DNA of 64,000 nucleotides from the NCBI RefSeq assembly GCF_038023995.1, contig NZ_CP150660.1, positions 2,168,501 to 2,232,500 on the forward strand, written 5' to 3'. Position numbers and translations under genes: made by a program. The notes beneath the pieces are model-generated. The model searched no databases, had not been told where the DNA came from, and saw only the letters and a program-made list of their open reading frames with translations. This DNA comes from Polaribacter atrinae. GTDB lineage: Bacteria; Bacteroidota; Bacteroidia; Flavobacteriales; Flavobacteriaceae. This document shows, one piece after another, positions 1-64,000 of the stretch. Position 1 is the stretch's first letter. The number at the start of each line of letters is the position of its first letter.

Positions 1-83
1 ATTTCTTTCCTAGCAGCGGTTCTAACTTGAATTAACTGTTCGTGTTCTGTAAGTTCTGTTGTTTTTGTTTCGTTCAAGTTCAT
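1..83 (-). CDS. nrdA: Ribonucleoside-diphosphate reductase alpha subunit, N-terminal fragment
   Basis: An ATG at 83 (minus strand) opens a frame that runs off the left edge of the window; only about 27 residues are visible (MNLNETKTTELTEHEQ...). It begins 3 bases after the nrdB stop on the same strand. In Bacteroidota the catalytic alpha subunit is normally encoded right behind nrdB, so I infer nrdA from position. The visible residues are too few and too variable to prove the family. Confidence 0.6.
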   Translation of the reverse strand, partial: MNLNETKTTELTEHEQLIQVRTAARKE

Positions 84-86
84 AAT

Positions 87-1361
87 TTAAAATAAGTCGT
101 CGCTAGTTATACTTTTTGTTCTTTTACTATAGTTGATTGATCTTTTTACAAAGAAATCACCATGTTTGGTTCCAATAATTTCATCATCAAACCAATCTGT
201 CTCTTTTAATAATACTTGGTCTACCTCAAATACTTTTGCAATACCAATACTTTCTAAAGAGTTATTAAATCTGTTTTTAATAAATTCTTTGATTACATCT
301 TTAGGTAAAAAATCTAATTCTCCTTTTTCAAAAATCCAATCGATTAATTTACTTTCTGATAAAAATGCTTCTTTACAAGTTTCTTGAACTAATAAATTAT
401 GCTCTTCACTAAACCAATCTGGGTTTTCTTCTTTAATAATTTTAATCAAATCGATACCAAAATCTCCATGAATTTGCTCTTCTTTAGAAGTAGCTTCTAC
501 CACATTAGAAATTCCTTTTAGTACGTTTTTATGCTTATTAAAAGCCATTATAATCAAAAACTGAGAGAATAAAGATACATGCTCTATAAATAGAGAAAAT
601 AAAATTATTGATTCAGAAAACTCCTGATTATCTTCACTATTTACGTTTTTTAATGCAGCTTCTAAATAGCTAACACGTTTCATAATTACAGGCTTCTTCT
701 TTAAGTTTTTAAACTCATTGTTTAACCCTAGAATCTCTAATAAATGAGAATATGCATCATGATGACGTACTTCACTCTCTGCAAATGTTGCACCAACAGA
801 ACCAATTTCTGGCTTCGGCATTTTTTTATAAATGTCTCCCCAAAAAGTTTTAACTGCTACTTCTATTTGAGAAATTGCTAACATGGTATTTTTAATAGCA
901 TTTTTCTCTAAATCGGTAAGCGATGTCTTAAAATCCTGTATATCACTGGTGTAATTAAACTCAGTATGAATCCAATAAGAGTGTCTAATAGCATCTACAT
1001 ATTCTCCTAAAGCAGGATAATCATATGGCTTTAAGTTTATTCTCTTTTCAAAAATATTTGGTTTTCTACTTCTTGTTTGTTCGTCTCTATATAATATATA
1101 AGCCTTTGCAACATCATGAAAAGGGCTGTCCATTAATTTATACTCTACTATATCTTGTACTTGCTCTACTGTAGGTATATAATCTGGTTCATTTAACCTT
1201 CTTTCTAATAACGTACCGTGTACAATATTAGAGATTGCAATTGCATCGTTTCTAGAACCGTTGTTAACGGTAAGCATTGCTTTTTCAATAGCGTTAATAA
1301 TTTTTTCTAACTCAAAGGTTGTTGTTTCCGAGTCTCTTTTTATAATGTGGGTAATTTCCAA
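87..1361 (-). CDS. nrdB: Ribonucleotide reductase radical-generating subunit beta with N-terminal ATP-cone
   Basis: R2 subunit of class I ribonucleotide reductase, which makes deoxynucleotides together with NrdA. Numbering here is from the upstream TTG at 1424. Residues 24-114 form an ATP-cone (ITHIIKRD..., then an EKIINAIEKA helix), a regulatory domain normally found on NrdA. The ferritin-like core follows, with visible metal ligands E188, E218, H221, E281, E316 and H319; Y225 sits where the E. coli radical tyrosine Y122 lies (E-x2-H-x3-Y). Cone-bearing flavobacterial NrdB proteins such as that of Leeuwenhoekiella blandensis are known to be regulated through the beta subunit and to use manganese; applying that here is inference. 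Start: there is no ATG. TTG at 1361 puts the cone at the very N-terminus; TTG at 1424 would add 21 residues that look non-coding. Cotranscribed with nrdA. Confidence 0.93.
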   Translation of the reverse strand: MEITHIIKRDSETTTFELEKIINAIEKAMLTVNNGSRNDAIAISNIVHGTLLERRLNEPDYIPTVEQVQDIVEYKLMDSPFHDVAKAYILYRDEQTRSRKPNIFEKRINLKPYDYPALGEYVDAIRHSYWIHTEFNYTSDIQDFKTSLTDLEKNAIKNTMLAISQIEVAVKTFWGDIYKKMPKPEIGSVGATFAESEVRHHDAYSHLLEILGLNNEFKNLKKKPVIMKRVSYLEAALKNVNSEDNQEFSESIILFSLFIEHVSLFSQFLIIMAFNKHKNVLKGISNVVEATSKEEQIHGDFGIDLIKIIKEENPDWFSEEHNLLVQETCKEAFLSESKLIDWIFEKGELDFLPKDVIKEFIKNRFNNSLESIGIAKVFEVDQVLLKETDWFDDEIIGTKHGDFFVKRSINYSKRTKSITSDDLF

Positions 1362-1682
1362 GGTAAAAGAAGGGTGTTTAAAAGTTAATTTTAATGTTAA
1401 CAAAGATTGGATTTTTTGCTCCAAAATAAAAGTTATACTTATTCACAAAACCCTTGAAGTTTTTAACAAATTGGATGTTTTATTGATTTTAGCCTCAAAA
1501 AAAAGATTTTTCAAAACACTCATTCACAATTCGTTATCAATCTAAAATCGCTGTAACCGCTACCTGTATTGACTTTCTTAAAACACCTCTATTAAATAAT
1601 TATTGTAGTAATAATGTGCGTTTTTTTTTCATTTGACCACTCGCTGTTTTTACAAAAAAGAAATAATTATTTAAAACAGTAT
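1362..1682. other. Intergenic region between divergent nrdB and csp
   Basis: About 320 bases of AT-rich sequence between two divergent genes. No open frame with family features is visible on either strand. I see no exact TAnnTTTG box for nrdB. The csp promoter lies just to the right of this stretch. Confidence 0.5.
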
Positions 1683-1716
1683 TTTGGTAATACCAATTAA
1701 TATAATCTTATATTTG
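1683..1716 (+). promoter_or_regulatory. Bacteroidota-type promoter of csp
   Basis: TTTG at 1683-1686 and TATATTTG at 1709-1716 are separated by 22 bases, close to the Bacteroidota sigma-A consensus TTTG-N19-21-TAnnTTTG. Transcription would begin near 1723, leaving a leader of only about 24 bases, unlike the long structured leader of E. coli cspA. Confidence 0.65.
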
Positions 1717-1746
1717 CAGTATTATTAACATTTATATTATATTATT

Positions 1747-1938
1747 TTGAAAAAAGGGACAGTAAAATTCTTCAACGAATCTAAAGGATTTGGATTTGTA
1801 ACAGAAGATGATTCAAACACAGAGTACTTTGTACATGTATCAGGATTAATTGACGAAATTAGAGAAGGTGACGCAGTAGAGTTCGACCTTAAAGAAGGTA
1901 GAAAAGGTTTAAATGCAGTAGACGTTAGAGTTCTATAA
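1747..1938 (+). CDS. Cold-shock domain protein (CspA family)
   Basis: 63-residue single cold-shock domain, a small nucleic-acid-binding beta-barrel thought to act as an RNA chaperone. RNP1 is visible as KGFGFV (residues 13-18) and RNP2 as YFVHVSG (27-33). Length matches the family (about 63-70). The start is TTG, 31 bases downstream of a good promoter; the family N-terminus MKKGTVKFFN fits it exactly. Monocistronic, with a strong hairpin terminator right after the stop. Which csp paralogue this is cannot be told from sequence alone. Confidence 0.93.
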   Translation: MKKGTVKFFNESKGFGFVTEDDSNTEYFVHVSGLIDEIREGDAVEFDLKEGRKGLNAVDVRVL

Positions 1939-1960
1939 TTTTAAATTTTTTGAAAAGAAC

Positions 1961-1994
1961 AAGTCGCTTAATTTTTTAAGCGGCTTTTTTTTTG
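1961..1994 (+). terminator. Rho-independent terminator of csp
   Basis: Stem aagtcgcttaa (1961-1971) with ttaagcggctt (1976-1986), one G-T mismatch, followed by a long T-run. It lies 22 bases after the csp stop. Confidence 0.85.
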
Positions 1995-2125
1995 TCTTAT
2001 TTTTTTTACAAAACAAGCTTTTTATAAAAAGGAAACTGTCATTAGAACTAATTAAGTATAGTTTTTTTTAGAAAACAAAGCTGTTTTAAAAACTTATTGG
2101 CAAGTATTTTCTTTTTTATAAGAAC

Positions 2126-2159
2126 AAGTCGTTTAATTTATTTTAAACGAATTTTTTTT
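2126..2159 (+). terminator. Second, diverged terminator copy downstream of csp
   Basis: Stem cgtttaa (2130-2136) with ttaaacg (2143-2149) and a T-run to 2159. The flanks (gaacaagtcg before, ttttttttg then cttattttt after) repeat those of the terminator at 1961-1994, so this looks like a diverged direct duplicate. It also insulates ctaA from upstream transcription. Confidence 0.6.
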
Positions 2160-2163
2160 GCCT

Positions 2164-2171
2164 TATTTTTG
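2164..2171 (+). promoter_or_regulatory. -7 box of ctaA
   Basis: TATTTTTG fits TAnnTTTG and lies 18 bases before the ctaA ATG. No convincing TTG element is seen at the expected distance upstream, so only the -7 half is supported. Confidence 0.45.
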
Positions 2172-2189
2172 TAAAAACATTTATTTATA

Positions 2190-3209
2190 ATGAAAAGTAG
2201 CTTCGCGAAAACTGTACAAATTGCCATTATATCTGTCTACTTAATTTTTTTAGCAGGCTCTGTTGTTAGAATGACTGGCTCTGGAATGGGATGTCCGGAT
2301 TGGCCAAAATGTTTTGGGTATTATATTCCGCCTACAGCGGAAGAACAAATTACATGGAAACCAAATACTGAATTTAAAAAAGGTTTTATCATCATTAAAG
2401 ATGAAGCCCTATTTGTTGCAGAACACGATATAAAAACAGCAGACCAATTTAACAAAAGCAATTGGGCTACTTATACAAAACACGATTACGCAAATTTTAA
2501 CAAATACCACACCTGGACAGAGTACATTAACAGACTATCTTCTGTTTTAGCAGGTTTTGTTTTCTTATTCTTAATCTACGGAGCTTCAAAATTTTGGAAA
2601 ACAGATAAAAGAATTCCAATACTTGCTTATACTGCTTTCTTTTTAATGTTAGTAGAAGCTTGGTTAGGAAAAACTGTTGTAGACACCAATTTAAAACCCT
2701 CTATAATAACCATTCACATGGTTATTGGTTTAATAATTATTGCACTTTTACTACAACTAAAATTTATTACTTCAGACAAAAATAAAACCCACAAGTACAA
2801 CTCATTATTTAGCAAATTACTTATTATTTCTGCTGTATTTTCTTTGATACAAATAGCAATGGGAACACAAGTAAGACAATTTATAGATGAGCAAGTAAAG
2901 TTGTATGGTTTCGAAAACAAAGATTACAGTTTAATGAATCCGAGTTTTAAATTCTACTTTCATAGATCTTTTACCATTGCCATTGTAGCAATTAACTTTG
3001 GTTTATTCTACATAAATCAAGTAAAAAAATTAGATTATAAGTTGATAAACTGGGTGATTGCATTAATTTTCTTAGAAACTATTTCTGGTATGTTAATGTA
3101 TTACGCAGAGTTTCCATTAGGTACACAAGCAACACATTTATTGGCAGGTGCAATTCTATTTGGGTTACAGTATTATTTATGGCTGCAAAGCAGAAAAACA
3201 ATTAAGTAA
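2190..3209 (+). CDS. ctaA: Heme A synthase (COX15/CtaA family)
   Basis: 339-residue multi-pass inner-membrane protein that oxidises the C8 methyl of heme O to the formyl group of heme A, the cofactor of aa3/caa3 oxidases. Visible features: first membrane helix (residues 8-25) followed by RMTGSGMGCPDWPKC with a Cys pair (C35, C41) as in bacterial CtaA; a long periplasmic loop (about 43-110) typical of Bacteroidota; conserved haem-site histidines in HTWTEYINR, TIHMVIG, YFHRS and THLLAG contexts. The partner heme O synthase gene (ctaB) lies 40 kb away in this window with oxidase subunits. Monocistronic. Confidence 0.9.
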   Translation: MKSSFAKTVQIAIISVYLIFLAGSVVRMTGSGMGCPDWPKCFGYYIPPTAEEQITWKPNTEFKKGFIIIKDEALFVAEHDIKTADQFNKSNWATYTKHDYANFNKYHTWTEYINRLSSVLAGFVFLFLIYGASKFWKTDKRIPILAYTAFFLMLVEAWLGKTVVDTNLKPSIITIHMVIGLIIIALLLQLKFITSDKNKTHKYNSLFSKLLIISAVFSLIQIAMGTQVRQFIDEQVKLYGFENKDYSLMNPSFKFYFHRSFTIAIVAINFGLFYINQVKKLDYKLINWVIALIFLETISGMLMYYAEFPLGTQATHLLAGAILFGLQYYLWLQSRKTIK

Positions 3210-3219
3210 TCATCCGCTA

Positions 3220-3447
3220 GCACTAGCATTGGTAAGTGAATAGTATTCAGTATCAATTTTCAGTGGATCACTGTTAGGGAAGAAGAAAACATCATTTTTT
3301 TAGACCTTAAAACTTATTTATAGACTACTCCGATAGCGCGAGCGTCCCGCTCGTGCAAACACCAATAACTTGTAGAGTAATTTACACAAACTTATGCTAC
3401 AATATTTTAAAAAAAGATACGAGCGAGACGCTCGCACCAGCATTGGG
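3220..3447. repeat. REP/BIME-like intergenic palindromic element
   Basis: GC-rich island in the convergent ctaA/moaE gap. Two inverted copies of a short hairpin, gcgagcgtcccgctcgt (3338-3354) and acgagcgagacgctcgc (3419-3435), flank 64 bases. An imperfect direct repeat gca(c)(t/c)agcattgg is at 3220-3232 and 3434-3446. A further 13-base palindrome cagtggatcactg sits at 3261-3273. Arrangement and position between convergent genes match REP/BIME elements, known to be mobilised by REP-associated tyrosine transposases; no transposase is present here. Confidence 0.7.
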
Positions 3448-3479
3448 CGTTGAGTAAAACTGTGTACTAAAAACTGAAT

Positions 3480-3902
3480 TTACGGATGCGCATTCACCCA
3501 AACCTCACCGTCAGAAAAATATTCTTTTTTCCAGATAGGAACGGTTTCTTTTAGAGTATCAATAGCAAATTCACAAGCTTCAAAAGCTGCTTTTCTATGT
3601 TTAGAAGACGTAGTTATAATTACAGGAATTTCACCAACCTGTAACATTCCTTCTGCATGATGAATGGCAATTTTTTTTATGTCGAATTTTTCTAGTGCCA
3701 AGTCTGCAATTTTTTGCATTTCTTTAATCGCCATTGGCTTATATGTAGAAAAATCTAATTGAAGAACTTCTTTTCCTTGTGTGTCACTTCTAACAGTACC
3801 TACAAATGCAGAAATTCCACCACAAGAAGCATCTTCTACAAAATGATAACATTCTTGTAAATCTAGTTTTTCTGAAGTAATTTTTATGGAAGTTCTTTTC
3901 AT
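3480..3902 (-). CDS. moaE: Molybdopterin synthase catalytic subunit MoaE
   Basis: 140-residue large subunit of molybdopterin synthase, which with thiocarboxylated MoaD adds the dithiolene sulfurs to precursor Z. Visible family features: GGISAFVGTVR near the N-terminus, AIHHAEGML, SSKHRKAAFEACEFAID and the catalytic-lysine region VPIWKKE. ATG at 3902 is chosen; a GTG at 3914 would add only four residues. It has its own promoter. Its partner moaD is about 0.5 kb upstream, separated by an oppositely oriented small gene, so the two subunits are transcribed separately. Confidence 0.93.
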   Translation of the reverse strand: MKRTSIKITSEKLDLQECYHFVEDASCGGISAFVGTVRSDTQGKEVLQLDFSTYKPMAIKEMQKIADLALEKFDIKKIAIHHAEGMLQVGEIPVIITTSSKHRKAAFEACEFAIDTLKETVPIWKKEYFSDGEVWVNAHP

Positions 3903-3959
3903 TTCTTGAGACACTAAAACATTTATACTGAATTTAACTCAGGAAGTTCAGTACTAAGA

Positions 3960-3994
3960 CAAAAATAGGAAAACAAAGTTGTATTTTCGCAAAA
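3960..3994 (-). promoter_or_regulatory. Promoter of moaE
   Basis: On the minus strand TTG (3992-3990) is followed after 22 bases by TATTTTTG (3967-3960), matching the Bacteroidota consensus and lying about 58 bases before the moaE ATG. A second TATTTTTG occurs at 3997-3990. Confidence 0.5.
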
Positions 3995-4094
3995 ATAAAT
4001 GAATCAACATTACAAGGAGGTTTCTGTGTTTTAAAAAACAACGATCATCAACACAGATTATAAACATAAGTTGCCTTGACAAAAAATTATCTTT

Positions 4095-4370
4095 ATGAAA
4101 AATATCTTTAGAATTGTAAGTATTTTAGAAGGAGTTTCTTACCTATTATTATTATTTATTGCAACACCTATAAAATATTTACAAGGTGATGCTTCTTACG
4201 TAAAAATGTTAGGAATGCCTCATGGAATTCTTTTTATGCTATATGTAGTATTGGCTATTGTAATCAAAAAAGAAATGAATTGGAACAATAAAACTTTAGG
4301 AATTGTTTTGGTTGCTTCTGTAATTCCTTTTGGTACTTTTTATGTTGATAAGAAGTATTTTAAGAAATAA
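4095..4370 (+). CDS. DUF3817 family small membrane protein
   Basis: 91-residue protein with three predicted membrane helices (about residues 4-25, 42-60, 66-84). The first helix with an ILEGVSYLLLL run, then KYLQG and MPHGILFMLYV, is characteristic of DUF3817 (YdzA-like). Function unknown; integral inner-membrane protein. It sits between moaE and moaD on the opposite strand and ends in its own terminator, so a molybdenum-cofactor role should not be read from position alone. Confidence 0.75.
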   Translation: MKNIFRIVSILEGVSYLLLLFIATPIKYLQGDASYVKMLGMPHGILFMLYVVLAIVIKKEMNWNNKTLGIVLVASVIPFGTFYVDKKYFKK

Positions 4371-4399
4371 TTACTCGTACTCTTTTAGAAAATCATATT

Positions 4400-4440
4400 A
4401 GCTTGTTTCTTTCCTTAAGGATAAAAACAAGCTTTTTTTT
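4400..4440 (+). terminator. Terminator after the DUF3817 gene
   Basis: Stem agcttgttt (4400-4408) with aaacaagct (4425-4433) followed by eight T. The T-run reaches the stop codon of the convergent moaD gene (tta at 4439-4441). Confidence 0.8.
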
Positions 4441-4681
4441 ATCCTCCGCTTACTGGCGGAATCACCGCAACAACATCGCTCTCTTTTAGAAGTAAATTAT
4501 CGGCTGCATAACTTTCATTTACAGCAATTGCATAAGAATTTAAGTTTTCTAATTGATGATACTTCTCTTTTAAAGACTTTTTAAAATCTGCTACAGTAGC
4601 AACATCAACTATATTTAACTCTAAAGTTGATGAACCCACTAAATCTGTTGTAATTCCGAAAAAAAGTACTTGAATTTTCAT
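4439..4681 (-). CDS. moaD: Molybdopterin synthase sulfur carrier subunit MoaD
   Basis: 80-residue ubiquitin-fold protein ending in the required Gly-Gly (VIPPVSGG), the site of adenylation and thiocarboxylation before sulfur transfer in MoaE. Length and beta-grasp pattern (KIQVLFFG at the N-terminus, VAVIPPVSGG at the C-terminus) match MoaD. It begins 12 bases after the DUF5686 gene on the same strand and is probably cotranscribed with that outer-membrane protein rather than with moaE. Confidence 0.92.
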   Translation of the reverse strand: MKIQVLFFGITTDLVGSSTLELNIVDVATVADFKKSLKEKYHQLENLNSYAIAVNESYAADNLLLKESDVVAVIPPVSGG

Positions 4682-4693
4682 TATTCAAAAATA

Positions 4694-7150
4694 TTAAAAC
4701 ATACTCAATCGAAGCAATAAACCATCGTTTTTAATTCCTCCATGAAAAGATTTTACATAATCTACTCTTAAAAATCGCCATTTACCAAAACCTATATTAT
4801 CTAATCCAACAGAATATTCTGTGTATGGCTTTTTATCTGCCATGATTAAGGCTTTTGCACCACCAACTAAATGAAGATTTAATTTATTCAATAACGGAAT
4901 CTTACCTAAAATAGCCCCTTTAAAATCATGCTGAATATGTGCTTCTGCATACCTATCATTGGTGTAAAACTTATAATACTCTAACAAACCAAAGCTACTT
5001 AACTCACGATCCAAAGGAAAAAGTAATTGGTTTCCGTTGGCTTGCAAAAAGTCCATAAAAGCGATGTCTTTCTTTTTTAGAAATACACCTCCCCTAACAT
5101 TATAAGATAGTTCTCCGTAATTTACTGCATTAATATCTTGTGTTAAATTTGCTGTAAATACATCTGAATTTAACTCGGAATTAGAAGCGCCAAAGTGTTT
5201 TCTATAATTAATATTTAAAGATGGATATTTCTCGTTTCCAATATTTTCTTTTCTATCCGGATAAGACAAATATTTTTGTCCGAATACAAAAGTAGCACCT
5301 AGATTAAACGTAGCAATTTCATGTTCTTCAAACACATCAATAACATCTGAAGGATTATTAGGCCTATAACCTCCATTTTCACCTTGTTTTGCAAAAGAAT
5401 AATCTGTAGTATTAAAAAGTGGTTTTCTATTTACATATTCTAACGATGTAGCTAGGTAAATTCCATTTACAATTTCTTCTGAATAATTAATTTCAGCAAA
5501 CTCCTTTTCGTAAATTCTTAAATAATTTAACCTCCTTATCAAAGAACTAACGGTGTTATTTAATTTCATTATAGGATTTCTACCATTAAACTGAGCTGTT
5601 GTAACTCCACCAGAAATTGTCATTCTAGGCCTGGAAATATCATTCCAATTTTTAGTTAAAAAGAAAGTAGGTCTTATCCGTTTGTCCGAAAAACCATAAT
5701 TTACTTTTCCACCTACATTCCACCATTTCCCTGTGTTATTTTGCTCTTTAAAATAACTACCACCTAAAGAAACATTAAAACCTTGTACCGTATTAAAATT
5801 AAAATCATTAATTAAACCATTGTAAGAAACAGACCATTTTTCAAAAGAATTTCTATAAGTATATCCCATTATTGGGGCCACTAAATTCATTTTGTTTTGT
5901 ATTTTATTTACAGAATCTAAATATTTCTTAGACTTTCTTACCACCTTTAAACTATCTTTAAATTGATAATCTATCGTTTCCTCTAACGTTAAAGGAACTG
6001 GTCTTAACGTATTCCAATAGGTAGTATCTTTTTCTGTAGCTTGTTTCTCAAACGATAAAACTTCATTTGTAAATGTGTTTTCGTCATATTTTGGTGTAAA
6101 ATTATATGCAGAATATGCAGATGAAAAACGACCATCTAACTTAAAACCAAAACCATCTACTTTAAAATCGATACTCTGACTAATTAATACCCAAGCATCA
6201 TTTTCTTCTGAATAATTATAATTTTGTTTTAAATACAAAACGTCTACAATTGGTATGTTTACCTGCGCTCCGGTAACAGAAACATCTGCGCCATAAATAG
6301 CCCAATCATCTTCTACAATATATAAATAACCATTAAAAACGCGGTCATTTTTACGCTTCGGAATCAATTTTATTTTATTGATCAGTTTACCATTTGTATC
6401 ATAAAATGTTCCTTCTAATTGATATTTGTAATAACTAAAAGCATTGGTAGAAACTGGTGAAATTAAATCGCTACCAAAAGTAACACTATCATCATAAAAA
6501 TTAATATTTGCATCCTCTGCTCTATTAAAACTAATACCATTATCGGTTCCGCTTACTTTAGAAGCAATAATTTTTTCTTTAAACTTTTTTGGTTTTTTCT
6601 GAAAATGGATTTCAGAAACAGTTTCCGAAAGGTAAATAATTCCGCTTCTTGTAGAATCTAATGCTCCACCAAAATCCCCCATATTTCTACCCAAAAATCT
6701 TTCTGGTGCATCCTTAATTTTATACAAACCTCTAGAATAGAATTTAGCAGTATAATTTGCATACTTATTCGTGTTTTTATCCTTATTAGCTATTGTATTT
6801 CTAATAATTCTATTTGCAGGATTGTCTTTTGTAGAAATAGAAATTTCTGCCAACTGCACATTTTCTTCCTCTAATTGCACATTTAACTCAAAAGGAAAAG
6901 ACGTAATATTTATTTCCTTTTTTAACGTTATGTATCCTAAAATTTGAAAAACAACAGTATGTTTCCCTTTCTTTTCAATACCTAAAACGTACGCTCCATT
7001 ATCATTAGAAGTTGTTCCTGTAACACTTTCATCTAAATAAATACTCACAAATGATAATGGGTTGTTATTTGTATCTGTAATTTTTCCTTTTACTTGGGAA
7101 AAAGAGGATAAAGAGGTGAAAAAAATGAGTAAAAAAATAGAATATTTCAT
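4694..7150 (-). CDS. DUF5686 outer-membrane protein with CarboxypepD_reg-like domain
   Basis: 818-residue predicted outer-membrane protein of unknown role. Signal peptide at residues 1-19 (MKYSIFLLIFFTSLSSFSQ); a carboxypeptidase-regulatory-like beta-sandwich at about 20-100 (GKITDTNNNPLSFVSIYLDE, then TTSNDNGAYVL), as in TonB-dependent receptors; then the long DUF5686 region with many amphipathic beta strands, ending in aromatic MF as barrel proteins do. A further 18 codons are open upstream, but the TATGTTTG box at 7174-7181 lies inside that extension and the signal peptide begins at 7150, so ATG 7150 is preferred. First gene of an apparent operon with moaD. Confidence 0.85.
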   Translation of the reverse strand: MKYSIFLLIFFTSLSSFSQVKGKITDTNNNPLSFVSIYLDESVTGTTSNDNGAYVLGIEKKGKHTVVFQILGYITLKKEINITSFPFELNVQLEEENVQLAEISISTKDNPANRIIRNTIANKDKNTNKYANYTAKFYSRGLYKIKDAPERFLGRNMGDFGGALDSTRSGIIYLSETVSEIHFQKKPKKFKEKIIASKVSGTDNGISFNRAEDANINFYDDSVTFGSDLISPVSTNAFSYYKYQLEGTFYDTNGKLINKIKLIPKRKNDRVFNGYLYIVEDDWAIYGADVSVTGAQVNIPIVDVLYLKQNYNYSEENDAWVLISQSIDFKVDGFGFKLDGRFSSAYSAYNFTPKYDENTFTNEVLSFEKQATEKDTTYWNTLRPVPLTLEETIDYQFKDSLKVVRKSKKYLDSVNKIQNKMNLVAPIMGYTYRNSFEKWSVSYNGLINDFNFNTVQGFNVSLGGSYFKEQNNTGKWWNVGGKVNYGFSDKRIRPTFFLTKNWNDISRPRMTISGGVTTAQFNGRNPIMKLNNTVSSLIRRLNYLRIYEKEFAEINYSEEIVNGIYLATSLEYVNRKPLFNTTDYSFAKQGENGGYRPNNPSDVIDVFEEHEIATFNLGATFVFGQKYLSYPDRKENIGNEKYPSLNINYRKHFGASNSELNSDVFTANLTQDINAVNYGELSYNVRGGVFLKKKDIAFMDFLQANGNQLLFPLDRELSSFGLLEYYKFYTNDRYAEAHIQHDFKGAILGKIPLLNKLNLHLVGGAKALIMADKKPYTEYSVGLDNIGFGKWRFLRVDYVKSFHGGIKNDGLLLRLSMF

Positions 7151-7173
7151 CGTGTAATTTTGGTTGATAAACA

Positions 7174-7181
7174 CAAACATA
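7174..7181 (-). promoter_or_regulatory. -7 box of the DUF5686-moaD unit
   Basis: Minus-strand TATGTTTG (TAnnTTTG) lies 23 bases before ATG 7150. It decides between two possible starts, because the longer frame would begin upstream of the promoter. Confidence 0.5.
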
Positions 7182-7269
7182 AACTTTATGCTAAATCTAA
7201 CCACTTATTTTTTATTAAACAAGGCCTAATAATTTCTAAATTTTCAATTTCAGAAACACAAAAACAACC

Positions 7270-8298
7270 TTAAAGTTTTCTTTTAGTAGATTCTCTAATC
7301 ACTAAATCGGTATCTAAAACAACTTCTTTATAACTAATACTTTTATTCATTTTTCTGTCTTTTATTTCTTTATATAATATTTTAAAAGATTTTTTCCCCA
7401 TTTCAAAACCAGGTTGATTAATTGTTGTTAAAGAAGGTGAAATTACAGAAGACATAAACCAGTTACTAAAACCAACAATACTAATATCTTCTGGCACTTT
7501 AACACCCAATTTAGCAAATTCCGTCATGGCCCCAATAGCAACTAAATCTGTATTTATAAAAATACCATCCACATCTTTATGGTCTTTTAATAATTGTCTT
7601 GCATTTTCTTTTCCTTCCTCAAAACTCATATCTCCACACTCATTAACATATATTAAAGAAGGGTCGTACTCTAAGTTATTATCAAGCAACGCCTTTTTAT
7701 AACCAAGAAATCTATCGATAGAATTTTGAGGCAACAAAGCCCCTCTAAAATGAGCAATTCGTTTACAACCAATATCAATTAAATGTTTCGTTGCTATATA
7801 CGCAGCTTTTCTATCATCAATAATAACCTTAGAACATTTTACCACTTTAGCAATTTTATCAAACATTACTAAAGGAGTTTCTTGTTCAATAATTTCTGTT
7901 AGGTGTTTAAAATCTCCTGTTCCGTTTGCTAAAGAAATTAAAATTCCGTCTACTCTTTTACTAAGTAATAAATCTATTTGCTTTTTTTCTAACTCGTAAG
8001 ATTCATCAGACTGAAGAATAATTACCAAATACCCTTTTTTTTCTGCTTGAGAAATAATTCCTTTAATAACACTAGAAAAAAAGTGATGCACAATTACAGG
8101 TATAATTAAACCTATAATCTTAGATTCTTTAGTTCTTAAATTAACGGCAAAAGAATTTGGTTTATAGTGCAATAAAGAAGCTGTTTCTCTCACCAACTTT
8201 CTTGTTTTTTTACTTACATCCGGATAATCTTTTAATGCTTTTGAAACGGTTGTGATAGAAATACCTAATTGTTCGGCTATTTGTTTAAGTGTTACCAA
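7270..8298 (-). CDS. LacI-family transcriptional regulator
   Basis: 342-residue repressor of the LacI/PurR type. The N-terminal helix-turn-helix is TLKQIAEQLGISITTVSKALKDYPDVS (residues 3-29) and a hinge helix follows near 45-60; the rest is a periplasmic-binding-protein-like sugar sensor. Start codon is TTG. It is divergent from the fructan/sucrose operon, and two perfect palindromic operators of the LacI type lie between them, so it probably represses that operon, and perhaps itself, until a sugar or sugar phosphate binds. The ligand cannot be read from the sequence; fructose, sucrose or a phosphate of these is the natural guess. Confidence 0.9.
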   Translation of the reverse strand: MVTLKQIAEQLGISITTVSKALKDYPDVSKKTRKLVRETASLLHYKPNSFAVNLRTKESKIIGLIIPVIVHHFFSSVIKGIISQAEKKGYLVIILQSDESYELEKKQIDLLLSKRVDGILISLANGTGDFKHLTEIIEQETPLVMFDKIAKVVKCSKVIIDDRKAAYIATKHLIDIGCKRIAHFRGALLPQNSIDRFLGYKKALLDNNLEYDPSLIYVNECGDMSFEEGKENARQLLKDHKDVDGIFINTDLVAIGAMTEFAKLGVKVPEDISIVGFSNWFMSSVISPSLTTINQPGFEMGKKSFKILYKEIKDRKMNKSISYKEVVLDTDLVIRESTKRKL

Positions 8299-8322
8299 AA
8301 TAGAATTGTTTAATTTTTAGAG

Positions 8323-8330
8323 CAAATATA
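8323..8330 (-). promoter_or_regulatory. -7 box of the LacI-family regulator
   Basis: Minus-strand TATATTTG lies 24 bases before the TTG start at 8298. The operators at 8369-8402 are just upstream of it. Confidence 0.5.
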
Positions 8331-8368
8331 TGTTTTATTACCCTGTAAATATAGTAAATTACCTTAAT

Positions 8369-8382
8369 CGAAAACGTTTTCG
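8369..8382. promoter_or_regulatory. LacI-type operator 1
   Basis: Perfect 14-base palindrome cgaaaacgttttcg with a central CG, the classic half-site symmetry of LacI-family operators. It is the copy nearer the regulator gene. Confidence 0.85.
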
Positions 8383-8383
8383 G

Positions 8384-8407
8384 TAAATCGAAAACGTTTT
8401 CGATTTA
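8384..8407. promoter_or_regulatory. LacI-type operator 2
   Basis: The same core cgaaaacgttttcg at 8389-8402 inside a 24-base perfect palindrome (taaat at the left edge, attta at the right). Its centre is exactly 20 bases from that of operator 1, about two helical turns, so two dimers would bind the same face of the DNA. Confidence 0.88.
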
Positions 8408-8517
8408 TTATTTACACAAAATACTGTGCTGCTATTTTAATTTTACTCAAAAAAAAGTCTAAATTTTATTAAATCAACAAAATAGATGCAAAACTCAATT
8501 ACAATTAAATCAAAAAC

Positions 8518-9843
8518 ATGAATAAAAAAATAATAATCTGGTCTTTAACAACTGCACTAGCAGGTTTCTTGTTTGGTTTTGATACAGTTGTTATTTCTGG
8601 TGCTGAAAAAAAACTTCAACTAATTTGGGAATCTACAGATATGTTTCATGGATTGGTAGTTATTGGTATGGCATTATGGGGTACAGTCTTTGGGGCAATT
8701 TTTGGAGGAATACCAACTAATAAAATTGGTAGAAAAAACACCTTAATATGGATAGGTGTCCTTTACACAATATCTGCAATTGGATCTAGTTTAGCTAATG
8801 ATCCTTGGACTTTTGCTTTATTTAGATTTATTGGAGGCCTAGGTGTTGGAGCATCTACAATTGCAGCTCCAGCTTATATCTCAGAAATTGCACCCGCAAA
8901 AGATAGAGGTAAATTAGTTGGCTTATATCAATTTAATATTGTGTTTGGTATTTTAATCGCTTTCTTTTCTAATTATTTATTAAATAATATTGGTGAAAAT
9001 GCCTGGAGATGGATGTTAGGTATAGAAGCAGTGCCTGCAATTATTTATACTTTAATGATTTTATCTGTACCTAAAAGCCCTAGATGGTTATTAACCAAAT
9101 CTAAAGAAGATGAGGCTAGAAAGGCTTTAAAAATTATTAATCCAAAATTAAACTCAAATGCTTTAGTTGAAGAAATCAAACAAGAGATGAAAGATACGAT
9201 ACCTAATGAAAACATCTTTCTTAAAAAATACAGATTCCCTTTAATCTTAGCTTTTTTAATTGCCTTTTTCAATCAATTATCTGGTATTAATGCATTATTA
9301 TATTATGCTCCAAGAATATTAGAAGAAGCAGGTTTAGGAGAAAGTACTGCCATGTTAAGTAGTATTGGTGTTGGTGTTACAAATATGCTATTTACATTAC
9401 TTGGTATATTTTTAATAGATAAATTAGGTAGAAAACAACTAATGTATATAGGCTCTTTTGGTTATATTATATCATTATCATTAGTTTCTGCTGCCTTCTT
9501 TTTTAACTGGGAAGGAACTTACATGCCTATCTTCTTATTTATTTTTATTGCAGCACATGCAATCGGGCAAGGCACTGTAATATGGGTTTTTATATCAGAA
9601 ATATTCCCCAATCATTTAAGGGGTTCAGGACAATCTTTTGGTAGTTCTGTACATTGGGTATTAGCAGCAGTTATTCCTTCATTAGTACCGGTATTATTCT
9701 CTACAATTGGGGCTAGTGTTGTCTTTCTATTTTTTGCAGTGATGATGGCCATACAATTACTATTCGTAATCTTTATGATGCCAGAAACTAAAGGTGTTAC
9801 ACTAGAGGAGCTAAGTAAAAAACTAATCAAAAATAAAAATTAA
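8518..9843 (+). CDS. Sugar porter family MFS transporter
   Basis: 441-residue, 12-helix inner-membrane sugar:proton symporter of the sugar porter family. Visible signatures: GFLFGFDTVVISGA in helix 1, NKIGRKN in the loop after helix 2, SEIAPAKDRGKLVGLYQ, the mid-protein PKSPRWLL, QLSGINALLYYAP in helix 7, DKLGRK, and MPETKGVTLEEL at the C-terminus. First gene of the sugar operon, 110 bases from the operators and only 4 bases before the GH32 gene, so it probably imports the fructose that GH32 releases. The substrate is inferred from context. Confidence 0.9.
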   Translation: MNKKIIIWSLTTALAGFLFGFDTVVISGAEKKLQLIWESTDMFHGLVVIGMALWGTVFGAIFGGIPTNKIGRKNTLIWIGVLYTISAIGSSLANDPWTFALFRFIGGLGVGASTIAAPAYISEIAPAKDRGKLVGLYQFNIVFGILIAFFSNYLLNNIGENAWRWMLGIEAVPAIIYTLMILSVPKSPRWLLTKSKEDEARKALKIINPKLNSNALVEEIKQEMKDTIPNENIFLKKYRFPLILAFLIAFFNQLSGINALLYYAPRILEEAGLGESTAMLSSIGVGVTNMLFTLLGIFLIDKLGRKQLMYIGSFGYIISLSLVSAAFFFNWEGTYMPIFLFIFIAAHAIGQGTVIWVFISEIFPNHLRGSGQSFGSSVHWVLAAVIPSLVPVLFSTIGASVVFLFFAVMMAIQLLFVIFMMPETKGVTLEELSKKLIKNKN

Positions 9844-9847
9844 GCAA

Positions 9848-11431
9848 ATGAAATTCAAAAAACTAACTTTTATAACTCTTGTGTTGCTTGTATTTTTTAA
9901 CTGTAAAAAAACAGTAGAAACTAAAGAAAAAGTTTCTAAAACTTATACAGAAGAAGAACTTTACAGACCTAACTTTCATTTTACGCCAAAAAAAGCTTGG
10001 ATGAATGATCCTAATGGCATGTTTTATTACAATGGTTACTATCATTTATATTTTCAATACCATCCAGATAGTAATGTTTGGGGTCCTATGCATTGGGGAC
10101 ATGCAATTAGCACAGATATGATTACCTGGTCAGAGCAACCTATTGCTATTTATCCTGATGAACTTGGAACCATTTTTTCTGGAAGTGCGGTTGTAGATAT
10201 TAGCAATAGCTCTGGATTAGGAGAAGTTGAAAAATCTATTCCAATTGTTGCTATGTACACGAACCATAAAGATTTTGGTAACGGAAAGGTTAAACAGGTA
10301 CAAAGTATTGCTTACAGTAATGACGAAGGTAAAACTTTTAAGAAATACGAAAACAACCCGGTTATAGACAACGATACTATTAAAGATTTTAGAGATCCAA
10401 AAATTACTTGGGATGAGGATAGACATAAATGGATTATGTCTCTAGCAGCTGGAGATAAAATAATGTTTTACGATTCTAAAAATTTAAAAAACTGGAACTT
10501 ACTTTCAGAATTTAAAAAAGATGAAAATTCTAAAGATGGAGTTTGGGAATGTCCAGATTTATTTAAACTACCAATTAAAGGTACAGAAGAATTTAAATGG
10601 GTATTATTTGTAAGTGTTGGAACTGGTGGTCCAAATGGTGGAAGTGCAACACAATATTTTATTGGAGATTTTGATGGTAAGAACTTTAAAATTGATAAAG
10701 AGTTTGAAAAAAACTTAAAAGAAAATCATACGTATTGGTTAGATTTTGGTAAAGATAATTACGCAGGTGTTTCTTGGTCTAACGCAAGAACAAAAGATGG
10801 TGCTAAATTAATGATTGGTTGGATGTCTAATTGGGATTATGCAGTAAAAGTACCAACAGAAACATGGAGAAGCGCAATGACAATTCCTAGAAAAGTAGCA
10901 CTTAAAAAAGATGATAATGGTTATCGATTAATTTCCAACCCTGTAACAGATTTAAATAAATACAGAGGCACCAAATTTAAAAAAGAAAATATTTCTGTAA
11001 ACGGGAATACAAAAATTATAGGTTCAGAATCTATTGATTTATCTAGTTCTGAAATAAAGTTTAATATAAACAATTTAAATGATAAAAGCTTCACTTTTAA
11101 ACTATCTAACAAAGTAAATGACTCACTTTTATTTGGATATGATAATGCTAAGAATTCTTTTTTTATTGATCGTAAAAAATCTGGAAAAATAAATTTCTCA
11201 GAAAAATTTGCAGATAAAATTTCTTATGCTCCTAGAACATCATCTAATAAAAATTTATCAGGAACAATATTAATAGATAAAACCTCTATAGAATTATTCT
11301 TTGATGATGGAGAAACTGTTATGACAGAAATATTTTTTCCAAACAAACCCTATTCAACCTTTTCTATAGAAACTAATAATCAAGAATTACTTCTTGATAA
11401 CATCGAATTAAATCAATTAAACATTAACTAA
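9848..11431 (+). CDS. GH32 fructan hydrolase lipoprotein (levanase/inulinase/invertase type)
   Basis: 527-residue glycoside hydrolase family 32 enzyme that removes fructose from beta-fructans or sucrose by a retaining mechanism. The catalytic triad is visible: nucleophile D54 in WMNDPNG (51-57), transition-state stabiliser D184 in FRDP (182-185), acid/base E235 in the EC motif (235-236). The five-bladed propeller spans about 40-350 and the beta-sandwich about 370-527. A hydrophobic N-terminus followed by C19 suggests a lipoprotein held in the cell envelope. Second gene of the operon, 12 bases before susC. Levan, inulin or sucrose preference cannot be decided here. Confidence 0.93.
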   Translation: MKFKKLTFITLVLLVFFNCKKTVETKEKVSKTYTEEELYRPNFHFTPKKAWMNDPNGMFYYNGYYHLYFQYHPDSNVWGPMHWGHAISTDMITWSEQPIAIYPDELGTIFSGSAVVDISNSSGLGEVEKSIPIVAMYTNHKDFGNGKVKQVQSIAYSNDEGKTFKKYENNPVIDNDTIKDFRDPKITWDEDRHKWIMSLAAGDKIMFYDSKNLKNWNLLSEFKKDENSKDGVWECPDLFKLPIKGTEEFKWVLFVSVGTGGPNGGSATQYFIGDFDGKNFKIDKEFEKNLKENHTYWLDFGKDNYAGVSWSNARTKDGAKLMIGWMSNWDYAVKVPTETWRSAMTIPRKVALKKDDNGYRLISNPVTDLNKYRGTKFKKENISVNGNTKIIGSESIDLSSSEIKFNINNLNDKSFTFKLSNKVNDSLLFGYDNAKNSFFIDRKKSGKINFSEKFADKISYAPRTSSNKNLSGTILIDKTSIELFFDDGETVMTEIFFPNKPYSTFSIETNNQELLLDNIELNQLNIN

Positions 11432-11443
11432 ATTAAATAAATT

Positions 11444-14400
11444 ATGAGACGTAAATTACTCTTTTTACTTACAATATTTGCTCTTATCAGCATATCCGCC
11501 CAAGCCCAGGTTAAAGGTGTGATTACTGATAAAGATGGAGATATGCCATTACCAGGTGTTTCAGTAGTTGTATCTGGCACTACTGTTGGAACAACAACCG
11601 ATTTTGATGGAAATTATACTTTAGCCAACACAAAAGGTGATGACACATTGGTTTTTAGTTATTTGGGTTACAAAATCGAAACCATAAAAATAAACGGTAG
11701 AACTGTTATAAATGTTGTACTAACAGCAGAAGCAAGTCAACTAGATGAAATAATAATAACTGGTTACTCCAAAGAAAAAAAGGTAGATGTAACTGGGGCA
11801 ATATCTGTTGTAGAAATGGCTCCTATTAAGGGTGTTGGTTTAAGTACAGGTAGTGCCGTACAGAGTTTACAAGGCCAAGTAGCTGGTTTATTTATTGAGA
11901 AAAACGGAGACCCAACTGGTACAAGTAATAATATACTAATTAGAGGTGCAACCACCCTTGGTAACAACAACCCATTGTTTGTTATTGATGGTGTGCCAAC
12001 ACTAAGGCAAGAAGTTTTTGCAAGTTTAAACCCAAGTACAATAGAATCTGTTCAAGTTCTTAAAGATGCTTCTGCTTCTTCACTTTATGGAGCTCGTGCA
12101 GGAAATGGTGTGGTAGTTGTATCTACAAAAAACAGATCAAAAGCAGGAGGCGCAGAAAAATTTAAAATCAGTTTAAACTCAAACATTTCAGTTTTATCAG
12201 AAAAAAAACAACGTTATAAAATGCTAAATGCATTGCAAAGAGGTAAAGCTTTATGGCAAGCATCTGTTAATGATGGTGCAGACCCTAGTGGTGGTTATGG
12301 TGAAATATATAATTTTGATTGGAACGGTGATTTTAATAACCCTGTTTTAAATAGTGTAACTGTACAGCCCTTTGTTGGTGGTGATACAAGTGTACCAGTT
12401 GGAGACACTGATTGGCAAGACGAAACTTACCAAACTGGATATTTATACAATAATGAAATTTCATTTTCTGGAGGTACAGACAATTCATTTCACTTAATAA
12501 ATGTAGGTCATTTAAGCAATACAGGTATCTTAAAAAACACAGGTTACGAAAGAATTACAGCTAAATTAAACTCTAATTTTAATTTATTTGATAATAGGTT
12601 AAGAGTTGGTGTAAATTCACAAATGTCTACTTCTGATGAAACTTTAGCTGCTAGAGACGTTGGTAGTGGTTATACAACAAGTTTAGCTATATCACTAGCA
12701 CCAACAATTCCTGTATATGATGCAAACGGAGAGTTTGCTGGCCCTTTGGGTTCTGGTTATTCAGACAGAAATAATCCTGTTTTAATGCAACAACTTAATA
12801 GTTGGGACAATACAAACAGAACCACTTTTTTTGGAAATATTTATGGAGAGTTTGATATCGCAAAAAATCTAACCTATAGAACTAGCTTAGGTGTAGATTA
12901 TAATGTAGTAGACAGAAGGGATATTGAAAGAAAAGTTAACAATGGTTTTATAACAAGAGCTACAAATAGATTGATACAAGGCAATCAAAAATTTACAAGT
13001 TTAGTATTTACAAACACCTTAAATTATAGTGTAGAATTAGCCGAAAAGCATAAAATAGGAGTGCTTTTAGGAGCAGAATCTATTAAAGACGATCAAGATA
13101 GTTTTATTGCACAAGCAGATGGATTTGCAGTAGAGACTGAGTCTTTCTTTCAGTTAGATGCTGCTACAGGAGCAAAAACAAACTTAGGGTCTTCTACAGG
13201 TAGTAGATTGTTGTCTCAATTTGCGAAAGTAAATTATGGTTACGAAGATAAGTATTTAGCTTCTGTAACTGTACGTAGAGATGGTTCATCAAGATTTGGA
13301 GCAGATAATAGATATGGTATTTTTCCTGCAGCAACAGTAGGTTGGAGAATTAGTAATGAGGATTTTTGGAAAGAAAATGATATTGTAAATTCTTTAAAAT
13401 TTAGAGCGGGTTATGGAGAAGTTGGTAACCAATCTATTGGAGATTTAGCACGTTTTGGTTTATTTGAATCTAATTACGGACAAAATCAATTACAAGCTAC
13501 TGGAGATACTTTTTTCTTTAATACGTTTTACAATGTTGGTACCGCTTATGATTTAAACGGAAATAACACAGGTAATTTACCATCTGGTTTTGTATCAATT
13601 CAAGCATCAAACCCAGCTTTAAAATGGGAAACTACCAAAGAATTTAATTTTGGTGTAGACTTTTCTTTATTAAACAATAAAGTAACTGGTACTTTCGATT
13701 ATTTTACTAGAGAAACTAGTGATATCTTAACAACACCACCAATTGCTTCTGTAGTAGGAGAAGGACAACAAAGAGTATTAAATGGAGCAACAACAGAAAC
13801 TAACGGTTGGGAATTAGCTTTAGCTTATGCTAATACTTTTGAAAACGGATTAAAATTAACTGTTTCTACTAACTTTGGTGCTTTTAAAGATAAAATTACG
13901 GCATTACCAGAAGAGGTTGTATCTTCTTATCCTGGTACTATAGACAATTCTATCATTGGGCATTCTCAATTTTCAATTTTCGGATATAAAACAGATGGTT
14001 TATTTCAAAGTCAAGCAGATATAGATGCAAGCCCAACTCAAGTTGGAGCTAGACCTGGAGGATTAAAATTTCAAGATTTAGATGGAAACGGCAGTATAGG
14101 TGCAGAAGACAGAGATTTTATTGGCACAACGTTACCAGATTTAGAATATGGAATTAGAGTAAACTTAGAATATAAAAACTTCGACTTTTCTGTATTCGGC
14201 TCAGGTGTTACAGGTAGAATAGGTTTAGACCCATATATATACTGGAATAACTTTGTACAAGGAAGAGAAAATGCTGGTTTAGGTGTTTTAAATGCATGGA
14301 CACCAACCAACACGGGTTCAAATATTCCAGCGGCATCACTTGTAAATAACGATACAAGAACCTCTGATTATCTTTACCGAAATAATTCTTATTTCAAAAT

Positions 14401-14605
14401 AAGAAACTTGTCATTTGGATATTCATTACCAGAAGAAATTGTTAATAAATTCGCAGGCATGTCAAGTTTAAGATTTTACGTTCAAGGAGAAAATTTATTT
14501 TGGTTTACACCTAAAGACTATATAGGATCAGATCCAGAAAGAACAAATGTAGATAACATTCCTGTTCCAACCACATTATCACTTGGTCTTAACATTAACT
14601 TTTAA
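11444..14605 (+). CDS. SusC/RagA-type TonB-dependent outer-membrane receptor
   Basis: 1053-residue TonB-dependent transporter for glycans. Signal peptide 1-22 (ends SAQAQ); a CarboxypepD_reg domain at about 23-105 (GVITDKDGDMPLPGVSVVV, TTDFDGNYTL); a TonB-box/plug junction LDEIIITGYSKEKKVDVTGA near 106-125; plug to about 240; then a 22-strand barrel whose last strand ends LSLGLNINF with the usual terminal Phe. It pairs with the SusD encoded 11 bases downstream. The neighbouring GH32 suggests fructo-oligosaccharides as cargo (inference). Energy would come from a TonB protein such as those encoded elsewhere in the window. Confidence 0.95.
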   Translation: MRRKLLFLLTIFALISISAQAQVKGVITDKDGDMPLPGVSVVVSGTTVGTTTDFDGNYTLANTKGDDTLVFSYLGYKIETIKINGRTVINVVLTAEASQLDEIIITGYSKEKKVDVTGAISVVEMAPIKGVGLSTGSAVQSLQGQVAGLFIEKNGDPTGTSNNILIRGATTLGNNNPLFVIDGVPTLRQEVFASLNPSTIESVQVLKDASASSLYGARAGNGVVVVSTKNRSKAGGAEKFKISLNSNISVLSEKKQRYKMLNALQRGKALWQASVNDGADPSGGYGEIYNFDWNGDFNNPVLNSVTVQPFVGGDTSVPVGDTDWQDETYQTGYLYNNEISFSGGTDNSFHLINVGHLSNTGILKNTGYERITAKLNSNFNLFDNRLRVGVNSQMSTSDETLAARDVGSGYTTSLAISLAPTIPVYDANGEFAGPLGSGYSDRNNPVLMQQLNSWDNTNRTTFFGNIYGEFDIAKNLTYRTSLGVDYNVVDRRDIERKVNNGFITRATNRLIQGNQKFTSLVFTNTLNYSVELAEKHKIGVLLGAESIKDDQDSFIAQADGFAVETESFFQLDAATGAKTNLGSSTGSRLLSQFAKVNYGYEDKYLASVTVRRDGSSRFGADNRYGIFPAATVGWRISNEDFWKENDIVNSLKFRAGYGEVGNQSIGDLARFGLFESNYGQNQLQATGDTFFFNTFYNVGTAYDLNGNNTGNLPSGFVSIQASNPALKWETTKEFNFGVDFSLLNNKVTGTFDYFTRETSDILTTPPIASVVGEGQQRVLNGATTETNGWELALAYANTFENGLKLTVSTNFGAFKDKITALPEEVVSSYPGTIDNSIIGHSQFSIFGYKTDGLFQSQADIDASPTQVGARPGGLKFQDLDGNGSIGAEDRDFIGTTLPDLEYGIRVNLEYKNFDFSVFGSGVTGRIGLDPYIYWNNFVQGRENAGLGVLNAWTPTNTGSNIPAASLVNNDTRTSDYLYRNNSYFKIRNLSFGYSLPEEIVNKFAGMSSLRFYVQGENLFWFTPKDYIGSDPERTNVDNIPVPTTLSLGLNINF

Positions 14606-14616
14606 AAAATATTAAA

Positions 14617-16362
14617 ATGAAGAATATAAAAATATTATTAGCGGGAATCTTTGCTACATTTTTAATAGCAGGATGTTCTGATGATTTCTTAGAATATGAA
14701 CCAGAAGGTGTATTATCTAATGAAAACGTAGCTACAGCAGAAAATGCAGAAGCATTAGTTGTTGCAGCATATGCAGGAATAGCAAATGATGACATGGTAG
14801 GTCCACTAACTAACATGTGGGTTTACGGAAGTGTTAGATCTGATGATGCCTACAAAGGTGGTGGTGGTAGAGGTGATGTTGATATTGTAGATAGATATGA
14901 ACAATACAACTTAACAATTGCAGACGACCCTTTAGATTGGATGGGACCAAGAACTTGGACTAATTATTATAAAGCAATATCGAGAGCTAATTTTGCTTTA
15001 AAAGTAATTAATGATATACCAGATGTAGAGTATTCAAACAAAGCTATAAGACAAGGAGAACTTCGTTTTTTAAGAGCGCACTCTCATTTTATGCTTAAAC
15101 TATTGTTTAAAAAAATTCCATATATCACAGAAGATTTAACACAAGATGAAATTATTAAAGTTTCTAATGATGTAGATAATGATGCTTTATGGAACACAAT
15201 TGCAGATGATTTTAAATTTGCTTATGATAACTTACCTCAATCTCAAGATCAGGTTGGTAGAGCAGATAAAAATGCAGCAGCAGCTTATTTAGCAAAACTA
15301 CGTTTATACCAAGCTTATGAGCAAAATGATAATCACGCCGTTACTAATATAAACATGTCTAAATTACAAGAGGTAGTTGATTATGCAGATGATGTAATAG
15401 GTGCTTTAGAAGGAGATTATGGAAATAACTTTTTAGATGGTTTTGATAATGGTTCAGAATCTATTTGGGCTGCACAATTTTCTATTAATGACGGAACAAC
15501 TGTTAGTAGAGTAAGCTTTGTAACCGGTTTAAATTCACCTCAGGGTACTGGGCTGTATGGATGTTGTGGTTTTCATTTGGCTAGTCACAATATGGTAAAC
15601 GCATTTAAAACGGATGCTTCTGGCTTACCATTATTAGATACTTTTAATGATAGTAACATTTTTGATGTTGTGGATGCAAATGGAGAAACTGCTTTAGCTA
15701 CAGGAATTACATTAGACCCAAGAATAGATCATACAGTAGGTATACCAGGTCGTCCTTTTAAATACAGAAATACGGTAAATACTACTGGAGATATGATATA
15801 CAATTTTAGTTGGGCAAGAGACCCAGGAGTGTATGGTTATTTTGGAAACATGAAAGAACAGCAAGCACCAGATTGTGGTTGTTATGTAAAAGAAGGTCCT
15901 TTTGTGGGTACTTCAAAGAATGTAGATTTTATAAGATATGCAGACGTACTTTTATTTAAAGCAGAAGCTTTAATTCAAATGAATCAAGTAGATGCAGGTG
16001 TCGAAATTATCAATCAAATTAGAAGAAGAGCTAAAGTAAGCACTCAAAGACAAATGAATGCGGGGGCTAGTAATGTATATAATGTGGGTGAATATGCCAT
16101 GGGAATGTCTAAAGATGATGCTTTTAAAGCTTTAATGTTTGAAAGACGTTTAGAGTTTGGTATGGAAGGTCCAAGATTTTTTGACTTAGTAAGATGGGGA
16201 ATGGCAGAACAAGTTCTAAATGCATATTTAGCAGTTGAAAAAACAAGAAAAGATTTTTTAACAAATGCTAATTTTACAGTAGGTAGAGATGAGTACTATC
16301 CAATCCCTCAAAGAGAAATAGATTTTACAGGTGGCATTTACAAGCAAAACCCTGGTTACTAA
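14617..16362 (+). CDS. SusD/RagB-type glycan-binding lipoprotein
   Basis: 581-residue SusD-family surface lipoprotein that forms the lid of the SusC channel. Lipobox IAGC with C19; N-terminal region ESxNVATAENAEALVVAAYAGI-like helices; TPR-like helical core; the C-terminal SusD signature is seen in ADVLLFKAEALIQ, IRRRA, FERRLEFGMEGPRFFDLVRWG and YPIPQREID. No SusE/SusF or other surface glycan-binding protein follows; a terminator closes the unit. Confidence 0.95.
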   Translation: MKNIKILLAGIFATFLIAGCSDDFLEYEPEGVLSNENVATAENAEALVVAAYAGIANDDMVGPLTNMWVYGSVRSDDAYKGGGGRGDVDIVDRYEQYNLTIADDPLDWMGPRTWTNYYKAISRANFALKVINDIPDVEYSNKAIRQGELRFLRAHSHFMLKLLFKKIPYITEDLTQDEIIKVSNDVDNDALWNTIADDFKFAYDNLPQSQDQVGRADKNAAAAYLAKLRLYQAYEQNDNHAVTNINMSKLQEVVDYADDVIGALEGDYGNNFLDGFDNGSESIWAAQFSINDGTTVSRVSFVTGLNSPQGTGLYGCCGFHLASHNMVNAFKTDASGLPLLDTFNDSNIFDVVDANGETALATGITLDPRIDHTVGIPGRPFKYRNTVNTTGDMIYNFSWARDPGVYGYFGNMKEQQAPDCGCYVKEGPFVGTSKNVDFIRYADVLLFKAEALIQMNQVDAGVEIINQIRRRAKVSTQRQMNAGASNVYNVGEYAMGMSKDDAFKALMFERRLEFGMEGPRFFDLVRWGMAEQVLNAYLAVEKTRKDFLTNANFTVGRDEYYPIPQREIDFTGGIYKQNPGY

Positions 16363-16401
16363 TATAGTGTAGATTGTTTTTTGAATTGAATTAATTGGTA
16401 T

Positions 16402-16439
16402 CAAGAGAGATTGACATTGTTTAATCTCTCTTGTTTTTA
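16402..16439 (+). terminator. Terminator after susD
   Basis: Perfect 11-base stem caagagagatt (16402-16412) with aatctctcttg (16423-16433), followed by a T-rich run. It separates the uptake half of the locus from the intracellular half, either fully or as an attenuating step that lowers downstream expression. Confidence 0.85.
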
Positions 16440-16475
16440 TCACAATGAAATTGTTTTATTTTTAAATATTAAAAG

Positions 16476-17360
16476 ATGTCAAAAGTAGTTTGTTTTGGAG
16501 AAGTTTTGTGGGATATATTTCCAACTCATAAAAAAATAGGAGGAGCTCCTCTAAATGTTGCCAGCAGATTAAGTTCATTTGGTCATAACGTTACAATGAT
16601 AAGTGCTTTAGGTGAAGATAATTTTGGACAAAAAATAATTGAGTATCTTAAAGATAATAAAGTTAACACCAACCATATTCAAATAAAAAAACAATTTCAA
16701 ACTGGTAAAGTAAATGTCATACTAGATAAAAGAGGCACTGCTTCTTATACTATAAATTACCCAAGTGCTTGGGATAAAATTTCCATTACTGAAAAAGCAA
16801 AAAATGAAGTTGAAAACGCTGATGCCTTTGTTTTTGGTAGTTTAATTGCAAGAGACAAAACTTCAAGAAAAACATTGTATGAATTAATTGAAGCCGCGAA
16901 ATATAAAATTTTCGATTTAAATTTAAGGCAATCTCATTACACAACAGATGTATTACTATATTTAATGGAAAAAGCAAATTTTATTAAATTTAATGATGAT
17001 GAGTTATATGAAGTTTGTAAAAAAATAGGTTCAAAATACAATTCACTTGAACAGAATATAAGATTTATTGCGGCAAAAACAAATACAAATCATGTATGTG
17101 TTACTAAAGGACCACATGGTGCTGTTTTATTATATAACGATATTTTTTACTACAATAGTGGTTATCAAATAAATGTTATTGACACTGTTGGTGCAGGAGA
17201 TTCTTTTTTAGCTTCACTAACTAGTGAATTATTAAAAAAATCAACCCCACAAAAAGCAATCAATTTTGCTTGCGCTATCGGAGCATTAGTTGCTCAAAGT
17301 GAAGGAGCTAATCCAAAAATATTGCAATCAGAAATTGAAACTTTTATTAATCCACAATAA
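16476..17360 (+). CDS. PfkB-family sugar kinase, probable fructokinase (first)
   Basis: 294-residue ribokinase-fold kinase. N-terminal substrate motif GGAPLNVASRLSSFG (residues 22-36); C-terminal ATP/anion-hole motif DTVGAGDSF with catalytic base D242. Length is normal for the family. The fructan/sucrose context favours phosphorylation of fructose to fructose-6-phosphate in the cytoplasm. It follows the susD terminator, and no promoter was recognised in the gap. Another hexose or ketose substrate is possible. Confidence 0.85.
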   Translation: MSKVVCFGEVLWDIFPTHKKIGGAPLNVASRLSSFGHNVTMISALGEDNFGQKIIEYLKDNKVNTNHIQIKKQFQTGKVNVILDKRGTASYTINYPSAWDKISITEKAKNEVENADAFVFGSLIARDKTSRKTLYELIEAAKYKIFDLNLRQSHYTTDVLLYLMEKANFIKFNDDELYEVCKKIGSKYNSLEQNIRFIAAKTNTNHVCVTKGPHGAVLLYNDIFYYNSGYQINVIDTVGAGDSFLASLTSELLKKSTPQKAINFACAIGALVAQSEGANPKILQSEIETFINPQ

Positions 17361-17437
17361 AAGATGTATCATCATAATTATTAGATAGCTTAGACATTTA
17401 TGTCTTTCTTAAAAAAGAATAGATTAAAATAAATAAA

Positions 17438-18790
17438 ATGAAATTAAAAAAACCTAATTTAAGTTTCTGGCAAATCTTTAATATGAATGTAGGATTCTTA
17501 GGAATTCAATTCAGTTTTGGTTTACAACAAACAGCAGTTAATCCTATATTTTCATTCTTAGGGGCTCATCATGAAGATTTACCATTATTAAATCTAGCAG
17601 GTCCTGTTACAGGTTTAATTATTCAACCTATAATCGGAGCTATTTCAGATAAAACATGGTCTCCTCGTTGGGGCAGAAGAAAGCCTTTTTTTCTTATTGG
17701 TGCTTTAATAGGTAGTTTATGTTTATTTGCTTTTCCATATAGTCCATCGTTATGGTTTGCTGTTGGTTTATTATGGATTCTAGATGTTGGAAACAATATG
17801 GCAATGGAGCCTTATCGTGCTTTTGTTGGAGACAAACTACCAAACAAACAATTAAGTTTTGGTTACCAAATGCAAAGTTTATTTGTTGGTGCTGGTATTG
17901 TTTTAGCTAATGCTTCCATTTTCCTTTTTCAAGATTGGTTTGGCGCAGAAGAAACCACAAGTACAGCAGCAACTTCTATACCTCAATGGTTGTATTATTC
18001 CTTTTTTATAGGAGCAATACTATCTATTGCAACAATTCTTTGGTCGGTATTAAAAACTCCAGAAATACCGCCATCAAATAAAGAATTAGAAGAAATTAAA
18101 AAACACAATGCACTACCCTTTTTAGATAGAGTTAAAACACCTTTTACAGAAATTGTACAAGCAATAAAAGACATGCCTAAGTTTATGTGGAAATTATCAG
18201 CCGTTTATTTATTTCAATGGTATGCTCTATTTATTTACTGGCAATTTATTTCTCCAATGTTCGAAGAAAGTATGGGCTTTAACAAGTCTGAAGCTTTAAG
18301 TCAGGCTGCAAAAATGAATACAACATACAACATTTCTACAATTGTTTTTGCTTTAGCTCTTGTTCCTTTAGCCCTAAAATGGGGTGGAAAAAAAGTATAT
18401 GTTTTAAGTTTGTTCTTAACAGGTATTGCTATGCTTAGTATTCCCTACATTCATGATCCTATGCTAGTTATTTTACCTATGATTTTATTTGGTATCGGAT
18501 GGGCAGCAATGATGGGAATTCCATATTCTATGGTTTCTAAAATTGTACCACAAGAAAGACGTGGAGTGTATATGGGAATTTTAAATATGATGATTGTTAT
18601 TCCTATGGGAATACAAACAGTAACATTTGGACCTATTGTAAAAAATATTTTAAATAATAGCGCCGTAAACGCAATACTACTAGGAGGTGTTCTTTTTGTT
18701 ATTGCCGGTGTTTTTGCACTACGTCTTAAAGAACCTAAACCAAATATTGATCATAAAAATACAGCAACCACAACTATTTCTGTTGAATAA
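17438..18790 (+). CDS. GPH/SUT-like MFS disaccharide transporter (probable sucrose)
   Basis: 450-residue, 12-helix inner-membrane transporter of the glycoside-pentoside-hexuronide/sucrose group. It shows SFGLQQTAVNPIFSFLGA, SDKTWSPRWGRRKPF (the RxGRR(R/K)P loop of SUT and SLC45 proteins) and a long central cytoplasmic loop. It lies between two PfkB kinases and upstream of a sucrose-phosphorylase-like gene, which makes intact sucrose the likeliest cargo; maltose-like sugars are possible. Confidence 0.85.
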   Translation: MKLKKPNLSFWQIFNMNVGFLGIQFSFGLQQTAVNPIFSFLGAHHEDLPLLNLAGPVTGLIIQPIIGAISDKTWSPRWGRRKPFFLIGALIGSLCLFAFPYSPSLWFAVGLLWILDVGNNMAMEPYRAFVGDKLPNKQLSFGYQMQSLFVGAGIVLANASIFLFQDWFGAEETTSTAATSIPQWLYYSFFIGAILSIATILWSVLKTPEIPPSNKELEEIKKHNALPFLDRVKTPFTEIVQAIKDMPKFMWKLSAVYLFQWYALFIYWQFISPMFEESMGFNKSEALSQAAKMNTTYNISTIVFALALVPLALKWGGKKVYVLSLFLTGIAMLSIPYIHDPMLVILPMILFGIGWAAMMGIPYSMVSKIVPQERRGVYMGILNMMIVIPMGIQTVTFGPIVKNILNNSAVNAILLGGVLFVIAGVFALRLKEPKPNIDHKNTATTTISVE

Positions 18791-18835
18791 TTCTTGAACT
18801 TCTTAGACTAAAAAGCGCTAATTAAAATTAAAAAA

Positions 18836-19774
18836 TTGAAAAACACAACTAAAAATATAGACATACTATGTGTTGGTGAAGTCCTTATCGATTTCATTGG
18901 CCACCAATCTGGCGTACTTATTAATAATACTAGAGATTACCATAGATATTTAGGTGGGTCACCTACTAATGTTGCTATGAATTCTGCTAGATTAGGATTA
19001 AAATCTGTTATGATATCATCCGTTGGTGATGATGGCTTTGGCGAATACATTTTTAAAAGACTTGCAGAAGAAGGTGTAAATACACACCATATTAAAAAAA
19101 TTGACAAGAAGCCTACAAGTGTCATTTTTGTATCAAAATCAGAGGGAACTCCAGATTTTATTCCCTTTCGTGAAGCAGATTATCACATTACAGAAGAGCA
19201 GATATCTACAGAAATGTTGACTAAAACCAATATATATCACACAACTTGTTTTGCATTAAGTAGAGAACCTGCACAAACTACCATCTTAAAAAAAGCAGAA
19301 GAGGCTTATAATTTAGGCTGTAAATTAAGTATTGATTTAAATTATGCTAAAAAATTATGGAGCAGTCAAGAACAAGCTTTAAGCGTAATAAAAGCCTACT
19401 GTAAGTTTAATCCTTTGATAAAAATTAGTGAAGACGATATGCTTCGCTTATTTGAAAAAGAGTTACCACACCAAGAGATTTTTGATTTTTTTCATAACCT
19501 AGGTGTAGAAACAGTTTGTTTAACATTAGGCAGTAACGGTGTTAAATTGTCACAATCTGGTAAAGAAATTATTCAGTTACCAGCCATTAAAGTAGAACGA
19601 GTAATGGACACTACAGGAGCAGGAGATGCTTTTTGGTCTGGTTTCTTATTTGCTTACATTAAAGAAAAACCAATACAAGACTGTTTACAGGTTGCTTTAA
19701 AATTAGCGGCTTTAAAACTTCAAAACGTTGGCAGACTGCCAGATAACATTAATATTTTATCTAAACTTTTATAG
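18836..19774 (+). CDS. PfkB-family sugar kinase, probable fructokinase (second)
   Basis: 312-residue ribokinase-fold kinase, distinct from the copy at 16476. GGSPTNVAMNSARLG at residues 40-54 and DTTGAGDAF with catalytic base D264. Start codon TTG. It ends 13 bases before the phosphorylase ATG, so the two are surely cotranscribed: fructose freed by phosphorolysis would be its substrate. A 2-keto-3-deoxygluconate kinase or other PfkB specificity cannot be excluded. Confidence 0.82.
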   Translation: MKNTTKNIDILCVGEVLIDFIGHQSGVLINNTRDYHRYLGGSPTNVAMNSARLGLKSVMISSVGDDGFGEYIFKRLAEEGVNTHHIKKIDKKPTSVIFVSKSEGTPDFIPFREADYHITEEQISTEMLTKTNIYHTTCFALSREPAQTTILKKAEEAYNLGCKLSIDLNYAKKLWSSQEQALSVIKAYCKFNPLIKISEDDMLRLFEKELPHQEIFDFFHNLGVETVCLTLGSNGVKLSQSGKEIIQLPAIKVERVMDTTGAGDAFWSGFLFAYIKEKPIQDCLQVALKLAALKLQNVGRLPDNINILSKLL

Positions 19775-19787
19775 TAATTACAATCTT

Positions 19788-21524
19788 ATGCAAAAAGAAA
19801 ACAATATAATTTCTAACGGAGTAATGCTTAATGCTTACCCAGATAGTATTGGACAAAAATTAAGCGACACTATTTCTATGCTTAAAACACCAGAATTTAA
19901 AGATGTTTTTTCTTTGTTTTATGTGTTACCTACCTTTTTTAATAGCGATTTAGATAGAGGGTTTTCTGTTATAGATTATAATTTAAATACAGATTTAGTT
20001 TCTAAAGAAGATTTAAAATCTTTAGAAGAACTAAACATAATGCTAAAATTTGATATTGTTCTAAATCATTTATCTGTAAATTCTCCACAATTTAAAGACA
20101 TATTAGAAAATGGTGAAAAATCAAAATTTAAAGATTTTTTTATCAATTGGAATACTTTTTGGCAAGAAAACGGAACTAAAAACAAAGAAGGCATTGTAAT
20201 ACCAAAAGAAGCGTTTCTTAATAAATTATTTATGAGAAAATCTGGACTTCCAATACTAAAAGTTCCTTTTCCTGACGGCACAGAAAAACCGTATTGGAAC
20301 ACTTTTTACCAAGAAATTAAATACAATAAAATTAATAGCAAAGATTTAGAAAACAGTATTCCCACAAATTCTCAAAAAGCTGAATTAGTTTGTAAACAAG
20401 TTAATTTAGCTATTGAGAATAAAATTAATATTAATGATCTTGACTTAGGAGATTATAATAAATACAAAAAAGAAATAAGCCTTTTAGTAGAAAAAAATAG
20501 ATCCTTTTTGGGGCAAATGGATGTAAATGCCAAATCTGAATTAGTTTGGGATTTTTACGAAGAAACGTTATCTAAAGTAAAAAGTTTTGGCTGTAAAATT
20601 TTACGATTAGATGCTTTTGCCTATTTACATAAAGAAGTTGGACAAACTAATTTTTTTAACAAACCAGGTACTTGGACCTATTTAGACCGCATTAATGAAA
20701 TTGCTAAAAAAAATGATCTTATTCTTTTACCAGAAATTCATGCAGAATATGGTTTAGATTTACATGATGAGGTAGCAAAAGAAGGGTATCAAATCTACGA
20801 CTTTTTCTTACCAGGATTAATGATTCACACCATAGAAACATCTAATGCTAAAGCTCTTTTAACTTGGGCAAAAGAAATTATTAGTAAAGGTTACAAAACT
20901 GTAAACATGTTAGGGTGTCATGACGGAATACCTGTTTTAGATTTAAAAGGAAAAGAAGTTAACGGAAAATACAATAACGGTTTACTAAAAGACGCTGAAA
21001 TAGAATCGATCATGAATACTATTTTAGAACGCGGTGGTAGAGTAAAAAACCTATACGACCCTGCCGGAAATAAAATTTCGTACTACCAAGTTAACGCAAC
21101 CTTTTTTAGTGCATTAGGAGAAAATGAACAAAAACTATTACTAGCAAGAGCCATTCAAATGTTTATGCCAGGCATTCCTCAAGTATGGTATTTAGATATT
21201 TTTGCAGGTAAAAATAATTATGCAGCCGCAGATAAAGGCGGAAGCGGTGGTCACAAAGAAATTAACAGAACAACCTTATCAAATAAAGACATAGAACAAG
21301 GCGTTAAAACAGATATTGTTTTAAACCAACTAAAAATAATGCGACTAAGAAATACTTCTAAAGCATTTAAAGGAACAATAAACATCAATGAAAGTTCTGA
21401 AAATGAATTAAATATAACCTGGTCTACCAAAAAAGATTTTGCTCAACTAAAAGCAAATCTTAAAACATATTCTTTTTCTATTACCTATTCAGAAAACAAT
21501 ACCACAAAAACTTTATCATATTAG
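19788..21524 (+). CDS. GH13 subfamily 18 phosphorylase (sucrose-phosphorylase-like)
   Basis: 578-residue alpha-amylase-fold enzyme. The early AYPDSIG motif (residues 16-22) is typical of GH13_18 phosphorylases; DIVLNH, the nucleophile D275 in RLDAFAY, acid/base E316 in LLPEIHAEYG, and H378-D379 in GCHDG complete the active site. Expected reaction: sucrose plus phosphate to glucose-1-phosphate plus fructose in the cytoplasm (no signal peptide). The open frame extends 20 codons upstream into the kinase gene; ATG 19788 is preferred because the family N-terminus fits it. GH13_18 also holds glucosylglycerate and sucrose-6-phosphate phosphorylases, but the sucrose transporter and fructokinase neighbours favour sucrose. 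Confidence 0.85.
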   Translation: MQKENNIISNGVMLNAYPDSIGQKLSDTISMLKTPEFKDVFSLFYVLPTFFNSDLDRGFSVIDYNLNTDLVSKEDLKSLEELNIMLKFDIVLNHLSVNSPQFKDILENGEKSKFKDFFINWNTFWQENGTKNKEGIVIPKEAFLNKLFMRKSGLPILKVPFPDGTEKPYWNTFYQEIKYNKINSKDLENSIPTNSQKAELVCKQVNLAIENKININDLDLGDYNKYKKEISLLVEKNRSFLGQMDVNAKSELVWDFYEETLSKVKSFGCKILRLDAFAYLHKEVGQTNFFNKPGTWTYLDRINEIAKKNDLILLPEIHAEYGLDLHDEVAKEGYQIYDFFLPGLMIHTIETSNAKALLTWAKEIISKGYKTVNMLGCHDGIPVLDLKGKEVNGKYNNGLLKDAEIESIMNTILERGGRVKNLYDPAGNKISYYQVNATFFSALGENEQKLLLARAIQMFMPGIPQVWYLDIFAGKNNYAAADKGGSGGHKEINRTTLSNKDIEQGVKTDIVLNQLKIMRLRNTSKAFKGTININESSENELNITWSTKKDFAQLKANLKTYSFSITYSENNTTKTLSY

Positions 21525-21601
21525 AATACTAATGAATAAACCTTAAGTTAAAAGGTCCTTTAAAAGATTAGAAAATAAATTTTCTCTTTCACTGAAAATC
21601 A

Positions 21602-21609
21602 TATATTTG
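21602..21609 (+). promoter_or_regulatory. -7 box of maeB
   Basis: TATATTTG lies 28 bases before the maeB ATG. The -33 element is not clear. Confidence 0.45.
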
Positions 21610-21637
21610 TAAGCTTAAACAAGCAAAGACTTATTAT

Positions 21638-23935
21638 ATGAGCGATTCTAGAAAAAGACACGAAGCTTTATTATATCACGCAAAACCAAAACCAGGAAAG
21701 ATAGAGGTAGTTCCTACTAAAAAATATGCCACTCAACACGACTTAGCATTGGCATATTCACCCGGTGTTGCAGAACCTTGCTTAGAAATTGTAAAAGATA
21801 AAAACAATGCATATAAATATACTGCAAAAGGAAACTTAGTAGCAGTAATTTCTAACGGAACTGCAGTTTTAGGCTTAGGAGACATTGGTCCGGAAGCTTC
21901 TAAACCAGTAATGGAAGGAAAAGGATTACTTTTTAAAATATTTGCAGATATCGATGTTTTTGACATTGAAGTTGATGCAACTGATGTAGAACTTTTTATA
22001 CAAACCGTAAAAGCAATTGCTCCTACTTTTGGAGGAATAAACTTAGAAGATATTAAAGCACCAGAAGCTTTTGAAATTGAAAGAAGGTTAAAAGAGGAAT
22101 TAGACATTCCGGTAATGCATGATGACCAACACGGAACAGCAATTATTTCTGCTGCAGCCTTAAAAAATGCCATAGACATTACCAACAAAGATATTAGTAA
22201 AGTAAAAATTGTTGTTAATGGAGCTGGAGCTGCTGCAATTTCTTGCACACTTTTGTATTTAAAATTAGGTGCAAAGAAAGAAAACGTGGTAATGTGCGAC
22301 AGTAAAGGCGTTATTAGAAGCGATAGAGACAACCTTACCTCACAAAAAGCAGAATTTGCAACCGATAGAGATTTGCACACGCTAGATGAAGCCATGCATA
22401 ATGCAGATGTATTTATTGGTTTATCTAAAGGAAACGTGGTTTCTCCTGAGATGCTTTTAACAATGGCAAAAGACCCCATTGTTTTTGCTATGGCAAACCC
22501 AGTTGCAGAAATAGATTACGATGTAGCAGTTGCTACAAGAAAGGATATTATTATGGCTACAGGAAGATCTGATCATCCTAACCAAGTGAATAATGTACTT
22601 GGATTTCCATTTATTTTTAGAGGTGCTTTAGATGTTAGAGCTACCAAAATTAATGAAGAAATGAAAATGGCAGCCGTTCATGCTTTAGCAGATTTAGCTA
22701 AAAAATCGGTGCCAGAGCAAGTAAATATTGTCTATGATGAAGTAAGTTTAGCTTACGGAAGAGAGTATATTATTCCAAAACCATTTGATCCAAGATTAAT
22801 TTATGAAATTCCACCAGCAATTGCAAAAGCTGCAATGGATTCTGGTGTTGCATTAGAACCAATTGAAGATTGGGATAAATATAGAGAAGAGTTAATGGAA
22901 CGTTCTGGTTCTGGAAGTAAAGAAATTAGAATTTTACACAACAGAGCAAAGAGCAATAGAAAACGTATTGTGTTTGCAGAAGCAGACCATATAGATGTTT
23001 TAAAAGCTGCGCAAAGAGTACATGACGAAAAGATTGGTGACCCAATATTATTGGGAAGAAAAGAAGTAATCTTAGCTTTAAAAGCAGAAATTGGTTTTAC
23101 TGCAATTGTACCAATTATTGATCCAAAAATAGACGAAGAAACAGAACGTAGAGAACGTTTTGGAAAGATTTATTGGCAAAATAGACGACGTAAAGGACGT
23201 ACTTTATCTGAAGCAACAAAATTAATGCGAGAACGTAATTATTTTGCTGCAATGATGGTGAACGAAAAAGAAGCAGATGCTTTAATTACAGGATATTCTA
23301 GACCTTACCCAACAGTTTTAAAGCCTATTTTAGAATTGATTGAAAAAGACAAAGGAGTTACTAAAATTGCTGCAACCAACTTAATGTTAACAAAACAAGG
23401 TCCGTTATTTTTAGCAGACACTACAATTAACATAAACCCTACGGCAAAAGAATTGGTGAAAATTACTCAAATGACTGGTAATTTTGTAAAAATGCTTGGA
23501 ATGAAACCAAATATGGCAATGGTCTCTTTTTCTAACTTTGGATCTTCAAACTCTGAAACTTCTAAGAAAATTAGTGAAGCCGTTTCTTATTTACACCGTC
23601 ATTTTCCAGACACTGTTATCGATGGAGAATTGCAAGCAGATTTTGCTTTAAACCCAGAAATGTTGGCAAAAGAATTTCCATTTTCTAAACTAAATGGTAA
23701 AAAAGTAAATGTTTTAATTTTCCCTAATTTAGAATCAGCAAACATTACTTATAAGTTAATGAAACAATTAAACCACGCAGAATCTATTGGTCCTATAATT
23801 TTAGGATTAAGTAAACCTGTACATATTTTACAATTAGGTTCTAGTGTAGATGAAATGGTAAACATGGCTGCATTGGCTGCTGTGGATGCTCAAGAAAAAG
23901 AAAAAAGATCTAAAATTAATAATAATTTAGTGTAA
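21638..23935 (+). CDS. maeB: NADP-dependent malic enzyme fused to phosphotransacetylase-like domain
   Basis: 765-residue MaeB-type enzyme: malate plus NADP to pyruvate, CO2 and NADPH. Malic domain at about 1-430 (YSPGVAEPC, MHDDQHGTA, the NADP fold VVNGAGAAAISC, FAMANPVAEI); C-terminal phosphotransacetylase-like domain at about 430-765 (RIVFAEADHIDVL, ANLMLTKQGP-like segments), which in known MaeB proteins is regulatory and binds acetyl-CoA rather than being catalytic. Length is typical. Own promoter; precedes the ruvA-sprA block. Confidence 0.95.
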   Translation: MSDSRKRHEALLYHAKPKPGKIEVVPTKKYATQHDLALAYSPGVAEPCLEIVKDKNNAYKYTAKGNLVAVISNGTAVLGLGDIGPEASKPVMEGKGLLFKIFADIDVFDIEVDATDVELFIQTVKAIAPTFGGINLEDIKAPEAFEIERRLKEELDIPVMHDDQHGTAIISAAALKNAIDITNKDISKVKIVVNGAGAAAISCTLLYLKLGAKKENVVMCDSKGVIRSDRDNLTSQKAEFATDRDLHTLDEAMHNADVFIGLSKGNVVSPEMLLTMAKDPIVFAMANPVAEIDYDVAVATRKDIIMATGRSDHPNQVNNVLGFPFIFRGALDVRATKINEEMKMAAVHALADLAKKSVPEQVNIVYDEVSLAYGREYIIPKPFDPRLIYEIPPAIAKAAMDSGVALEPIEDWDKYREELMERSGSGSKEIRILHNRAKSNRKRIVFAEADHIDVLKAAQRVHDEKIGDPILLGRKEVILALKAEIGFTAIVPIIDPKIDEETERRERFGKIYWQNRRRKGRTLSEATKLMRERNYFAAMMVNEKEADALITGYSRPYPTVLKPILELIEKDKGVTKIAATNLMLTKQGPLFLADTTININPTAKELVKITQMTGNFVKMLGMKPNMAMVSFSNFGSSNSETSKKISEAVSYLHRHFPDTVIDGELQADFALNPEMLAKEFPFSKLNGKKVNVLIFPNLESANITYKLMKQLNHAESIGPIILGLSKPVHILQLGSSVDEMVNMAALAAVDAQEKEKRSKINNNLV

Positions 23936-23937
23936 GA

Positions 23938-24024
23938 AGAATTTGATGTGAGAGTCAAATTTAAAGAACATACATCATAGGCAATTTCCTTTTATCATTT
24001 AAAGGCTATTTTCTATGATTTATA
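23938..24024 (+). other. Paired hairpins between maeB and ruvA
   Basis: Two stem-loops lie in the 157-base gap: aatttga/tcaaatt just after the maeB stop, and a bulged hairpin atcatag (23974-23980) with ctatgat (24013-24019) enclosing ccttt/aaagg. Neither is followed by a strong T-run, so a terminator is not certain; RNA processing or attenuation is as likely. Confidence 0.35.
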
Positions 24025-24092
24025 AAATATAATTTGCTCTCACAGCAAACCTAAAATAAATTCTTACTTTAGAGGCTTAGAAAAAATACTAT

Positions 24093-24674
24093 ATGATTAC
24101 ACAAGTTAGAGGAAGATTGGTAGAGAAAAACCCAACAGAGGTTGTTGTAGATTGCAATGGAGTTGGTTATTTATTACATATTTCTCTAAATACTTTCTCT
24201 AGTTTACCAGATGATGAATCGGTTGTATTATACACCCATTTATCCATAAGAGAAGACGCTCACACACTTTTTGGATTTATCACAAAAACAGAAAGAGAAG
24301 TTTTTAAATTATTAATTTCAGTTTCTGGTGTAGGACCAAGTATTGCTAGAACCATGTTGTCATCAATGACATCAGAAGAAATACAACACGCTATTGCATC
24401 CGAAAATGTACAACTCATACAATCTGTAAAAGGTATTGGAGCAAAAACAGCACAAAGAGTCATAGTCGATTTAAAGGATAAAATTTTAAAAACCTTTAAT
24501 ATTGATGAAGTTTCTACATTTACAAGCAATACCAATAAAGATGAAGCGTTATCTGCTTTAGAAGTTTTAGGTTTTAATAAAAAACAGTCAGAGAAAGTAA
24601 TCTCTACTATTTTAAAAGAAAATCCAGAAGCTACAGTAGAAAACTTAATAAAACTAGCCTTAAAAAATTTATAA
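24093..24674 (+). CDS. ruvA: Holliday junction branch migration protein RuvA
   Basis: 193-residue RuvA, which binds four-way junctions and loads RuvB. N-terminal OB-fold (MITQVRGRLVEKNPTEVVVDCNG-type start), tandem helix-hairpin-helix motifs LISVSGVGPSIAR and IQSVKGIGAKTAQRVI at about residues 72-125, and a C-terminal three-helix domain (EALSALEVLGFNKKQSEKVI) that contacts RuvB. Length is normal. It lies 5 bases upstream of sprA, a gene order common in Flavobacteriia. Confidence 0.95.
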   Translation: MITQVRGRLVEKNPTEVVVDCNGVGYLLHISLNTFSSLPDDESVVLYTHLSIREDAHTLFGFITKTEREVFKLLISVSGVGPSIARTMLSSMTSEEIQHAIASENVQLIQSVKGIGAKTAQRVIVDLKDKILKTFNIDEVSTFTSNTNKDEALSALEVLGFNKKQSEKVISTILKENPEATVENLIKLALKNL

Positions 24675-24679
24675 TAATT

Positions 24680-27600
24680 TTGAAAAGTTTTTTTAACAAA
24701 ATATTTTTATTTCTTGCTTTTATTTTCATAGCAAATACAGCTCTATATGCACAAACAGATAGAGATACCACTACAGTAAAAAATGACACGCTACAGTTAA
24801 GATATAACTTTAAAAAAGAGCAAACGGGTGGATTGTTTTTAGATTACCTGGCAGAGAAAGAAATTATATTTGATAAAGATTTAAACAGGTATGTAATTGT
24901 AGAAAAAATAGGCGATTATTATACAAAAACACCTATTTATCTCACGCAAAAAGAATACGCAGATTATCGTTTAAGGCGAGATATGACGCAGTATTACAAA
25001 GACAAAGTAAGTGCTACAAACTCTAAGAAAAAAGGATCTAAAGAAGCTCAGAAAGACTTATTACCAACGTATTATGTAAAATCTGATTTATTTAAAACTA
25101 TTTTTGGAGGAAGTGAAATAAAAGTAACACCTACCGGAAGTTTAAATTTAAAATTAGGTTTTATTTATCAGAATACAGAAAACCCACAATTATCTGAAGA
25201 AAACAGAAGTAGTTTTACGTTTGATTTTGATCAACAAATTAACGCAAGTATTCGTGCACAAGTAGGTACACGTTTAGATTTTACAGCAAATTACGACACA
25301 CAATCTACTTTCGATTTTCAGAATTTAGTAAAAATTGGTTACGAGCCAACAGAAGATGATATTTTACAAGGAATAGAAGCTGGTAATATTTCTATGCCCA
25401 TTAAAAACTCATTAATTAATGGGGCTCAAAGTCTCTTTGGGATAAAAACACAGTTAAAATTTGGTAACACCAATATAACCGCTGTTTTCTCACAGCAAAA
25501 CTCAGAAAGTACAACAACAGTTTCAGAAGGTGGTGCTTCTATACAAGAGTTTCAATTAAAGGCTACGGATTACGATAATGACCGTCACTTTTTCTTATCT
25601 CAATATTTTATAGACAACTACGCAAATTCACTTAAAAATTATCCATTAATTAATAGTCAAATTAATATTACAAGAGTAGAAGTTTGGATAACCAACAGAA
25701 ACTCAAGTACAGAAGATTATAGAAGTATTGTGGCTTTAGCAGATATTGGAGAATCTGATACCGATGTTTTGGTAAATCAAACAGGAGAAGTACAACCTAC
25801 AAATCCGCCAACCACAACCGGTGGAAACATACCAACAAACGAATCTAACAATTTATCTGATTTACTAACTACAACTAGCGGAATTAGAAGTATTTCTACC
25901 GTAAATAGTACCTTACAACCTTATAACATGAGCGAGGGTACGGATTATTCTGTATTAGAAAATGCAAGAAAATTAAGCTCTAGCGAATTTACTTTAAACT
26001 CTCAATTAGGTTTTATCTCTTTAAATAGTAGATTAAATGATGGTGAGGTTTTAGCTGTTGCTTATGAATATACAATTGCTGGTGGAGTTTCTGGAAGCAC
26101 AAAAACGTCTTTTAAAGTTGGGGAATTTTCTAATGATGGTATTCAAACTCCACAAACTTTAGCTGTAAAGTTATTACGTAGTGAGATTTTAAAAACAAAA
26201 AGAGATAGAGTTGTTGGTGGTGTTACTATTGAAGAGTCTTTTCCTACCTGGCGTTTAATGATGAAAAACGTGTATGCCTTAGGTACTTATCCATTATCTC
26301 AAGATGGTTTCTATTTCGAAATTCAATATAGAGATGACCAAACAGGTATTTCTTCTAATGTTTTACAAAACTCAAACACAGCAGGGATTCCTAACTTGCC
26401 GTTAATACAAGTTTTTAAATTAGATCAATTAGACCAAAGTCAGTATAGATCTCCAGACGGATATTTTGATTATGTAGAGGGCATTACTGTTAATTCTACA
26501 AACGGATTTATCTTTTTTCCTGAACCAGAACCTTTTGGTAATGATTTGGTACAACAGAATACCAATGATGTTGGTTTAGATGAGACTGTAGACAATAACT
26601 ATTTATTTAAAGAACTCTATTTAAATACAAAAGTAAACGCGCAAAACAACTATCAAAATAAAGATAAATACTATTTAAAAGGATATTTTAAATCAGAAAA
26701 TTCTGGAGGAATACCAATTGGAGCTTTTAATGTACCTAGAGGATCTGTTACAGTAACCGCAGGTGGAAGACAATTAGTAGAAGGGGTAGATTATGTAGTA
26801 GATTACCAAGCAGGACGTGTACAAATTATAGACAGTGGCTTGCAAGCTTCTGGAACACCAATAAGTGTTTCTACAGAAAACAACGCTGTATTTAATCAAC
26901 AACAAAAAACATTTATGGGAGTAGATGTTGAACATAAGTTTTCAGATAAATTTATTATTGGAGCAACCATTTTAAATGTAAATGAAAAGCCTATTACTCC
27001 TAAAGTAAATTTTGGTTCAGACCCAATAAACAACACCATGTTTGGGGCAAATATAGATTACACAACAGAAGTACCTTATTTTACAAAATTAGCTAATAAA
27101 TTACCTTTTGTAGATACAGATGTCCCGTCTAACTTATCGGTTAGAGCAGACATGGCATACTTGCTTCCTGGAACACCAAGCGGAATTGATGTGGCAGGTG
27201 CTGCAACCTCTTATATAGATGATTTTGAAGCTTCTCAAATACCTATTAGTATCTTATCGCCATTAGATTGGCATGAAGCAAGTACTCCAAAATATTTTCC
27301 TGGTTTTAATGGTGATCAAGAAGATTTATCTTACAACTACCAAAGAGGAAAATTAGCTTGGTACAATGTAGATCAAATTTTTTATGGAGCTGGAGATACC
27401 CCTGCAAACATTAATGCTGCAGAACTTTCTAGAGCAGAAACAAGACAGATTAATTATAGAGAATTGTTTCCTAATGTTCAGTTAGACATTACACAGAATT
27501 CTGTAATAAGAACTTTAGATTTAGCCTATTTTCCTTCAGAAAGAGGTTCTTATAATTTAGATACTGGTATTAACGTAAAGGCAGACGGAACTTTCTCTGA

Positions 27601-30600
27601 TCCAGAAAATAGATGGGCAGGAGTTATGAGGTCTTTAACAACCAACAATTTTGACCAAGCAAATGTAGAATATGTTCAATTTTGGGTAATGGATCCTTAT
27701 GAAAACTATTCAATTACAGAAGCAGAAGGTTTGCCTATTGGCATGAATCCTGAAAACACATCAAACCAAGTTGGAGATTTATATATAAACTTAGGTAATG
27801 TTTCAGAAGACATCTTAAAAGACAGTCGTAAAATGTATGAAAATGGTTTATCTGAAACTGGTGGAGACTTAAATACAGCAGAGACAACTTGGGGTAAAGT
27901 ACCAACAAACCCATCTATTATTTATGCATTTGATGAAAATGATGAATCTAGAACCAACCAAGATCTTGGTTATGATGGTTTAAATGATGCTGAAGAATTT
28001 TCTAAGTACAATGCAACCATTCCTAACTTTAGTAAATTAAATCCTAATGATCCTGCATCAGATAATTTTCAATATTTTAGAGGAAGTGAATTAGATGCAA
28101 ACCGTGCTTCTATTCTTACCAGGTATAAAAATTATAACAATACACAAGGGAATTCACCAACCTTAAATCAATCTACAGAAAGCTACCCTACTTCATCAAC
28201 AACCTATCCAGATGTAGAAGATATTAATAAAGATCAGACCATGAATACCGTAGAAAGTTACTACGAGTATAAAGTTTCTATGAATAGAAATGATTTGGTT
28301 GTTGGAAAGAATTTTATTGTTGATAAAAAAACAACAGATGTAACTTTAGAAAACGGAGCAAACCAAACAACAACTTGGTATCAATTTAGAGTCCCTATTA
28401 GAAGCGGAACACCTGTAAATGGTATTTCAGATTTTAATAGTATTCGTTTTGTTAGAATGTTTTTAACTAATTTTAAAATGCCTGTTGTAATTCGTTTTGG
28501 TGAGTTAGACTTGGTACGTGGAGATTGGAGACGTTATACAAAAACTTTAGACGAATCTATTTCAACTCCAGTAGATTTAGATGAAAACGAATTAAAAGAC
28601 TTTGAAGTTGGTGTTGTAAGTATAGAACAAAATGAAGGAAGTTATATACAGCCTCCAGGAATAGAAAGAGAACAATTACAAGGTAGTACTAGTATACAAT
28701 TACAAAATGAACAATCTGTTACCTTAAAAGTAAATAATTTACCTGCAAATGAAACCAGAGCAATTTATAAAAACATCAGCATAGATTTAAGACGATTTAA
28801 AAATTTAAAAATGTTTATGCACCTTCAAAAAAATGAAGGAGCACTTGCAATTAATGATGATGATTTTTCTGCGGTTATAAGATTAGGTACAGATTTAGAT
28901 GACAATTTTTATCAAATAGAAATGCCTTTAAAAGTATCTCAAAACGGTACTTCTGCTTTAGATATTTGGCCAGAAGCAAATAATTTAGATGCTTTTCTAG
29001 AAACTTTTGGATTGGTCAAATTAGAAAGAGACAGAGTTGGAGTTGCCATTACAGACATCTACACCTCTACAGAACAAGATGCAGAAATACCATATACCAT
29101 TTCTGTAAAAGGAAACCCAACGTTAGCAGAATTAAAAACAATTGTTTTAGGAGTTAAAAATAAAACAACTTCTCCTATTAGTGGTGAGGTTTGGTTTAAT
29201 GAGTTGCGTTCTTCTGGTTTTGATAATGAAGGTGGTTGGGCAGCTGTTTTAAATGCCGATGCAAATTTTGCAGATGTAGCAAATATTTCTTTATCTGGTA
29301 GCATGTCTACAGTTGGTTTTGGTAATGTAGAAGACAGAGTAGGCCAACGTAGTTTAGATGAAACAAAACAATACGATGTTGCTACTACTATAAATTTAGG
29401 TAAAGTTTTAACCCCTAAAAAATGGGGAATTCAATTGCCAATGAGTTATAGTGTTGGTGAACTTTATATAGACCCAAAATACGATCCTCAGTTTCAAGAC
29501 GTAGAATTAGCAGATGCTTTAGGTGAAAATGAAAATAGTGAATTCTCTAGAGATTATACCAAAAGAACAAGTATCAGTTTTACAAACGTAAAAAAGAATA
29601 GAAACCCTAATTCTACCAAAAAACAAAAATTTTATGATGTAGAAAACTTAGCAGTTTCTTACGCACACAATAAAGAGTTTCAAAGAAATTATAACATCAA
29701 AAAACGTATTAACGAAAGTGTAAGAGCATCTGCTTCTTATAATTTTAGTTTTGATTCTAAACCAATAGAACCTTTTAAAAATAATGATTCTATTTTTAAA
29801 AGCAAATATTGGCAACTTCTAAAAGACTTTAATTTTAATCCAATTCCTAAAACTTTTGCCGTTAATTCTAGTATCAACAGAAATTATAACGAACAACAGT
29901 CTAGAAATTTAGTTGCAGGTTTATCTGCACAACCAGAATTAAAACAACGTAGATTTTTATTCGATTGGGATTATACTATTGGTTTCGATTTAACAAAATC
30001 GTTACAAGTAAACTTTAATGCCACCAACAGCTATATTTACGATACTTTTGGTAGCGATGATGAAATACAAGTTTTTGATGACTTCTTTAACACAGGAAGA
30101 GCAAATCATTATCATCAAGCATTAAACGGTACCTATAATTTACCAATAGATAAAATTCCGTTTTTAAAGTTTATAAAAGCAGATTATGCATACACCGCAG
30201 ATTTCGATTGGCAAGCAGCTCCACAAAATACAATAAACGTTAATGGTGTTGATGTACCTTCTGTAGAACTGATAGGAAACGTTATTCAGAATGCAAATAC
30301 ACACAATTTAAATACTACTATTAATTTTGATAGCTTTTATAAAGGGCTAGGTTTCGAAAAGTTATTATTAACTAAAAATCAACGTAAAAGTACAAAAGGA
30401 GAAAAAGGTGATAATTTACCAAGAACTCCAGGAAGAGTTAAACAAAATAAAAAATTATCGATTGGTAAAAAGATTTTAAAAGGCACTTATGATATTGTAA
30501 CTTCTGTAAAACAAGGAAAAATAAGTTACTCAGAAAACAATGGTCAATTATTACCTGGTTATACGGAAGATGTTGGCTTTTTAGGCGGTGCTCCTACTTC

Positions 30601-31792
30601 TTTTGCTTTTGGTAGTCAAGTAGATATTAGAAATAAAGCTTTAGAACAAGGTTGGTTTGTAAGCAGAAATAATGGTGATGAGTATTACAGTAAAACCTAC
30701 AGTAAAACTCATTACAATAAATTAGATTATACTTTTACTTTAAAACCTATAAAGGATTTAAACATAGATGTTAGAGGTAATAAAATACAAACAAGAGATA
30801 TCTCTCAACAATTAGATTTAGTATCTGGTAGCAATCAATTTGAAAATACACCTTTCTTTGAAACAGGAAACTTTAGTACTAGTTACTCTATGGTTTCTAC
30901 AGCATTTACAGATGGTGATGTTTTGTTTCAGAACTTAAGAGATTATAGAAGTATTATTTCTAACAGATTAGCTACAGAAAACGAAGTGCCAGCAAGTGGT
31001 TTTGGTACCAATAGTCAGCAAGTTTTATTACCTGCCTTTGTAGCTGCTTATTCTGGTAAGAGTCCAGATAAAGTAAATACAGGTTTGTTTAGAGATGTTC
31101 CTATTCCTAACTGGACTTTGCGTTATAATGGTTTAATGAAGTTTAACTTCTTTAAGAAAAACTTTAGCAACTTTGTAGTTTCACATGGTTATAGATCTTC
31201 TTATACAGTATCTAGTTTTACCAACAATTTACAGTATGATTCAAACAACCCGTATGCTAACTTAAATGTTGCTAACAATTACGAATCTGAATTGTTAGTA
31301 TCTGCAGTTACTTTAGTCGATGAATTTTCTCCACTAATTAAATTAGACATGAAAATGAGAAACTCTTTCTCTTTAAGAGGAGAAATAAAAAGCGACAGAA
31401 CACTTACTATGAATTTTAACAATAGTACTTTAACAGATATTTCTGGGACAGAATATATATTTGGAATGGGCTATGTTTTTGAAGACGTAAAGTTTAGCAC
31501 TCGTTTTACAGGTAAAAAACAAACACTAAAAGGAGACATTAATTTAAGAGCAGATGTATCATTAAGAGATAATATTACACAAATTAGGTCTGTAGATGAA
31601 GATAATGATCAAATTAGTGGTGGACAAAAACTTTTTTCTATTAAATTTACCGCAGATTATAGATTAAGTAATAGTTTAACAGCATCATTCTATTACAACC
31701 ATCAAACATCTAGATATGCAATCTCTACCACTTTTCCTAGACAAGCGATTAATGGAGGATTTAATATTATTTATAACTTAGGAGGAAACTAA
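24680..31792 (+). CDS. sprA: SprA, type IX secretion outer-membrane translocon
   Basis: 2370-residue giant barrel protein. In Flavobacterium johnsoniae SprA is the 36-strand translocon pore of the type IX secretion system and is needed for gliding. Here: start TTG; signal peptide at 1-25 (ends LYAQ); repeated transmembrane beta strands throughout, with segments typical of the family such as [15 protein letters not shown] and the [13 protein letters not shown] region ([11 protein letters not shown]), and a C-terminal barrel ending [10 protein letters not shown]. Length matches known SprA (about 2400). The organism therefore probably has type IX secretion and may glide; the other T9SS genes are not in this window. 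Cotranscribed with ruvA and gcvH. Confidence 0.95.
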
Positions 31793-31818
31793 AAATAACA
31801 ACAAAAATTATTAAAAGA

Positions 31819-32199
31819 ATGAATTTACCATCAGAATTAAAGTACACCAAAGACCACGAGTGGATTAAAATTGAAGGAGAAGTAGCAACTGTAGGTATTA
31901 CAGAATTTGCACAAGGAGAGTTAGGAGACATCGTTTATGTAGATGTAGACACTTTAGATGATACTGTAGAAGAAGGAGAGGTTTTTGGATCTGTAGAAGC
32001 TGTTAAAACCGTTTCTGATTTATTTATGCCTTTAACAGGTGAAGTAATAGAATTTAATGAAGATTTAGAAGACGAACCAGAGCTTGTTAATGCAGATCCT
32101 TACGGTAAAGGTTGGATGATTAAAATTAAAATATCAGATAGTTCACAAATAAATGACTTATTAGATGCAGCAGCGTATAAAGAGCTTATTGAAGGATAA
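31819..32199 (+). CDS. gcvH: Glycine cleavage system H protein
   Basis: 126-residue lipoyl carrier of the glycine cleavage complex, shuttling the aminomethyl group between the P, T and L proteins. The lipoylated lysine is K63 in [11 protein letters not shown]; the barrel-sandwich hybrid fold is evident ([34 protein letters not shown]). Normal length. 26 bases after sprA and overlapping the next gene. Confidence 0.96.
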
Positions 32200-32548
32200 T
32201 CTTTATATCATTGCAATACTAATAACAATTTCGATTGCATATTTGAGTTTAAGGAGAATGCCTAAGATAGAAACAGGAATCAATAACGTTGATAAAATAT
32301 ATCATTTTATTGCTTACTTTACACTTTCTATAACGTGGTTATTCTCTTTTTATAGAAAACCATCTCTAAAATATGTTATTATTATTTGTTGTATTCTTTT
32401 TGGCATAATTATTGAAGTTTCACAACAAACATTAACTACATATAGAACAGGAGATTACAAAGATGCATTAGCAAATACGGTAGGTATCATCTTAGGATTT
32501 ATTGTTTTTAATCAAATTTTGAAAAAAATTACAGTTAATTCATACTAA
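32165..32548 (+). CDS. VanZ-like small membrane protein
   Basis: 127-residue membrane protein with four predicted helices, VanZ-like ([50 protein letters not shown]). The SxQ...R.gD..D...N..G pattern is the VanZ-family hallmark; the biochemical function is unknown. ATG at 32165 overlaps gcvH by 35 bases; TTG at 32189 would overlap by 11. The longer start matches family length better. The overlap implies translational coupling with gcvH. Confidence 0.8.
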
Positions 32549-32606
32549 GACTTGTATATAAACCAATAATTTAATTAAATTAGCGAACTATTAAAAACTC
32601 TTTACA

Positions 32607-33326
32607 ATGGAAATTAAAAAAAACCCGAAGTCAAATTTAGAAAATTACAGTAAAATTTTTATGCAAATAGGTTTGGTTTTAGCACTATTTGTAACTTACG
32701 CAGCTATAGAAAACAAAACTTATGATAAAGTTATTGGTGATTTAGGTACAGTAAGTATGAATGCTGATATGGAAGAAGAAACAGTAATTACTGAGAAAAT
32801 AGAACCTATTAAACCTAAAACTCCACCACCACCAGCTCCAGAAAAGATAGAAATTGTAGAAGATGAGAAGGAAGTTGAAGAAACTGTAATTGAATCTACT
32901 GAAACAGATGAAACAGAAGCTGTAGAAGTTGAAGAAATTGTAGAAATTCAAGAAGTTGAAGAAGTTGTAGAGGACGTAAGTTTTATGATTATTGAAGATG
33001 TACCTGTATTTCCTGGATGTAAAGGAAGTAAAAACGAGTTAAAAGCTTGTTTTAGTAAAATGGTACAAAAGCACTTCTCCAGAAAATTTGATGCAAACTT
33101 ACCAAATGAATTAGGATTATCTTCTGGTAGAAAAAGAGTATTTATCGGTTTTAAAATTGATAAAAACGGTAACATTGTTGATGTTAATGCAAGAGCTCCA
33201 CACCCAAAAATTAAAAGTGAAGTTATTAGCGTAATGAAACAATTACCTAAAATGAAACCAGGAAAACAAAGAGGTAAACCAGTAGGTGTAAAATATAGTA
33301 TTCCTTTTACTTTAATTGTAGAGTAA
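32607..33326 (+). CDS. TonB-family energy transducer (copy 1)
   Basis: 239-residue protein with one membrane anchor (about residues 17-36, IFMQIGLVLALFVTYAAI), a proline spacer KTPPPPAPEK, a long acidic Glu/Val-rich stretch (about 80-122), and a TonB C-terminal domain (about 130-239) with a conserved Cys pair in PVFPGCKG...LKACF and the ending KPVGVKYSIPFTL. It couples proton-motive force to outer-membrane receptors. Strongly similar to the gene at 49459 along its whole length and more weakly to that at 46624. Last gene of the maeB-sprA block, closed by a terminator. Confidence 0.9.
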   Translation: MEIKKNPKSNLENYSKIFMQIGLVLALFVTYAAIENKTYDKVIGDLGTVSMNADMEEETVITEKIEPIKPKTPPPPAPEKIEIVEDEKEVEETVIESTETDETEAVEVEEIVEIQEVEEVVEDVSFMIIEDVPVFPGCKGSKNELKACFSKMVQKHFSRKFDANLPNELGLSSGRKRVFIGFKIDKNGNIVDVNARAPHPKIKSEVISVMKQLPKMKPGKQRGKPVGVKYSIPFTLIVE

Positions 33327-33344
33327 TTTAGAAATACACTATTA

Positions 33345-33384
33345 AAAAAAACGTTTAAAGAAGATCTTTAAACGTTTTTTTTAT
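33345..33384 (+). terminator. Terminator after TonB copy 1
   Basis: Stem aaacgtttaaag with ctttaaacgttt around a five-base loop, then a T-run to about 33382. Confidence 0.9.
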
Positions 33385-33756
33385 GCCCTAAAGTTTTATA
33401 TTACTTATCAAGATAAAGTAATACTATCAGTAAAAAAATAATCAAAGCAGCTACTTCTATTAATCTAGCTTTACAAGCAGATCTTCTTCTTACATTATTT
33501 GTTAAGCAAATACTATTACTAACAAAGTGAATTAATATAATAAGGAATAATAACTCTTTTATCTAATCACTTCCATACAACTGTTAAGTAAATTATTACA
33601 TAGTATTTAACCGCTTAAAACAATAGAGATACATTATTTATACATCAGAGTATTTTTATTAGAAATGAACCTTAAATAAACCAAGAATATATTTTAGAAC
33701 TAATATTGATTAAACTCAAAATGTATCATATCAAGATCAGAAAAATAAAATTGTAC
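33385..33756. other. Long AT-rich intergenic region, no intact gene recognised
   Basis: About 370 bases between two terminators. The minus strand holds a start-less open frame, 33562-33401, encoding two hydrophobic segments (ELLFLIILIHFV and EVAALIIFLLIVLLYLDK). An ATG at 33576 reads MEVIR then stop, one frame away. This may be the remains of a small membrane protein; no promoter box was found for it. Confidence 0.35.
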
Positions 33757-33800
33757 ATAAAAAGACCTCCAAAAAAACAATTTTTCTGGAGGTCTTTTTA
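33757..33800. terminator. Bidirectional terminator downstream of the YwqK-like gene
   Basis: Stem aaaagacctccа-type arm at 33760-33771 pairs with tggaggtctttt at 33787-33798. Runs of A before it and T after it allow function on both strands; the minus-strand user is the gene at 33831. Confidence 0.8.
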
Positions 33801-33830
33801 GCTAATTAACTAGCTTAAAAAATAGGTTTC

Positions 33831-34181
33831 TTATTTATTAGAAGCTAATCTAGATTCATGCTTCCATAAGTTTACGCTAACTATTGCATTGTTATCATAA
33901 CTGATTTCTTTTAAAACCTCTTGATTCCAAACAAACCACTTACCTACTTTTTTGCCATCTTTATACTTAGCAATTTGAGTTTTATTTCCTTCTTTATCAA
34001 AACGCGTCCATTGACCAGTTAATTTTTTATCCTTAAAGTAACCTTCTGTACTTATAGACCCATCTTCATAATAGTAAGTAGCCTTCACTAAATCTCCTTC
34101 TATGGTATATGTTGTTTCTTTATCTTGAGAATATCCTATTGTTGCTATGCAAAGAGCAATAAGTGTTAGTATTTTTTTCAT
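33831..34181 (-). CDS. Secreted YwqK/MORN-like repeat protein
   Basis: 116-residue protein with a signal peptide (MKKILTLIALCIATIGYSQ) and short repeated units of the type ...YYEDGSISTEGYFKDKKLTGQWTRFDKEGNKTQIAKYKDGKKVGKWFVW, matching the YwqK/MORN-variant fold (G.W..fd..G.k.....Y.dGkk.G.W). Function unknown; exported to the periplasm or surface. ATG 34181 is chosen because it opens the signal peptide and because the promoter (34214-34244) lies inside the upstream extension of the frame. Confidence 0.8.
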   Translation of the reverse strand: MKKILTLIALCIATIGYSQDKETTYTIEGDLVKATYYYEDGSISTEGYFKDKKLTGQWTRFDKEGNKTQIAKYKDGKKVGKWFVWNQEVLKEISYDNNAIVSVNLWKHESRLASNK

Positions 34182-34213
34182 CAGTATATATTTAATTGTT
34201 AACATTAGATACA

Positions 34214-34244
34214 CAAATATAGTAAATAAGTTACAATTAAGCAA
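34214..34244 (-). promoter_or_regulatory. Promoter of the YwqK-like gene
   Basis: Minus-strand TTG (34244-34242), 20 bases, then TATATTTG (34221-34214). A textbook Bacteroidota promoter, 32 bases before the ATG. Confidence 0.7.
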
Positions 34245-34649
34245 CACTTTAGTAACATTAAATTAACATTGGGATTTTGTAATAAATTTGATCTCATTAT
34301 TTTAACTCTATGAAAAACAAAACTATGGCAATCATAAAGATGATTTAAGTACTTACAAACTCTCAAAAGAGTTGCGAAGAAGTGACTAGAAAAGCAATAA
34401 ACACCCCCTAAATCAGTAAAAACATAAAACCTGTTTTTTACAATCATAAAATGTTATGGTTAATGATAATGTAATTAGTGAGTTTAGAGAAAATCTAAAA
34501 ATTACGAAGCTACTAAGTTAAAATCAACCTCTTTTAAAGGTAATTTAATGTATCATTAAGAAGCTTTTTTATAGATAAAATACAAATCATAAAAAATAAT
34601 ATCCTTTTAATATAACAGTTAAACTTTTCGTTCTTCAATAAGAAACCTT
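34245..34649. other. Intergenic region upstream of the MscS gene
   Basis: About 400 bases without a convincing gene. A TAAATTTG box lies near 34278 on the plus strand, followed by a 12-codon frame (MKNKTMAIIKMI), but no clear -33 element or strong terminator accompanies it. The 80-codon minus-strand frame here has no family features. Confidence 0.35.
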
Positions 34650-34657
34650 TATTTTTG
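34650..34657 (+). promoter_or_regulatory. -7 box of the MscS gene
   Basis: TATTTTTG lies 27 bases before ATG 34685. The open frame could start at a TTG inside this box, which rules that longer start out. Confidence 0.55.
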
Positions 34658-34684
34658 CATTTAATTTATAAAAAAACAAAAAAA

Positions 34685-35491
34685 ATGGATAAATATCTTG
34701 AATATTTAAAAGGGTTAATAATTGAGTATACTCCAAAAGTTTTAGTAGCGTTAGCAATTCTAATTATTGGTTTATTTGTTATAAAACTGTTGGTTAAAGG
34801 CGCTAAAAAAGCAATGAATAAAGGTGGTTTAGACGCTACGCTTCAAACTTTTTTAAGTAACTTAATTGGTTGGGCACTAAAAATATTATTAATTATAATG
34901 GTTATTTCTAAACTAGGAGTAGAAACAACCTCTTTTGCAGCAATTATAGCAGCTGCTGGTTTAGCTGTAGGTTTAGCACTACAAGGATCTCTTGCTAATT
35001 TTGCAGGTGGTGTTTTAATTATGATTTTTAAACCTTTTAAACTAGGTGATTTTATAGAAGCACAAGGTGAAAGCGGAACTGTAAAACAAATTGAAATTTT
35101 TACAACTAAATTAAATACAACAGACAATAAAGAAATTATAATTCCTAATGGAACTTTATCTAATGGTAATATTGTTAACTATAGCACAGAAGATACTCGT
35201 CGTGTAGATTTTACTTTTGGAGTTGGTTATGATTCTGATATTAAGAAAACAAAAGATCTTCTTTATGGCATTCTAAACAACCATCCATTAATTTTAAAAA
35301 CTCCTGCTGCTGCAGTTAATTTATCTGAATTAGGGGACAGTTCTATCAATTTCTTTACCAGAGGTTGGGTTAAAAAAGAAGACTATTGGACAGTTAAGTT
35401 TGAAGTTATGGAACAAGTAAAAGAGGCACTAGATGAAGCAGGAATTGATATTCCTTATCCACACAGAGTAAACATCAATAAAAACGAATAA
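34685..35491 (+). CDS. Small-conductance mechanosensitive channel (MscS family)
   Basis: 268-residue MscS-type channel that opens on membrane tension to release solutes during hypo-osmotic shock. Three N-terminal helices (about 15-38, 57-79, 87-110); the pore helix region FAAIIAAAGLAVGLALQGSLANFAGGVLIMIFKPFKLGDFIE matches MscS TM3; then a beta domain (GTVKQIEIFTTKLNTTDNKEIIIPNG) and an alpha/beta C-terminal domain. Inner membrane. Single gene, convergent with tsaB. Confidence 0.93.
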   Translation: MDKYLEYLKGLIIEYTPKVLVALAILIIGLFVIKLLVKGAKKAMNKGGLDATLQTFLSNLIGWALKILLIIMVISKLGVETTSFAAIIAAAGLAVGLALQGSLANFAGGVLIMIFKPFKLGDFIEAQGESGTVKQIEIFTTKLNTTDNKEIIIPNGTLSNGNIVNYSTEDTRRVDFTFGVGYDSDIKKTKDLLYGILNNHPLILKTPAAAVNLSELGDSSINFFTRGWVKKEDYWTVKFEVMEQVKEALDEAGIDIPYPHRVNINKNE

Positions 35492-35495
35492 TAGT

Positions 35496-36182
35496 TTAAA
35501 AAGTAGGTTTCTTTTTCTTTTCTGGAATTACAACAAAGTCCTTTAAATAAAAAGGTTCAAAATAAGCGACATCTTCGATGTCGTTTTTTTTGTACTTATC
35601 AAAAGATAATTGTGCCATTTCTTTGGCAGAAGGAAACTTATTATCGACAAAAACAGCATTTTTATGCGTAATTACCTCTTTACATTTATGAGCTCCATCA
35701 CCTAAAAAATAAACGGTATTTGTTTCTAAGTATTCAGAAAAAGAGTTTTCGTCTATAATTTCTGCCTTTATATCTCTAATCTGTTTATAATTCTCATCAT
35801 AAACAGCTGCATAGACTTCCATTCTTCTAGCATCTAGCATAGGTATAATAACACCTTTATCTACAGAAACAGCATGTGCTAAAGATTCTAATGTTTTAAT
35901 TGAGATTAATGGCTTATCAAAAGCAAAACAAAGCCCTTTTGCGGCAGAAACGCCTATTCTTAAACCCGTATAAGAACCAGGACCTTTACTAACAGCTACA
36001 GCGTCTATTTCTTCTGTAGTTACTTTTGCTTCTTGTAAAACATCTAAAATAAAAGGATGCAATACTTCTGCGTGCGAATAATTGCCGTTATTTAATTCTT
36101 TAATAACTAAAACGACTCCGTCTTTTGCAATACTTACAGAGCAGTTCTTGGTTGCGGTTTCTATGTTAAGGATAATTGTCAA
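35496..36182 (-). CDS. tsaB: tRNA threonylcarbamoyladenosine biosynthesis protein TsaB
   Basis: 228-residue actin-like-fold partner of TsaD/TsaE, needed for the t6A modification at A37 of ANN-decoding tRNAs. N-terminal ILNIETATKNCSVSI; AVSKGPGSYTGLRIGVSAAKGL is the family hallmark; C-terminal PFYLKDFVV. Start TTG at 36182 is preferred over an upstream extension (to 36233) because a TATATTTG box sits at 36206-36199, inside that extension. Confidence 0.92.
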   Translation of the reverse strand: MTIILNIETATKNCSVSIAKDGVVLVIKELNNGNYSHAEVLHPFILDVLQEAKVTTEEIDAVAVSKGPGSYTGLRIGVSAAKGLCFAFDKPLISIKTLESLAHAVSVDKGVIIPMLDARRMEVYAAVYDENYKQIRDIKAEIIDENSFSEYLETNTVYFLGDGAHKCKEVITHKNAVFVDNKFPSAKEMAQLSFDKYKKNDIEDVAYFEPFYLKDFVVIPEKKKKPTF

Positions 36183-36198
36183 TTGTTCTATTTTTATG

Positions 36199-36206
36199 CA
36201 AATATA
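36199..36206 (-). promoter_or_regulatory. -7 box of tsaB
   Basis: Minus-strand TATATTTG, 16 bases before the TTG start at 36182, giving a very short leader. It directly follows the terminator of the upstream TolC-family gene. Confidence 0.5.
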
Positions 36207-36213
36207 AGTTATA

Positions 36214-36244
36214 GAAAAAAGAAAACCTCGCAAATCTGCGAGGC
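36214..36244 (-). terminator. Terminator of the TolC-family gene
   Basis: Minus-strand stem cctcgca / tgcgagg (36243-36226) followed by a T-rich run. It lies 24 bases beyond the stop of the gene at 36268 and abuts the tsaB promoter. Confidence 0.8.
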
Positions 36245-36267
36245 TTCATAAGTAATCTTTATTTTAT

Positions 36268-37599
36268 TTATTCTAGAATTAATTCTCCAGAATAAAATTG
36301 CAATACTTTTGTTTTAAAAACATAATCGTATTTAGAACGAATCATGGTTGCTTCTGCATTTACCAAACGTGTTCTCACTTGATCAAAATCAAACAAAGTA
36401 ATGGTTCCGTAATTGTAACGTTCTTGTGCATTTTTAAAAGCTTCTTTTTGTGCATCTAAAGAAATATTAGAAGCTTCAAAGGTTTTTAAAGCAGACTTAA
36501 CATCTAAAAAGGATTGTTCTATGGTTTGCTTTAAATTTAATTTCTCACTCTCTAACTGAGTTTCAGAAATTTCTTTATTAATGATAGACTTAGCCACACT
36601 ATTTTTAGTTTGGAATCTATTAAAAATAGGAATACTAAGAGAAATACCCAATCCGTGTTGTAATCTGTCTTCAAACTGAGCGAAAAAAGAAGAGTTGGTT
36701 TGGTTTGGTAATAGGTTGTTAAATTGATGGTAATAAGAATTACCAGAACTTAAAGAATATGATAAAGTAGGTAAAAATGCCCCTTTAGAAATATCAATAT
36801 TTAAATCTGCATTTTCAATAGCCAATTTAGCTCTTTCTATTTCTGGCATTTCTTCTAATGATTTTTGATATACATCATCAGAGTTTTTAAACAATAAAGT
36901 TGATGTTGGTGTACCTACATCTATAGAAGCAATATCAAAATTTTGAACAGGAACTTGTAATAGCTGTGCTAAGTTTAACAACGCCAAGTCTAAAGCATTT
37001 TCTTGTGCAATAACATTTTGTAAATCTGTAGCAGCTGTAGACTGTGTGTTTAAAAGTTCTCCTTTAGCAATTACACCAGAATTAAATCTACTTTCTGCAG
37101 CTTCAATTTGTTTTTTACTAATTTCATATTGAACTTTAACAGCATTTAAATTTTCTTTAGCAAATAATATATTTAAATATCCATTTACTACAAATAAAGA
37201 AATATCATTTTCAATTTTCTTTAAATCTAATAAACTAGATGCAACACCTAACTGAGCTTGTTTGTAAGTATTAGTATTTCTAAAACCATTAAAAATAATT
37301 CCGCCACCAGATAAACTTAAACTAGACGAGAAATTGTTTGTGTTTTTTAATACTCCATTTTCATCTGAAGATAAACCAGCATTAAATCTTCCACCAGTAG
37401 AAAGGTTTAAGTTTGGTAAAAAATTTCCCTTAGCAATAGCAACATCTTTTTTTGCTAACTCTAAGCTTAATTTATTTTGTTGAATAGAAATATTTTTTTC
37501 TAAAGCTTGATCTACACATTCTTTAAGTGTCCATTGTTTCTGAGAAAAAGTAGCAATAGTAGTTAAAAAAGCTACAAAAAGGATAAGTTTAGTTTTCAA
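36268..37599 (-). CDS. TolC-family outer-membrane efflux protein
   Basis: 443-residue outer-membrane factor. Signal peptide at 1-19 (ends ATFSQ), then two tandem OEP domains of long alternating helices: WTLKECVDQALEKNISIQQ (22-40) begins the first, and PEIERAKLAIENADLNIDISKGAFLPTLSYS the second. It would form the trimeric tunnel of an RND or ABC efflux or type I export system. No inner-membrane or adaptor partner is adjacent, and the gene has its own promoter and terminator, so the partner pump is unknown. Confidence 0.9.
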   Translation of the reverse strand: MKTKLILFVAFLTTIATFSQKQWTLKECVDQALEKNISIQQNKLSLELAKKDVAIAKGNFLPNLNLSTGGRFNAGLSSDENGVLKNTNNFSSSLSLSGGGIIFNGFRNTNTYKQAQLGVASSLLDLKKIENDISLFVVNGYLNILFAKENLNAVKVQYEISKKQIEAAESRFNSGVIAKGELLNTQSTAATDLQNVIAQENALDLALLNLAQLLQVPVQNFDIASIDVGTPTSTLLFKNSDDVYQKSLEEMPEIERAKLAIENADLNIDISKGAFLPTLSYSLSSGNSYYHQFNNLLPNQTNSSFFAQFEDRLQHGLGISLSIPIFNRFQTKNSVAKSIINKEISETQLESEKLNLKQTIEQSFLDVKSALKTFEASNISLDAQKEAFKNAQERYNYGTITLFDFDQVRTRLVNAEATMIRSKYDYVFKTKVLQFYSGELILE

Positions 37600-37666
37600 A
37601 ACGTATTATTTTTTAGTTGATATAATATAAATTGTAATCACAAAAGAAGAACTTTTCTTTTGAAGT

Positions 37667-37674
37667 CAAAAATA
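37667..37674 (-). promoter_or_regulatory. -7 box of the TolC-family gene
   Basis: Minus-strand TATTTTTG, about 67 bases before the ATG at 37599. No -33 element at standard spacing was seen. Confidence 0.4.
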
Positions 37675-37722
37675 AGACGACTAAAAGTAAAATTTGTTAC
37701 AAAATAAAACACTTATGTGCTG

Positions 37723-37944
37723 CTATTTTTCATTTATCTTTTTATATCTGTAAATTACAAATAATAAAAGCCCCACTAAAAGGTAAGGAAATACCATTAA
37801 ATAGGTTATTCCATTATTAATACCTTCTGCCATAGAACTATCTCCATTTTCTACTACAGCCTTACACATTGCACATTGAGAAAATGAAAATTTTGATGTA
37901 AAAAACATCAACAAAAACAATACTAAAACTCTTTTTTTATACAT
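37723..37944 (-). CDS. Small exported CxxC membrane protein of the oxidase accessory operon
   Basis: 73-residue protein. N-terminal signal or helix (residues 5-22), then QCAMCKA with a CxxC pair (C23, C26), and a second helix (about 46-66) ending in RYKK. I do not recognise a named family. The CxxC could bind copper or haem or undergo thiol exchange. It overlaps the DUF420 gene by 8 bases, in one operon with SCO, so a role in cytochrome oxidase assembly is plausible (inference). Confidence 0.7.
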   Translation of the reverse strand: MYKKRVLVLFLLMFFTSKFSFSQCAMCKAVVENGDSSMAEGINNGITYLMVFPYLLVGLLLFVIYRYKKINEK

Positions 37945-38476
37945 AATAAGGAGATATCATTAAATATACAATTACACCAGTAACAGCAACATACAACCAT
38001 AAAGGAAAAGTAAATTTGGCTATTTTTTTATGTTGTGGAAAATTACCCAATTTTGCTCTCATATAGGTTGTGAGTACAAATGGAATTACAATTATTGATA
38101 AAACAATATGCGTGAATAGAATAAAATAATAAACGTATTTTATAACTCCTTCTCCACCAAAAGATGTAGAATTTGAGCTCATGTGATATCCTATATACAA
38201 CAATAGAAAAATAAGAGAACATGCTATTGCTACCGTATTGAGTTGCTCATGTAATTTTACATTTCCTTTTTTAATTGCAATTACTGCAGCAATTAGAATA
38301 ACAGCTGTTAAACCATTAATAGAAGCATAAATTGGAGGTAAAAATGTTAAAGGTTCTACATTAAAGCCTAAATCTTTTAGATTAACACCAAACAAAGCTG
38401 CAACAGCTAACGGAATTACAATTGATAAACCAGTTATAATTTTCTTGTACTTTTTTTCTTGTGCTAAATTACTCAT
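37937..38476 (-). CDS. DUF420 family membrane protein (oxidase assembly)
   Basis: 179-residue protein with five predicted membrane helices and several membrane-facing histidines (KLHEQLN, GYHMSS, FTHIVLS). The sequence resembles DUF420; a Staphylococcus DUF420 protein, CtaM, is needed for a functional aa3-type oxidase. It overlaps SCO upstream and the CxxC gene downstream, each by 8 bases, which fits a role in oxidase maturation. Confidence 0.8.
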   Translation of the reverse strand: MSNLAQEKKYKKIITGLSIVIPLAVAALFGVNLKDLGFNVEPLTFLPPIYASINGLTAVILIAAVIAIKKGNVKLHEQLNTVAIACSLIFLLLYIGYHMSSNSTSFGGEGVIKYVYYFILFTHIVLSIIVIPFVLTTYMRAKLGNFPQHKKIAKFTFPLWLYVAVTGVIVYLMISPYYV

Positions 38477-39170
38477 TCAACAAAATTTTAATATCTTCTA
38501 TTAATTCTACTACTTGATCAGAGAAACCTTGTTCTGTTAAAGCCCTATAATACATAATTGGGTTACCGTATTCATCTTTTCTAGATCTAATGTTACCTTC
38601 TTTATCTACCAATGCAAATAAGCCAGAATGCTCAAAACCACCATGATCTTCATCTCCTTTACCTGCGTATAATTTAAATCCTTTATTAGCTAAATCATAC
38701 ACTACATCTTGACTCTTACCTGTTAATAGGTGCCAGTTTTTATGAGTAATTTGGTTAGCTTTTGCATATTCTTTTAAAACCTCTTGTGTGTCGATATCTG
38801 GCGTAATGGAAAAAGAAGCTATTCCAAAATCAGTATTTGAAGAAAACTTATTTTGAATTGTTACCATTTTTTTATTCATTAAAGGGCAAATGGTTGGACA
38901 AGTAGAAAAGAAAAATTCAACCACATGCACTTTTCCTTTATAATCTTTATTACTGATAGTAATACCGTTTTGATCTATAAACTCAAAATCTGGAACTTTA
39001 TTAAATGTGTACAAGTCATTTGTACTTGTTGTTTTTTTATCTACTTTATTCAATCTATCATCTTGAACAAGATCATTGTCATTTATTCTACTGTCTATAT
39101 TTCTAACAACATAAATTCCGAATAAAAGAATAATAAATGAAACACCTATATAAGAATACTTTTTGTTCAT
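38469..39170 (-). CDS. SCO1/SenC family copper chaperone
   Basis: 233-residue membrane-anchored thioredoxin-fold protein (N-terminal helix about 5-22). The copper site is complete: C91 and C95 in CPTICP and H181 in GFEHSG. SCO proteins deliver copper to the CuA site of cytochrome c oxidase subunit II or reduce its cysteines. Second gene of the accessory operon: overlaps the upstream gene by 4 bases (ATGA) and the DUF420 gene by 8. Confidence 0.93.
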   Translation of the reverse strand: MNKKYSYIGVSFIILLFGIYVVRNIDSRINDNDLVQDDRLNKVDKKTTSTNDLYTFNKVPDFEFIDQNGITISNKDYKGKVHVVEFFFSTCPTICPLMNKKMVTIQNKFSSNTDFGIASFSITPDIDTQEVLKEYAKANQITHKNWHLLTGKSQDVVYDLANKGFKLYAGKGDEDHGGFEHSGLFALVDKEGNIRSRKDEYGNPIMYYRALTEQGFSDQVVELIEDIKILLNE

Positions 39171-39832
39171 AACCCTACTTCTTTTCTATCTGCTTTGTTC
39201 TTATTTTTATCTTTAAAAGCTGCATAATACTCGTAATAAAGTACCAATACATCATCTTTTAATTTTGCATTTAACACTGATACAGAATTCATATTATAAC
39301 CAAATAATTTTCCGTCTACGCTATCTTGATCGCTCACTCTCCCTCTTAAATCTCCATTTTTATCAATCAAAAACACATTAGAGGTATACAGGCTAGACAA
39401 TGCATCATCTGAATTAAACCCAGCGTGTAATGCTGTAATTTGCTCTTCAGAGCCTGCTATAAACTTCCATTTTACCATATCGGTAAAAGCACCGATCTCT
39501 TTTTTAAGGATCTCTACTTCACTTTCTTTTCCTTTAGGATAAACAGCAATTATTTGAAATTGATTGTACTCTATAAACTTCTTGTAAATTTTCTCATTCA
39601 AATTAAAGAAACCTCCTTTATTTGAATTCATATCGTTTCCTAAAAAGCAAACAACAGAAATATTACCGTTAAATGTTTTTGATGAATCTAAAGTAGAAAC
39701 ATCTAACACATTGCTAGTAACAACAGGTAGTTTTGTAAAATTATTTGTTCCGGTAGATAAAATTAAAAAACAAATTAACGGAAAAATAAAAAGTAAAAAT
39801 AAAACGACTCTTTTTTTAGTAAGTTTCATCAT
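39167..39832 (-). CDS. Membrane-anchored thioredoxin-like protein without a CxxC motif
   Basis: 221-residue protein with an N-terminal anchor (about 9-27) and a thioredoxin-like layout: GNISVVCFLGND in place of the usual WCxxC strand-turn, later IIAVYPKGKESEV and SNVFLIDKNGDLRGR, the latter matching the DxxGxxR strand of SCO/TlpA proteins. The redox pair is absent (only C63), so it is probably a structural or regulatory relative of SCO. First gene of the accessory operon and translationally coupled to SCO. Confidence 0.72.
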   Translation of the reverse strand: MMKLTKKRVVLFLLFIFPLICFLILSTGTNNFTKLPVVTSNVLDVSTLDSSKTFNGNISVVCFLGNDMNSNKGGFFNLNEKIYKKFIEYNQFQIIAVYPKGKESEVEILKKEIGAFTDMVKWKFIAGSEEQITALHAGFNSDDALSSLYTSNVFLIDKNGDLRGRVSDQDSVDGKLFGYNMNSVSVLNAKLKDDVLVLYYEYYAAFKDKNKNKADRKEVGL

Positions 39833-39971
39833 TGTTAAAAATTATAAATTAACCGCAAAGAGCGTAAAGTATTTTTTTATGATTCCCTATACATTCAGTT
39901 TATGAATTTTAGGATAATTAAAAATATTTAAAGGTTTTTAGACTTTAAAAAAACAACAATATTTTATATAA

Positions 39972-39998
39972 AAAAAGGTGGTTAAAACCACCTTTTTA
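39972..39998. terminator. Terminator between oxidase structural and accessory operons
   Basis: Stem aaaaaggtggtt (39972-39983) with aaccaccttttt (39986-39997). It lies 10 bases after the stop of subunit IV (minus strand) and splits the oxidase genes into two units. Confidence 0.8.
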
Positions 39999-40007
39999 AT
40001 TTTTAAA

Positions 40008-40349
40008 TTACCATTTTACAAGTGGTGCTAAAACGCTATGTAAATAACTACCTTCTATTAAGAGGAGTGTTAATAAATAACAGATTAAGAAAACAGAGGT
40101 CCAAACTACAGAACGTCTTAACCATTTATGTTCTGCTTCCATATGCATAAATGCCCAAGTAATGTAATAAGCCTTAACTAATGTTAAAATGATAAATATC
40201 CAGTTTAAAGGGCTTGTACCTAAAATACTGGTAAGGTGTAAAGATGCTGGTTTTATAATACCAAGTACAACCTCAACAGTAGTTATAACTGTTAAAAGTA
40301 CTAAAACTACCCAGATTCTTTTTGTGTTTGATTCGTGTGCGTGTGCCAT
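40008..40349 (-). CDS. Cytochrome c oxidase subunit IV (bacterial caa3 type)
   Basis: 113-residue protein with three membrane helices (about 10-30, 44-64, 76-98), including IIKPASLHL, NWIFIILTLVKAYYITWAFMHMEAE, typical of the prokaryotic subunit IV family. A small non-catalytic subunit of the haem-copper oxidase. It follows subunit III after an 86-base gap that carries a palindromic repeat. Confidence 0.88.
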   Translation of the reverse strand: MAHAHESNTKRIWVVLVLLTVITTVEVVLGIIKPASLHLTSILGTSPLNWIFIILTLVKAYYITWAFMHMEAEHKWLRRSVVWTSVFLICYLLTLLLIEGSYLHSVLAPLVKW

Positions 40350-40364
40350 TTTGATATTTTTTTA

Positions 40365-40390
40365 GATTCCCGCTTTCGCTGGAATGACAA
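40365..40390. repeat. Short palindromic repeat inside the oxidase operon
   Basis: gattcccgctttcgctggaatgac forms an imperfect hairpin (ttcc-cgc...gc-ggaa). It resembles a small GC-rich repeat seen between genes in many bacteria. It lies between subunits III and IV and is followed by a second small palindrome aacctcaaggtt (40402-40413). It could act as an RNA stabiliser or differential-expression hairpin. Confidence 0.5.
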
Positions 40391-40435
40391 TTTTAACCGA
40401 AACCTCAAGGTTGCACCTAGAGGTACTCTTTTTAA

Positions 40436-41419
40436 TTAAACTAAGTAGAAGAATGTGAATACAAATACCCAAACTAAATCTACAAAGTGCCAATATAATC
40501 CTACTTTCTCTACCATTTCATAATGTCCTCTACGTTCATAAGTACCTAGTACTACGTTAAAGAAGATAATGATATTAATGATAATTCCAGAAAGTACGTG
40601 AAATCCGTGAAAACCGGTGATAAAGAAAAAGAAATCTGCAAAAATGGTATTTCCATATTCATTAACTTCTAGGTTAGCCCCTTCAACAACCATTTTTGTT
40701 TTGGCTAATTGCGCCATTCCTTCTTCTCTAGAAAGAATAATCTTTTGTTTTGTTGCTGGGTCAATCAATTCAGAACGAATTAAAACATCTGAATTAGATT
40801 TGTATGCTTCTTGTATTTGAGCAATAGAATATGAAGCAATCGCCTCTTCTTTCTCAAACCACAATCCATTTTCTCTTTCGTGTTGAATTCTTCCGTCTGT
40901 TCTTTCACCTACAACAATATCAGATAAAGCTATTTGATGTCCATCTTTTACAAATTGTAAAAGTCTACCATCTGTAGTTTTTACAGCACCATAAGTACCA
41001 TTGATAAAGTTTTTCCACTCCCAAGCCTGAGAACCGATAAAAATAATTCCAAAAATAATAGTAGCAAACATATACCAAGCTACTCTTTTTTGTTTCATTT
41101 GATGACCTGCATCAACGGCTAAAACCATTGTTACAGAAGAAATAATAAGAATAAATGTCATTAACGCCACATAATACATTGGCGCATGTACACCATGTAA
41201 ACCAGGAAAGTGAGTAAAGACTTCATCGGCAATTGGCCAAGAATCTATAAATTTAAATCGTGTTAAACCGTAAGCGGCTAAAAACCCTGAAAAGGTTAAA
41301 GCATCAGAAACGATAAAAAACCACATCATCATTTTACCATAACTTGCTCCTAGTGGTTTTTGTCCACCACCACTCCAAGTATCTTTACCATCTGTAGGTA
41401 TAGCAATATTTGCTTCCAT
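40436..41419 (-). CDS. Cytochrome c oxidase subunit III with a large hydrophilic insertion
   Basis: 327-residue haem-copper oxidase subunit III. Helices at about 30-50, 80-101, 113-130, 261-285, 305-325; conserved segments MMWFFIVSDALTFSGF, HAPMYYVALMTFILIISS, GSQAWEW, FITGFHGFHVLSG and LYWHFVDLVWVFVF. Between the helix ending GSQAWEW and the one beginning FFFFITGFHGFHV there is an extra soluble segment of about 118 residues (141-258) that ordinary subunit III lacks. Second of two subunit III genes in tandem, 56 bases apart; subunits I and II are not in the window. Confidence 0.9.
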   Translation of the reverse strand: MEANIAIPTDGKDTWSGGGQKPLGASYGKMMMWFFIVSDALTFSGFLAAYGLTRFKFIDSWPIADEVFTHFPGLHGVHAPMYYVALMTFILIISSVTMVLAVDAGHQMKQKRVAWYMFATIIFGIIFIGSQAWEWKNFINGTYGAVKTTDGRLLQFVKDGHQIALSDIVVGERTDGRIQHERENGLWFEKEEAIASYSIAQIQEAYKSNSDVLIRSELIDPATKQKIILSREEGMAQLAKTKMVVEGANLEVNEYGNTIFADFFFFITGFHGFHVLSGIIINIIIFFNVVLGTYERRGHYEMVEKVGLYWHFVDLVWVFVFTFFYLV

Positions 41420-41475
41420 ATAATAATCTCTGTTAATTAATTCTTAGTTAGTTTGCCAAAAATAACTATTTTTCA

Positions 41476-42063
41476 TCACCTAATAAAATAGAAAAAGAAA
41501 AATAGATAAATCCATAGTATATCTACAAAATGCCAAAAGATTGCACCTAGTTCAAACCCAAGCATATTGTCTGATTTGTATTTGTATTTAAAATGATTAT
41601 AAATAACAACCAAAAGCACTAGAAGACCTGCTAACAGGTGTAAAACGTGCATAAATGTAATACCTATTATAAATGATGTTGATACAGTACTCTCTGGTCC
41701 TGTAAAAAACAACCCTACACTTTTTAACTGATTAAAGCCTACATATTGTTGCCAAACAAACCCTACTCCTAACAATAAAGTAATCACAACAAACACTAAA
41801 GAGAGTTGTCTTTTATCATTTTTTAAGAATTTTTGCGAGAAAAAAAGCGTAATACTACTTGTTACAATTAATATTGTACTTATATAAAATGATTGCGGCA
41901 AATTAAAAGTAACCCAATCATCTCTTTCCATACTTATTACATAAGCACTTGTTAATCCTGCAAAAAACATAACCATACTAATCATGGAAATCCACAACAT
42001 AGGTTTTGCAGATTTTTTCTTAGCAATCGCTAATTCTTGTTCTAATGTTTGTTCTCTAATCAT
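41476..42063 (-). CDS. Haem-copper oxidase subunit III (short paralogue)
   Basis: 195-residue, five-helix subunit III protein: KPMLWISMISMVMFFAGLTSAYVIS at the N-terminus, IIGITFMHVLHLLAGLLVLLVV, and GAIFWHFVDILWIYLFFFFYFIR at the C-terminus. Ordinary length for short CtaE/CyoC-type proteins. It starts 2 bases after ctaB and precedes the longer subunit III paralogue. Confidence 0.9.
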   Translation of the reverse strand: MIREQTLEQELAIAKKKSAKPMLWISMISMVMFFAGLTSAYVISMERDDWVTFNLPQSFYISTILIVTSSITLFFSQKFLKNDKRQLSLVFVVITLLLGVGFVWQQYVGFNQLKSVGLFFTGPESTVSTSFIIGITFMHVLHLLAGLLVLLVVIYNHFKYKYKSDNMLGFELGAIFWHFVDILWIYLFFFFYFIR

Positions 42064-42065
42064 TC

Positions 42066-42968
42066 TTAATGTAAAAATTTATCAACTACGTATACAATTT
42101 GCACTACTGTAATATATAAAACACTAGACAACATAAGTTTTCTTGCATCAATGTTATCTTCGCTTTTATGTAACTTAACACCAAAATACAACATATATAT
42201 TCCTAACAAAGCAACAATTACAGCTGTTATTGGGTGAATATAAAATGCTCCAGATAATTTTAATACAGGAGAAATTGATACTAGTATCATTATTACTGTG
42301 TAAAAGATAATCTGTTTAACGGCTCCTTTATTTTTTTGCCCCATTGGCAGCATATTAAAACCTGCTTTTTGATACTCTTCATGTTGTAACCAACCAATAG
42401 CCCAAAAATGTGGAAATTGCCAGAAAAACTGAATCATAAATAAAAAACCTGCTTCCATACCAAATTGATTGGTAGCTGCTACCCAACCTAACATAAAAGG
42501 GATTGCTCCTGGAATGGCACCTACAAAAACAGACAACGGTGTTACTGATTTTAAAGGTGTGTAAACACTTGTATATAAAAATATTGAAATAGCGCCAAAC
42601 AACGCTGTTTTAGCATTTATACTATATAAGATTGATAACCCAAAAATGGTAAATAAAATTGCAATTGTAAGCGCAACATTAACAGACATTCTACCAGTTG
42701 GTAAAGGTCTATTTTGCGTACGTTTCATTATAAGATCTGTGTCTTTTTCTATTATTTGATTAAATGCATTTGATGCACCAACCATAAAAAAACCTCCAAT
42801 AGCTAATAAAAGAAGTGTAAAATAATTTACAACATCTATGGCTAATAAATAACCGGCAACGGAAGAAAAGACAACACTTAATGACAAACCAACTTTTGTA
42901 AGTTGTTTAAAGTCTGAAATTATAGCTTGCATAGATATTTTATTGTCTGTAATTACTGTTGATTCCAT
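42066..42968 (-). CDS. ctaB: Protoheme IX farnesyltransferase (heme O synthase)
   Basis: 300-residue UbiA-family prenyltransferase that adds the farnesyl chain to protohaem. First Asp-rich motif NAFNQIIEKDTDLIMKRT followed by RPLPTGRM; YTPLKSVTPLSVFVGAIPGAIPFMLGW; eight or nine membrane helices. It supplies heme O to CtaA (2190-3209). First gene of the oxidase structural operon. Confidence 0.95.
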   Translation of the reverse strand: MESTVITDNKISMQAIISDFKQLTKVGLSLSVVFSSVAGYLLAIDVVNYFTLLLLAIGGFFMVGASNAFNQIIEKDTDLIMKRTQNRPLPTGRMSVNVALTIAILFTIFGLSILYSINAKTALFGAISIFLYTSVYTPLKSVTPLSVFVGAIPGAIPFMLGWVAATNQFGMEAGFLFMIQFFWQFPHFWAIGWLQHEEYQKAGFNMLPMGQKNKGAVKQIIFYTVIMILVSISPVLKLSGAFYIHPITAVIVALLGIYMLYFGVKLHKSEDNIDARKLMLSSVLYITVVQIVYVVDKFLH

Positions 42969-42984
42969 TTTTTAAAATAGTTTG

Positions 42985-42992
42985 CAAAGATA
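42985..42992 (-). promoter_or_regulatory. -7 box of the ctaB-cox operon
   Basis: Minus-strand TATCTTTG (TAnnTTTG), 16 bases before the ctaB ATG at 42968. Confidence 0.5.
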
Positions 42993-43041
42993 TTTGATAA
43001 TTATGACTTTACCACCCTTTTAGTTAGGTTTTAACTATAAA

Positions 43042-43072
43042 TAAAAAACCCACTCAATAAATTGAGTGGGAA
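43042..43072 (-). terminator. Terminator of the deoC-remB-like operon
   Basis: Stem cccactcaat (43049-43058) with attgagtggg (43061-43070); on the minus strand it is followed by a T-rich run. It lies about 95 bases after the stop at 43168. Confidence 0.85.
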
Positions 43073-43167
43073 AATTGCTATGAAAAAGAAAAAGTGTGAC
43101 TTAATTAAAAATCACACGATAAATATATGTATAAATTATTATGTTTTTCTTAAAAAAATATTAAATT

Positions 43168-45234
43168 TTAAAAATCGAAATACCAATTAAACAAATCTGC
43201 TCTTACACCTACTGAAAACCAAATATTTGAACCAGAAGGATAACTTGTTAAAACTGAATCTGAAGAGAAATCTCTGTATGATAAACCCGCAAATAGACTT
43301 GTATTTGTAGAAGGGTTTATTAAATAATTGGCTTGTACGTCTGCAATAAAAACATTTGCAGTATTACCCTGCGCAACTTCTATCCCCGTATCTGACAATC
43401 TATCTTCGTAAGATTGATAAATATCGCCACCATAACTTATTGCCTGGTCTTCTAAATCGAATCCTTTTTTACCTAAGATGATTTTTGCACTACCGCTCCA
43501 TCTATCTTTTTTATATCTAGCAATAGCAATTGCTTCCCAAAAGTTAGCGCCCCACAAATGCCCAAGAGGCTGACTGTAATTACCGTAATTTAATATTGGT
43601 GATTTATGTGCAAACGTATAAGGACGTGCACGATTGTACTCTAACTGTAAAAATAAATTTTCTACTTTAAAAGCATCAAAATATTTTACACCTAATTGAT
43701 ATGCAAATTTATGTTTCCAATCGCTCATATCACTAAAGTTCCCTACAGAAAACTCATCAATTACTAATTGAGAATATAAAGAAACATTATCATTAAGCTT
43801 ATACTTACCCGTTAAGCCAATAAGTGCATTCCCAGAATCTTCTCCTCTATTAAATTCTAAAGACCTATAAAATATAAGTGGATTTAAGAAACCAGCATCC
43901 ATTCCGTTCTCTCCGGCAGAAATTGCCGATTCAAAAAAGCCTAAGTTTAATTTATCTGTAATGTTAACACTCAAATAATGAGCCGCTACATATTTTCTTG
44001 CATGTTCATTAGGGTCAGAAATTGAACTTAAAGATGGCTCTGTGTTCCACATCCAAATATTGGTATATTGTATTTTCCAAATATCTAATTTCATTTTTAA
44101 ATAGGTAGTTGGTGAAGAAACGTCAGACAAAATAAAAGACCTGTATCCGTCTCCTATAAAGTTTTTACCATTTCCAAACTGAAACTGCATGTATTTATTT
44201 GGTGTATATGCCAAATAACCTTCTGCAACTGGGTAATCGTGTGAATCCTCTTTAAATCCTTTTGTTTTACCTCTTCCAGGAACCAAACCTTCAGAGTTTT
44301 TAGGTCTTACATTCGCTGCATTATTTGTTACAAAACTATTTACATATTCTGCAAACCTACCTTGACTTTCTGCATAAGTAGTCGAAAATGAAAAGTTGTT
44401 TCCAATTTCTCCATTTACATTTACAATTCTAGAGTTGTTAAATGTATAGTCTACATCAGAATTGTCTTTTCCCATTTGAACATCAAACAAAACATCTACG
44501 GTAAGCCAATAATCATCTTTTTTTACTTGTATTAAATGCTCATTCCATACCTTTTTACCTAGCCAAGTTTCTTTTTCTGGTTTTAAAAACTTCTTTTTCT
44601 CCTTCGTTAAGTCATAATACGTGCTTATGTCATTATACGTATAAGGTTTAGATGCAGTATGCGTTCCTTTTGCTTTATGCAACGCAAATTCATAATCTAC
44701 ATAACTTCTATGCGTAAAAGGTATGTTTAATTTACTACTATGCTCTAAAAAAGTAGAATCTGCAATTCTCTTTTTCGCTACAACCTCTATTAAACTTTCT
44801 TTTTTAATTTCTAACGTAGTATTGTCTACAACAACATCACTATCATTCGTTAAAGGAAATTTAATTGGAAGCTCGAATTTCATTTCTATGGCATGATCAT
44901 TATACCAAGCAGGCGTGATTTTAGTAAATGCTTTAAAAGCTCTTTTTACTTCATCTCTAATTTCATCAAAAGGCGTGTTTACATATATTAATTTAAACTC
45001 ACCTTCTGCAGTAACTGCAAAAATAGTATTAGCAGTACCTGTAAAACCTTCTTGTTTTGCAATTGCCGGTGTTTTAAATTCGGCAAAAAACACCTCTCTT
45101 GTTTGAGCATAGAAACAATCTTTTAAAGATTGAATTTCGGCATCTTTACAAGCATCAAAAACAGGATACTTTTCTTCTTGTGCAAAATATATTGAGGGAA
45201 ATAATAAAACTAGAAATATGTATTTTTTTATCAT
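43168..45234 (-). CDS. RemB-like outer-membrane barrel with N-terminal TonB-C-like domain
   Basis: 688-residue protein with a signal peptide (residues 1-18, ends IYFAQ). Residues 22-130 look like the C-terminal domain of the TonB proteins encoded nearby: PVFDACKD...LKDCF with the same Cys pair, then FAVTAEGEF, the strand IYVNTP, DEVKRAFKAF and ITPAW, ending ELPIKFPL. The rest is rich in amphipathic beta strands (for example YMQFQFGNGKNFIGDGYRSF) and ends in an aromatic WYFDF, as outer-membrane barrels do. Length and composition resemble RemB of Flavobacterium johnsoniae, a gliding-related protein; I am only moderately sure of that name. Last gene of an operon with deoC and an acetyltransferase, 1 base after the latter. 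Confidence 0.72.
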   Translation of the reverse strand: MIKKYIFLVLLFPSIYFAQEEKYPVFDACKDAEIQSLKDCFYAQTREVFFAEFKTPAIAKQEGFTGTANTIFAVTAEGEFKLIYVNTPFDEIRDEVKRAFKAFTKITPAWYNDHAIEMKFELPIKFPLTNDSDVVVDNTTLEIKKESLIEVVAKKRIADSTFLEHSSKLNIPFTHRSYVDYEFALHKAKGTHTASKPYTYNDISTYYDLTKEKKKFLKPEKETWLGKKVWNEHLIQVKKDDYWLTVDVLFDVQMGKDNSDVDYTFNNSRIVNVNGEIGNNFSFSTTYAESQGRFAEYVNSFVTNNAANVRPKNSEGLVPGRGKTKGFKEDSHDYPVAEGYLAYTPNKYMQFQFGNGKNFIGDGYRSFILSDVSSPTTYLKMKLDIWKIQYTNIWMWNTEPSLSSISDPNEHARKYVAAHYLSVNITDKLNLGFFESAISAGENGMDAGFLNPLIFYRSLEFNRGEDSGNALIGLTGKYKLNDNVSLYSQLVIDEFSVGNFSDMSDWKHKFAYQLGVKYFDAFKVENLFLQLEYNRARPYTFAHKSPILNYGNYSQPLGHLWGANFWEAIAIARYKKDRWSGSAKIILGKKGFDLEDQAISYGGDIYQSYEDRLSDTGIEVAQGNTANVFIADVQANYLINPSTNTSLFAGLSYRDFSSDSVLTSYPSGSNIWFSVGVRADLFNWYFDF

Positions 45235-45235
45235 C

Positions 45236-45808
45236 CTATAACTTTATAATGGTATTATTTTTTAATTGATATTGTTCTTTACTTTCTTTACAGACTGCTA
45301 TTCCGTTTTTATTAAACTCTAATCGATGTCCGTATTCACTTACCCAACCAATTTGTTTAGATGGATTACCAACTACAAGCGCAAAAGGTAAAACTTCTTT
45401 TGTTACTACTGTTCCTGCCCCAATAAGGGCATATTCACCAATAGTATTACCACAAATAATGGTTGCATTTGCACCAATACTTGCCCCTTTTTTTACTAAA
45501 GTTTGTTGGTATTCGTTTTTTCTTTTGATGGCACTTCGTGGATTAATTACATTTGTAAAAACCATAGAAGGACCTAAAAAGACATCGTCTTCGCAAATTA
45601 CGCCTGTATAAATAGAAACGTTATTTTGCACTTTTACGTTTTTACCCAAAACTACTTCTGGAGAAACCACTACATTCTGCCCAATATTACATTGCTCACC
45701 AATAACACAATGAGACATAATATGACTAAAATGCCAAACCTTGGTATCTTTCCCTATGCTGCAATCGCTATCTATTACAGCCGTTTCATGTGCAAAATAT
45801 TCTATCAA
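45236..45808 (-). CDS. Left-handed beta-helix N-acetyltransferase (WbpD/WlbB-like)
   Basis: 190-residue hexapeptide-repeat acetyltransferase. Repeats (I/V-G-x-x-x-x) run from about residue 10 to 145 (CSIGKDTKVWHFSHI, VIGEQCNIGQNVVV, VVLGKNVKVQNNVSIYTGVICEDDVFLGP, ASIGANATIICGNTIGEYALIGAGTVVTK). The internal VFTNVINPRSAI and C-terminal GNPSKQIGWVSEYGHRL match the UDP-2-acetamido-3-amino-2,3-dideoxyglucuronate N-acetyltransferase group used for O-antigen or glycoprotein sugars. The other genes of such a pathway are absent, so the substrate is uncertain. Confidence 0.82.
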   Translation of the reverse strand: MIEYFAHETAVIDSDCSIGKDTKVWHFSHIMSHCVIGEQCNIGQNVVVSPEVVLGKNVKVQNNVSIYTGVICEDDVFLGPSMVFTNVINPRSAIKRKNEYQQTLVKKGASIGANATIICGNTIGEYALIGAGTVVTKEVLPFALVVGNPSKQIGWVSEYGHRLEFNKNGIAVCKESKEQYQLKNNTIIKL

Positions 45809-45810
45809 AA

Positions 45811-46557
45811 TTAGTATCCTGAATTACTGTTTTGTTCTTTATTAACGATTTCTTTAGAAGAGGATGTACCTATTCTATCTACTCCTAAATGAACCATTTT
45901 TACAGCAGTTTCATAATCTCTTACACCACCTGCCGCTTTTATTTTTAATGGTTTTGCATTTTCTGCAATTAATTTCATCGTTTCAAAGGTTGCCCCATTA
46001 GGCAAATTATTTTCTGTTTTAAAAAAACCTGTTGATGATTTTACAAAAACCTTATCTGCCTTTTCTTCTCCAAAAACAGTAAAAACAATTTCTTTAATTA
46101 AGCGCGAAATTACAATTATTTCTTTGCTTGATAAGGCAGCAACTTCAATTATCCATTTTACAACTTTATTGTTATCTAAAGCAAGGGCTATTCCCTTTGT
46201 AATTTCATTGGTAACTAAATCTATTTCGCCTCTTTTAAAAGCTTGATAATTTACAACAAAGTCTAACTCATCTGCCCCTAAATTAATAGCTTCTTGTGCT
46301 TCTTCTAATTTTTCTTGAGTAGTATAAGTTCCTTCATGAAAACCAATTACAGTTCCAATAAGAATACTTTTATTTGCCTCTTGAAGCATTTCCTTAGCTA
46401 AAGGAATGTATTTAGCACGAATCATAATTAACTTATAATCATACAAAATAGCTTCCTCTATTAAATCAATAACGTTTTGTTTATTTTCTTCTTCCGTAAG
46501 ATTGGCTTGACTTGCTGTTTTTAAGTAAGTAGCATCTAAATATTGATTGATTTTCAT
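45811..46557 (-). CDS. deoC: Deoxyribose-phosphate aldolase
   Basis: 248-residue class I aldolase that splits 2-deoxyribose-5-phosphate into acetaldehyde and glyceraldehyde-3-phosphate in deoxynucleoside salvage. TIM barrel with ADELDFVVNY, the Schiff-base lysine in VFVKSSTGF, IKAAGGVRDYETAVKM and GVDRIGTSS. Normal length. 2 bases before the acetyltransferase gene; there is no functional link between the three genes of this operon that I can name. Confidence 0.94.
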   Translation of the reverse strand: MKINQYLDATYLKTASQANLTEEENKQNVIDLIEEAILYDYKLIMIRAKYIPLAKEMLQEANKSILIGTVIGFHEGTYTTQEKLEEAQEAINLGADELDFVVNYQAFKRGEIDLVTNEITKGIALALDNNKVVKWIIEVAALSSKEIIVISRLIKEIVFTVFGEEKADKVFVKSSTGFFKTENNLPNGATFETMKLIAENAKPLKIKAAGGVRDYETAVKMVHLGVDRIGTSSSKEIVNKEQNSNSGY

Positions 46558-46594
46558 CTTGCTAAAATAATAAATAATAAAATGTTTTCAACAT

Positions 46595-46620
46595 AAAACC
46601 CAACCTTTTGGTTGGGTTTT
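46595..46620. terminator. Terminator after TonB copy 2
   Basis: Perfect 11-base stem aaaacccaacc (46595-46605) with ggttgggtttt (46610-46620), tttt loop. It serves the minus-strand gene ending at 46624 and insulates deoC. Confidence 0.85.
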
Positions 46621-46623
46621 ATT

Positions 46624-47361
46624 TTACTGTAAACTAAAAGCAATGGGTAAGTTATATCTTACTTTAACTGTTCTGCTATTTTGTATCCCAGGTTTAAATT
46701 TTGGCAATTTCTCAATAACTCTTAACGCTTCTTTCTCTAAAGTTTTATAAGCAGTTCTTATTTTAACATCAACAATCTCTCCTTTATCATCTATAACAAA
46801 CTGCGTATGTATTTTATGCACACCTGCACGTAAACCTATTTCATTTGCCAATTCCACATCAAAATTACGCTGTACAAACTGTTTCATTTTTTTCTCAAAA
46901 CAAACTTTATTTTCTTCTTTAGATAAATTTTCACATCCTTTAAAAACGGGTGCATTCTGTATGTTGACAAAATCTACATCTTCTACAAAAGGCTCATTAA
47001 CTTTAACCTCTACAACACTCTCTAAATCAATTAAAACAGGATTTTCTATTTTAACATCTTCAAAAACAGTTTCTATAATATTGTTTTTTCCTTTTACTAC
47101 TTCATCAACAATAAAAGGTGATGCTTTTATCATTGTTACTTTAGGAACAACTTTAGGTTCTTTTGTAAATAAGACCTCTGTATCTGGCGCTACATATACT
47201 ACTTTACTGTTATCAGATTCAAAAACAGCTACTGTTTTCTCTTCAGTTTGGTGCTCTAGTGTTATAAAAACAATAAAGAGTACTAATACCAACCCTAACT
47301 GAGTAAAAATGTTAGAGAATTTTTCTAATTGTTTTGTTGGTGATTTTTTGGCGTTTTTCAT
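46624..47361 (-). CDS. TonB-family energy transducer (copy 2, diverged)
   Basis: 245-residue protein: anchor helix at about 19-38 (IFTQLGLVLVLFIVFITL), a periplasmic linker without the Pro-rich track of the other copies, and a TonB C-terminal domain (about 140-245) with the Cys pair in APVFKGCEN...NKVCF and the ending VRYNLPIAFSL. ATG 47361 is chosen over an upstream start because MKNAKKSPTKQLEKFSNIFTQ aligns with the N-termini of the other two TonB proteins here. Its C-terminal domain is the closest match in the window to the N-terminal domain of the barrel protein at 43168. Confidence 0.88.
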   Translation of the reverse strand: MKNAKKSPTKQLEKFSNIFTQLGLVLVLFIVFITLEHQTEEKTVAVFESDNSKVVYVAPDTEVLFTKEPKVVPKVTMIKASPFIVDEVVKGKNNIIETVFEDVKIENPVLIDLESVVEVKVNEPFVEDVDFVNIQNAPVFKGCENLSKEENKVCFEKKMKQFVQRNFDVELANEIGLRAGVHKIHTQFVIDDKGEIVDVKIRTAYKTLEKEALRVIEKLPKFKPGIQNSRTVKVRYNLPIAFSLQ

Positions 47362-47414
47362 AATTCTAAAGTTTTTAAATGTTAAAACTCTGTTAAAACA
47401 ATTAGCATGCCATA

Positions 47415-47443
47415 AAAAAAGCATCAAATTTCTTTGATGCTTT
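47415..47443 (-). terminator. Terminator of the DUF3109 gene
   Basis: Stem aaagcatcaaa (47418-47428) with tttgatgcttt (47433-47443); on the minus strand a T-run follows. Confidence 0.8.
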
Positions 47444-47475
47444 AGTGTCTATTTATTTTTAATGAAATATTTTAC

Positions 47476-48048
47476 TTACTTTTCTAAATGTTTTGCGGCA
47501 ATTATTTCTAATTCATCATACCATTCTTGTCCAAACTTTCTAACCAAAGCTTGCTTTACAAACTTGTAAACTGGCACTTGCAATTCTTTTCCTAAAGAAC
47601 AAGCATCGTCACAAATTTCCCATTTATCATAATTTACAGCAGAAAACTCACTGTAATCTTTTATTCTAATAGGATATAAATGACAAGAAACTGGTTTTTT
47701 CCAATCTATTTCTCCTTGGTTATACGCTTCTTCTATCGCACAAAGTGCTGTCTTTTTCTCATCAAAAATAACATAAGCACAGTCTGCACCATTAATTAAA
47801 GGAGTTTCTAATTCTCCCCATTCACTGGTAACCCAAGTACCTTGTTCTTCAATAACAGCTATTCCCTCTTTTCTTAAAAAAGGTTTTACTTTAGGATATA
47901 TTTTTTCTAAAATCTTTGTTTCTTCTTTTTCTAACGGAGCACCGGCATCACCATCTACACAGCAGGCACCTTTACAAGCAGATAAATTGCAAACAAAATC
48001 TTTTTCGATAATATCTTCTGAAACTATAGTTTTTCCAAGTTGAAACAT
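47476..48048 (-). CDS. DUF3109 family cysteine-rich protein
   Basis: 190-residue soluble protein with a conserved set of cysteines: CNLSACKGACCVDGDAGAPL near the N-terminus, then ADCAYVIF, TALCAIE, SCHLYPIR and WEICDDACSLG. The pattern matches DUF3109, a relative of the YkgJ-type zinc or iron-binding proteins; the function is unknown. A TATTTTTG box ends only 5 bases before the ATG, so the message may be leaderless. Confidence 0.82.
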   Translation of the reverse strand: MFQLGKTIVSEDIIEKDFVCNLSACKGACCVDGDAGAPLEKEETKILEKIYPKVKPFLRKEGIAVIEEQGTWVTSEWGELETPLINGADCAYVIFDEKKTALCAIEEAYNQGEIDWKKPVSCHLYPIRIKDYSEFSAVNYDKWEICDDACSLGKELQVPVYKFVKQALVRKFGQEWYDELEIIAAKHLEK

Positions 48049-48052
48049 ATCG

Positions 48053-48084
48053 CAAAAATAGTGTTATTTTTTTCTATAACTTTG
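48053..48084. promoter_or_regulatory. Back-to-back promoters of DUF3109 and marC-like genes
   Basis: Minus-strand TATTTTTG (48060-48053) and plus-strand TAACTTTG (48077-48084) are 16 bases apart. Each -7 box lies in the other promoter's upstream contact region, so the two could not be occupied together. Confidence 0.5.
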
Positions 48085-48132
48085 CGTTTTCTTAAACTAA
48101 GTTATCTAATTTTACAAAATTATATAAAAATT

Positions 48133-48720
48133 ATGAATTTTATTTTCAAAGAGGCTTTTACTGCATTTATGGTTTTGTTTGCAGTTATTGATGTTATTGG
48201 TAACATCCCTATTATTATAGACCTAAGAAAAAAAGCAGGCCATATTCAGTCTGAAAAAGCCGCTATTATTGCAGGTGTTATTATGATTGTATTTTTGTTT
48301 TTAGGACAAAGTTTATTAAAACTAATTGGTATAGACGTACATTCATTTGCTGTTGCAGGTGCTTTTATACTTTTTTTTATTGCCTTAGAAATGATTTTAG
48401 GAATTACTCTTTATAAAGACGGTGATGAAGATGCAAGCGGAATTACAGCTTCTGTATTTCCATTGGCTTTCCCTTTAATTGCTGGTCCAGGAAGTTTAAC
48501 AACCTTACTTTCTTTAAGATCTGAGTTTCATTTAGAAAATATTATAGTTGCGGTTTTAGCAAATATTATTTTAATTTATATTGTACTAAAGACCTCTTCT
48601 AGAATAGAGCGAATGATTGGCCCTATTGGAATTCAAATAATTAGAAAGATATTTGGTGTAATTTTATTAGCTATTTCTGTAAAATTATTTGCAGCAAATA
48701 TTAAAGTCCTATTTATTTAA
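48133..48720 (+). CDS. MarC family (UPF0056) membrane protein
   Basis: 195-residue protein with six predicted membrane helices: FKEAFTAFMVLFAVIDVIGNIPI, the central FPLAFPLIAGPGSLTTLLSL (the family's Pro/Gly-rich core) and the C-terminal RKIFGVILLAISVKLF. MarC was once linked to multidrug resistance; that link is not upheld and its role is unknown. ATG 48133 starts the conserved N-terminus; an upstream extension to 48040 covers the promoter box. Confidence 0.9.
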   Translation: MNFIFKEAFTAFMVLFAVIDVIGNIPIIIDLRKKAGHIQSEKAAIIAGVIMIVFLFLGQSLLKLIGIDVHSFAVAGAFILFFIALEMILGITLYKDGDEDASGITASVFPLAFPLIAGPGSLTTLLSLRSEFHLENIIVAVLANIILIYIVLKTSSRIERMIGPIGIQIIRKIFGVILLAISVKLFAANIKVLFI

Positions 48721-49326
48721 ATGATTTTTGATGTTCTAATTATTGGTGGTGGTGCTTCTGGGTTGCAATGTGCATTAGTTTTAGGTTCTGCAAAGAATAA
48801 AGCTTTTGCAACTGGTAAAACTATTGGAATTATCACCCACCAAAGGACATCTCACTTACAAAATGCATTATTTAATAATGTATTAGGCATACCTGCCAAC
48901 ACCTTAGGTAATGACATTTTAATTAAAGGAAGAAAACAACTCTCTACCTTATACCCACATGTACAACAAATAGAAAATGAAAAGGTTCTATCTATTTTAA
49001 GTACAGAAAATGGGTATGAGATAACAACCAACCAAACTACTTATTTTACTAAAATTGCAATTCTTGCTTTAAATTACTCCAAACCTTTTACAATAGAAGG
49101 TTTAGAATCTTTTATAGAACCTCATCAAAGAGCTAATGTTGCAAAAGATAGAATTCAACTTAAAAATAACAACCATTTAATAAAAGATGGTTTATATTGT
49201 TGTGGTACCATATCTGGTTGCAGAAGTCAATTTGCAATTGCTGCAGGTAGTGGAGCCAGTGTTGCTACCGATATTCTTTCGTTTTGGAACAATAATACCC
49301 CTACAAAAGTACATGATAAAGTATGA
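48721..49326 (+). CDS. Short FAD/NAD(P)-binding oxidoreductase-like protein
   Basis: 201-residue protein related to the FAD domain of thioredoxin-reductase-like flavoproteins. Dinucleotide fold DVLIIGGGASGLQCALVLG (residues 4-22) and a C-terminal DGLYCCGTISGCRSQFAIAAGSGASVA that replaces the usual GvfAaGD...a...G..aA motif. A full two-domain reductase is about 300 residues; the inserted NAD(P)H-binding domain and CxxC pair are missing. The ATG follows the marC stop with no gap, so the two are coupled. Partner and substrate unknown. Confidence 0.72.
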   Translation: MIFDVLIIGGGASGLQCALVLGSAKNKAFATGKTIGIITHQRTSHLQNALFNNVLGIPANTLGNDILIKGRKQLSTLYPHVQQIENEKVLSILSTENGYEITTNQTTYFTKIAILALNYSKPFTIEGLESFIEPHQRANVAKDRIQLKNNNHLIKDGLYCCGTISGCRSQFAIAAGSGASVATDILSFWNNNTPTKVHDKV

Positions 49327-49458
49327 TGAAAATCATATTTTAAAGCCCTTTATATTATTAATTTTACAATAGAAAATCGAATTTATAAGAATTTGATAAT
49401 CTAGAAAGCTATTTTTAAATAACGAAGTTAAAATTATACATTTTTAAAGGATTTCAAA

Positions 49459-50193
49459 ATGGACATTAAAAAAAACCCAAAACAACAGTTAGAAAACTAC
49501 AGTAAAATTTTCTTACAAATAGGGTTAGTATTAGCCTTATTTATTACTTATACTTTAATAGAGCATAAAACATACGAAAGGAATGATTTAAAAAGCTTAG
49601 GACAAGCAAACATGGTAGACGATATGAAGGAAGACATTCCCATTATTGAGATGCAGGAAGTAAAACCACCACCAAAAAATACGCCTCCACCAATTGTTGA
49701 GCAAATTACGGTTGTAGAAGATGAAAAAGAAATTGAAGAAACCGTAATAGAATCTACAGAAACCGATGAAACAGTAGGTATAGTTGTAAACACCGATGAT
49801 ATTGTTGAGATTGAAGAAGTAGAAGAAGTGGTAGAAGATATTCCTTTTATATTAATTGAAAACGTACCTGTTTACCCAGGTTGTAAAGGAAACAATAAAG
49901 CTTTAAAAGACTGCTTTACAAAAAAAGTAACAGAGTTTTTTGGTAGAAGATTTGATGTTAATTTAGCAACAGAATTAGGCTTAGAGCCAGGTAAGAAAAA
50001 GTTATTTGTAATTTTTACCATTAACAAACAAGGTAAAATAGCAAATGTAAAAGCAAGAGGTCCACACCCTAGATTAGAAAAAGAGGTTGTAGAAATTATT
50101 AATGCTTTACCTACAATGACTCCAGGGAAACAAAGAGGTACCCCTGTAGGTGTTAGCTACAGCATACCTATTACATTTGAAGTTAGAACATAA
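49459..50193 (+). CDS. TonB-family energy transducer (copy 3)
   Basis: 244-residue close paralogue of the gene at 32607: the same N-terminus (M-x-IKKNPK...LENYSKIF-x-QIGLVLALF), a proline spacer KPPPKNTPPP, the same acidic stretch (VEDEKE-x-EETVIESTETDET) and a TonB C-terminal domain with Cys pair VYPGCKG...LKDCF and ending PVGVSYSIPITF. Single gene with its own terminator. Confidence 0.9.
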   Translation: MDIKKNPKQQLENYSKIFLQIGLVLALFITYTLIEHKTYERNDLKSLGQANMVDDMKEDIPIIEMQEVKPPPKNTPPPIVEQITVVEDEKEIEETVIESTETDETVGIVVNTDDIVEIEEVEEVVEDIPFILIENVPVYPGCKGNNKALKDCFTKKVTEFFGRRFDVNLATELGLEPGKKKLFVIFTINKQGKIANVKARGPHPRLEKEVVEIINALPTMTPGKQRGTPVGVSYSIPITFEVRT

Positions 50194-50233
50194 AAAAAAG
50201 AAACCCCAACTTAAAGTTGGGGTTTCTTTTTTT
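50192..50233 (+). terminator. Terminator after TonB copy 3
   Basis: Stem gaaaccccaactt (50200-50212) with aagttggggtttc (50214-50226), then a run of T. Confidence 0.9.
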
Positions 50234-50348
50234 ACTTAAAGTCTACTTAGTATCTATAAACATTAGAACTTAAAATCATTTCTTATACCCTATATTCATT
50301 AAAAATTAACTTTTCTGGTCTAATTTTAAAAATTAAGAAAATTACCTA
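50234..50348. other. AT-rich spacer before the candidate small RNA
   Basis: Part of a 398-base gene-free interval between TonB copy 3 and the receiver gene. No coding signal is visible in this left part. Confidence 0.4.
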
Positions 50349-50379
50349 TTGAATGACCTTACAATGTTATCTATATTTG
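50349..50379 (+). promoter_or_regulatory. Orphan Bacteroidota promoter
   Basis: TTG (50349-50351), exactly 20 bases, TATATTTG (50372-50379). One of the best consensus promoters in the window, yet it points rightward into a region with no plus-strand gene. Confidence 0.65.
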
Positions 50380-50385
50380 TAGTAT

Positions 50386-50520
50386 AAAAACAACTATACA
50401 ACTGATAATCAATAAACTCATAGTATAACATAAAATTATCTTACTGATACATTAGTATATATATTCCCCAATTATATTAATAAAAAAGCTAAACACCCCC
50501 CTTAATGTTTAGCTTTTTGT
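50386..50520 (+). ncRNA. Candidate small non-coding RNA
   Basis: Predicted transcript of about 135 bases from the orphan promoter to the intrinsic terminator at 50483-50518. No open frame longer than a few codons with a start is seen, and it resembles no RNA family I recognise. It is convergent with the receiver gene at 50592-50954, so read-through could also place it antisense to that gene's 3' end. Prediction only. Confidence 0.4.
50482..50518. terminator. Bidirectional terminator (candidate small RNA / receiver gene)
   Basis: Stem aaaaagctaaaca (50483-50495) with tgtttagcttttt (50506-50518) around a C-rich loop (cccccc). T-runs are usable on both strands. Confidence 0.8.
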
Positions 50521-50591
50521 TTGCATAAAAACTACCTAAAAATCAATAAAAATTTTAGAATTGGATATTTTTAGAAAAGTAAACGGAATGT

Positions 50592-50954
50592 TTAAGCGTT
50601 CTTAATTGCTTCAATTAATTCATCAAAATCTTTTGCTTTATCAAAAAAAGCAAACGCTCCGTATTTAAAACATGTTTTTCTTAGCTCTGTACTTATAGAA
50701 AAAACAAAAACTTTAGTTTCCTTTTTATTTTCTTGTAGTATTCTTAATAGCTCTATTCCATTTCCATCAGGTAATTTTAAATCGAGTACTATTAAATCAA
50801 AATTAGTTTTGTTAAAAATAGAAATTGCCTCTTGTAAAGATTTTGTTATGTAGATATCCTTTAAACGGTCAATCTCTTTAGCAGCATCCAATATATTCTT
50901 CCCTATAAAAGGGTTATCTTCTACTATTAATAAATTAAGGAATGTTTCTTTCAA
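50592..50954 (-). CDS. Stand-alone response regulator receiver domain
   Basis: 120-residue single-domain receiver without an output domain. Acidic pair E12-D13, phospho-acceptor D58 in DLIVLDLKLPDGNG, conserved Ser in VFVFSIS, and the Lys in FFDKAKD. Start TTG. It lies 116 bases after the NarL-type regulator on the same strand and could share its message. As a single domain it may act as a phosphate sink or relay for the giant kinase nearby, or bind another protein. Confidence 0.88.
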   Translation of the reverse strand: MKETFLNLLIVEDNPFIGKNILDAAKEIDRLKDIYITKSLQEAISIFNKTNFDLIVLDLKLPDGNGIELLRILQENKKETKVFVFSISTELRKTCFKYGAFAFFDKAKDFDELIEAIKNA

Positions 50955-51070
50955 GATAGGGCTAAATGTCTTAATTAAAAGGCAATATAGTCTGTTTTTG
51001 TATATATTTATATAAGCAAAATGCTTATCATCTTATTTATTACAACTAATATAAAGAAGTTATATATTTA

Positions 51071-51724
51071 TTAAATATCTAATGAAGTTAACCCTTCTTT
51101 AATAGCATATTTTGTCAATTCAGGAATCGTATATAAATCTAATTTTTTCATAATATTATTTCGGTGTACATCTACCGTTTTAGGACTTAAAAACAAAATC
51201 TCTCCTGTTTCTTTAGAAGAGCGCCCTTCTGCAATTAACTGCAATACTTCTTTCTCTCTAGAGCTTAACTGTGTTTTCTCTATAGATTTTATTTCTTTTA
51301 GTACCGACAGAAACTCTTGATTAATATCTTTTGAAAGATATTTTTTATTCTGCATTACCGTACAAATTGCCGTAATCAACTCATCTGAATCACCATCTTT
51401 TAACAAATAAGCAAAAGCACCTGCTTTAAACATACTCTGTATAAATTGCTTACCAGAATGCATAGAAAGACCAATTACCTTTATTTCTGGATTGTTTTTA
51501 TGAATTTGTCTTGTTGCTTCTACCCCATTTAAACCAGGCATTGCTACATCCATAACAACAACGTTTGGCAAAAGTTTTGGACATATCTTTATAGCTTCCC
51601 TACCATCAGAAGCTTCACCAATTATATGCATATTAGACCTTTGCTCTATAATATTTCTTAGACCATCTCTTAACAGCTTGTGATCATCAACTAATACGAT
51701 TTTAATTTCTTTTAAATAAGTCAT
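51071..51724 (-). CDS. NarL/LuxR-family response regulator
   Basis: 217-residue two-domain regulator. Receiver at about 7-125 with D13-D14, phospho-acceptor D59 (VVVMDVAMPGLNG), and a K in AYLLKDGDS; LuxR-type helix-turn-helix at about 150-212 (LSSREKEVLQLIAEGRSSKETGEILFLSPKTVDVHRNNIMKKL). Its ATG shares one base with the stop of the kinase gene (TAATG), so the two are translationally coupled and surely partners. DNA targets unknown. Confidence 0.94.
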   Translation of the reverse strand: MTYLKEIKIVLVDDHKLLRDGLRNIIEQRSNMHIIGEASDGREAIKICPKLLPNVVVMDVAMPGLNGVEATRQIHKNNPEIKVIGLSMHSGKQFIQSMFKAGAFAYLLKDGDSDELITAICTVMQNKKYLSKDINQEFLSVLKEIKSIEKTQLSSREKEVLQLIAEGRSSKETGEILFLSPKTVDVHRNNIMKKLDLYTIPELTKYAIKEGLTSLDI

Positions 51725-54700
51725 TAAGATAAAGGTATAAAAATTTTAACAGTTGTACCTGTATTTATTTTTGATTGTATTGTAAATTTCCCTTGAATAT
51801 TTCTAATACGTTCTTGAACTGTAAACAAACCAAAACCAGATCCAGAGTGGTTATGTAGGTTATTTAAAATATCGGTATTGAAACCAATACCATTATCTGT
51901 AATAAAAATATCTAACCCATGTTTATTTTTATCAAGGTCTAAAGTTATTAAAGAAGCATTTGCATATTTTATTGCATTGGTTAATACTTCTTGAATACTT
52001 CTATACAACAAAATAGATGTTGCTTCATCAAGCTTAACACTATCTACCTCACTATTAACTACACAAGCAACCTTGTGCGTTGTTTCTACATTATCAAACA
52101 ACCAATTTAGTGCCTCAATAATACCTAATTGATATAATACAGGTGGTGAAAGTTCATACATAATCTTACGGCTATTTTCTAAAGCTTCAGAAATATGAGT
52201 TTCTATAAAGATTAAATCTTCATCAATCATTTTTAATTGTGGTCTTTTTTTCAATTCATTAATTTTCATTTTTGAAATAACTAAAGACTGACTTAAATGA
52301 TCATGTATATTTGTAGCAATTTCTTTTTTCTGTTTTTCTTCTATCAAAGTCATTTCTGTAGTCAATTTCTGAAGTGATGTTTGATATTCTTCTATTTTTT
52401 GCTTTGCTAACACCCATTGAGTAATATCTCTAGCGGATGTAACATAATAGCTAATTTCGTTATTTTTATAGATAGGAGATGATAAAAACTCTAACCAAAC
52501 AAAATGACCATCTTTATGGAGAACTCTAAAAGAAAAAGCTTCTACATTAAAATCATTAAACAACTTTTCTTTCATGGCTAACTTTAATTCTTGAATATCA
52601 TCTTCATGAACGATACTAAAAACTTGTTTCCCTAAAAAATCTAATTGATCATAACCTAATAAATTTTTTATAGAAGGACTAATATATCTAAAAGTACTAT
52701 CTGGTTCTTGCAAGCAAATTAAATCATTGGAGTTATCCGTTAATATACGGTACATCTCTTCTGCTTTTTCAATTTCCTTCCTTATTCTTTTTTGCTCTGT
52801 AATATCTTGACTCGTTCCTTTTAAACCAATCAACTCTCCATTTTTACTATATACAGGTCTACAAATAGACCTGGTAGTTTTTTCTACATTATTAGGCAAA
52901 CTAATTCTAAATTCAACATCATAAGGGATTCCTTTATCATAAGCCAACGATAGAACATTCTTAAAAAACTCTTGATCCTCTTTATGAACTCTACCTAGAA
53001 TAGTAGACTCTTCTGGTGCCGTTTTACTGATATTAAAACCCCAGATACGAAACATTTCATCTGACCATTCTGATTCTTTTGTTAAAAACTTAAACGACCA
53101 ACTACCTACTTGAGCTAACTCTTGCGCTTCTTTTAAACGATTTAAAGATTCCCTTTTTTCTAATTCAGCATCTTTTATACTTTGAACGCTTTGTATACTA
53201 ACAGGAACTGTTTTTTGCTCTATTAAATTTTGAGGAATGGGGATTGAAAGTAAGGCAGCAAACTCATCACCTTTTAAGGTTTTATAATTTACTTCTGATG
53301 TAAATGTTTTTTCCTTATTCCAAACTGATACGATAAAGTCTACAAATACATTATGCACTCCACTACCAAATGTATTTTGGATTTTTCCGTCTAAAAAGTC
53401 TTTTTCACTTTTTGCTTTAAACAGTTTTACTGTGGCTTTATTCACTTTGTTAATAACCACCTTGTCTAGTATAGAAAACAATACCTCAGGTTGCTCCTCT
53501 AAATAAATTTTTAAATTAGGTATTTTAAGCTTTCTAAGCTGATCTAATTGTTCTATAACCGCAGTTAAATCACCATTCCAAACAGAAACCGCTGCATTAT
53601 CAAAGAGGTTTCTATACCGCTCTGTTATTACTAAATGTTGTTTCTCTATTTGTTTTCTTTCAGTAATATCTTGAAAAACACCTCTTCTTCCTATAATTTC
53701 ATTTTGCTTATTATAAACTGGCTGAACCACATTTCTAACCCAAACTTCTTCTTTATTATGAGTGATAAACTTTAACTCATGATCAAAAGGAGTACCATTT
53801 AGTATTAATTCTTGAATAGCTTTTTCATACTTTTCTAGAGAGGCGTCGTCAAAAATACCTCTAATATCCTCACGTGATGGAACCCCTTTATCTCTATCGA
53901 ACCTTAAAATATCATAAACATGATCAGACCATATAAAAGTGTCTGTTAGACTATCATATTCTTGATAGCCTATTTTAGCTATTTCACTTGCCTTTCTTAA
54001 GGAATACTCCTTTTTTTCTAAAAGTTTTAAAGTATTTTCAATTTTTTGTTTAGACTGTTCTAATTCTTGCTGTACTTTTTTAGAATCTGTAATATTTTGT
54101 AAAACACCTCTTTTACCAACAATTTCATTTTGTTTATTATAAATAGGTTGAGCTACATTTCTTACCCAAATAATTTGATCCTTTAAGTTCGTAAATTTCA
54201 ATTCTAAATCGTAAGAAACACCATTAGCAGTAAGTTTTCTAGTTGCTTCTACAAATTTTTCTTGAGACTTTTTATTCATCCTCTTAAAAAGTGCTACTTC
54301 TGGTAAAACTCCATCTTTAGGATTTGTTCCAAAAATATGATGAACATAATCTGACCAAACAGCAGTACCTTTTAACATATCGTGCTCCCAATACCCTATT
54401 TTAGCTACTTTACTAGCCTCATTCATAGAGTGCTTCCTTTTTCTTGACAATTTTAAAGAAGTCTGAATCTTTTCTTTAGAAATCTCTAATTCTATTTGAG
54501 CATTCTTAGCCGCTGTAATATTATTGACCAACCCTCGTCTACCAATAATTTCATTTTGTTCGTTATAGATAAGCTGAACCACTTGCCTTACCCATACTTC
54601 CTTATTCTTGTTATTGATTAATTTTAATTCAATATCATAAGGTGTTCTATTTAAAGTAAGATCTGTTGTAGCTTGCTCTAATTTTGCCTGAGAATCTTTA

Positions 54701-57321
54701 CCATAAAAAGCCACCATACTTTTGCGAGAAGGAATACTATCTTGTGGAGAAAAGCCATAAATTTCATACACATAATCAGACCATGTAAAACTATCGGTTG
54801 CAATGTCATACTCCCAATATCCTATTTTAGCCACTCTACTTGACTCAGTTAAAGAATAATCTTTTTTCTCTAAAAGGTCTAATGAAGATTGAATCTTTTG
54901 CTTGGACAACTCTAACTCTAATTGCGCCTTTTTCCACTCTGTAATATTTTGCAAAACACCTCGTCTGCCAATAATTTCATTTTGTTTATTATATATAGGC
55001 TTAGCTACATTTCTTACCCAGACTTCTTCTTTTTTTCTATTAATTAACTTTAAAACAACATTATAAGGAGTCCCTTTTGTATTAAGCTCTAGAGTAGCTT
55101 GTAATAATCTATCTAGCGATTCTTTATCACAGACTTTAATTGCTTCTTTATGTGGCGGAACTCCATCATTCGGGGTTAATCCATACATCTGATACACATA
55201 ATCAGACCAAGTATAAGTATCTGTAGCAATCACATATTCCCAATACCCTATTTTGGCCATTTTACTAGATTCATGTAAAGAATAATCCTTTTTTTCTAAC
55301 ATTTCTAAAGAGATTTGAATATTTTCTTTAGAAAGTTTTAAGGCTAATTCTGCTTTTTTAGAAGCTGTAATATTCTGTAGAAGACCTCTTCTTCCAATAA
55401 TTTTATTTTGATTATTATATACAGGTTGTACTATATTTCTAACCCAAATTTCTTCTTTATTTTTATTAATTAATTTTAATTCAATATCATAAGAATTTCC
55501 TTTTAAACCTAAATCCGTATTGGCCGATAAGATTTTTTCTTGAGATTCCTTATCAAAGAATTCTACAATTTCTTCTCTTGGAGGAATTCCTTTTTTAGGA
55601 TCTAATCCAAAAATCTCATAATGATAATCAGACCATATAAAATTAACATGCTCATTGCTATACTCCCAATACCCAATTTTAGCCATTTTACTTACCTCAT
55701 CTAAAGCGTAGCTCTTTTTCTCTAACAACTCTAAAGATGTTTGCATCTTTTTTCTAGAAAGCTCTAACTCTAACTGTGCCTTTTTAGATGCTGTAATATT
55801 CTGCATAACACCTACTCTTCCTATAACTTCATTTTGTTCGTTATAAATAGATTTTGCTACAGTACGCTCCCAAACCACTTCATTTTGCAGGTTAATGAAT
55901 TTTAATTCAACATCACAAGAAACCCCTTTTACAGCAATTTCTTTAATAACTTGTTCTATTTTTTCTTGAGATTCTTTATCGTAAAATGAAATCAATTCTT
56001 TTTGTGTTGGAATTCCATCTTTAGGGTCTATTCCGTAAATAGTATACATATAATCAGACCACGTAAAAGTATCTGTTACAATATCATATTCCCAATACCC
56101 TATTTTAGCCACTTTACTTGCTTCACTTAAAGAATGTTCTTTTTTTTCTAACTCTTTTAAAGCATCTTCAATTTTATTCTTTGCTAAAACTCTTTGTGTA
56201 ATATCTCTAGCAGAAGTAACAAAATAACTAATTTTATCTGCCTTATAAACGCGAGAAGATGAAAATTCTAACCAAATAAAATGACCTTGTTTATGACGAA
56301 TTCGCAGCGGAATAGCATCAGAAACAATACCTTTACTAAACATTTTTTTTGTTAGCACTTCTTTTAGAAACTTAAGGTCTTCTTTATGAACAACACTAAA
56401 AACTTGTTTACCTATAAATTCTGATTGCTCATAACCTAACAACTTTTTTATAGAGGGACTAACATACCTAAAAGTACTGTTTGGTTCATGTAAAAAAACC
56501 ATATCATTAGAATGTTCCGTAAGTATACGATACATCTCTGTAGTTTCTTGAATTACCTTTTCTGCAGATTCAAATTTTTGTTTATACGTTAGTGGCTGAA
56601 AGACATCTTTTATCTTAAAAACCCTTGTTAATGGTTTACTTAAATCAAAAAACTTTAAATATATATAGAAAATAAGACTGTAAAAACCAGTAAAAACACC
56701 TTTAGAAATTAATCCCGCCTGTATAATACTACCTAGATTATCGGAATGCCAAAATGCAATAATTGAAAAAAATACAGTATCAAAACTTACCACTAGTAGC
56801 ATTGTTACAAAAATTTGCAAGAATAGGAATCTTATTTGTCTAGCTATAAATTCGAAAATTACTATTATTAACAAGGTATCTATAAGCAGCGCTACTATAC
56901 CAGTAAGTAAAACCCAAACACGACTATCAAAAAGATTAGTTAATACACTAAATGGCTTGTTAGCTGATATTTCATCTAAATTCCAACCAAACAATTTCAA
57001 AAGTACTATGACTAGTATGTTTACGATAAGTAAAGTATAGATAACTTTTTTTGTTTCGCCTGCATCCTCTTTTATATATATAATTAATAAAGCAAAAACA
57101 GTTACCGTAAATAAAATAGAAGAGCCTGGTGATACAAAAAAATTATTAGTAATTGAGACATAGACTGAGCTCGAAATAAACACCTGCAAAAATTGCAATA
57201 ACCCCAAACAAGCTAACAGTAGACCAATTCCTAACTTTTTTCGAAATCGAAATAACAATAATACTATAAAAGCAATTAAAGCACCCTGTAAAAACAAGAT
57301 AGCTACCTGAGTATAATTCAT
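51724..57321 (-). CDS. Giant multi-PAS histidine kinase (NarX/HisKA_3 type)
   Basis: 1865-residue membrane sensor kinase. Seven predicted membrane helices (about 1-225); PAS-A (263-382, YRILTEHSNDMVFLHEP); six tandem PAS/PAC units whose AKIGYW motifs begin at residues 405, 547, 689, 831, 973 and 1115, exactly 142 apart; a different domain (about 1235-1380); a seventh, diverged unit (AQVGSW at 1403); PAS-B (1523-1641), closely similar to PAS-A; then HisKA_3 with phospho-acceptor H1673 in NIHDHLSQ, and an ATPase domain with N1782 (N box), D1809 (DNGIG) and GSGFGL (1827-1832). The PAS units are joined by short helical linkers (LELELSKxKIQxSLxLLEKK). The NarL-type regulator is encoded immediately downstream. 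The signal is unknown. Confidence 0.94.
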   Translation of the reverse strand: MNYTQVAILFLQGALIAFIVLLLFRFRKKLGIGLLLACLGLLQFLQVFISSSVYVSITNNFFVSPGSSILFTVTVFALLIIYIKEDAGETKKVIYTLLIVNILVIVLLKLFGWNLDEISANKPFSVLTNLFDSRVWVLLTGIVALLIDTLLIIVIFEFIARQIRFLFLQIFVTMLLVVSFDTVFFSIIAFWHSDNLGSIIQAGLISKGVFTGFYSLIFYIYLKFFDLSKPLTRVFKIKDVFQPLTYKQKFESAEKVIQETTEMYRILTEHSNDMVFLHEPNSTFRYVSPSIKKLLGYEQSEFIGKQVFSVVHKEDLKFLKEVLTKKMFSKGIVSDAIPLRIRHKQGHFIWLEFSSSRVYKADKISYFVTSARDITQRVLAKNKIEDALKELEKKEHSLSEASKVAKIGYWEYDIVTDTFTWSDYMYTIYGIDPKDGIPTQKELISFYDKESQEKIEQVIKEIAVKGVSCDVELKFINLQNEVVWERTVAKSIYNEQNEVIGRVGVMQNITASKKAQLELELSRKKMQTSLELLEKKSYALDEVSKMAKIGYWEYSNEHVNFIWSDYHYEIFGLDPKKGIPPREEIVEFFDKESQEKILSANTDLGLKGNSYDIELKLINKNKEEIWVRNIVQPVYNNQNKIIGRRGLLQNITASKKAELALKLSKENIQISLEMLEKKDYSLHESSKMAKIGYWEYVIATDTYTWSDYVYQMYGLTPNDGVPPHKEAIKVCDKESLDRLLQATLELNTKGTPYNVVLKLINRKKEEVWVRNVAKPIYNKQNEIIGRRGVLQNITEWKKAQLELELSKQKIQSSLDLLEKKDYSLTESSRVAKIGYWEYDIATDSFTWSDYVYEIYGFSPQDSIPSRKSMVAFYGKDSQAKLEQATTDLTLNRTPYDIELKLINNKNKEVWVRQVVQLIYNEQNEIIGRRGLVNNITAAKNAQIELEISKEKIQTSLKLSRKRKHSMNEASKVAKIGYWEHDMLKGTAVWSDYVHHIFGTNPKDGVLPEVALFKRMNKKSQEKFVEATRKLTANGVSYDLELKFTNLKDQIIWVRNVAQPIYNKQNEIVGKRGVLQNITDSKKVQQELEQSKQKIENTLKLLEKKEYSLRKASEIAKIGYQEYDSLTDTFIWSDHVYDILRFDRDKGVPSREDIRGIFDDASLEKYEKAIQELILNGTPFDHELKFITHNKEEVWVRNVVQPVYNKQNEIIGRRGVFQDITERKQIEKQHLVITERYRNLFDNAAVSVWNGDLTAVIEQLDQLRKLKIPNLKIYLEEQPEVLFSILDKVVINKVNKATVKLFKAKSEKDFLDGKIQNTFGSGVHNVFVDFIVSVWNKEKTFTSEVNYKTLKGDEFAALLSIPIPQNLIEQKTVPVSIQSVQSIKDAELEKRESLNRLKEAQELAQVGSWSFKFLTKESEWSDEMFRIWGFNISKTAPEESTILGRVHKEDQEFFKNVLSLAYDKGIPYDVEFRISLPNNVEKTTRSICRPVYSKNGELIGLKGTSQDITEQKRIRKEIEKAEEMYRILTDNSNDLICLQEPDSTFRYISPSIKNLLGYDQLDFLGKQVFSIVHEDDIQELKLAMKEKLFNDFNVEAFSFRVLHKDGHFVWLEFLSSPIYKNNEISYYVTSARDITQWVLAKQKIEEYQTSLQKLTTEMTLIEEKQKKEIATNIHDHLSQSLVISKMKINELKKRPQLKMIDEDLIFIETHISEALENSRKIMYELSPPVLYQLGIIEALNWLFDNVETTHKVACVVNSEVDSVKLDEATSILLYRSIQEVLTNAIKYANASLITLDLDKNKHGLDIFITDNGIGFNTDILNNLHNHSGSGFGLFTVQERIRNIQGKFTIQSKINTGTTVKIFIPLS
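53578..56133 (-). repeat. Six tandem 426-base repeats inside the kinase gene
   Basis: Six in-frame units of 142 codons (residues 397-1248), each with an AKIGYW-type start, WSDY/H, a GIP/GVP turn, VELK/IELK, a VW-x-R strand and a NIT linker start. No indel disturbs the period. The units differ at many positions, so the duplications are not very recent, but selection kept the length. Confidence 0.85.
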
Positions 57322-57489
57322 AGCTTAAGATTGACTAAATATATATGTTAAAATTAATATTTCTAATAACCTATAAACTTCATTTAATATTTTTAAACAC
57401 TAAGGTAAGTATATTTTATTTTTATGAACGAAATACACAACCCTCATATTTAACTGATAACAAACACCTAAGCCCGATACTTATTTTTT

Positions 57490-57521
57490 TTTAATAAAAA
57501 AACCCAGCTAAAAGCTGGGTC
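57490..57521 (-). terminator. Terminator of the glmS operon
   Basis: Stem acccagct (57502-57509) with agctgggt (57513-57520); on the minus strand a long T-rich run follows. Confidence 0.85.
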
Positions 57522-57543
57522 TAGTTTTATAAAGTATAAAAAA

Positions 57544-59400
57544 TTACTCCACCGTAACCGATTTCGCTAAATTTCTTGGTTGATCAACATTCTTACCTAA
57601 CATTACAGCAACATGGTAGGATAATAATTGAAAAGGAATTGTAGTTAATAGCGGTGTTAATGCTTCTTCCGTCTCAGGAATTTCTATAACATGATCTGCT
57701 ATTTCTCTAACCTGAACATCTCCTTCTGTAACAATTGCTATAATTTTACCAGATCTCGATTTAATTTCTTGAATATTACTAACTACTTTTTCGTAATGAC
57801 CTTTATTGGTTGCAATTACAAAAATTGGCATGTTCTCATCAATTAAAGCAATAGGACCATGTTTCATTTCTGCTGCAGGATATCCCTCTGCATGTATATA
57901 TGAAATTTCTTTTAACTTTAAAGCACCTTCTAATGCTACCGGAAAGTTAAAACCTCTTCCTAAATACAAACAGTTTTTTGCATCTTTATATACAGCTGCT
58001 ATTTCTTTTACTTTTTCATCAATCTTTAAAAGCCCCTCTATTTTTGCCGGAATTAATTGCATTTTTTGCAAATACATTCTAAAAGCAGAGTCTGACATGG
58101 TTCCTTTAGCCTTAGCTAACTTTAAAGAAATTAATGTAAGAACTGTAATTTGGGTTGTAAATGCTTTTGTAGAAGCTACTCCAATTTCTGGCCCTGCATG
58201 TGTATAAGCACCTGCATGTGTTTCTCTAGCAATAGATGAACCTACAACGTTACAAATACCAAATACAAATGCTCCTTTAGATTTTGCTAATTTAATAGCC
58301 GCCAAAGTATCTGCAGTTTCCCCAGATTGAGATATTGCAATAACAACATCATTTGGTGTAATTATAGGGTTTCTGTATCTAAATTCAGATGCATATTCTA
58401 CCTCTACAGGTATACGTGCCATATCTTCTAATAAATACTCTCCAACTAAACCTGCATGCCAAGAAGTACCACAAGCAATAATGATAATTCTATTAGCATT
58501 CAAAAATTTATTTAAATTGTCATCTATTCCAGACATTTTAATAAGTCCTTCATTCGGTAACATTCTACCTCTATAAGTATCAATTATAGCTTTAGGTTGT
58601 TCATGAATTTCTTTCAACATAAAATGGTCATAACCACCTTTTTCAATTTGATCTAAACTCAGTTTTAATTTCTGAATATTAGTATCAACCATTGAGTCGT
58701 CTTTAATCTTACGGACTTTTATTTCTTTACCAATTTTAACAACTGCTAATTCTTCATCCTCTAAATAAATAGCATCCTTAGTATACTCTATAAAAGGAGA
58801 TGCATCAGAAGCAACAAAAAATTCACTATTATCTTTTCCTACTCCAATTGCAATAGGACTTCCTAAACGAGCAATAACTAATTCATTTGGTTTTGTTTTA
58901 TCAAAAACAGCAATTGCATAAGCTCCTACAACACTTGTTAGTGCTAATTGAACTGCTTTCCCTAATTTACAACCTTCGTTCTTTTTTACTTCTTCTATAA
59001 GGTTTACTAAAACCTCTGTATCTGTATCACTCTTAAAAACATAACCTCTAGATATTAGTTCTTTTTTTAAAGTGTCGTAATTTTCAATAATACCGTTATG
59101 TACAATAACTAATTCACCAGACTGAGAAATATGTGGGTGAGAATTTACATCATTAGGCACACCGTGAGTAGCCCAACGTGTATGACCAATTCCTATATTC
59201 CCTTTTTTTCTTTTTTCGTCATTATCTGTTATAGCTTCTAGATCAGAAACTTTTCCTTTGGTTTTAGAAAGATGTATTTCTTTTCCATCATACATCATTA
59301 TCCCAGAACTATCATACCCTCTATACTCTAATCTTTTAAGTCCATTTACAACTATTGGGTAAGCATCTCTAAAGCCAATATATCCAGTAATTCCACACAT
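57544..59400 (-). CDS. glmS: Glutamine-fructose-6-phosphate aminotransferase (isomerising)
   Basis: 618-residue GlmS, the first step to UDP-GlcNAc: glutamine plus fructose-6-phosphate to glucosamine-6-phosphate. N-terminal Ntn-amidotransferase with catalytic Cys2 (MCGITGYIG), RLEYRGYDSSG and THTRWATHG-like segment (GHTRWATHG); two SIS domains (about 290-430 and 460-600) with AISQSGETADT and GRGFNFPVALEGALKLKEISYIHAEG; C-terminal PRNLAKSVTVE. Length normal. Third gene of an operon with DUF4270 and the short glycogen synthase. No glmS ribozyme was seen upstream. Confidence 0.96.
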   Translation of the reverse strand: MCGITGYIGFRDAYPIVVNGLKRLEYRGYDSSGIMMYDGKEIHLSKTKGKVSDLEAITDNDEKRKKGNIGIGHTRWATHGVPNDVNSHPHISQSGELVIVHNGIIENYDTLKKELISRGYVFKSDTDTEVLVNLIEEVKKNEGCKLGKAVQLALTSVVGAYAIAVFDKTKPNELVIARLGSPIAIGVGKDNSEFFVASDASPFIEYTKDAIYLEDEELAVVKIGKEIKVRKIKDDSMVDTNIQKLKLSLDQIEKGGYDHFMLKEIHEQPKAIIDTYRGRMLPNEGLIKMSGIDDNLNKFLNANRIIIIACGTSWHAGLVGEYLLEDMARIPVEVEYASEFRYRNPIITPNDVVIAISQSGETADTLAAIKLAKSKGAFVFGICNVVGSSIARETHAGAYTHAGPEIGVASTKAFTTQITVLTLISLKLAKAKGTMSDSAFRMYLQKMQLIPAKIEGLLKIDEKVKEIAAVYKDAKNCLYLGRGFNFPVALEGALKLKEISYIHAEGYPAAEMKHGPIALIDENMPIFVIATNKGHYEKVVSNIQEIKSRSGKIIAIVTEGDVQVREIADHVIEIPETEEALTPLLTTIPFQLLSYHVAVMLGKNVDQPRNLAKSVTVE

Positions 59401-59428
59401 AAAAATTTTTCTTTTAGTTAGTTTTTTT

Positions 59429-60970
59429 TTAATCCTTTTTCTCTGAATATGAAATCTTTAACTCTACCTTTTTACTATCATCTATAGCTTGATGATTAAA
59501 AAGAGTTACTGCCTTCGGATTCCAATTATAATTTTTAAATACAGTATCTGTAACTGTTAGTAAATCTGTTGAGTTAATTACTTTAAGCCTCAATGCTGGA
59601 GAATAATCTGTTTCTCCACTTAATATGTCTGAAATATAATCTGTAATTCTAAAAGTATACTTCTCTTTTTCTCCATTGCTATTTCTTTCTAACAAACCTC
59701 CAAAAAGAGTTGCTCCTTCTGAGTACATATCTTTTACTTGACTATAAACAGGGTTTTCACCTTCATCGCTTTTGTACAAAAACAATTGATAAGGAACAGC
59801 GGTTGTATCTACAGATTGATTGATATAAAAAGTTAAAGAAGCATCATTTATCAAAAGATTTCTCGCTCTTAATTCTTCTATCTCACCTGCTCCAAAAAGA
59901 TTTATTTTAGCTTCGCTTCCTGCCGCACCTTGTAATGTAATTTTATCCGAAGGGTAAACTTTATCTACCATTTTATAAGTACTCGCTCTTACTCCTGATA
60001 ATAAAAAACTATCATTTTTATAAATCGTATCTATAATTGCTCCTCCAGCAACAACTGTATTGGTATAATAAATTTCCAGTGATGGCTTAACTATACCATT
60101 AAAATTAAAAGAAATTAAAGACCCTTGATCTCCTGTAGCTTCTAAAATAAGTCCTTTAAAATAATCATTAAATGCAACCTGAGAATCAAAATATGTCGAT
60201 TCATATTGGTCTAAAAATAACTCTTTAATTTTATCTTCTTTTAAAGGAATCACTGCAAACGGCACAGGTATTGTAGACGAACTTGAAGTATTGAAATAAG
60301 TTACTGTATCTTGAGTAGCCAATGTAGCATCACTTAACCATCTATTAACTACAATTGAATCTGTTAAGCTTGGTAAAAATTGAAAATTTGGAGTAACATT
60401 TAGCTCAGTTCCTTCTTTTTCAAACACATCATTAGACTGATAACTATTTAATTTTGAAGGTTCTGCAGGATCTAATATACTTAAATAAGTACTACTTCTA
60501 TAAACATTTAAATTAAATGCTTTAGACTGATCTCCTATTATTGAATCTAAAGTATAAGCTGTAGCATCATCATTTAAAGTTGTTTGATAAGGTAATTTTA
60601 CAAATACAGTATCTATTGTGGTAACCACAATAGTATCAGAACCGTAAATATTTGCATCATCTATTACTTGCAAACCTGTACTTAGCGCTAATTGTGAAAC
60701 GATAGAAGCTTCTATTTTTTCGTAAGCATCACTTGCATGTACTCCTAATAAATATTGCCCAGGCTCTGCAGAAATATTATCTGAAGTAACACTTGTAATA
60801 GGGCTATTCTCTATAGTAATTCCTTTAACTGTTAAAGTATCTGTACCAAACCTTGTATTGTTAACAATACTCGATCCGATATCTGTAAAATCTTTTTCAC
60901 AAGAAATAACAGCTGTAAATACTAATACTAAAGCTACAAAAAATGTGCTTTTCTCAAAAATTCTCCTCAC
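59429..60970 (-). CDS. DUF4270 family lipoprotein
   Basis: 513-residue lipoprotein. GTG start; signal helix then VISC with the lipid Cys at about residue 24, followed by EKDFTDIGSSIV, the standard DUF4270 opening. Beta-rich throughout. Function unknown; restricted to Bacteroidota as far as I know. 28 bases before glmS and 12 after the glycogen-synthase-like gene. Confidence 0.85.
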   Translation of the reverse strand: MRRIFEKSTFFVALVLVFTAVISCEKDFTDIGSSIVNNTRFGTDTLTVKGITIENSPITSVTSDNISAEPGQYLLGVHASDAYEKIEASIVSQLALSTGLQVIDDANIYGSDTIVVTTIDTVFVKLPYQTTLNDDATAYTLDSIIGDQSKAFNLNVYRSSTYLSILDPAEPSKLNSYQSNDVFEKEGTELNVTPNFQFLPSLTDSIVVNRWLSDATLATQDTVTYFNTSSSSTIPVPFAVIPLKEDKIKELFLDQYESTYFDSQVAFNDYFKGLILEATGDQGSLISFNFNGIVKPSLEIYYTNTVVAGGAIIDTIYKNDSFLLSGVRASTYKMVDKVYPSDKITLQGAAGSEAKINLFGAGEIEELRARNLLINDASLTFYINQSVDTTAVPYQLFLYKSDEGENPVYSQVKDMYSEGATLFGGLLERNSNGEKEKYTFRITDYISDILSGETDYSPALRLKVINSTDLLTVTDTVFKNYNWNPKAVTLFNHQAIDDSKKVELKISYSEKKD

Positions 60971-60982
60971 TTTATAAAATAA

Positions 60983-61792
60983 TTAATTAGCTGAAATTAA
61001 ATCAGCATAAAAATTTAAATAACTTTCCTTTAAGTCTTCAGTTTGATATTCTAAAACCGGAATATCTTTCCCTTCTATAAAAGAAGTTAATTCTTCTGAA
61101 ATCTCTTCACTACCATGAATAATTGCGTCAGAATTTTCTATGGCACTTTTTAATATGTTTGTAAAGCTTGGTGTTTTAATAGTCGCAATTTTCTCATCAC
61201 ATATATTATCAAATTTCACTTTATCTGCTAAAGATTCATCTAATGTTCCCTCAAAAGGGTTATTGTATAAAGATGTTATAATCTTGCTTTCTGTAAACAA
61301 AGGTTCTTCTTTATAAAACTCTTTTAAATAAAGAGGTAAAAGAGAAGCCATCCATCCGTGAACGTGGATAATATCTGGTGCCCAATTTAATTTTTTTACA
61401 GTTTCTATAACTCCTTTTGCAAAGAAAATAGCGCGCTCATCATTATCTTCAAACAAATCATCATCTTCATCTGTAAAAACGGCTTTTCGTTTAAAATATT
61501 CTTCATTATCTATAAAATATACTTGCATTCTTTCTTTAGGAATAGAAGCAACTTTTATAATTAATGGCATATCCATATCATTAACTACTAGATTCATCCC
61601 AGATAAACGAATTACTTCGTGTAGCTGATGTCTTCGCTCGTTAATTACGCCATATCTTGGCATGAAAATTCTTGTTTGTACTCCTTTAGAATGTGCGTTT
61701 TTTGCAACATTAAAGGCTGTAGATGATAACTCTGTTTCGGGTAAGTATGGAACTACTTCAGATGAAACAAATAATATTCTCTTGTCCTTCAT
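60983..61792 (-). CDS. Half-length glycogen/starch synthase (GT5 N-terminal domain only)
   Basis: 269-residue protein matching only the first Rossmann domain of GT5 glycogen synthases: RILFVSSEVVPY at the N-terminus, RIFMPRYGVINER, ERAIFFAKGVIETVKKLNWAPDIIHVHGWMASLLPLYLK. The ADP-glucose-binding KxGGL motif is replaced by PETELSS, and the whole C-terminal nucleotide-binding domain is absent; a complete enzyme has about 480 residues. It has a clean start and stop and sits in an operon, so it looks like a maintained protein, probably without glycogen synthase activity. Divergent from panC. Confidence 0.82.
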   Translation of the reverse strand: MKDKRILFVSSEVVPYLPETELSSTAFNVAKNAHSKGVQTRIFMPRYGVINERRHQLHEVIRLSGMNLVVNDMDMPLIIKVASIPKERMQVYFIDNEEYFKRKAVFTDEDDDLFEDNDERAIFFAKGVIETVKKLNWAPDIIHVHGWMASLLPLYLKEFYKEEPLFTESKIITSLYNNPFEGTLDESLADKVKFDNICDEKIATIKTPSFTNILKSAIENSDAIIHGSEEISEELTSFIEGKDIPVLEYQTEDLKESYLNFYADLISAN

Positions 61793-61818
61793 TAAATCAA
61801 ACTCTTTTATAAGAAGCG

Positions 61819-61866
61819 CAAAAATACAAATTTTTATGCTAATATCGTGTTAAATTGGTAAGTTTG
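61819..61866. promoter_or_regulatory. Divergent promoter boxes for the glgA-like operon and panC
   Basis: Minus-strand TATTTTTG (61826-61819) lies 26 bases before the ATG at 61792. Plus-strand TAAGTTTG (61859-61866) lies 23 bases before panC ATG 61890. Confidence 0.5.
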
Positions 61867-61889
61867 CAGACTCTACTTAATTTTTGAAG

Positions 61890-62735
61890 ATGAAAATTTT
61901 TAACACTAAACAAGAAACAAATGCATATTTAGCCTCTAAAAAAGAGGATAATAAAACCATTGGTTTTGTGCCAACAATGGGCGCATTACACGAAGGTCAT
62001 TTATCTTTAATTAAAAAAGCAATCCAAAAAAACGATCTAGTTGTAGTCAGTATTTTTGTAAATCCAACCCAGTTTGACAACCAAGAGGACTTAATTAAAT
62101 ATCCAAAAACGATAGAAAACGACACTAAATTGTTAGAAAGCGTTTCTTGTGATGTATTATTTCTACCTTCTGTAGCAGAAATATATGCAGAAAACATATC
62201 ATCTGAAAAATTTGATTTTGACGGACTAGAACACCAAATGGAAGGCAAATTTAGAAAAGGGCATTTTGATGGTGTTGGTACCATCGTAAAAACCCTTTTC
62301 GAAATTGTAACACCTAATAGAGCTTATTTTGGTCAAAAGGATTTTCAGCAGTTACAGATTATCAAAAAAATGGTTAGAAAAAACAGACTGCCTGTAAAAA
62401 TAAAAGGATGCCCCATTTTTAGAGAAGCAGATGGTTTGGCAATGAGTTCTAGAAATGCTAGATTATCTAAAGAACATAGAGAGGCAGCTCCTTTTATTTA
62501 CAAAACTCTTAAAAAAGTTAAAAATAAATTTGGCATAGAAAATGATGTAACCGTAACTGAGTGGGTAGAAAACCAGTTTAAAGAACACCCTTTATTAGAA
62601 TTAGAGTATTTTACAATTGCTGATGAAAAATCATTAGAAACCATAAAAAACAAAGAATCTAACAATAAAAACCGTGCTTTTATTGCAGTTTATGCAGGAG
62701 AAATACGATTGATAGACAACATTCGATTAAAATAG
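61890..62735 (+). CDS. panC: Pantothenate synthetase
   Basis: 281-residue enzyme joining pantoate and beta-alanine with ATP. FVPTMGALHEGHLSLIKKA carries the HIGH-type nucleotide motif; SIFVNPTQFDNQEDL, HFDGVGTIVKTLFEIVTPNRAYFGQKDFQQL and AMSSRNARLSKEHR are family blocks. ATG 61890 is chosen; a TTG two codons upstream (61884) is possible. Followed 31 bases later by panD, which makes its beta-alanine substrate. Confidence 0.95.
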   Translation: MKIFNTKQETNAYLASKKEDNKTIGFVPTMGALHEGHLSLIKKAIQKNDLVVVSIFVNPTQFDNQEDLIKYPKTIENDTKLLESVSCDVLFLPSVAEIYAENISSEKFDFDGLEHQMEGKFRKGHFDGVGTIVKTLFEIVTPNRAYFGQKDFQQLQIIKKMVRKNRLPVKIKGCPIFREADGLAMSSRNARLSKEHREAAPFIYKTLKKVKNKFGIENDVTVTEWVENQFKEHPLLELEYFTIADEKSLETIKNKESNNKNRAFIAVYAGEIRLIDNIRLK

Positions 62736-62766
62736 TAGTAATCAAAAAAAATAGTATTTTTGCCCC

Positions 62767-63117
62767 ATGTTAGTACAAGTTGTAAAATCAAAAATCCACC
62801 GTGTAAAAGTTACAGGTGCAGATTTAAATTATATAGGAAGCATTACCATTGATGAAGATTTAATGGATGCGGCCAACATTATTGAAGGTGAACGTGTTCA
62901 AATTGTAAACAATAATAATGGCGAGCGTTTAGAAACATACGCTATTCCTGGACCTCGTGGAAGTGGAGAAATCACATTAAACGGAGCAGCAGCAAGAAAA
63001 GTTGCTGTTAATGACGTTTTAATTCTAATCGTTTACGGATTCATGGATATTGAAGAAGCAAAAAACTTTAAACCATCTTTAGTTTTCCCTAACGAAAAAG
63101 ACAATACACTTACATAG
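62767..63117 (+). CDS. panD: Aspartate 1-decarboxylase proenzyme
   Basis: 116-residue pyruvoyl enzyme giving beta-alanine for pantothenate. Self-cleavage occurs at G24-S25 in YIGSITID, S25 becoming the pyruvoyl group. Other blocks: [48 protein letters not shown]. Length normal. In an operon with panC and the following membrane protein gene. Confidence 0.96.
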
Positions 63118-63119
63118 AT

Positions 63120-64000
63120 TTGAATATCAAAAAAATATTAAAAACGATACTACCTCTTGTTTTAGGAGGTTTTTTAGTATGGTACTCTCTCTCAAAAATT
63201 TCTTTAGAAGTCTTAATAGGTTATTTTAAAGACGCAAAATATGGTTGGATTGTCCTTGGTCTATTTTTCGGAATTTTAAGTCACCTTTCTAGAGCTTATA
63301 GATGGAAATTCATGTTAGAACCTTTGGGTTTTAAACCCAAATACACAAATAGTGTTTTAGCTGTTTTAGTAGGTTATTTAGTAAACTTAGCCATACCAAG
63401 AGCTGGAGAAATTTCTAGAGCAACTGTAATGGCAAACTACGAGAAAATTCCTTTCGAAAAAGGATTTGGAACTATTGTAGCCGAACGTATTGCAGATTTA
63501 ATTATGATGCTTTCTATCGTTGCAATAACACTTTTTGTTCAATTCGATTTTATCTACGACCTCTTAACTAAAAACTTTAATCCAACAAAAATCATTATTG
63601 GTTTAACGGTTCTTATTCTTGGTTTTTACATTTTAACATCATTTATAAAGAAAGCTAAATCTGGGTTTTTACTAAAAATTAAAACCTTTATTGCTGGCTT
63701 GTTAGAAGGTGTTACTAGTATTTTTAAAATGAAAAATAAATGGGCATTTATCTTTCATACCGTATTTATTTGGGTAATGTACGTTGCCATGTTTTGGGCA
63801 ACAATTCCTGCAATTGAAGGTTTACACGTTCCGTTTGGCGGAATATTAATCGGGTTTATTGCGGGTGGCTTCTCCATTGCGGCAACAAATGGAGGAATTG
63901 GATTATACCCAATTGCTGTAGCCGGTGCCTTGGCGTTGTTTGATGTACCTACAGAACCTGCAACCGCTTTTGGTTGGATTATGTGGACCGCACAAACTGC
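63120..64000 (+). CDS. LPG-synthase-type flippase-like membrane protein, partial
   Basis: Open frame from TTG 63120 (2 bases after the panD stop) to the right edge, 293 codons visible, no stop. Begins MNIKKILKTILPLVLGGFLVW; several membrane helices; RAYRWKFMLEPLGF, NLAIPRAGEISRA and AERIADLIMML are typical of the lysylphosphatidylglycerol synthase membrane domain / UPF0104 family. No soluble aminoacyl-transferase domain is visible in this part. Function probably lipid-related but unproven. The same gene follows panD in many Flavobacteriia. Confidence 0.85.
   Translation, partial: MNIKKILKTILPLVLGGFLVWYSLSKISLEVLIGYFKDAKYGWIVLGLFFGILSHLSRAYRWKFMLEPLGFKPKYTNSVLAVLVGYLVNLAIPRAGEISRATVMANYEKIPFEKGFGTIVAERIADLIMMLSIVAITLFVQFDFIYDLLTKNFNPTKIIIGLTVLILGFYILTSFIKKAKSGFLLKIKTFIAGLLEGVTSIFKMKNKWAFIFHTVFIWVMYVAMFWATIPAIEGLHVPFGGILIGFIAGGFSIAATNGGIGLYPIAVAGALALFDVPTEPATAFGWIMWTAQT

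Follow-up and report, generated by a model that had tools for sequence, protein, structure and literature searches.

Tandem PAS units with heptad-stepped linkers in a Polaribacter sensor histidine kinase and variation of unit number among its relatives

Described tandem PAS sensors

The closest known parallels are YF1/YHF and NifL, whose output depends on linker length with a seven-residue step and for which an addition of torque has been proposed (PMC6798134, PMC3466315). Both resemble the kinase described here in having PAS modules joined head to tail by amphipathic helices, and differ in being engineered or carrying two tandem PAS domains, whereas the present protein has six units of one type and its relatives have up to 10 or 11, with gain and loss of units, and every linker measured is in phase. 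In the phytochrome-activated diguanylate cyclases (PadC), linker lengths likewise cluster at multiples of seven, with 54% of proteins at multiples of seven and 38% at −4, according to PMC9587094; that linker connects sensor to effector, whereas the linkers measured here run from PAS to PAS and fit in 162 of 162 cases.

Two further systems share the helical connection. In PpsR (4hh2, three PAS domains), helical extensions fuse adjacent PAS domains and join in oligomerisation, as stated in PMC3949515, although PpsR is a transcription factor with a hinge in the linker and no kinase. The S-helix of Anantharaman et al. is a helix of about 40 residues that also occurs between sensory domains (PMC1592074); its ERT signature, located in the central heptad, is missing from all 95 linkers searched here (0/95). 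The closest solved tandem-PAS sensors by both sequence and fold are the Brucella LOV-PAS-histidine kinase (6ph4, 6pps) and the tandem PAS domains of FixL (8js5), from which the present protein differs in having nine PAS-type domains. Among the matches listed in a literature search covering few subscription journals, no title dealt with this kinase or with variation of PAS unit number at one locus.

The kinase and its neighbouring genes

The window, i.e., the whole stretch of 64,000 nucleotides of Polaribacter atrinae that was analysed, encodes the kinase on its minus strand, as do all features given below. The gene lies at 51724..57321, as in the original prediction, and encodes 1865 amino acids from an ATG start. 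At the N-terminus, residues 18-222 (56656..57270) form a VUPS (vitamin uptake-like sensor) membrane domain, assigned by a score of 204.2 bits to Pfam PF20973 against a cut-off of 27 (E 2.2e-60), and hydropathy maxima lie within residues 2-193. PAS-A follows at residues 256-383 (56173..56556; PF00989 at 263-374), and leads to six PAS_3 units: u1 (385-526; 55744..56169), u2 (527-668; 55318..55743), u3 (669-810; 54892..55317), u4 (811-952; 54466..54891), u5 (953-1094; 54040..54465), and u6 (1095-1236; 53614..54039). The array is followed by domain X (1241-1382; 53176..53601), which recurs in several relatives, matched no Pfam family or PDB sequence at E values up to 1, and yielded an uninformative single-sequence model with a mean pLDDT of 49. 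Beyond it lie a diverged seventh PAS unit, u7 (1383-1515; 52777..53175), scoring 76 bits to the unit model over 1387-1522 and carrying AQVGSW at 1403, where such a unit had been predicted, and PAS-B (1516-1643; 52393..52776), which is identical to PAS-A at 76 of 127 aligned residues and is rightly regarded as its duplicate.

The C-terminal HisKA_3 and HATPase_c region (1644-1865; 51727..52392) contains the kinase motifs HDHLSQ at 1673, NAIKYA at 1782, DNGIGF at 1809, and GSGFGL at 1827. The match to PF07730 (HisKA_3) is barely above its cut-off (24.8 vs 24 bits), and that to PF02518 (HATPase_c) reaches 57.2 bits against 26.4. By its domains and motifs, the protein can be classed as a two-component sensor histidine kinase of the HisKA_3 type. 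The hallmark of LOV photoreceptors is an NCRFLQ-type flavin cysteine motif; this motif is absent from the window kinase, which has no NC dipeptide anywhere and differs from the Brucella LOV-PAS-histidine kinase in this respect.

The gene immediately downstream, at 51071..51724, shares one base with the kinase stop and encodes a response regulator with receiver and LuxR-type HTH domains (Response_reg and GerE). A regulator adjoins the kinase in 26 of the 28 fetched loci of relatives that hold the kinase end, and this LuxR/NarL-kind protein is the presumed phosphotransfer partner. A receiver-only protein of 120 amino acids (50592..50954), encoded beyond the regulator, is kept in 24 of these 28. 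The original prediction mentioned neither these two genes nor the VUPS domain, nor the changes of repeat number and linker length among relatives described below. The two neighbours bear on the idea that the repeated PAS faces serve mainly as a docking scaffold, binding one partner protein many times, with the phase of the array fixing the sides on which the faces lie. PAS domains also mediate protein contacts, the repeats are alike, and u1-u6 have no Cys or His position common to all six, all of which would suit such a role; the only conserved output-side neighbours of the kinase, however, are the regulator and the receiver, and a docking function appears improbable.

The 142-residue period and the phase of the linkers

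The original prediction of six units with an exact period of 142 residues holds. AKIGYW starts at 405, 547, 689, 831, and 973, and the sixth copy of the motif starts at 1115 as predicted, departing by one residue (IGYQE at 1117). When residues 381-1275 were shifted against themselves without gaps, an offset of 142 gave 371 identities in 753 positions (49%), as compared with 4.7-9.4% for 25 further offsets tried in the range 130-155; offsets of 284, 426, 568, and 710 gave 38-50%. The period is composed of a 101-residue core span and a 41-residue linker. Pairwise, u1-u6 are identical at 57-86 of 142 residues and at 59.9-73.5% of bases, and the longest exact DNA run between aligned units is 25 bases. 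Since the genome is a single contig and the units have diverged at 27-40% of bases, an assembly artefact or collapsed repeat is unlikely.

A structural model of u2-u4, built from an alignment of 4 sequences (pTM 0.55), shows three PAS folds with joining helices of 35 and 37 residues, in keeping with the regular rod that had been proposed. Block means of pLDDT are about 66-77 over the first linker helix; the second is weak near its end, with block means of 57 and 62 in residues 291-310 and values below 50 at residues 302-304. On this model, both unit-to-unit linkers are predicted to be one continuous helix each. The nearest solved folds by E-value are again the tandem-PAS sensors from Brucella and FixL, whose structures fit the model domain by domain only (rmsd 18-20 over 238-252 residues).

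Linker length was measured from the I of DIT to the G of the next IGxW. Among 20 proteins of the genus set (Polaribacter by two named records), the 81 measured unit-to-unit linkers have lengths of 41 (69 linkers), 34 (10), or 27 (2), and all fall in one heptad phase, each length between the fixed anchors exceeding a multiple of 7 by 6. The core span is nearly constant over 111 units (100 in 3, 101 in 101, and 102 in 7). Spacings between neighbours are 142 in 66 of the 81 pairs, 135 in 10, 128 in 2, 143 in 2, and 141 in 1; those of 135 and 128 arise from linkers 7 or 14 residues shorter, and those of 143 and 141 from cores differing by one residue. Variable spacing, which had been named as a sign against a regular array, is absent from the six units of the window protein and occurs in relatives, in 15 of the 81 genus pairs. 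The 34-residue linker between PAS-A and u1 has the same heptad phase as the others. In a distant set of 34 proteins, 83 linkers have lengths of 20 (4), 27 (70), 34 (8), or 41 (1). With a core-only model, whose counts leave out 25 neighbour pairs per set lacking an anchor, every linker counted is in phase, 96 of 96 in the genus set and 66 of 66 in the distant set, one of them with a length of 55. The measured linker lengths differ by multiples of seven, as expected of a heptad rule.

Such a rule for tandem PAS linkers is already in print, and a spacing of exactly 142 is shared by 66 of the 81 genus pairs; both facts qualify the earlier view that the strict spacing is unusual. What is unusual is the strictness of the rule and the series of unit numbers at one locus. 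Within the linkers, positions 10, 17, 21, 24, and 31 carry a large hydrophobic residue in 73-100% of 71 linkers, and positions 14, 28, and 35 are polar, which leaves the heptad pattern incomplete; the hydrophobic periodicity has a broad maximum at 3.3-3.4 rather than 3.5. A rough count gave ten parsimony changes of linker length on the unit tree as compared with 9-12 (mean 11.6) after shuffling of the tip labels, so linker length hardly tracks the tree. From the last PAS domain to the catalytic His, a crude pattern scan, whose lengths fall 2 short of the true I-to-His distance, found five phases, with 20 of 34 matches in one, and no claim is therefore made of a phase lock reaching the output. 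Sensor-to-kinase linkers of natural phytochrome kinases occupy several heptad registers, according to PMC11164954. This observation, the incomplete heptad pattern, and the five phases before the His count against the rod reading presented below.

The seven-residue steps could have a purely mutational origin, by 21-base slippage or recombination between heptad-coding DNA repeats, as changes of length among the 81 genus linkers amount to 7 or 14 residues in every case. A shift of 21 ranked highest of seven tested shifts in two of four genes; identity at this shift was 0.32-0.36 as against 0.31-0.33 at shift 20 across the four genes, a slight excess that is far from a slippage-prone repeat. Slippage was set aside on these grounds, and a mutational origin of the steps is very improbable.

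Turnover of units and a proposed mechanism

The locus is marked by an adjacent gene at 57544..59400, similar between species and glmS-like by its sequence. Ten relatives with the kinase at this place have 1 to 11 units each, and in nine of the ten a LuxR-type regulator stands beside the kinase. The suggested comparison of repeat number thus revealed differences of whole units between species, along with a trace of recombination. In relative G034, the first part of one unit resembles u9 of relative G037 and the last part u10, 126 of 132 informative sites fitting a single switch; this chimera is the trace of recombination in register that removed a unit. The similarity of the window protein to G037 passes from one unit frame to another in the u4/u5 linker, with the best switch point at residues 943/944, and does so again in u6, where the frame changes between residues 1211 and 1214.

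For the window protein, G034, and G037, concerted evolution was rejected: window units are 73-83% identical to a G034 or G037 unit, as against 52-59% to their closest counterpart within the window protein. G037 contains two closer pairs of its own (80% and 72%), and the picture is less clear for G029 and G039, in which 4 of 11 and 1 of 6 units, respectively, have their closest match inside their own protein. All six units, u1-u6, are individually subject to purifying selection (dN/dS 0.15-0.35, two species pairs). A filter for unit-specific conservation passed only four unit positions, giving little sign of distinct pockets.

The array might be an inert spacer, its 142-residue period a residue of in-register unequal recombination and its unit number drifting without effect. 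The in-register loss recorded in G034, the range of unit numbers across the locus, and the scarcity of unit-specific positions agree with this; in-register recombination, however, explains equal units and not linker changes of 7 or 14 only, and leaves the shared phase of distant arrays unaccounted for, while the selection on every unit and the identity that window units retain in G034 and G037 also speak against it. We regard an inert spacer as unlikely.

Repeat geometry, heptad steps, unit turnover, and gene linkage are all observed, and the reading that we consider probable is a modular, phase-locked sensor rod built around a dimeric coiled-coil spine, signalling to the kinase end. The protein would be a membrane-anchored two-component kinase with this rod as its cytoplasmic input, in which two chains may pair in parallel, each PAS core would sit beside a helical spine formed by the predicted linker helices, and every linker would set the next core at an identical rotational phase. 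Signals from VUPS, and likewise those from PAS-unit ligands or partners, would twist the spine; the twists may be summed and passed along domain X, u7, and PAS-B until they reach the HisKA_3 helix. This helix would toggle between kinase and possibly phosphatase activity towards the LuxR-type regulator encoded alongside, its likely partner. Because all units are in phase, recombination could add or remove whole ones and the array would still end in the same phase. The original prediction of a regular rod is in line with the helical linkers of the u2-u4 model and the single heptad phase, while its suggestion of cooperative ligand binding found no support.

A more tentative proposal is that the locus is a recombination-driven 'accordion' sensor, in which old unit types are gained, lost, and reshuffled in register and at the same rotational phase; across the genus, the gain of an otherwise constant kinase-regulator pair, or the range of its ligands, might then be tuned by unit number and type. 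Long-sensor signalling and the addition of sensor domains have been probed with engineered proteins that contain two sensors (YHF). The present locus provides a natural series in which the like units number from 1 to 11 and the output end is related, and this series, together with a linker rule exceptionless among the linkers measured, makes the torque-addition model testable.

The kinase and its PAS array

The open frame at 51724-57321 on the minus strand encodes a sensor histidine kinase of 1865 residues, in which Pfam matches place a VUPS membrane domain at residues 18-222, PAS families across most of the middle, and the HisKA_3 and HATPase_c domains. The original prediction of an exact 142-residue period in its six PAS units (u1-u6) was borne out: when residues 381-1275 were shifted against themselves, an offset of 142 returned 371 identities in 753 positions, compared with 4.7-9.4% identity at the 25 other offsets tested between 130 and 155. 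The repeat motifs start at the residues then named (405, 547, 689, 831, 973 and 1115), except that the sixth reads IGYQ and not IGYW. Pairwise, u1-u6 share 57-86 of 142 residues. Collapse or expansion of the repeat during assembly is unlikely, since the whole genome is a single contig of 4.01 Mb, the units differ from one another at 27-40% of bases, and the longest exact run shared by aligned units is 25 bases.

Strong matches to the kinase (E up to 1e-60, at most three candidates scored per genome) occur in 24 of 117 genomes including its own, all of the same genus; two records among the relatives carry the name Polaribacter, and 29 stretches of relatives' DNA were compared. A three-period query (residues 761-1186) matched 2 of 397 family genomes at E up to 1e-50, namely its own and a congeneric one. 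Looser cut-offs gave 8 of 299 genomes in the family (E up to 1e-18) and 64 of 395 in the phylum (E up to 1e-15), comprising the same two genomes and otherwise more distant arrays.

Linker length and helical phase

A linker was taken to run from the I of DIT, which closes one PAS core, to the G of IGxW in the core that follows, and is referred to as in phase when its length leaves remainder 6 on division by 7. Within the genus, counting units of at least 100 bits and spacings below 80, all 81 linkers that join adjacent units, from 20 proteins, are in phase, with lengths of 41 in 69, 34 in 10 and 27 in 2. Of the 111 genus units, 101 have a core span of 101 residues, 3 of 100 and 7 of 102. A full period of 142 is seen in 66 of the 81 pairs, and three have 141 or 143, where the deviation lies in the core and not in the linker. 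A distant set of 40 further loci, nearly all from Bacteroidota, was a non-random sample of the 35 best-scoring loci from phylum and family searches plus five others, with hits below 15 bits and spacings outside 11-74 dropped. Every one of its 83 linkers (34 proteins) leaves remainder 6, with lengths of 20, 27, 34 and 41 in 4, 70, 8 and 1 cases, although many are not independent because most are 27 long.

Because these unit models held linker columns, the count was repeated with a core-only model on spacings below 75, less 25 neighbour pairs per set in which an anchor was missing. All 96 genus linkers (20, 27, 34, 41 and 55 long in 1, 2, 22, 70 and 1) and all 66 distant linkers (20, 27 and 34 long in 3, 58 and 5) were again in phase, with core spans of 97 to 103. 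The 34-residue linker from PAS-A to u1 is likewise in phase, despite PAS-A being another PAS type.

On a tree of those 81 units whose upstream linker had been measured, linker length hardly tracks the branching: it requires 10 parsimony changes, against 9-12 (mean 11.6) with shuffled labels. Were all indel lengths equally likely, multiples of seven would make up about one-seventh of changes, so that ten of ten is very unlikely, with the caveat that the tree is rough. In the 41-residue linkers (n = 71), large hydrophobics occupy positions 10, 17, 21 and 24 in 93-100% and position 31 in 73%, while positions 14, 28 and 35 are polar, which argues for an amphipathic helix and not a textbook coiled coil. 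Hydrophobic periodicity peaks broadly near 3.3-3.4. In the 23 shorter linkers picked out by pattern, among them those of PAS-A, the missing residues are best placed somewhere in linker positions 2-19. As to the source of the seven-residue steps, any self-similarity of the linker DNA at a 21-base shift is at most slight (0.32-0.36 versus 0.31-0.33 at a shift of 20), and this shift scores highest among seven in two of four genes; selection on helical phase accounts for the steps better than mutation does. With a rise of 1.5 angstroms per residue, a straight linker helix of about 36 residues would measure about 54 angstroms, and six units would extend beyond 300 angstroms.

Unit gain and loss at the locus

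Beside the glmS-like marker gene, ten relatives whose stretches hold the kinase end carry 1, 2, 3, 3, 6, 6, 8, 8, 10 and 11 units scoring 100 bits or more, compared with six here (two glmS loci whose stretch does not reach the kinase end were excluded). Units u1-u4, u5 and u6 correspond to u1-u4, u6 and u7 in the relative G034 and to u1-u4, u7 and u8 in the relative G037, the extra whole units lying between the u4 and u5 counterparts and after that of u6. G034 u8 is chimeric, resembling G037 u9 and then u10 from a point between residues 1509 and 1513, and a single switch fits 126 of 132 informative sites. Such a pattern is expected where recombination between two similar stretches has removed one unit; the event was probably a loss in G034 rather than a gain in G037. 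Comparison of our kinase with the G037 frames gave similar switches at residues 943/944 (195 of 251 sites fit) and between 1211 and 1214 (175 of 204). Purifying selection acts on every one of u1-u6: dN/dS by simple counting is 0.15-0.27 in the comparison with G034, and 0.15-0.35 when G034 is compared with G037 (u6 taken as residues 1095-1220). Identity to G034 is 94% for the regulator, 89% for the kinase end, 68-80% for u1-u6 and 58% for the VUPS domain.

The array-X-PAS unit-PAS-B block occurs twice in tandem in the 3242-residue frame of another relative, G029 (L052:4866-14591, plus strand), which suggests a route by which PAS-A/PAS-B type domains can come to flank an array. In G050 (L054:3690-11430, minus strand) the VUPS and PAS-kinase portions occupy separate open frames, at 10693-11430 and 3690-10355 respectively, and in L011:2218-9990 and L012:7998-15363 two tandem VUPS-PAS kinases precede one regulator. 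Of 28 loci that include the kinase end, a contig present twice being counted once, 26 have a LuxR-type regulator adjoining the kinase (in two pieces in L061), and 24 keep a receiver-only gene (here 50592-50954, minus strand) with them; its product could be a competitor for phosphate or a second output. L058 and L059 lack the regulator, the former retaining the receiver-only gene. Proteins with a TonB C-terminal domain are encoded near the kinase at 46624-47427 (minus strand) and 49459-50193 (plus strand), and a counterpart of the latter lies close to the kinase in 4 of the 22 loci that were compared. Farther off, 24680-31792 (plus strand) encodes a 2370-residue protein with SprA_N (PF14349), described as a motility related/secretion protein.

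Relation to published linker rules

Both the seven-residue linker rule and many-domain PAS kinases are already known. For PadC, PMC9587094 gives 54% at multiples of seven, whereas all 162 PAS linkers measured here are in phase. Among the literature matches listed, neither this absence of off-phase linkers nor a single locus that combines a graded series of unit number with signs of in-register recombination has a precedent. A general phase lock down to the output is argued against by the five phases found in a crude scan of the spacing between the final PAS and the catalytic His, and by the several registers of sensor-to-kinase linkers in natural phytochrome kinases described in PMC11164954. 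Within the kinase, no flavin-cysteine motif was found, nor any Cys or His position common to all six units.

According to PMC6798134 and PMC3466315, the kinase output of PAS sensors varies periodically with the length of the linker, repeating every seven residues, and PAS domains in tandem are stacked head to tail along a helical axis, where their torques may be additive; the present kinase agrees with this scheme. Since the units all join the array at one phase, gain or loss of a unit leaves the phase at the end of the array unchanged, and the units may relay and sum twists that originate in the membrane domain and in putative ligands of the units themselves.
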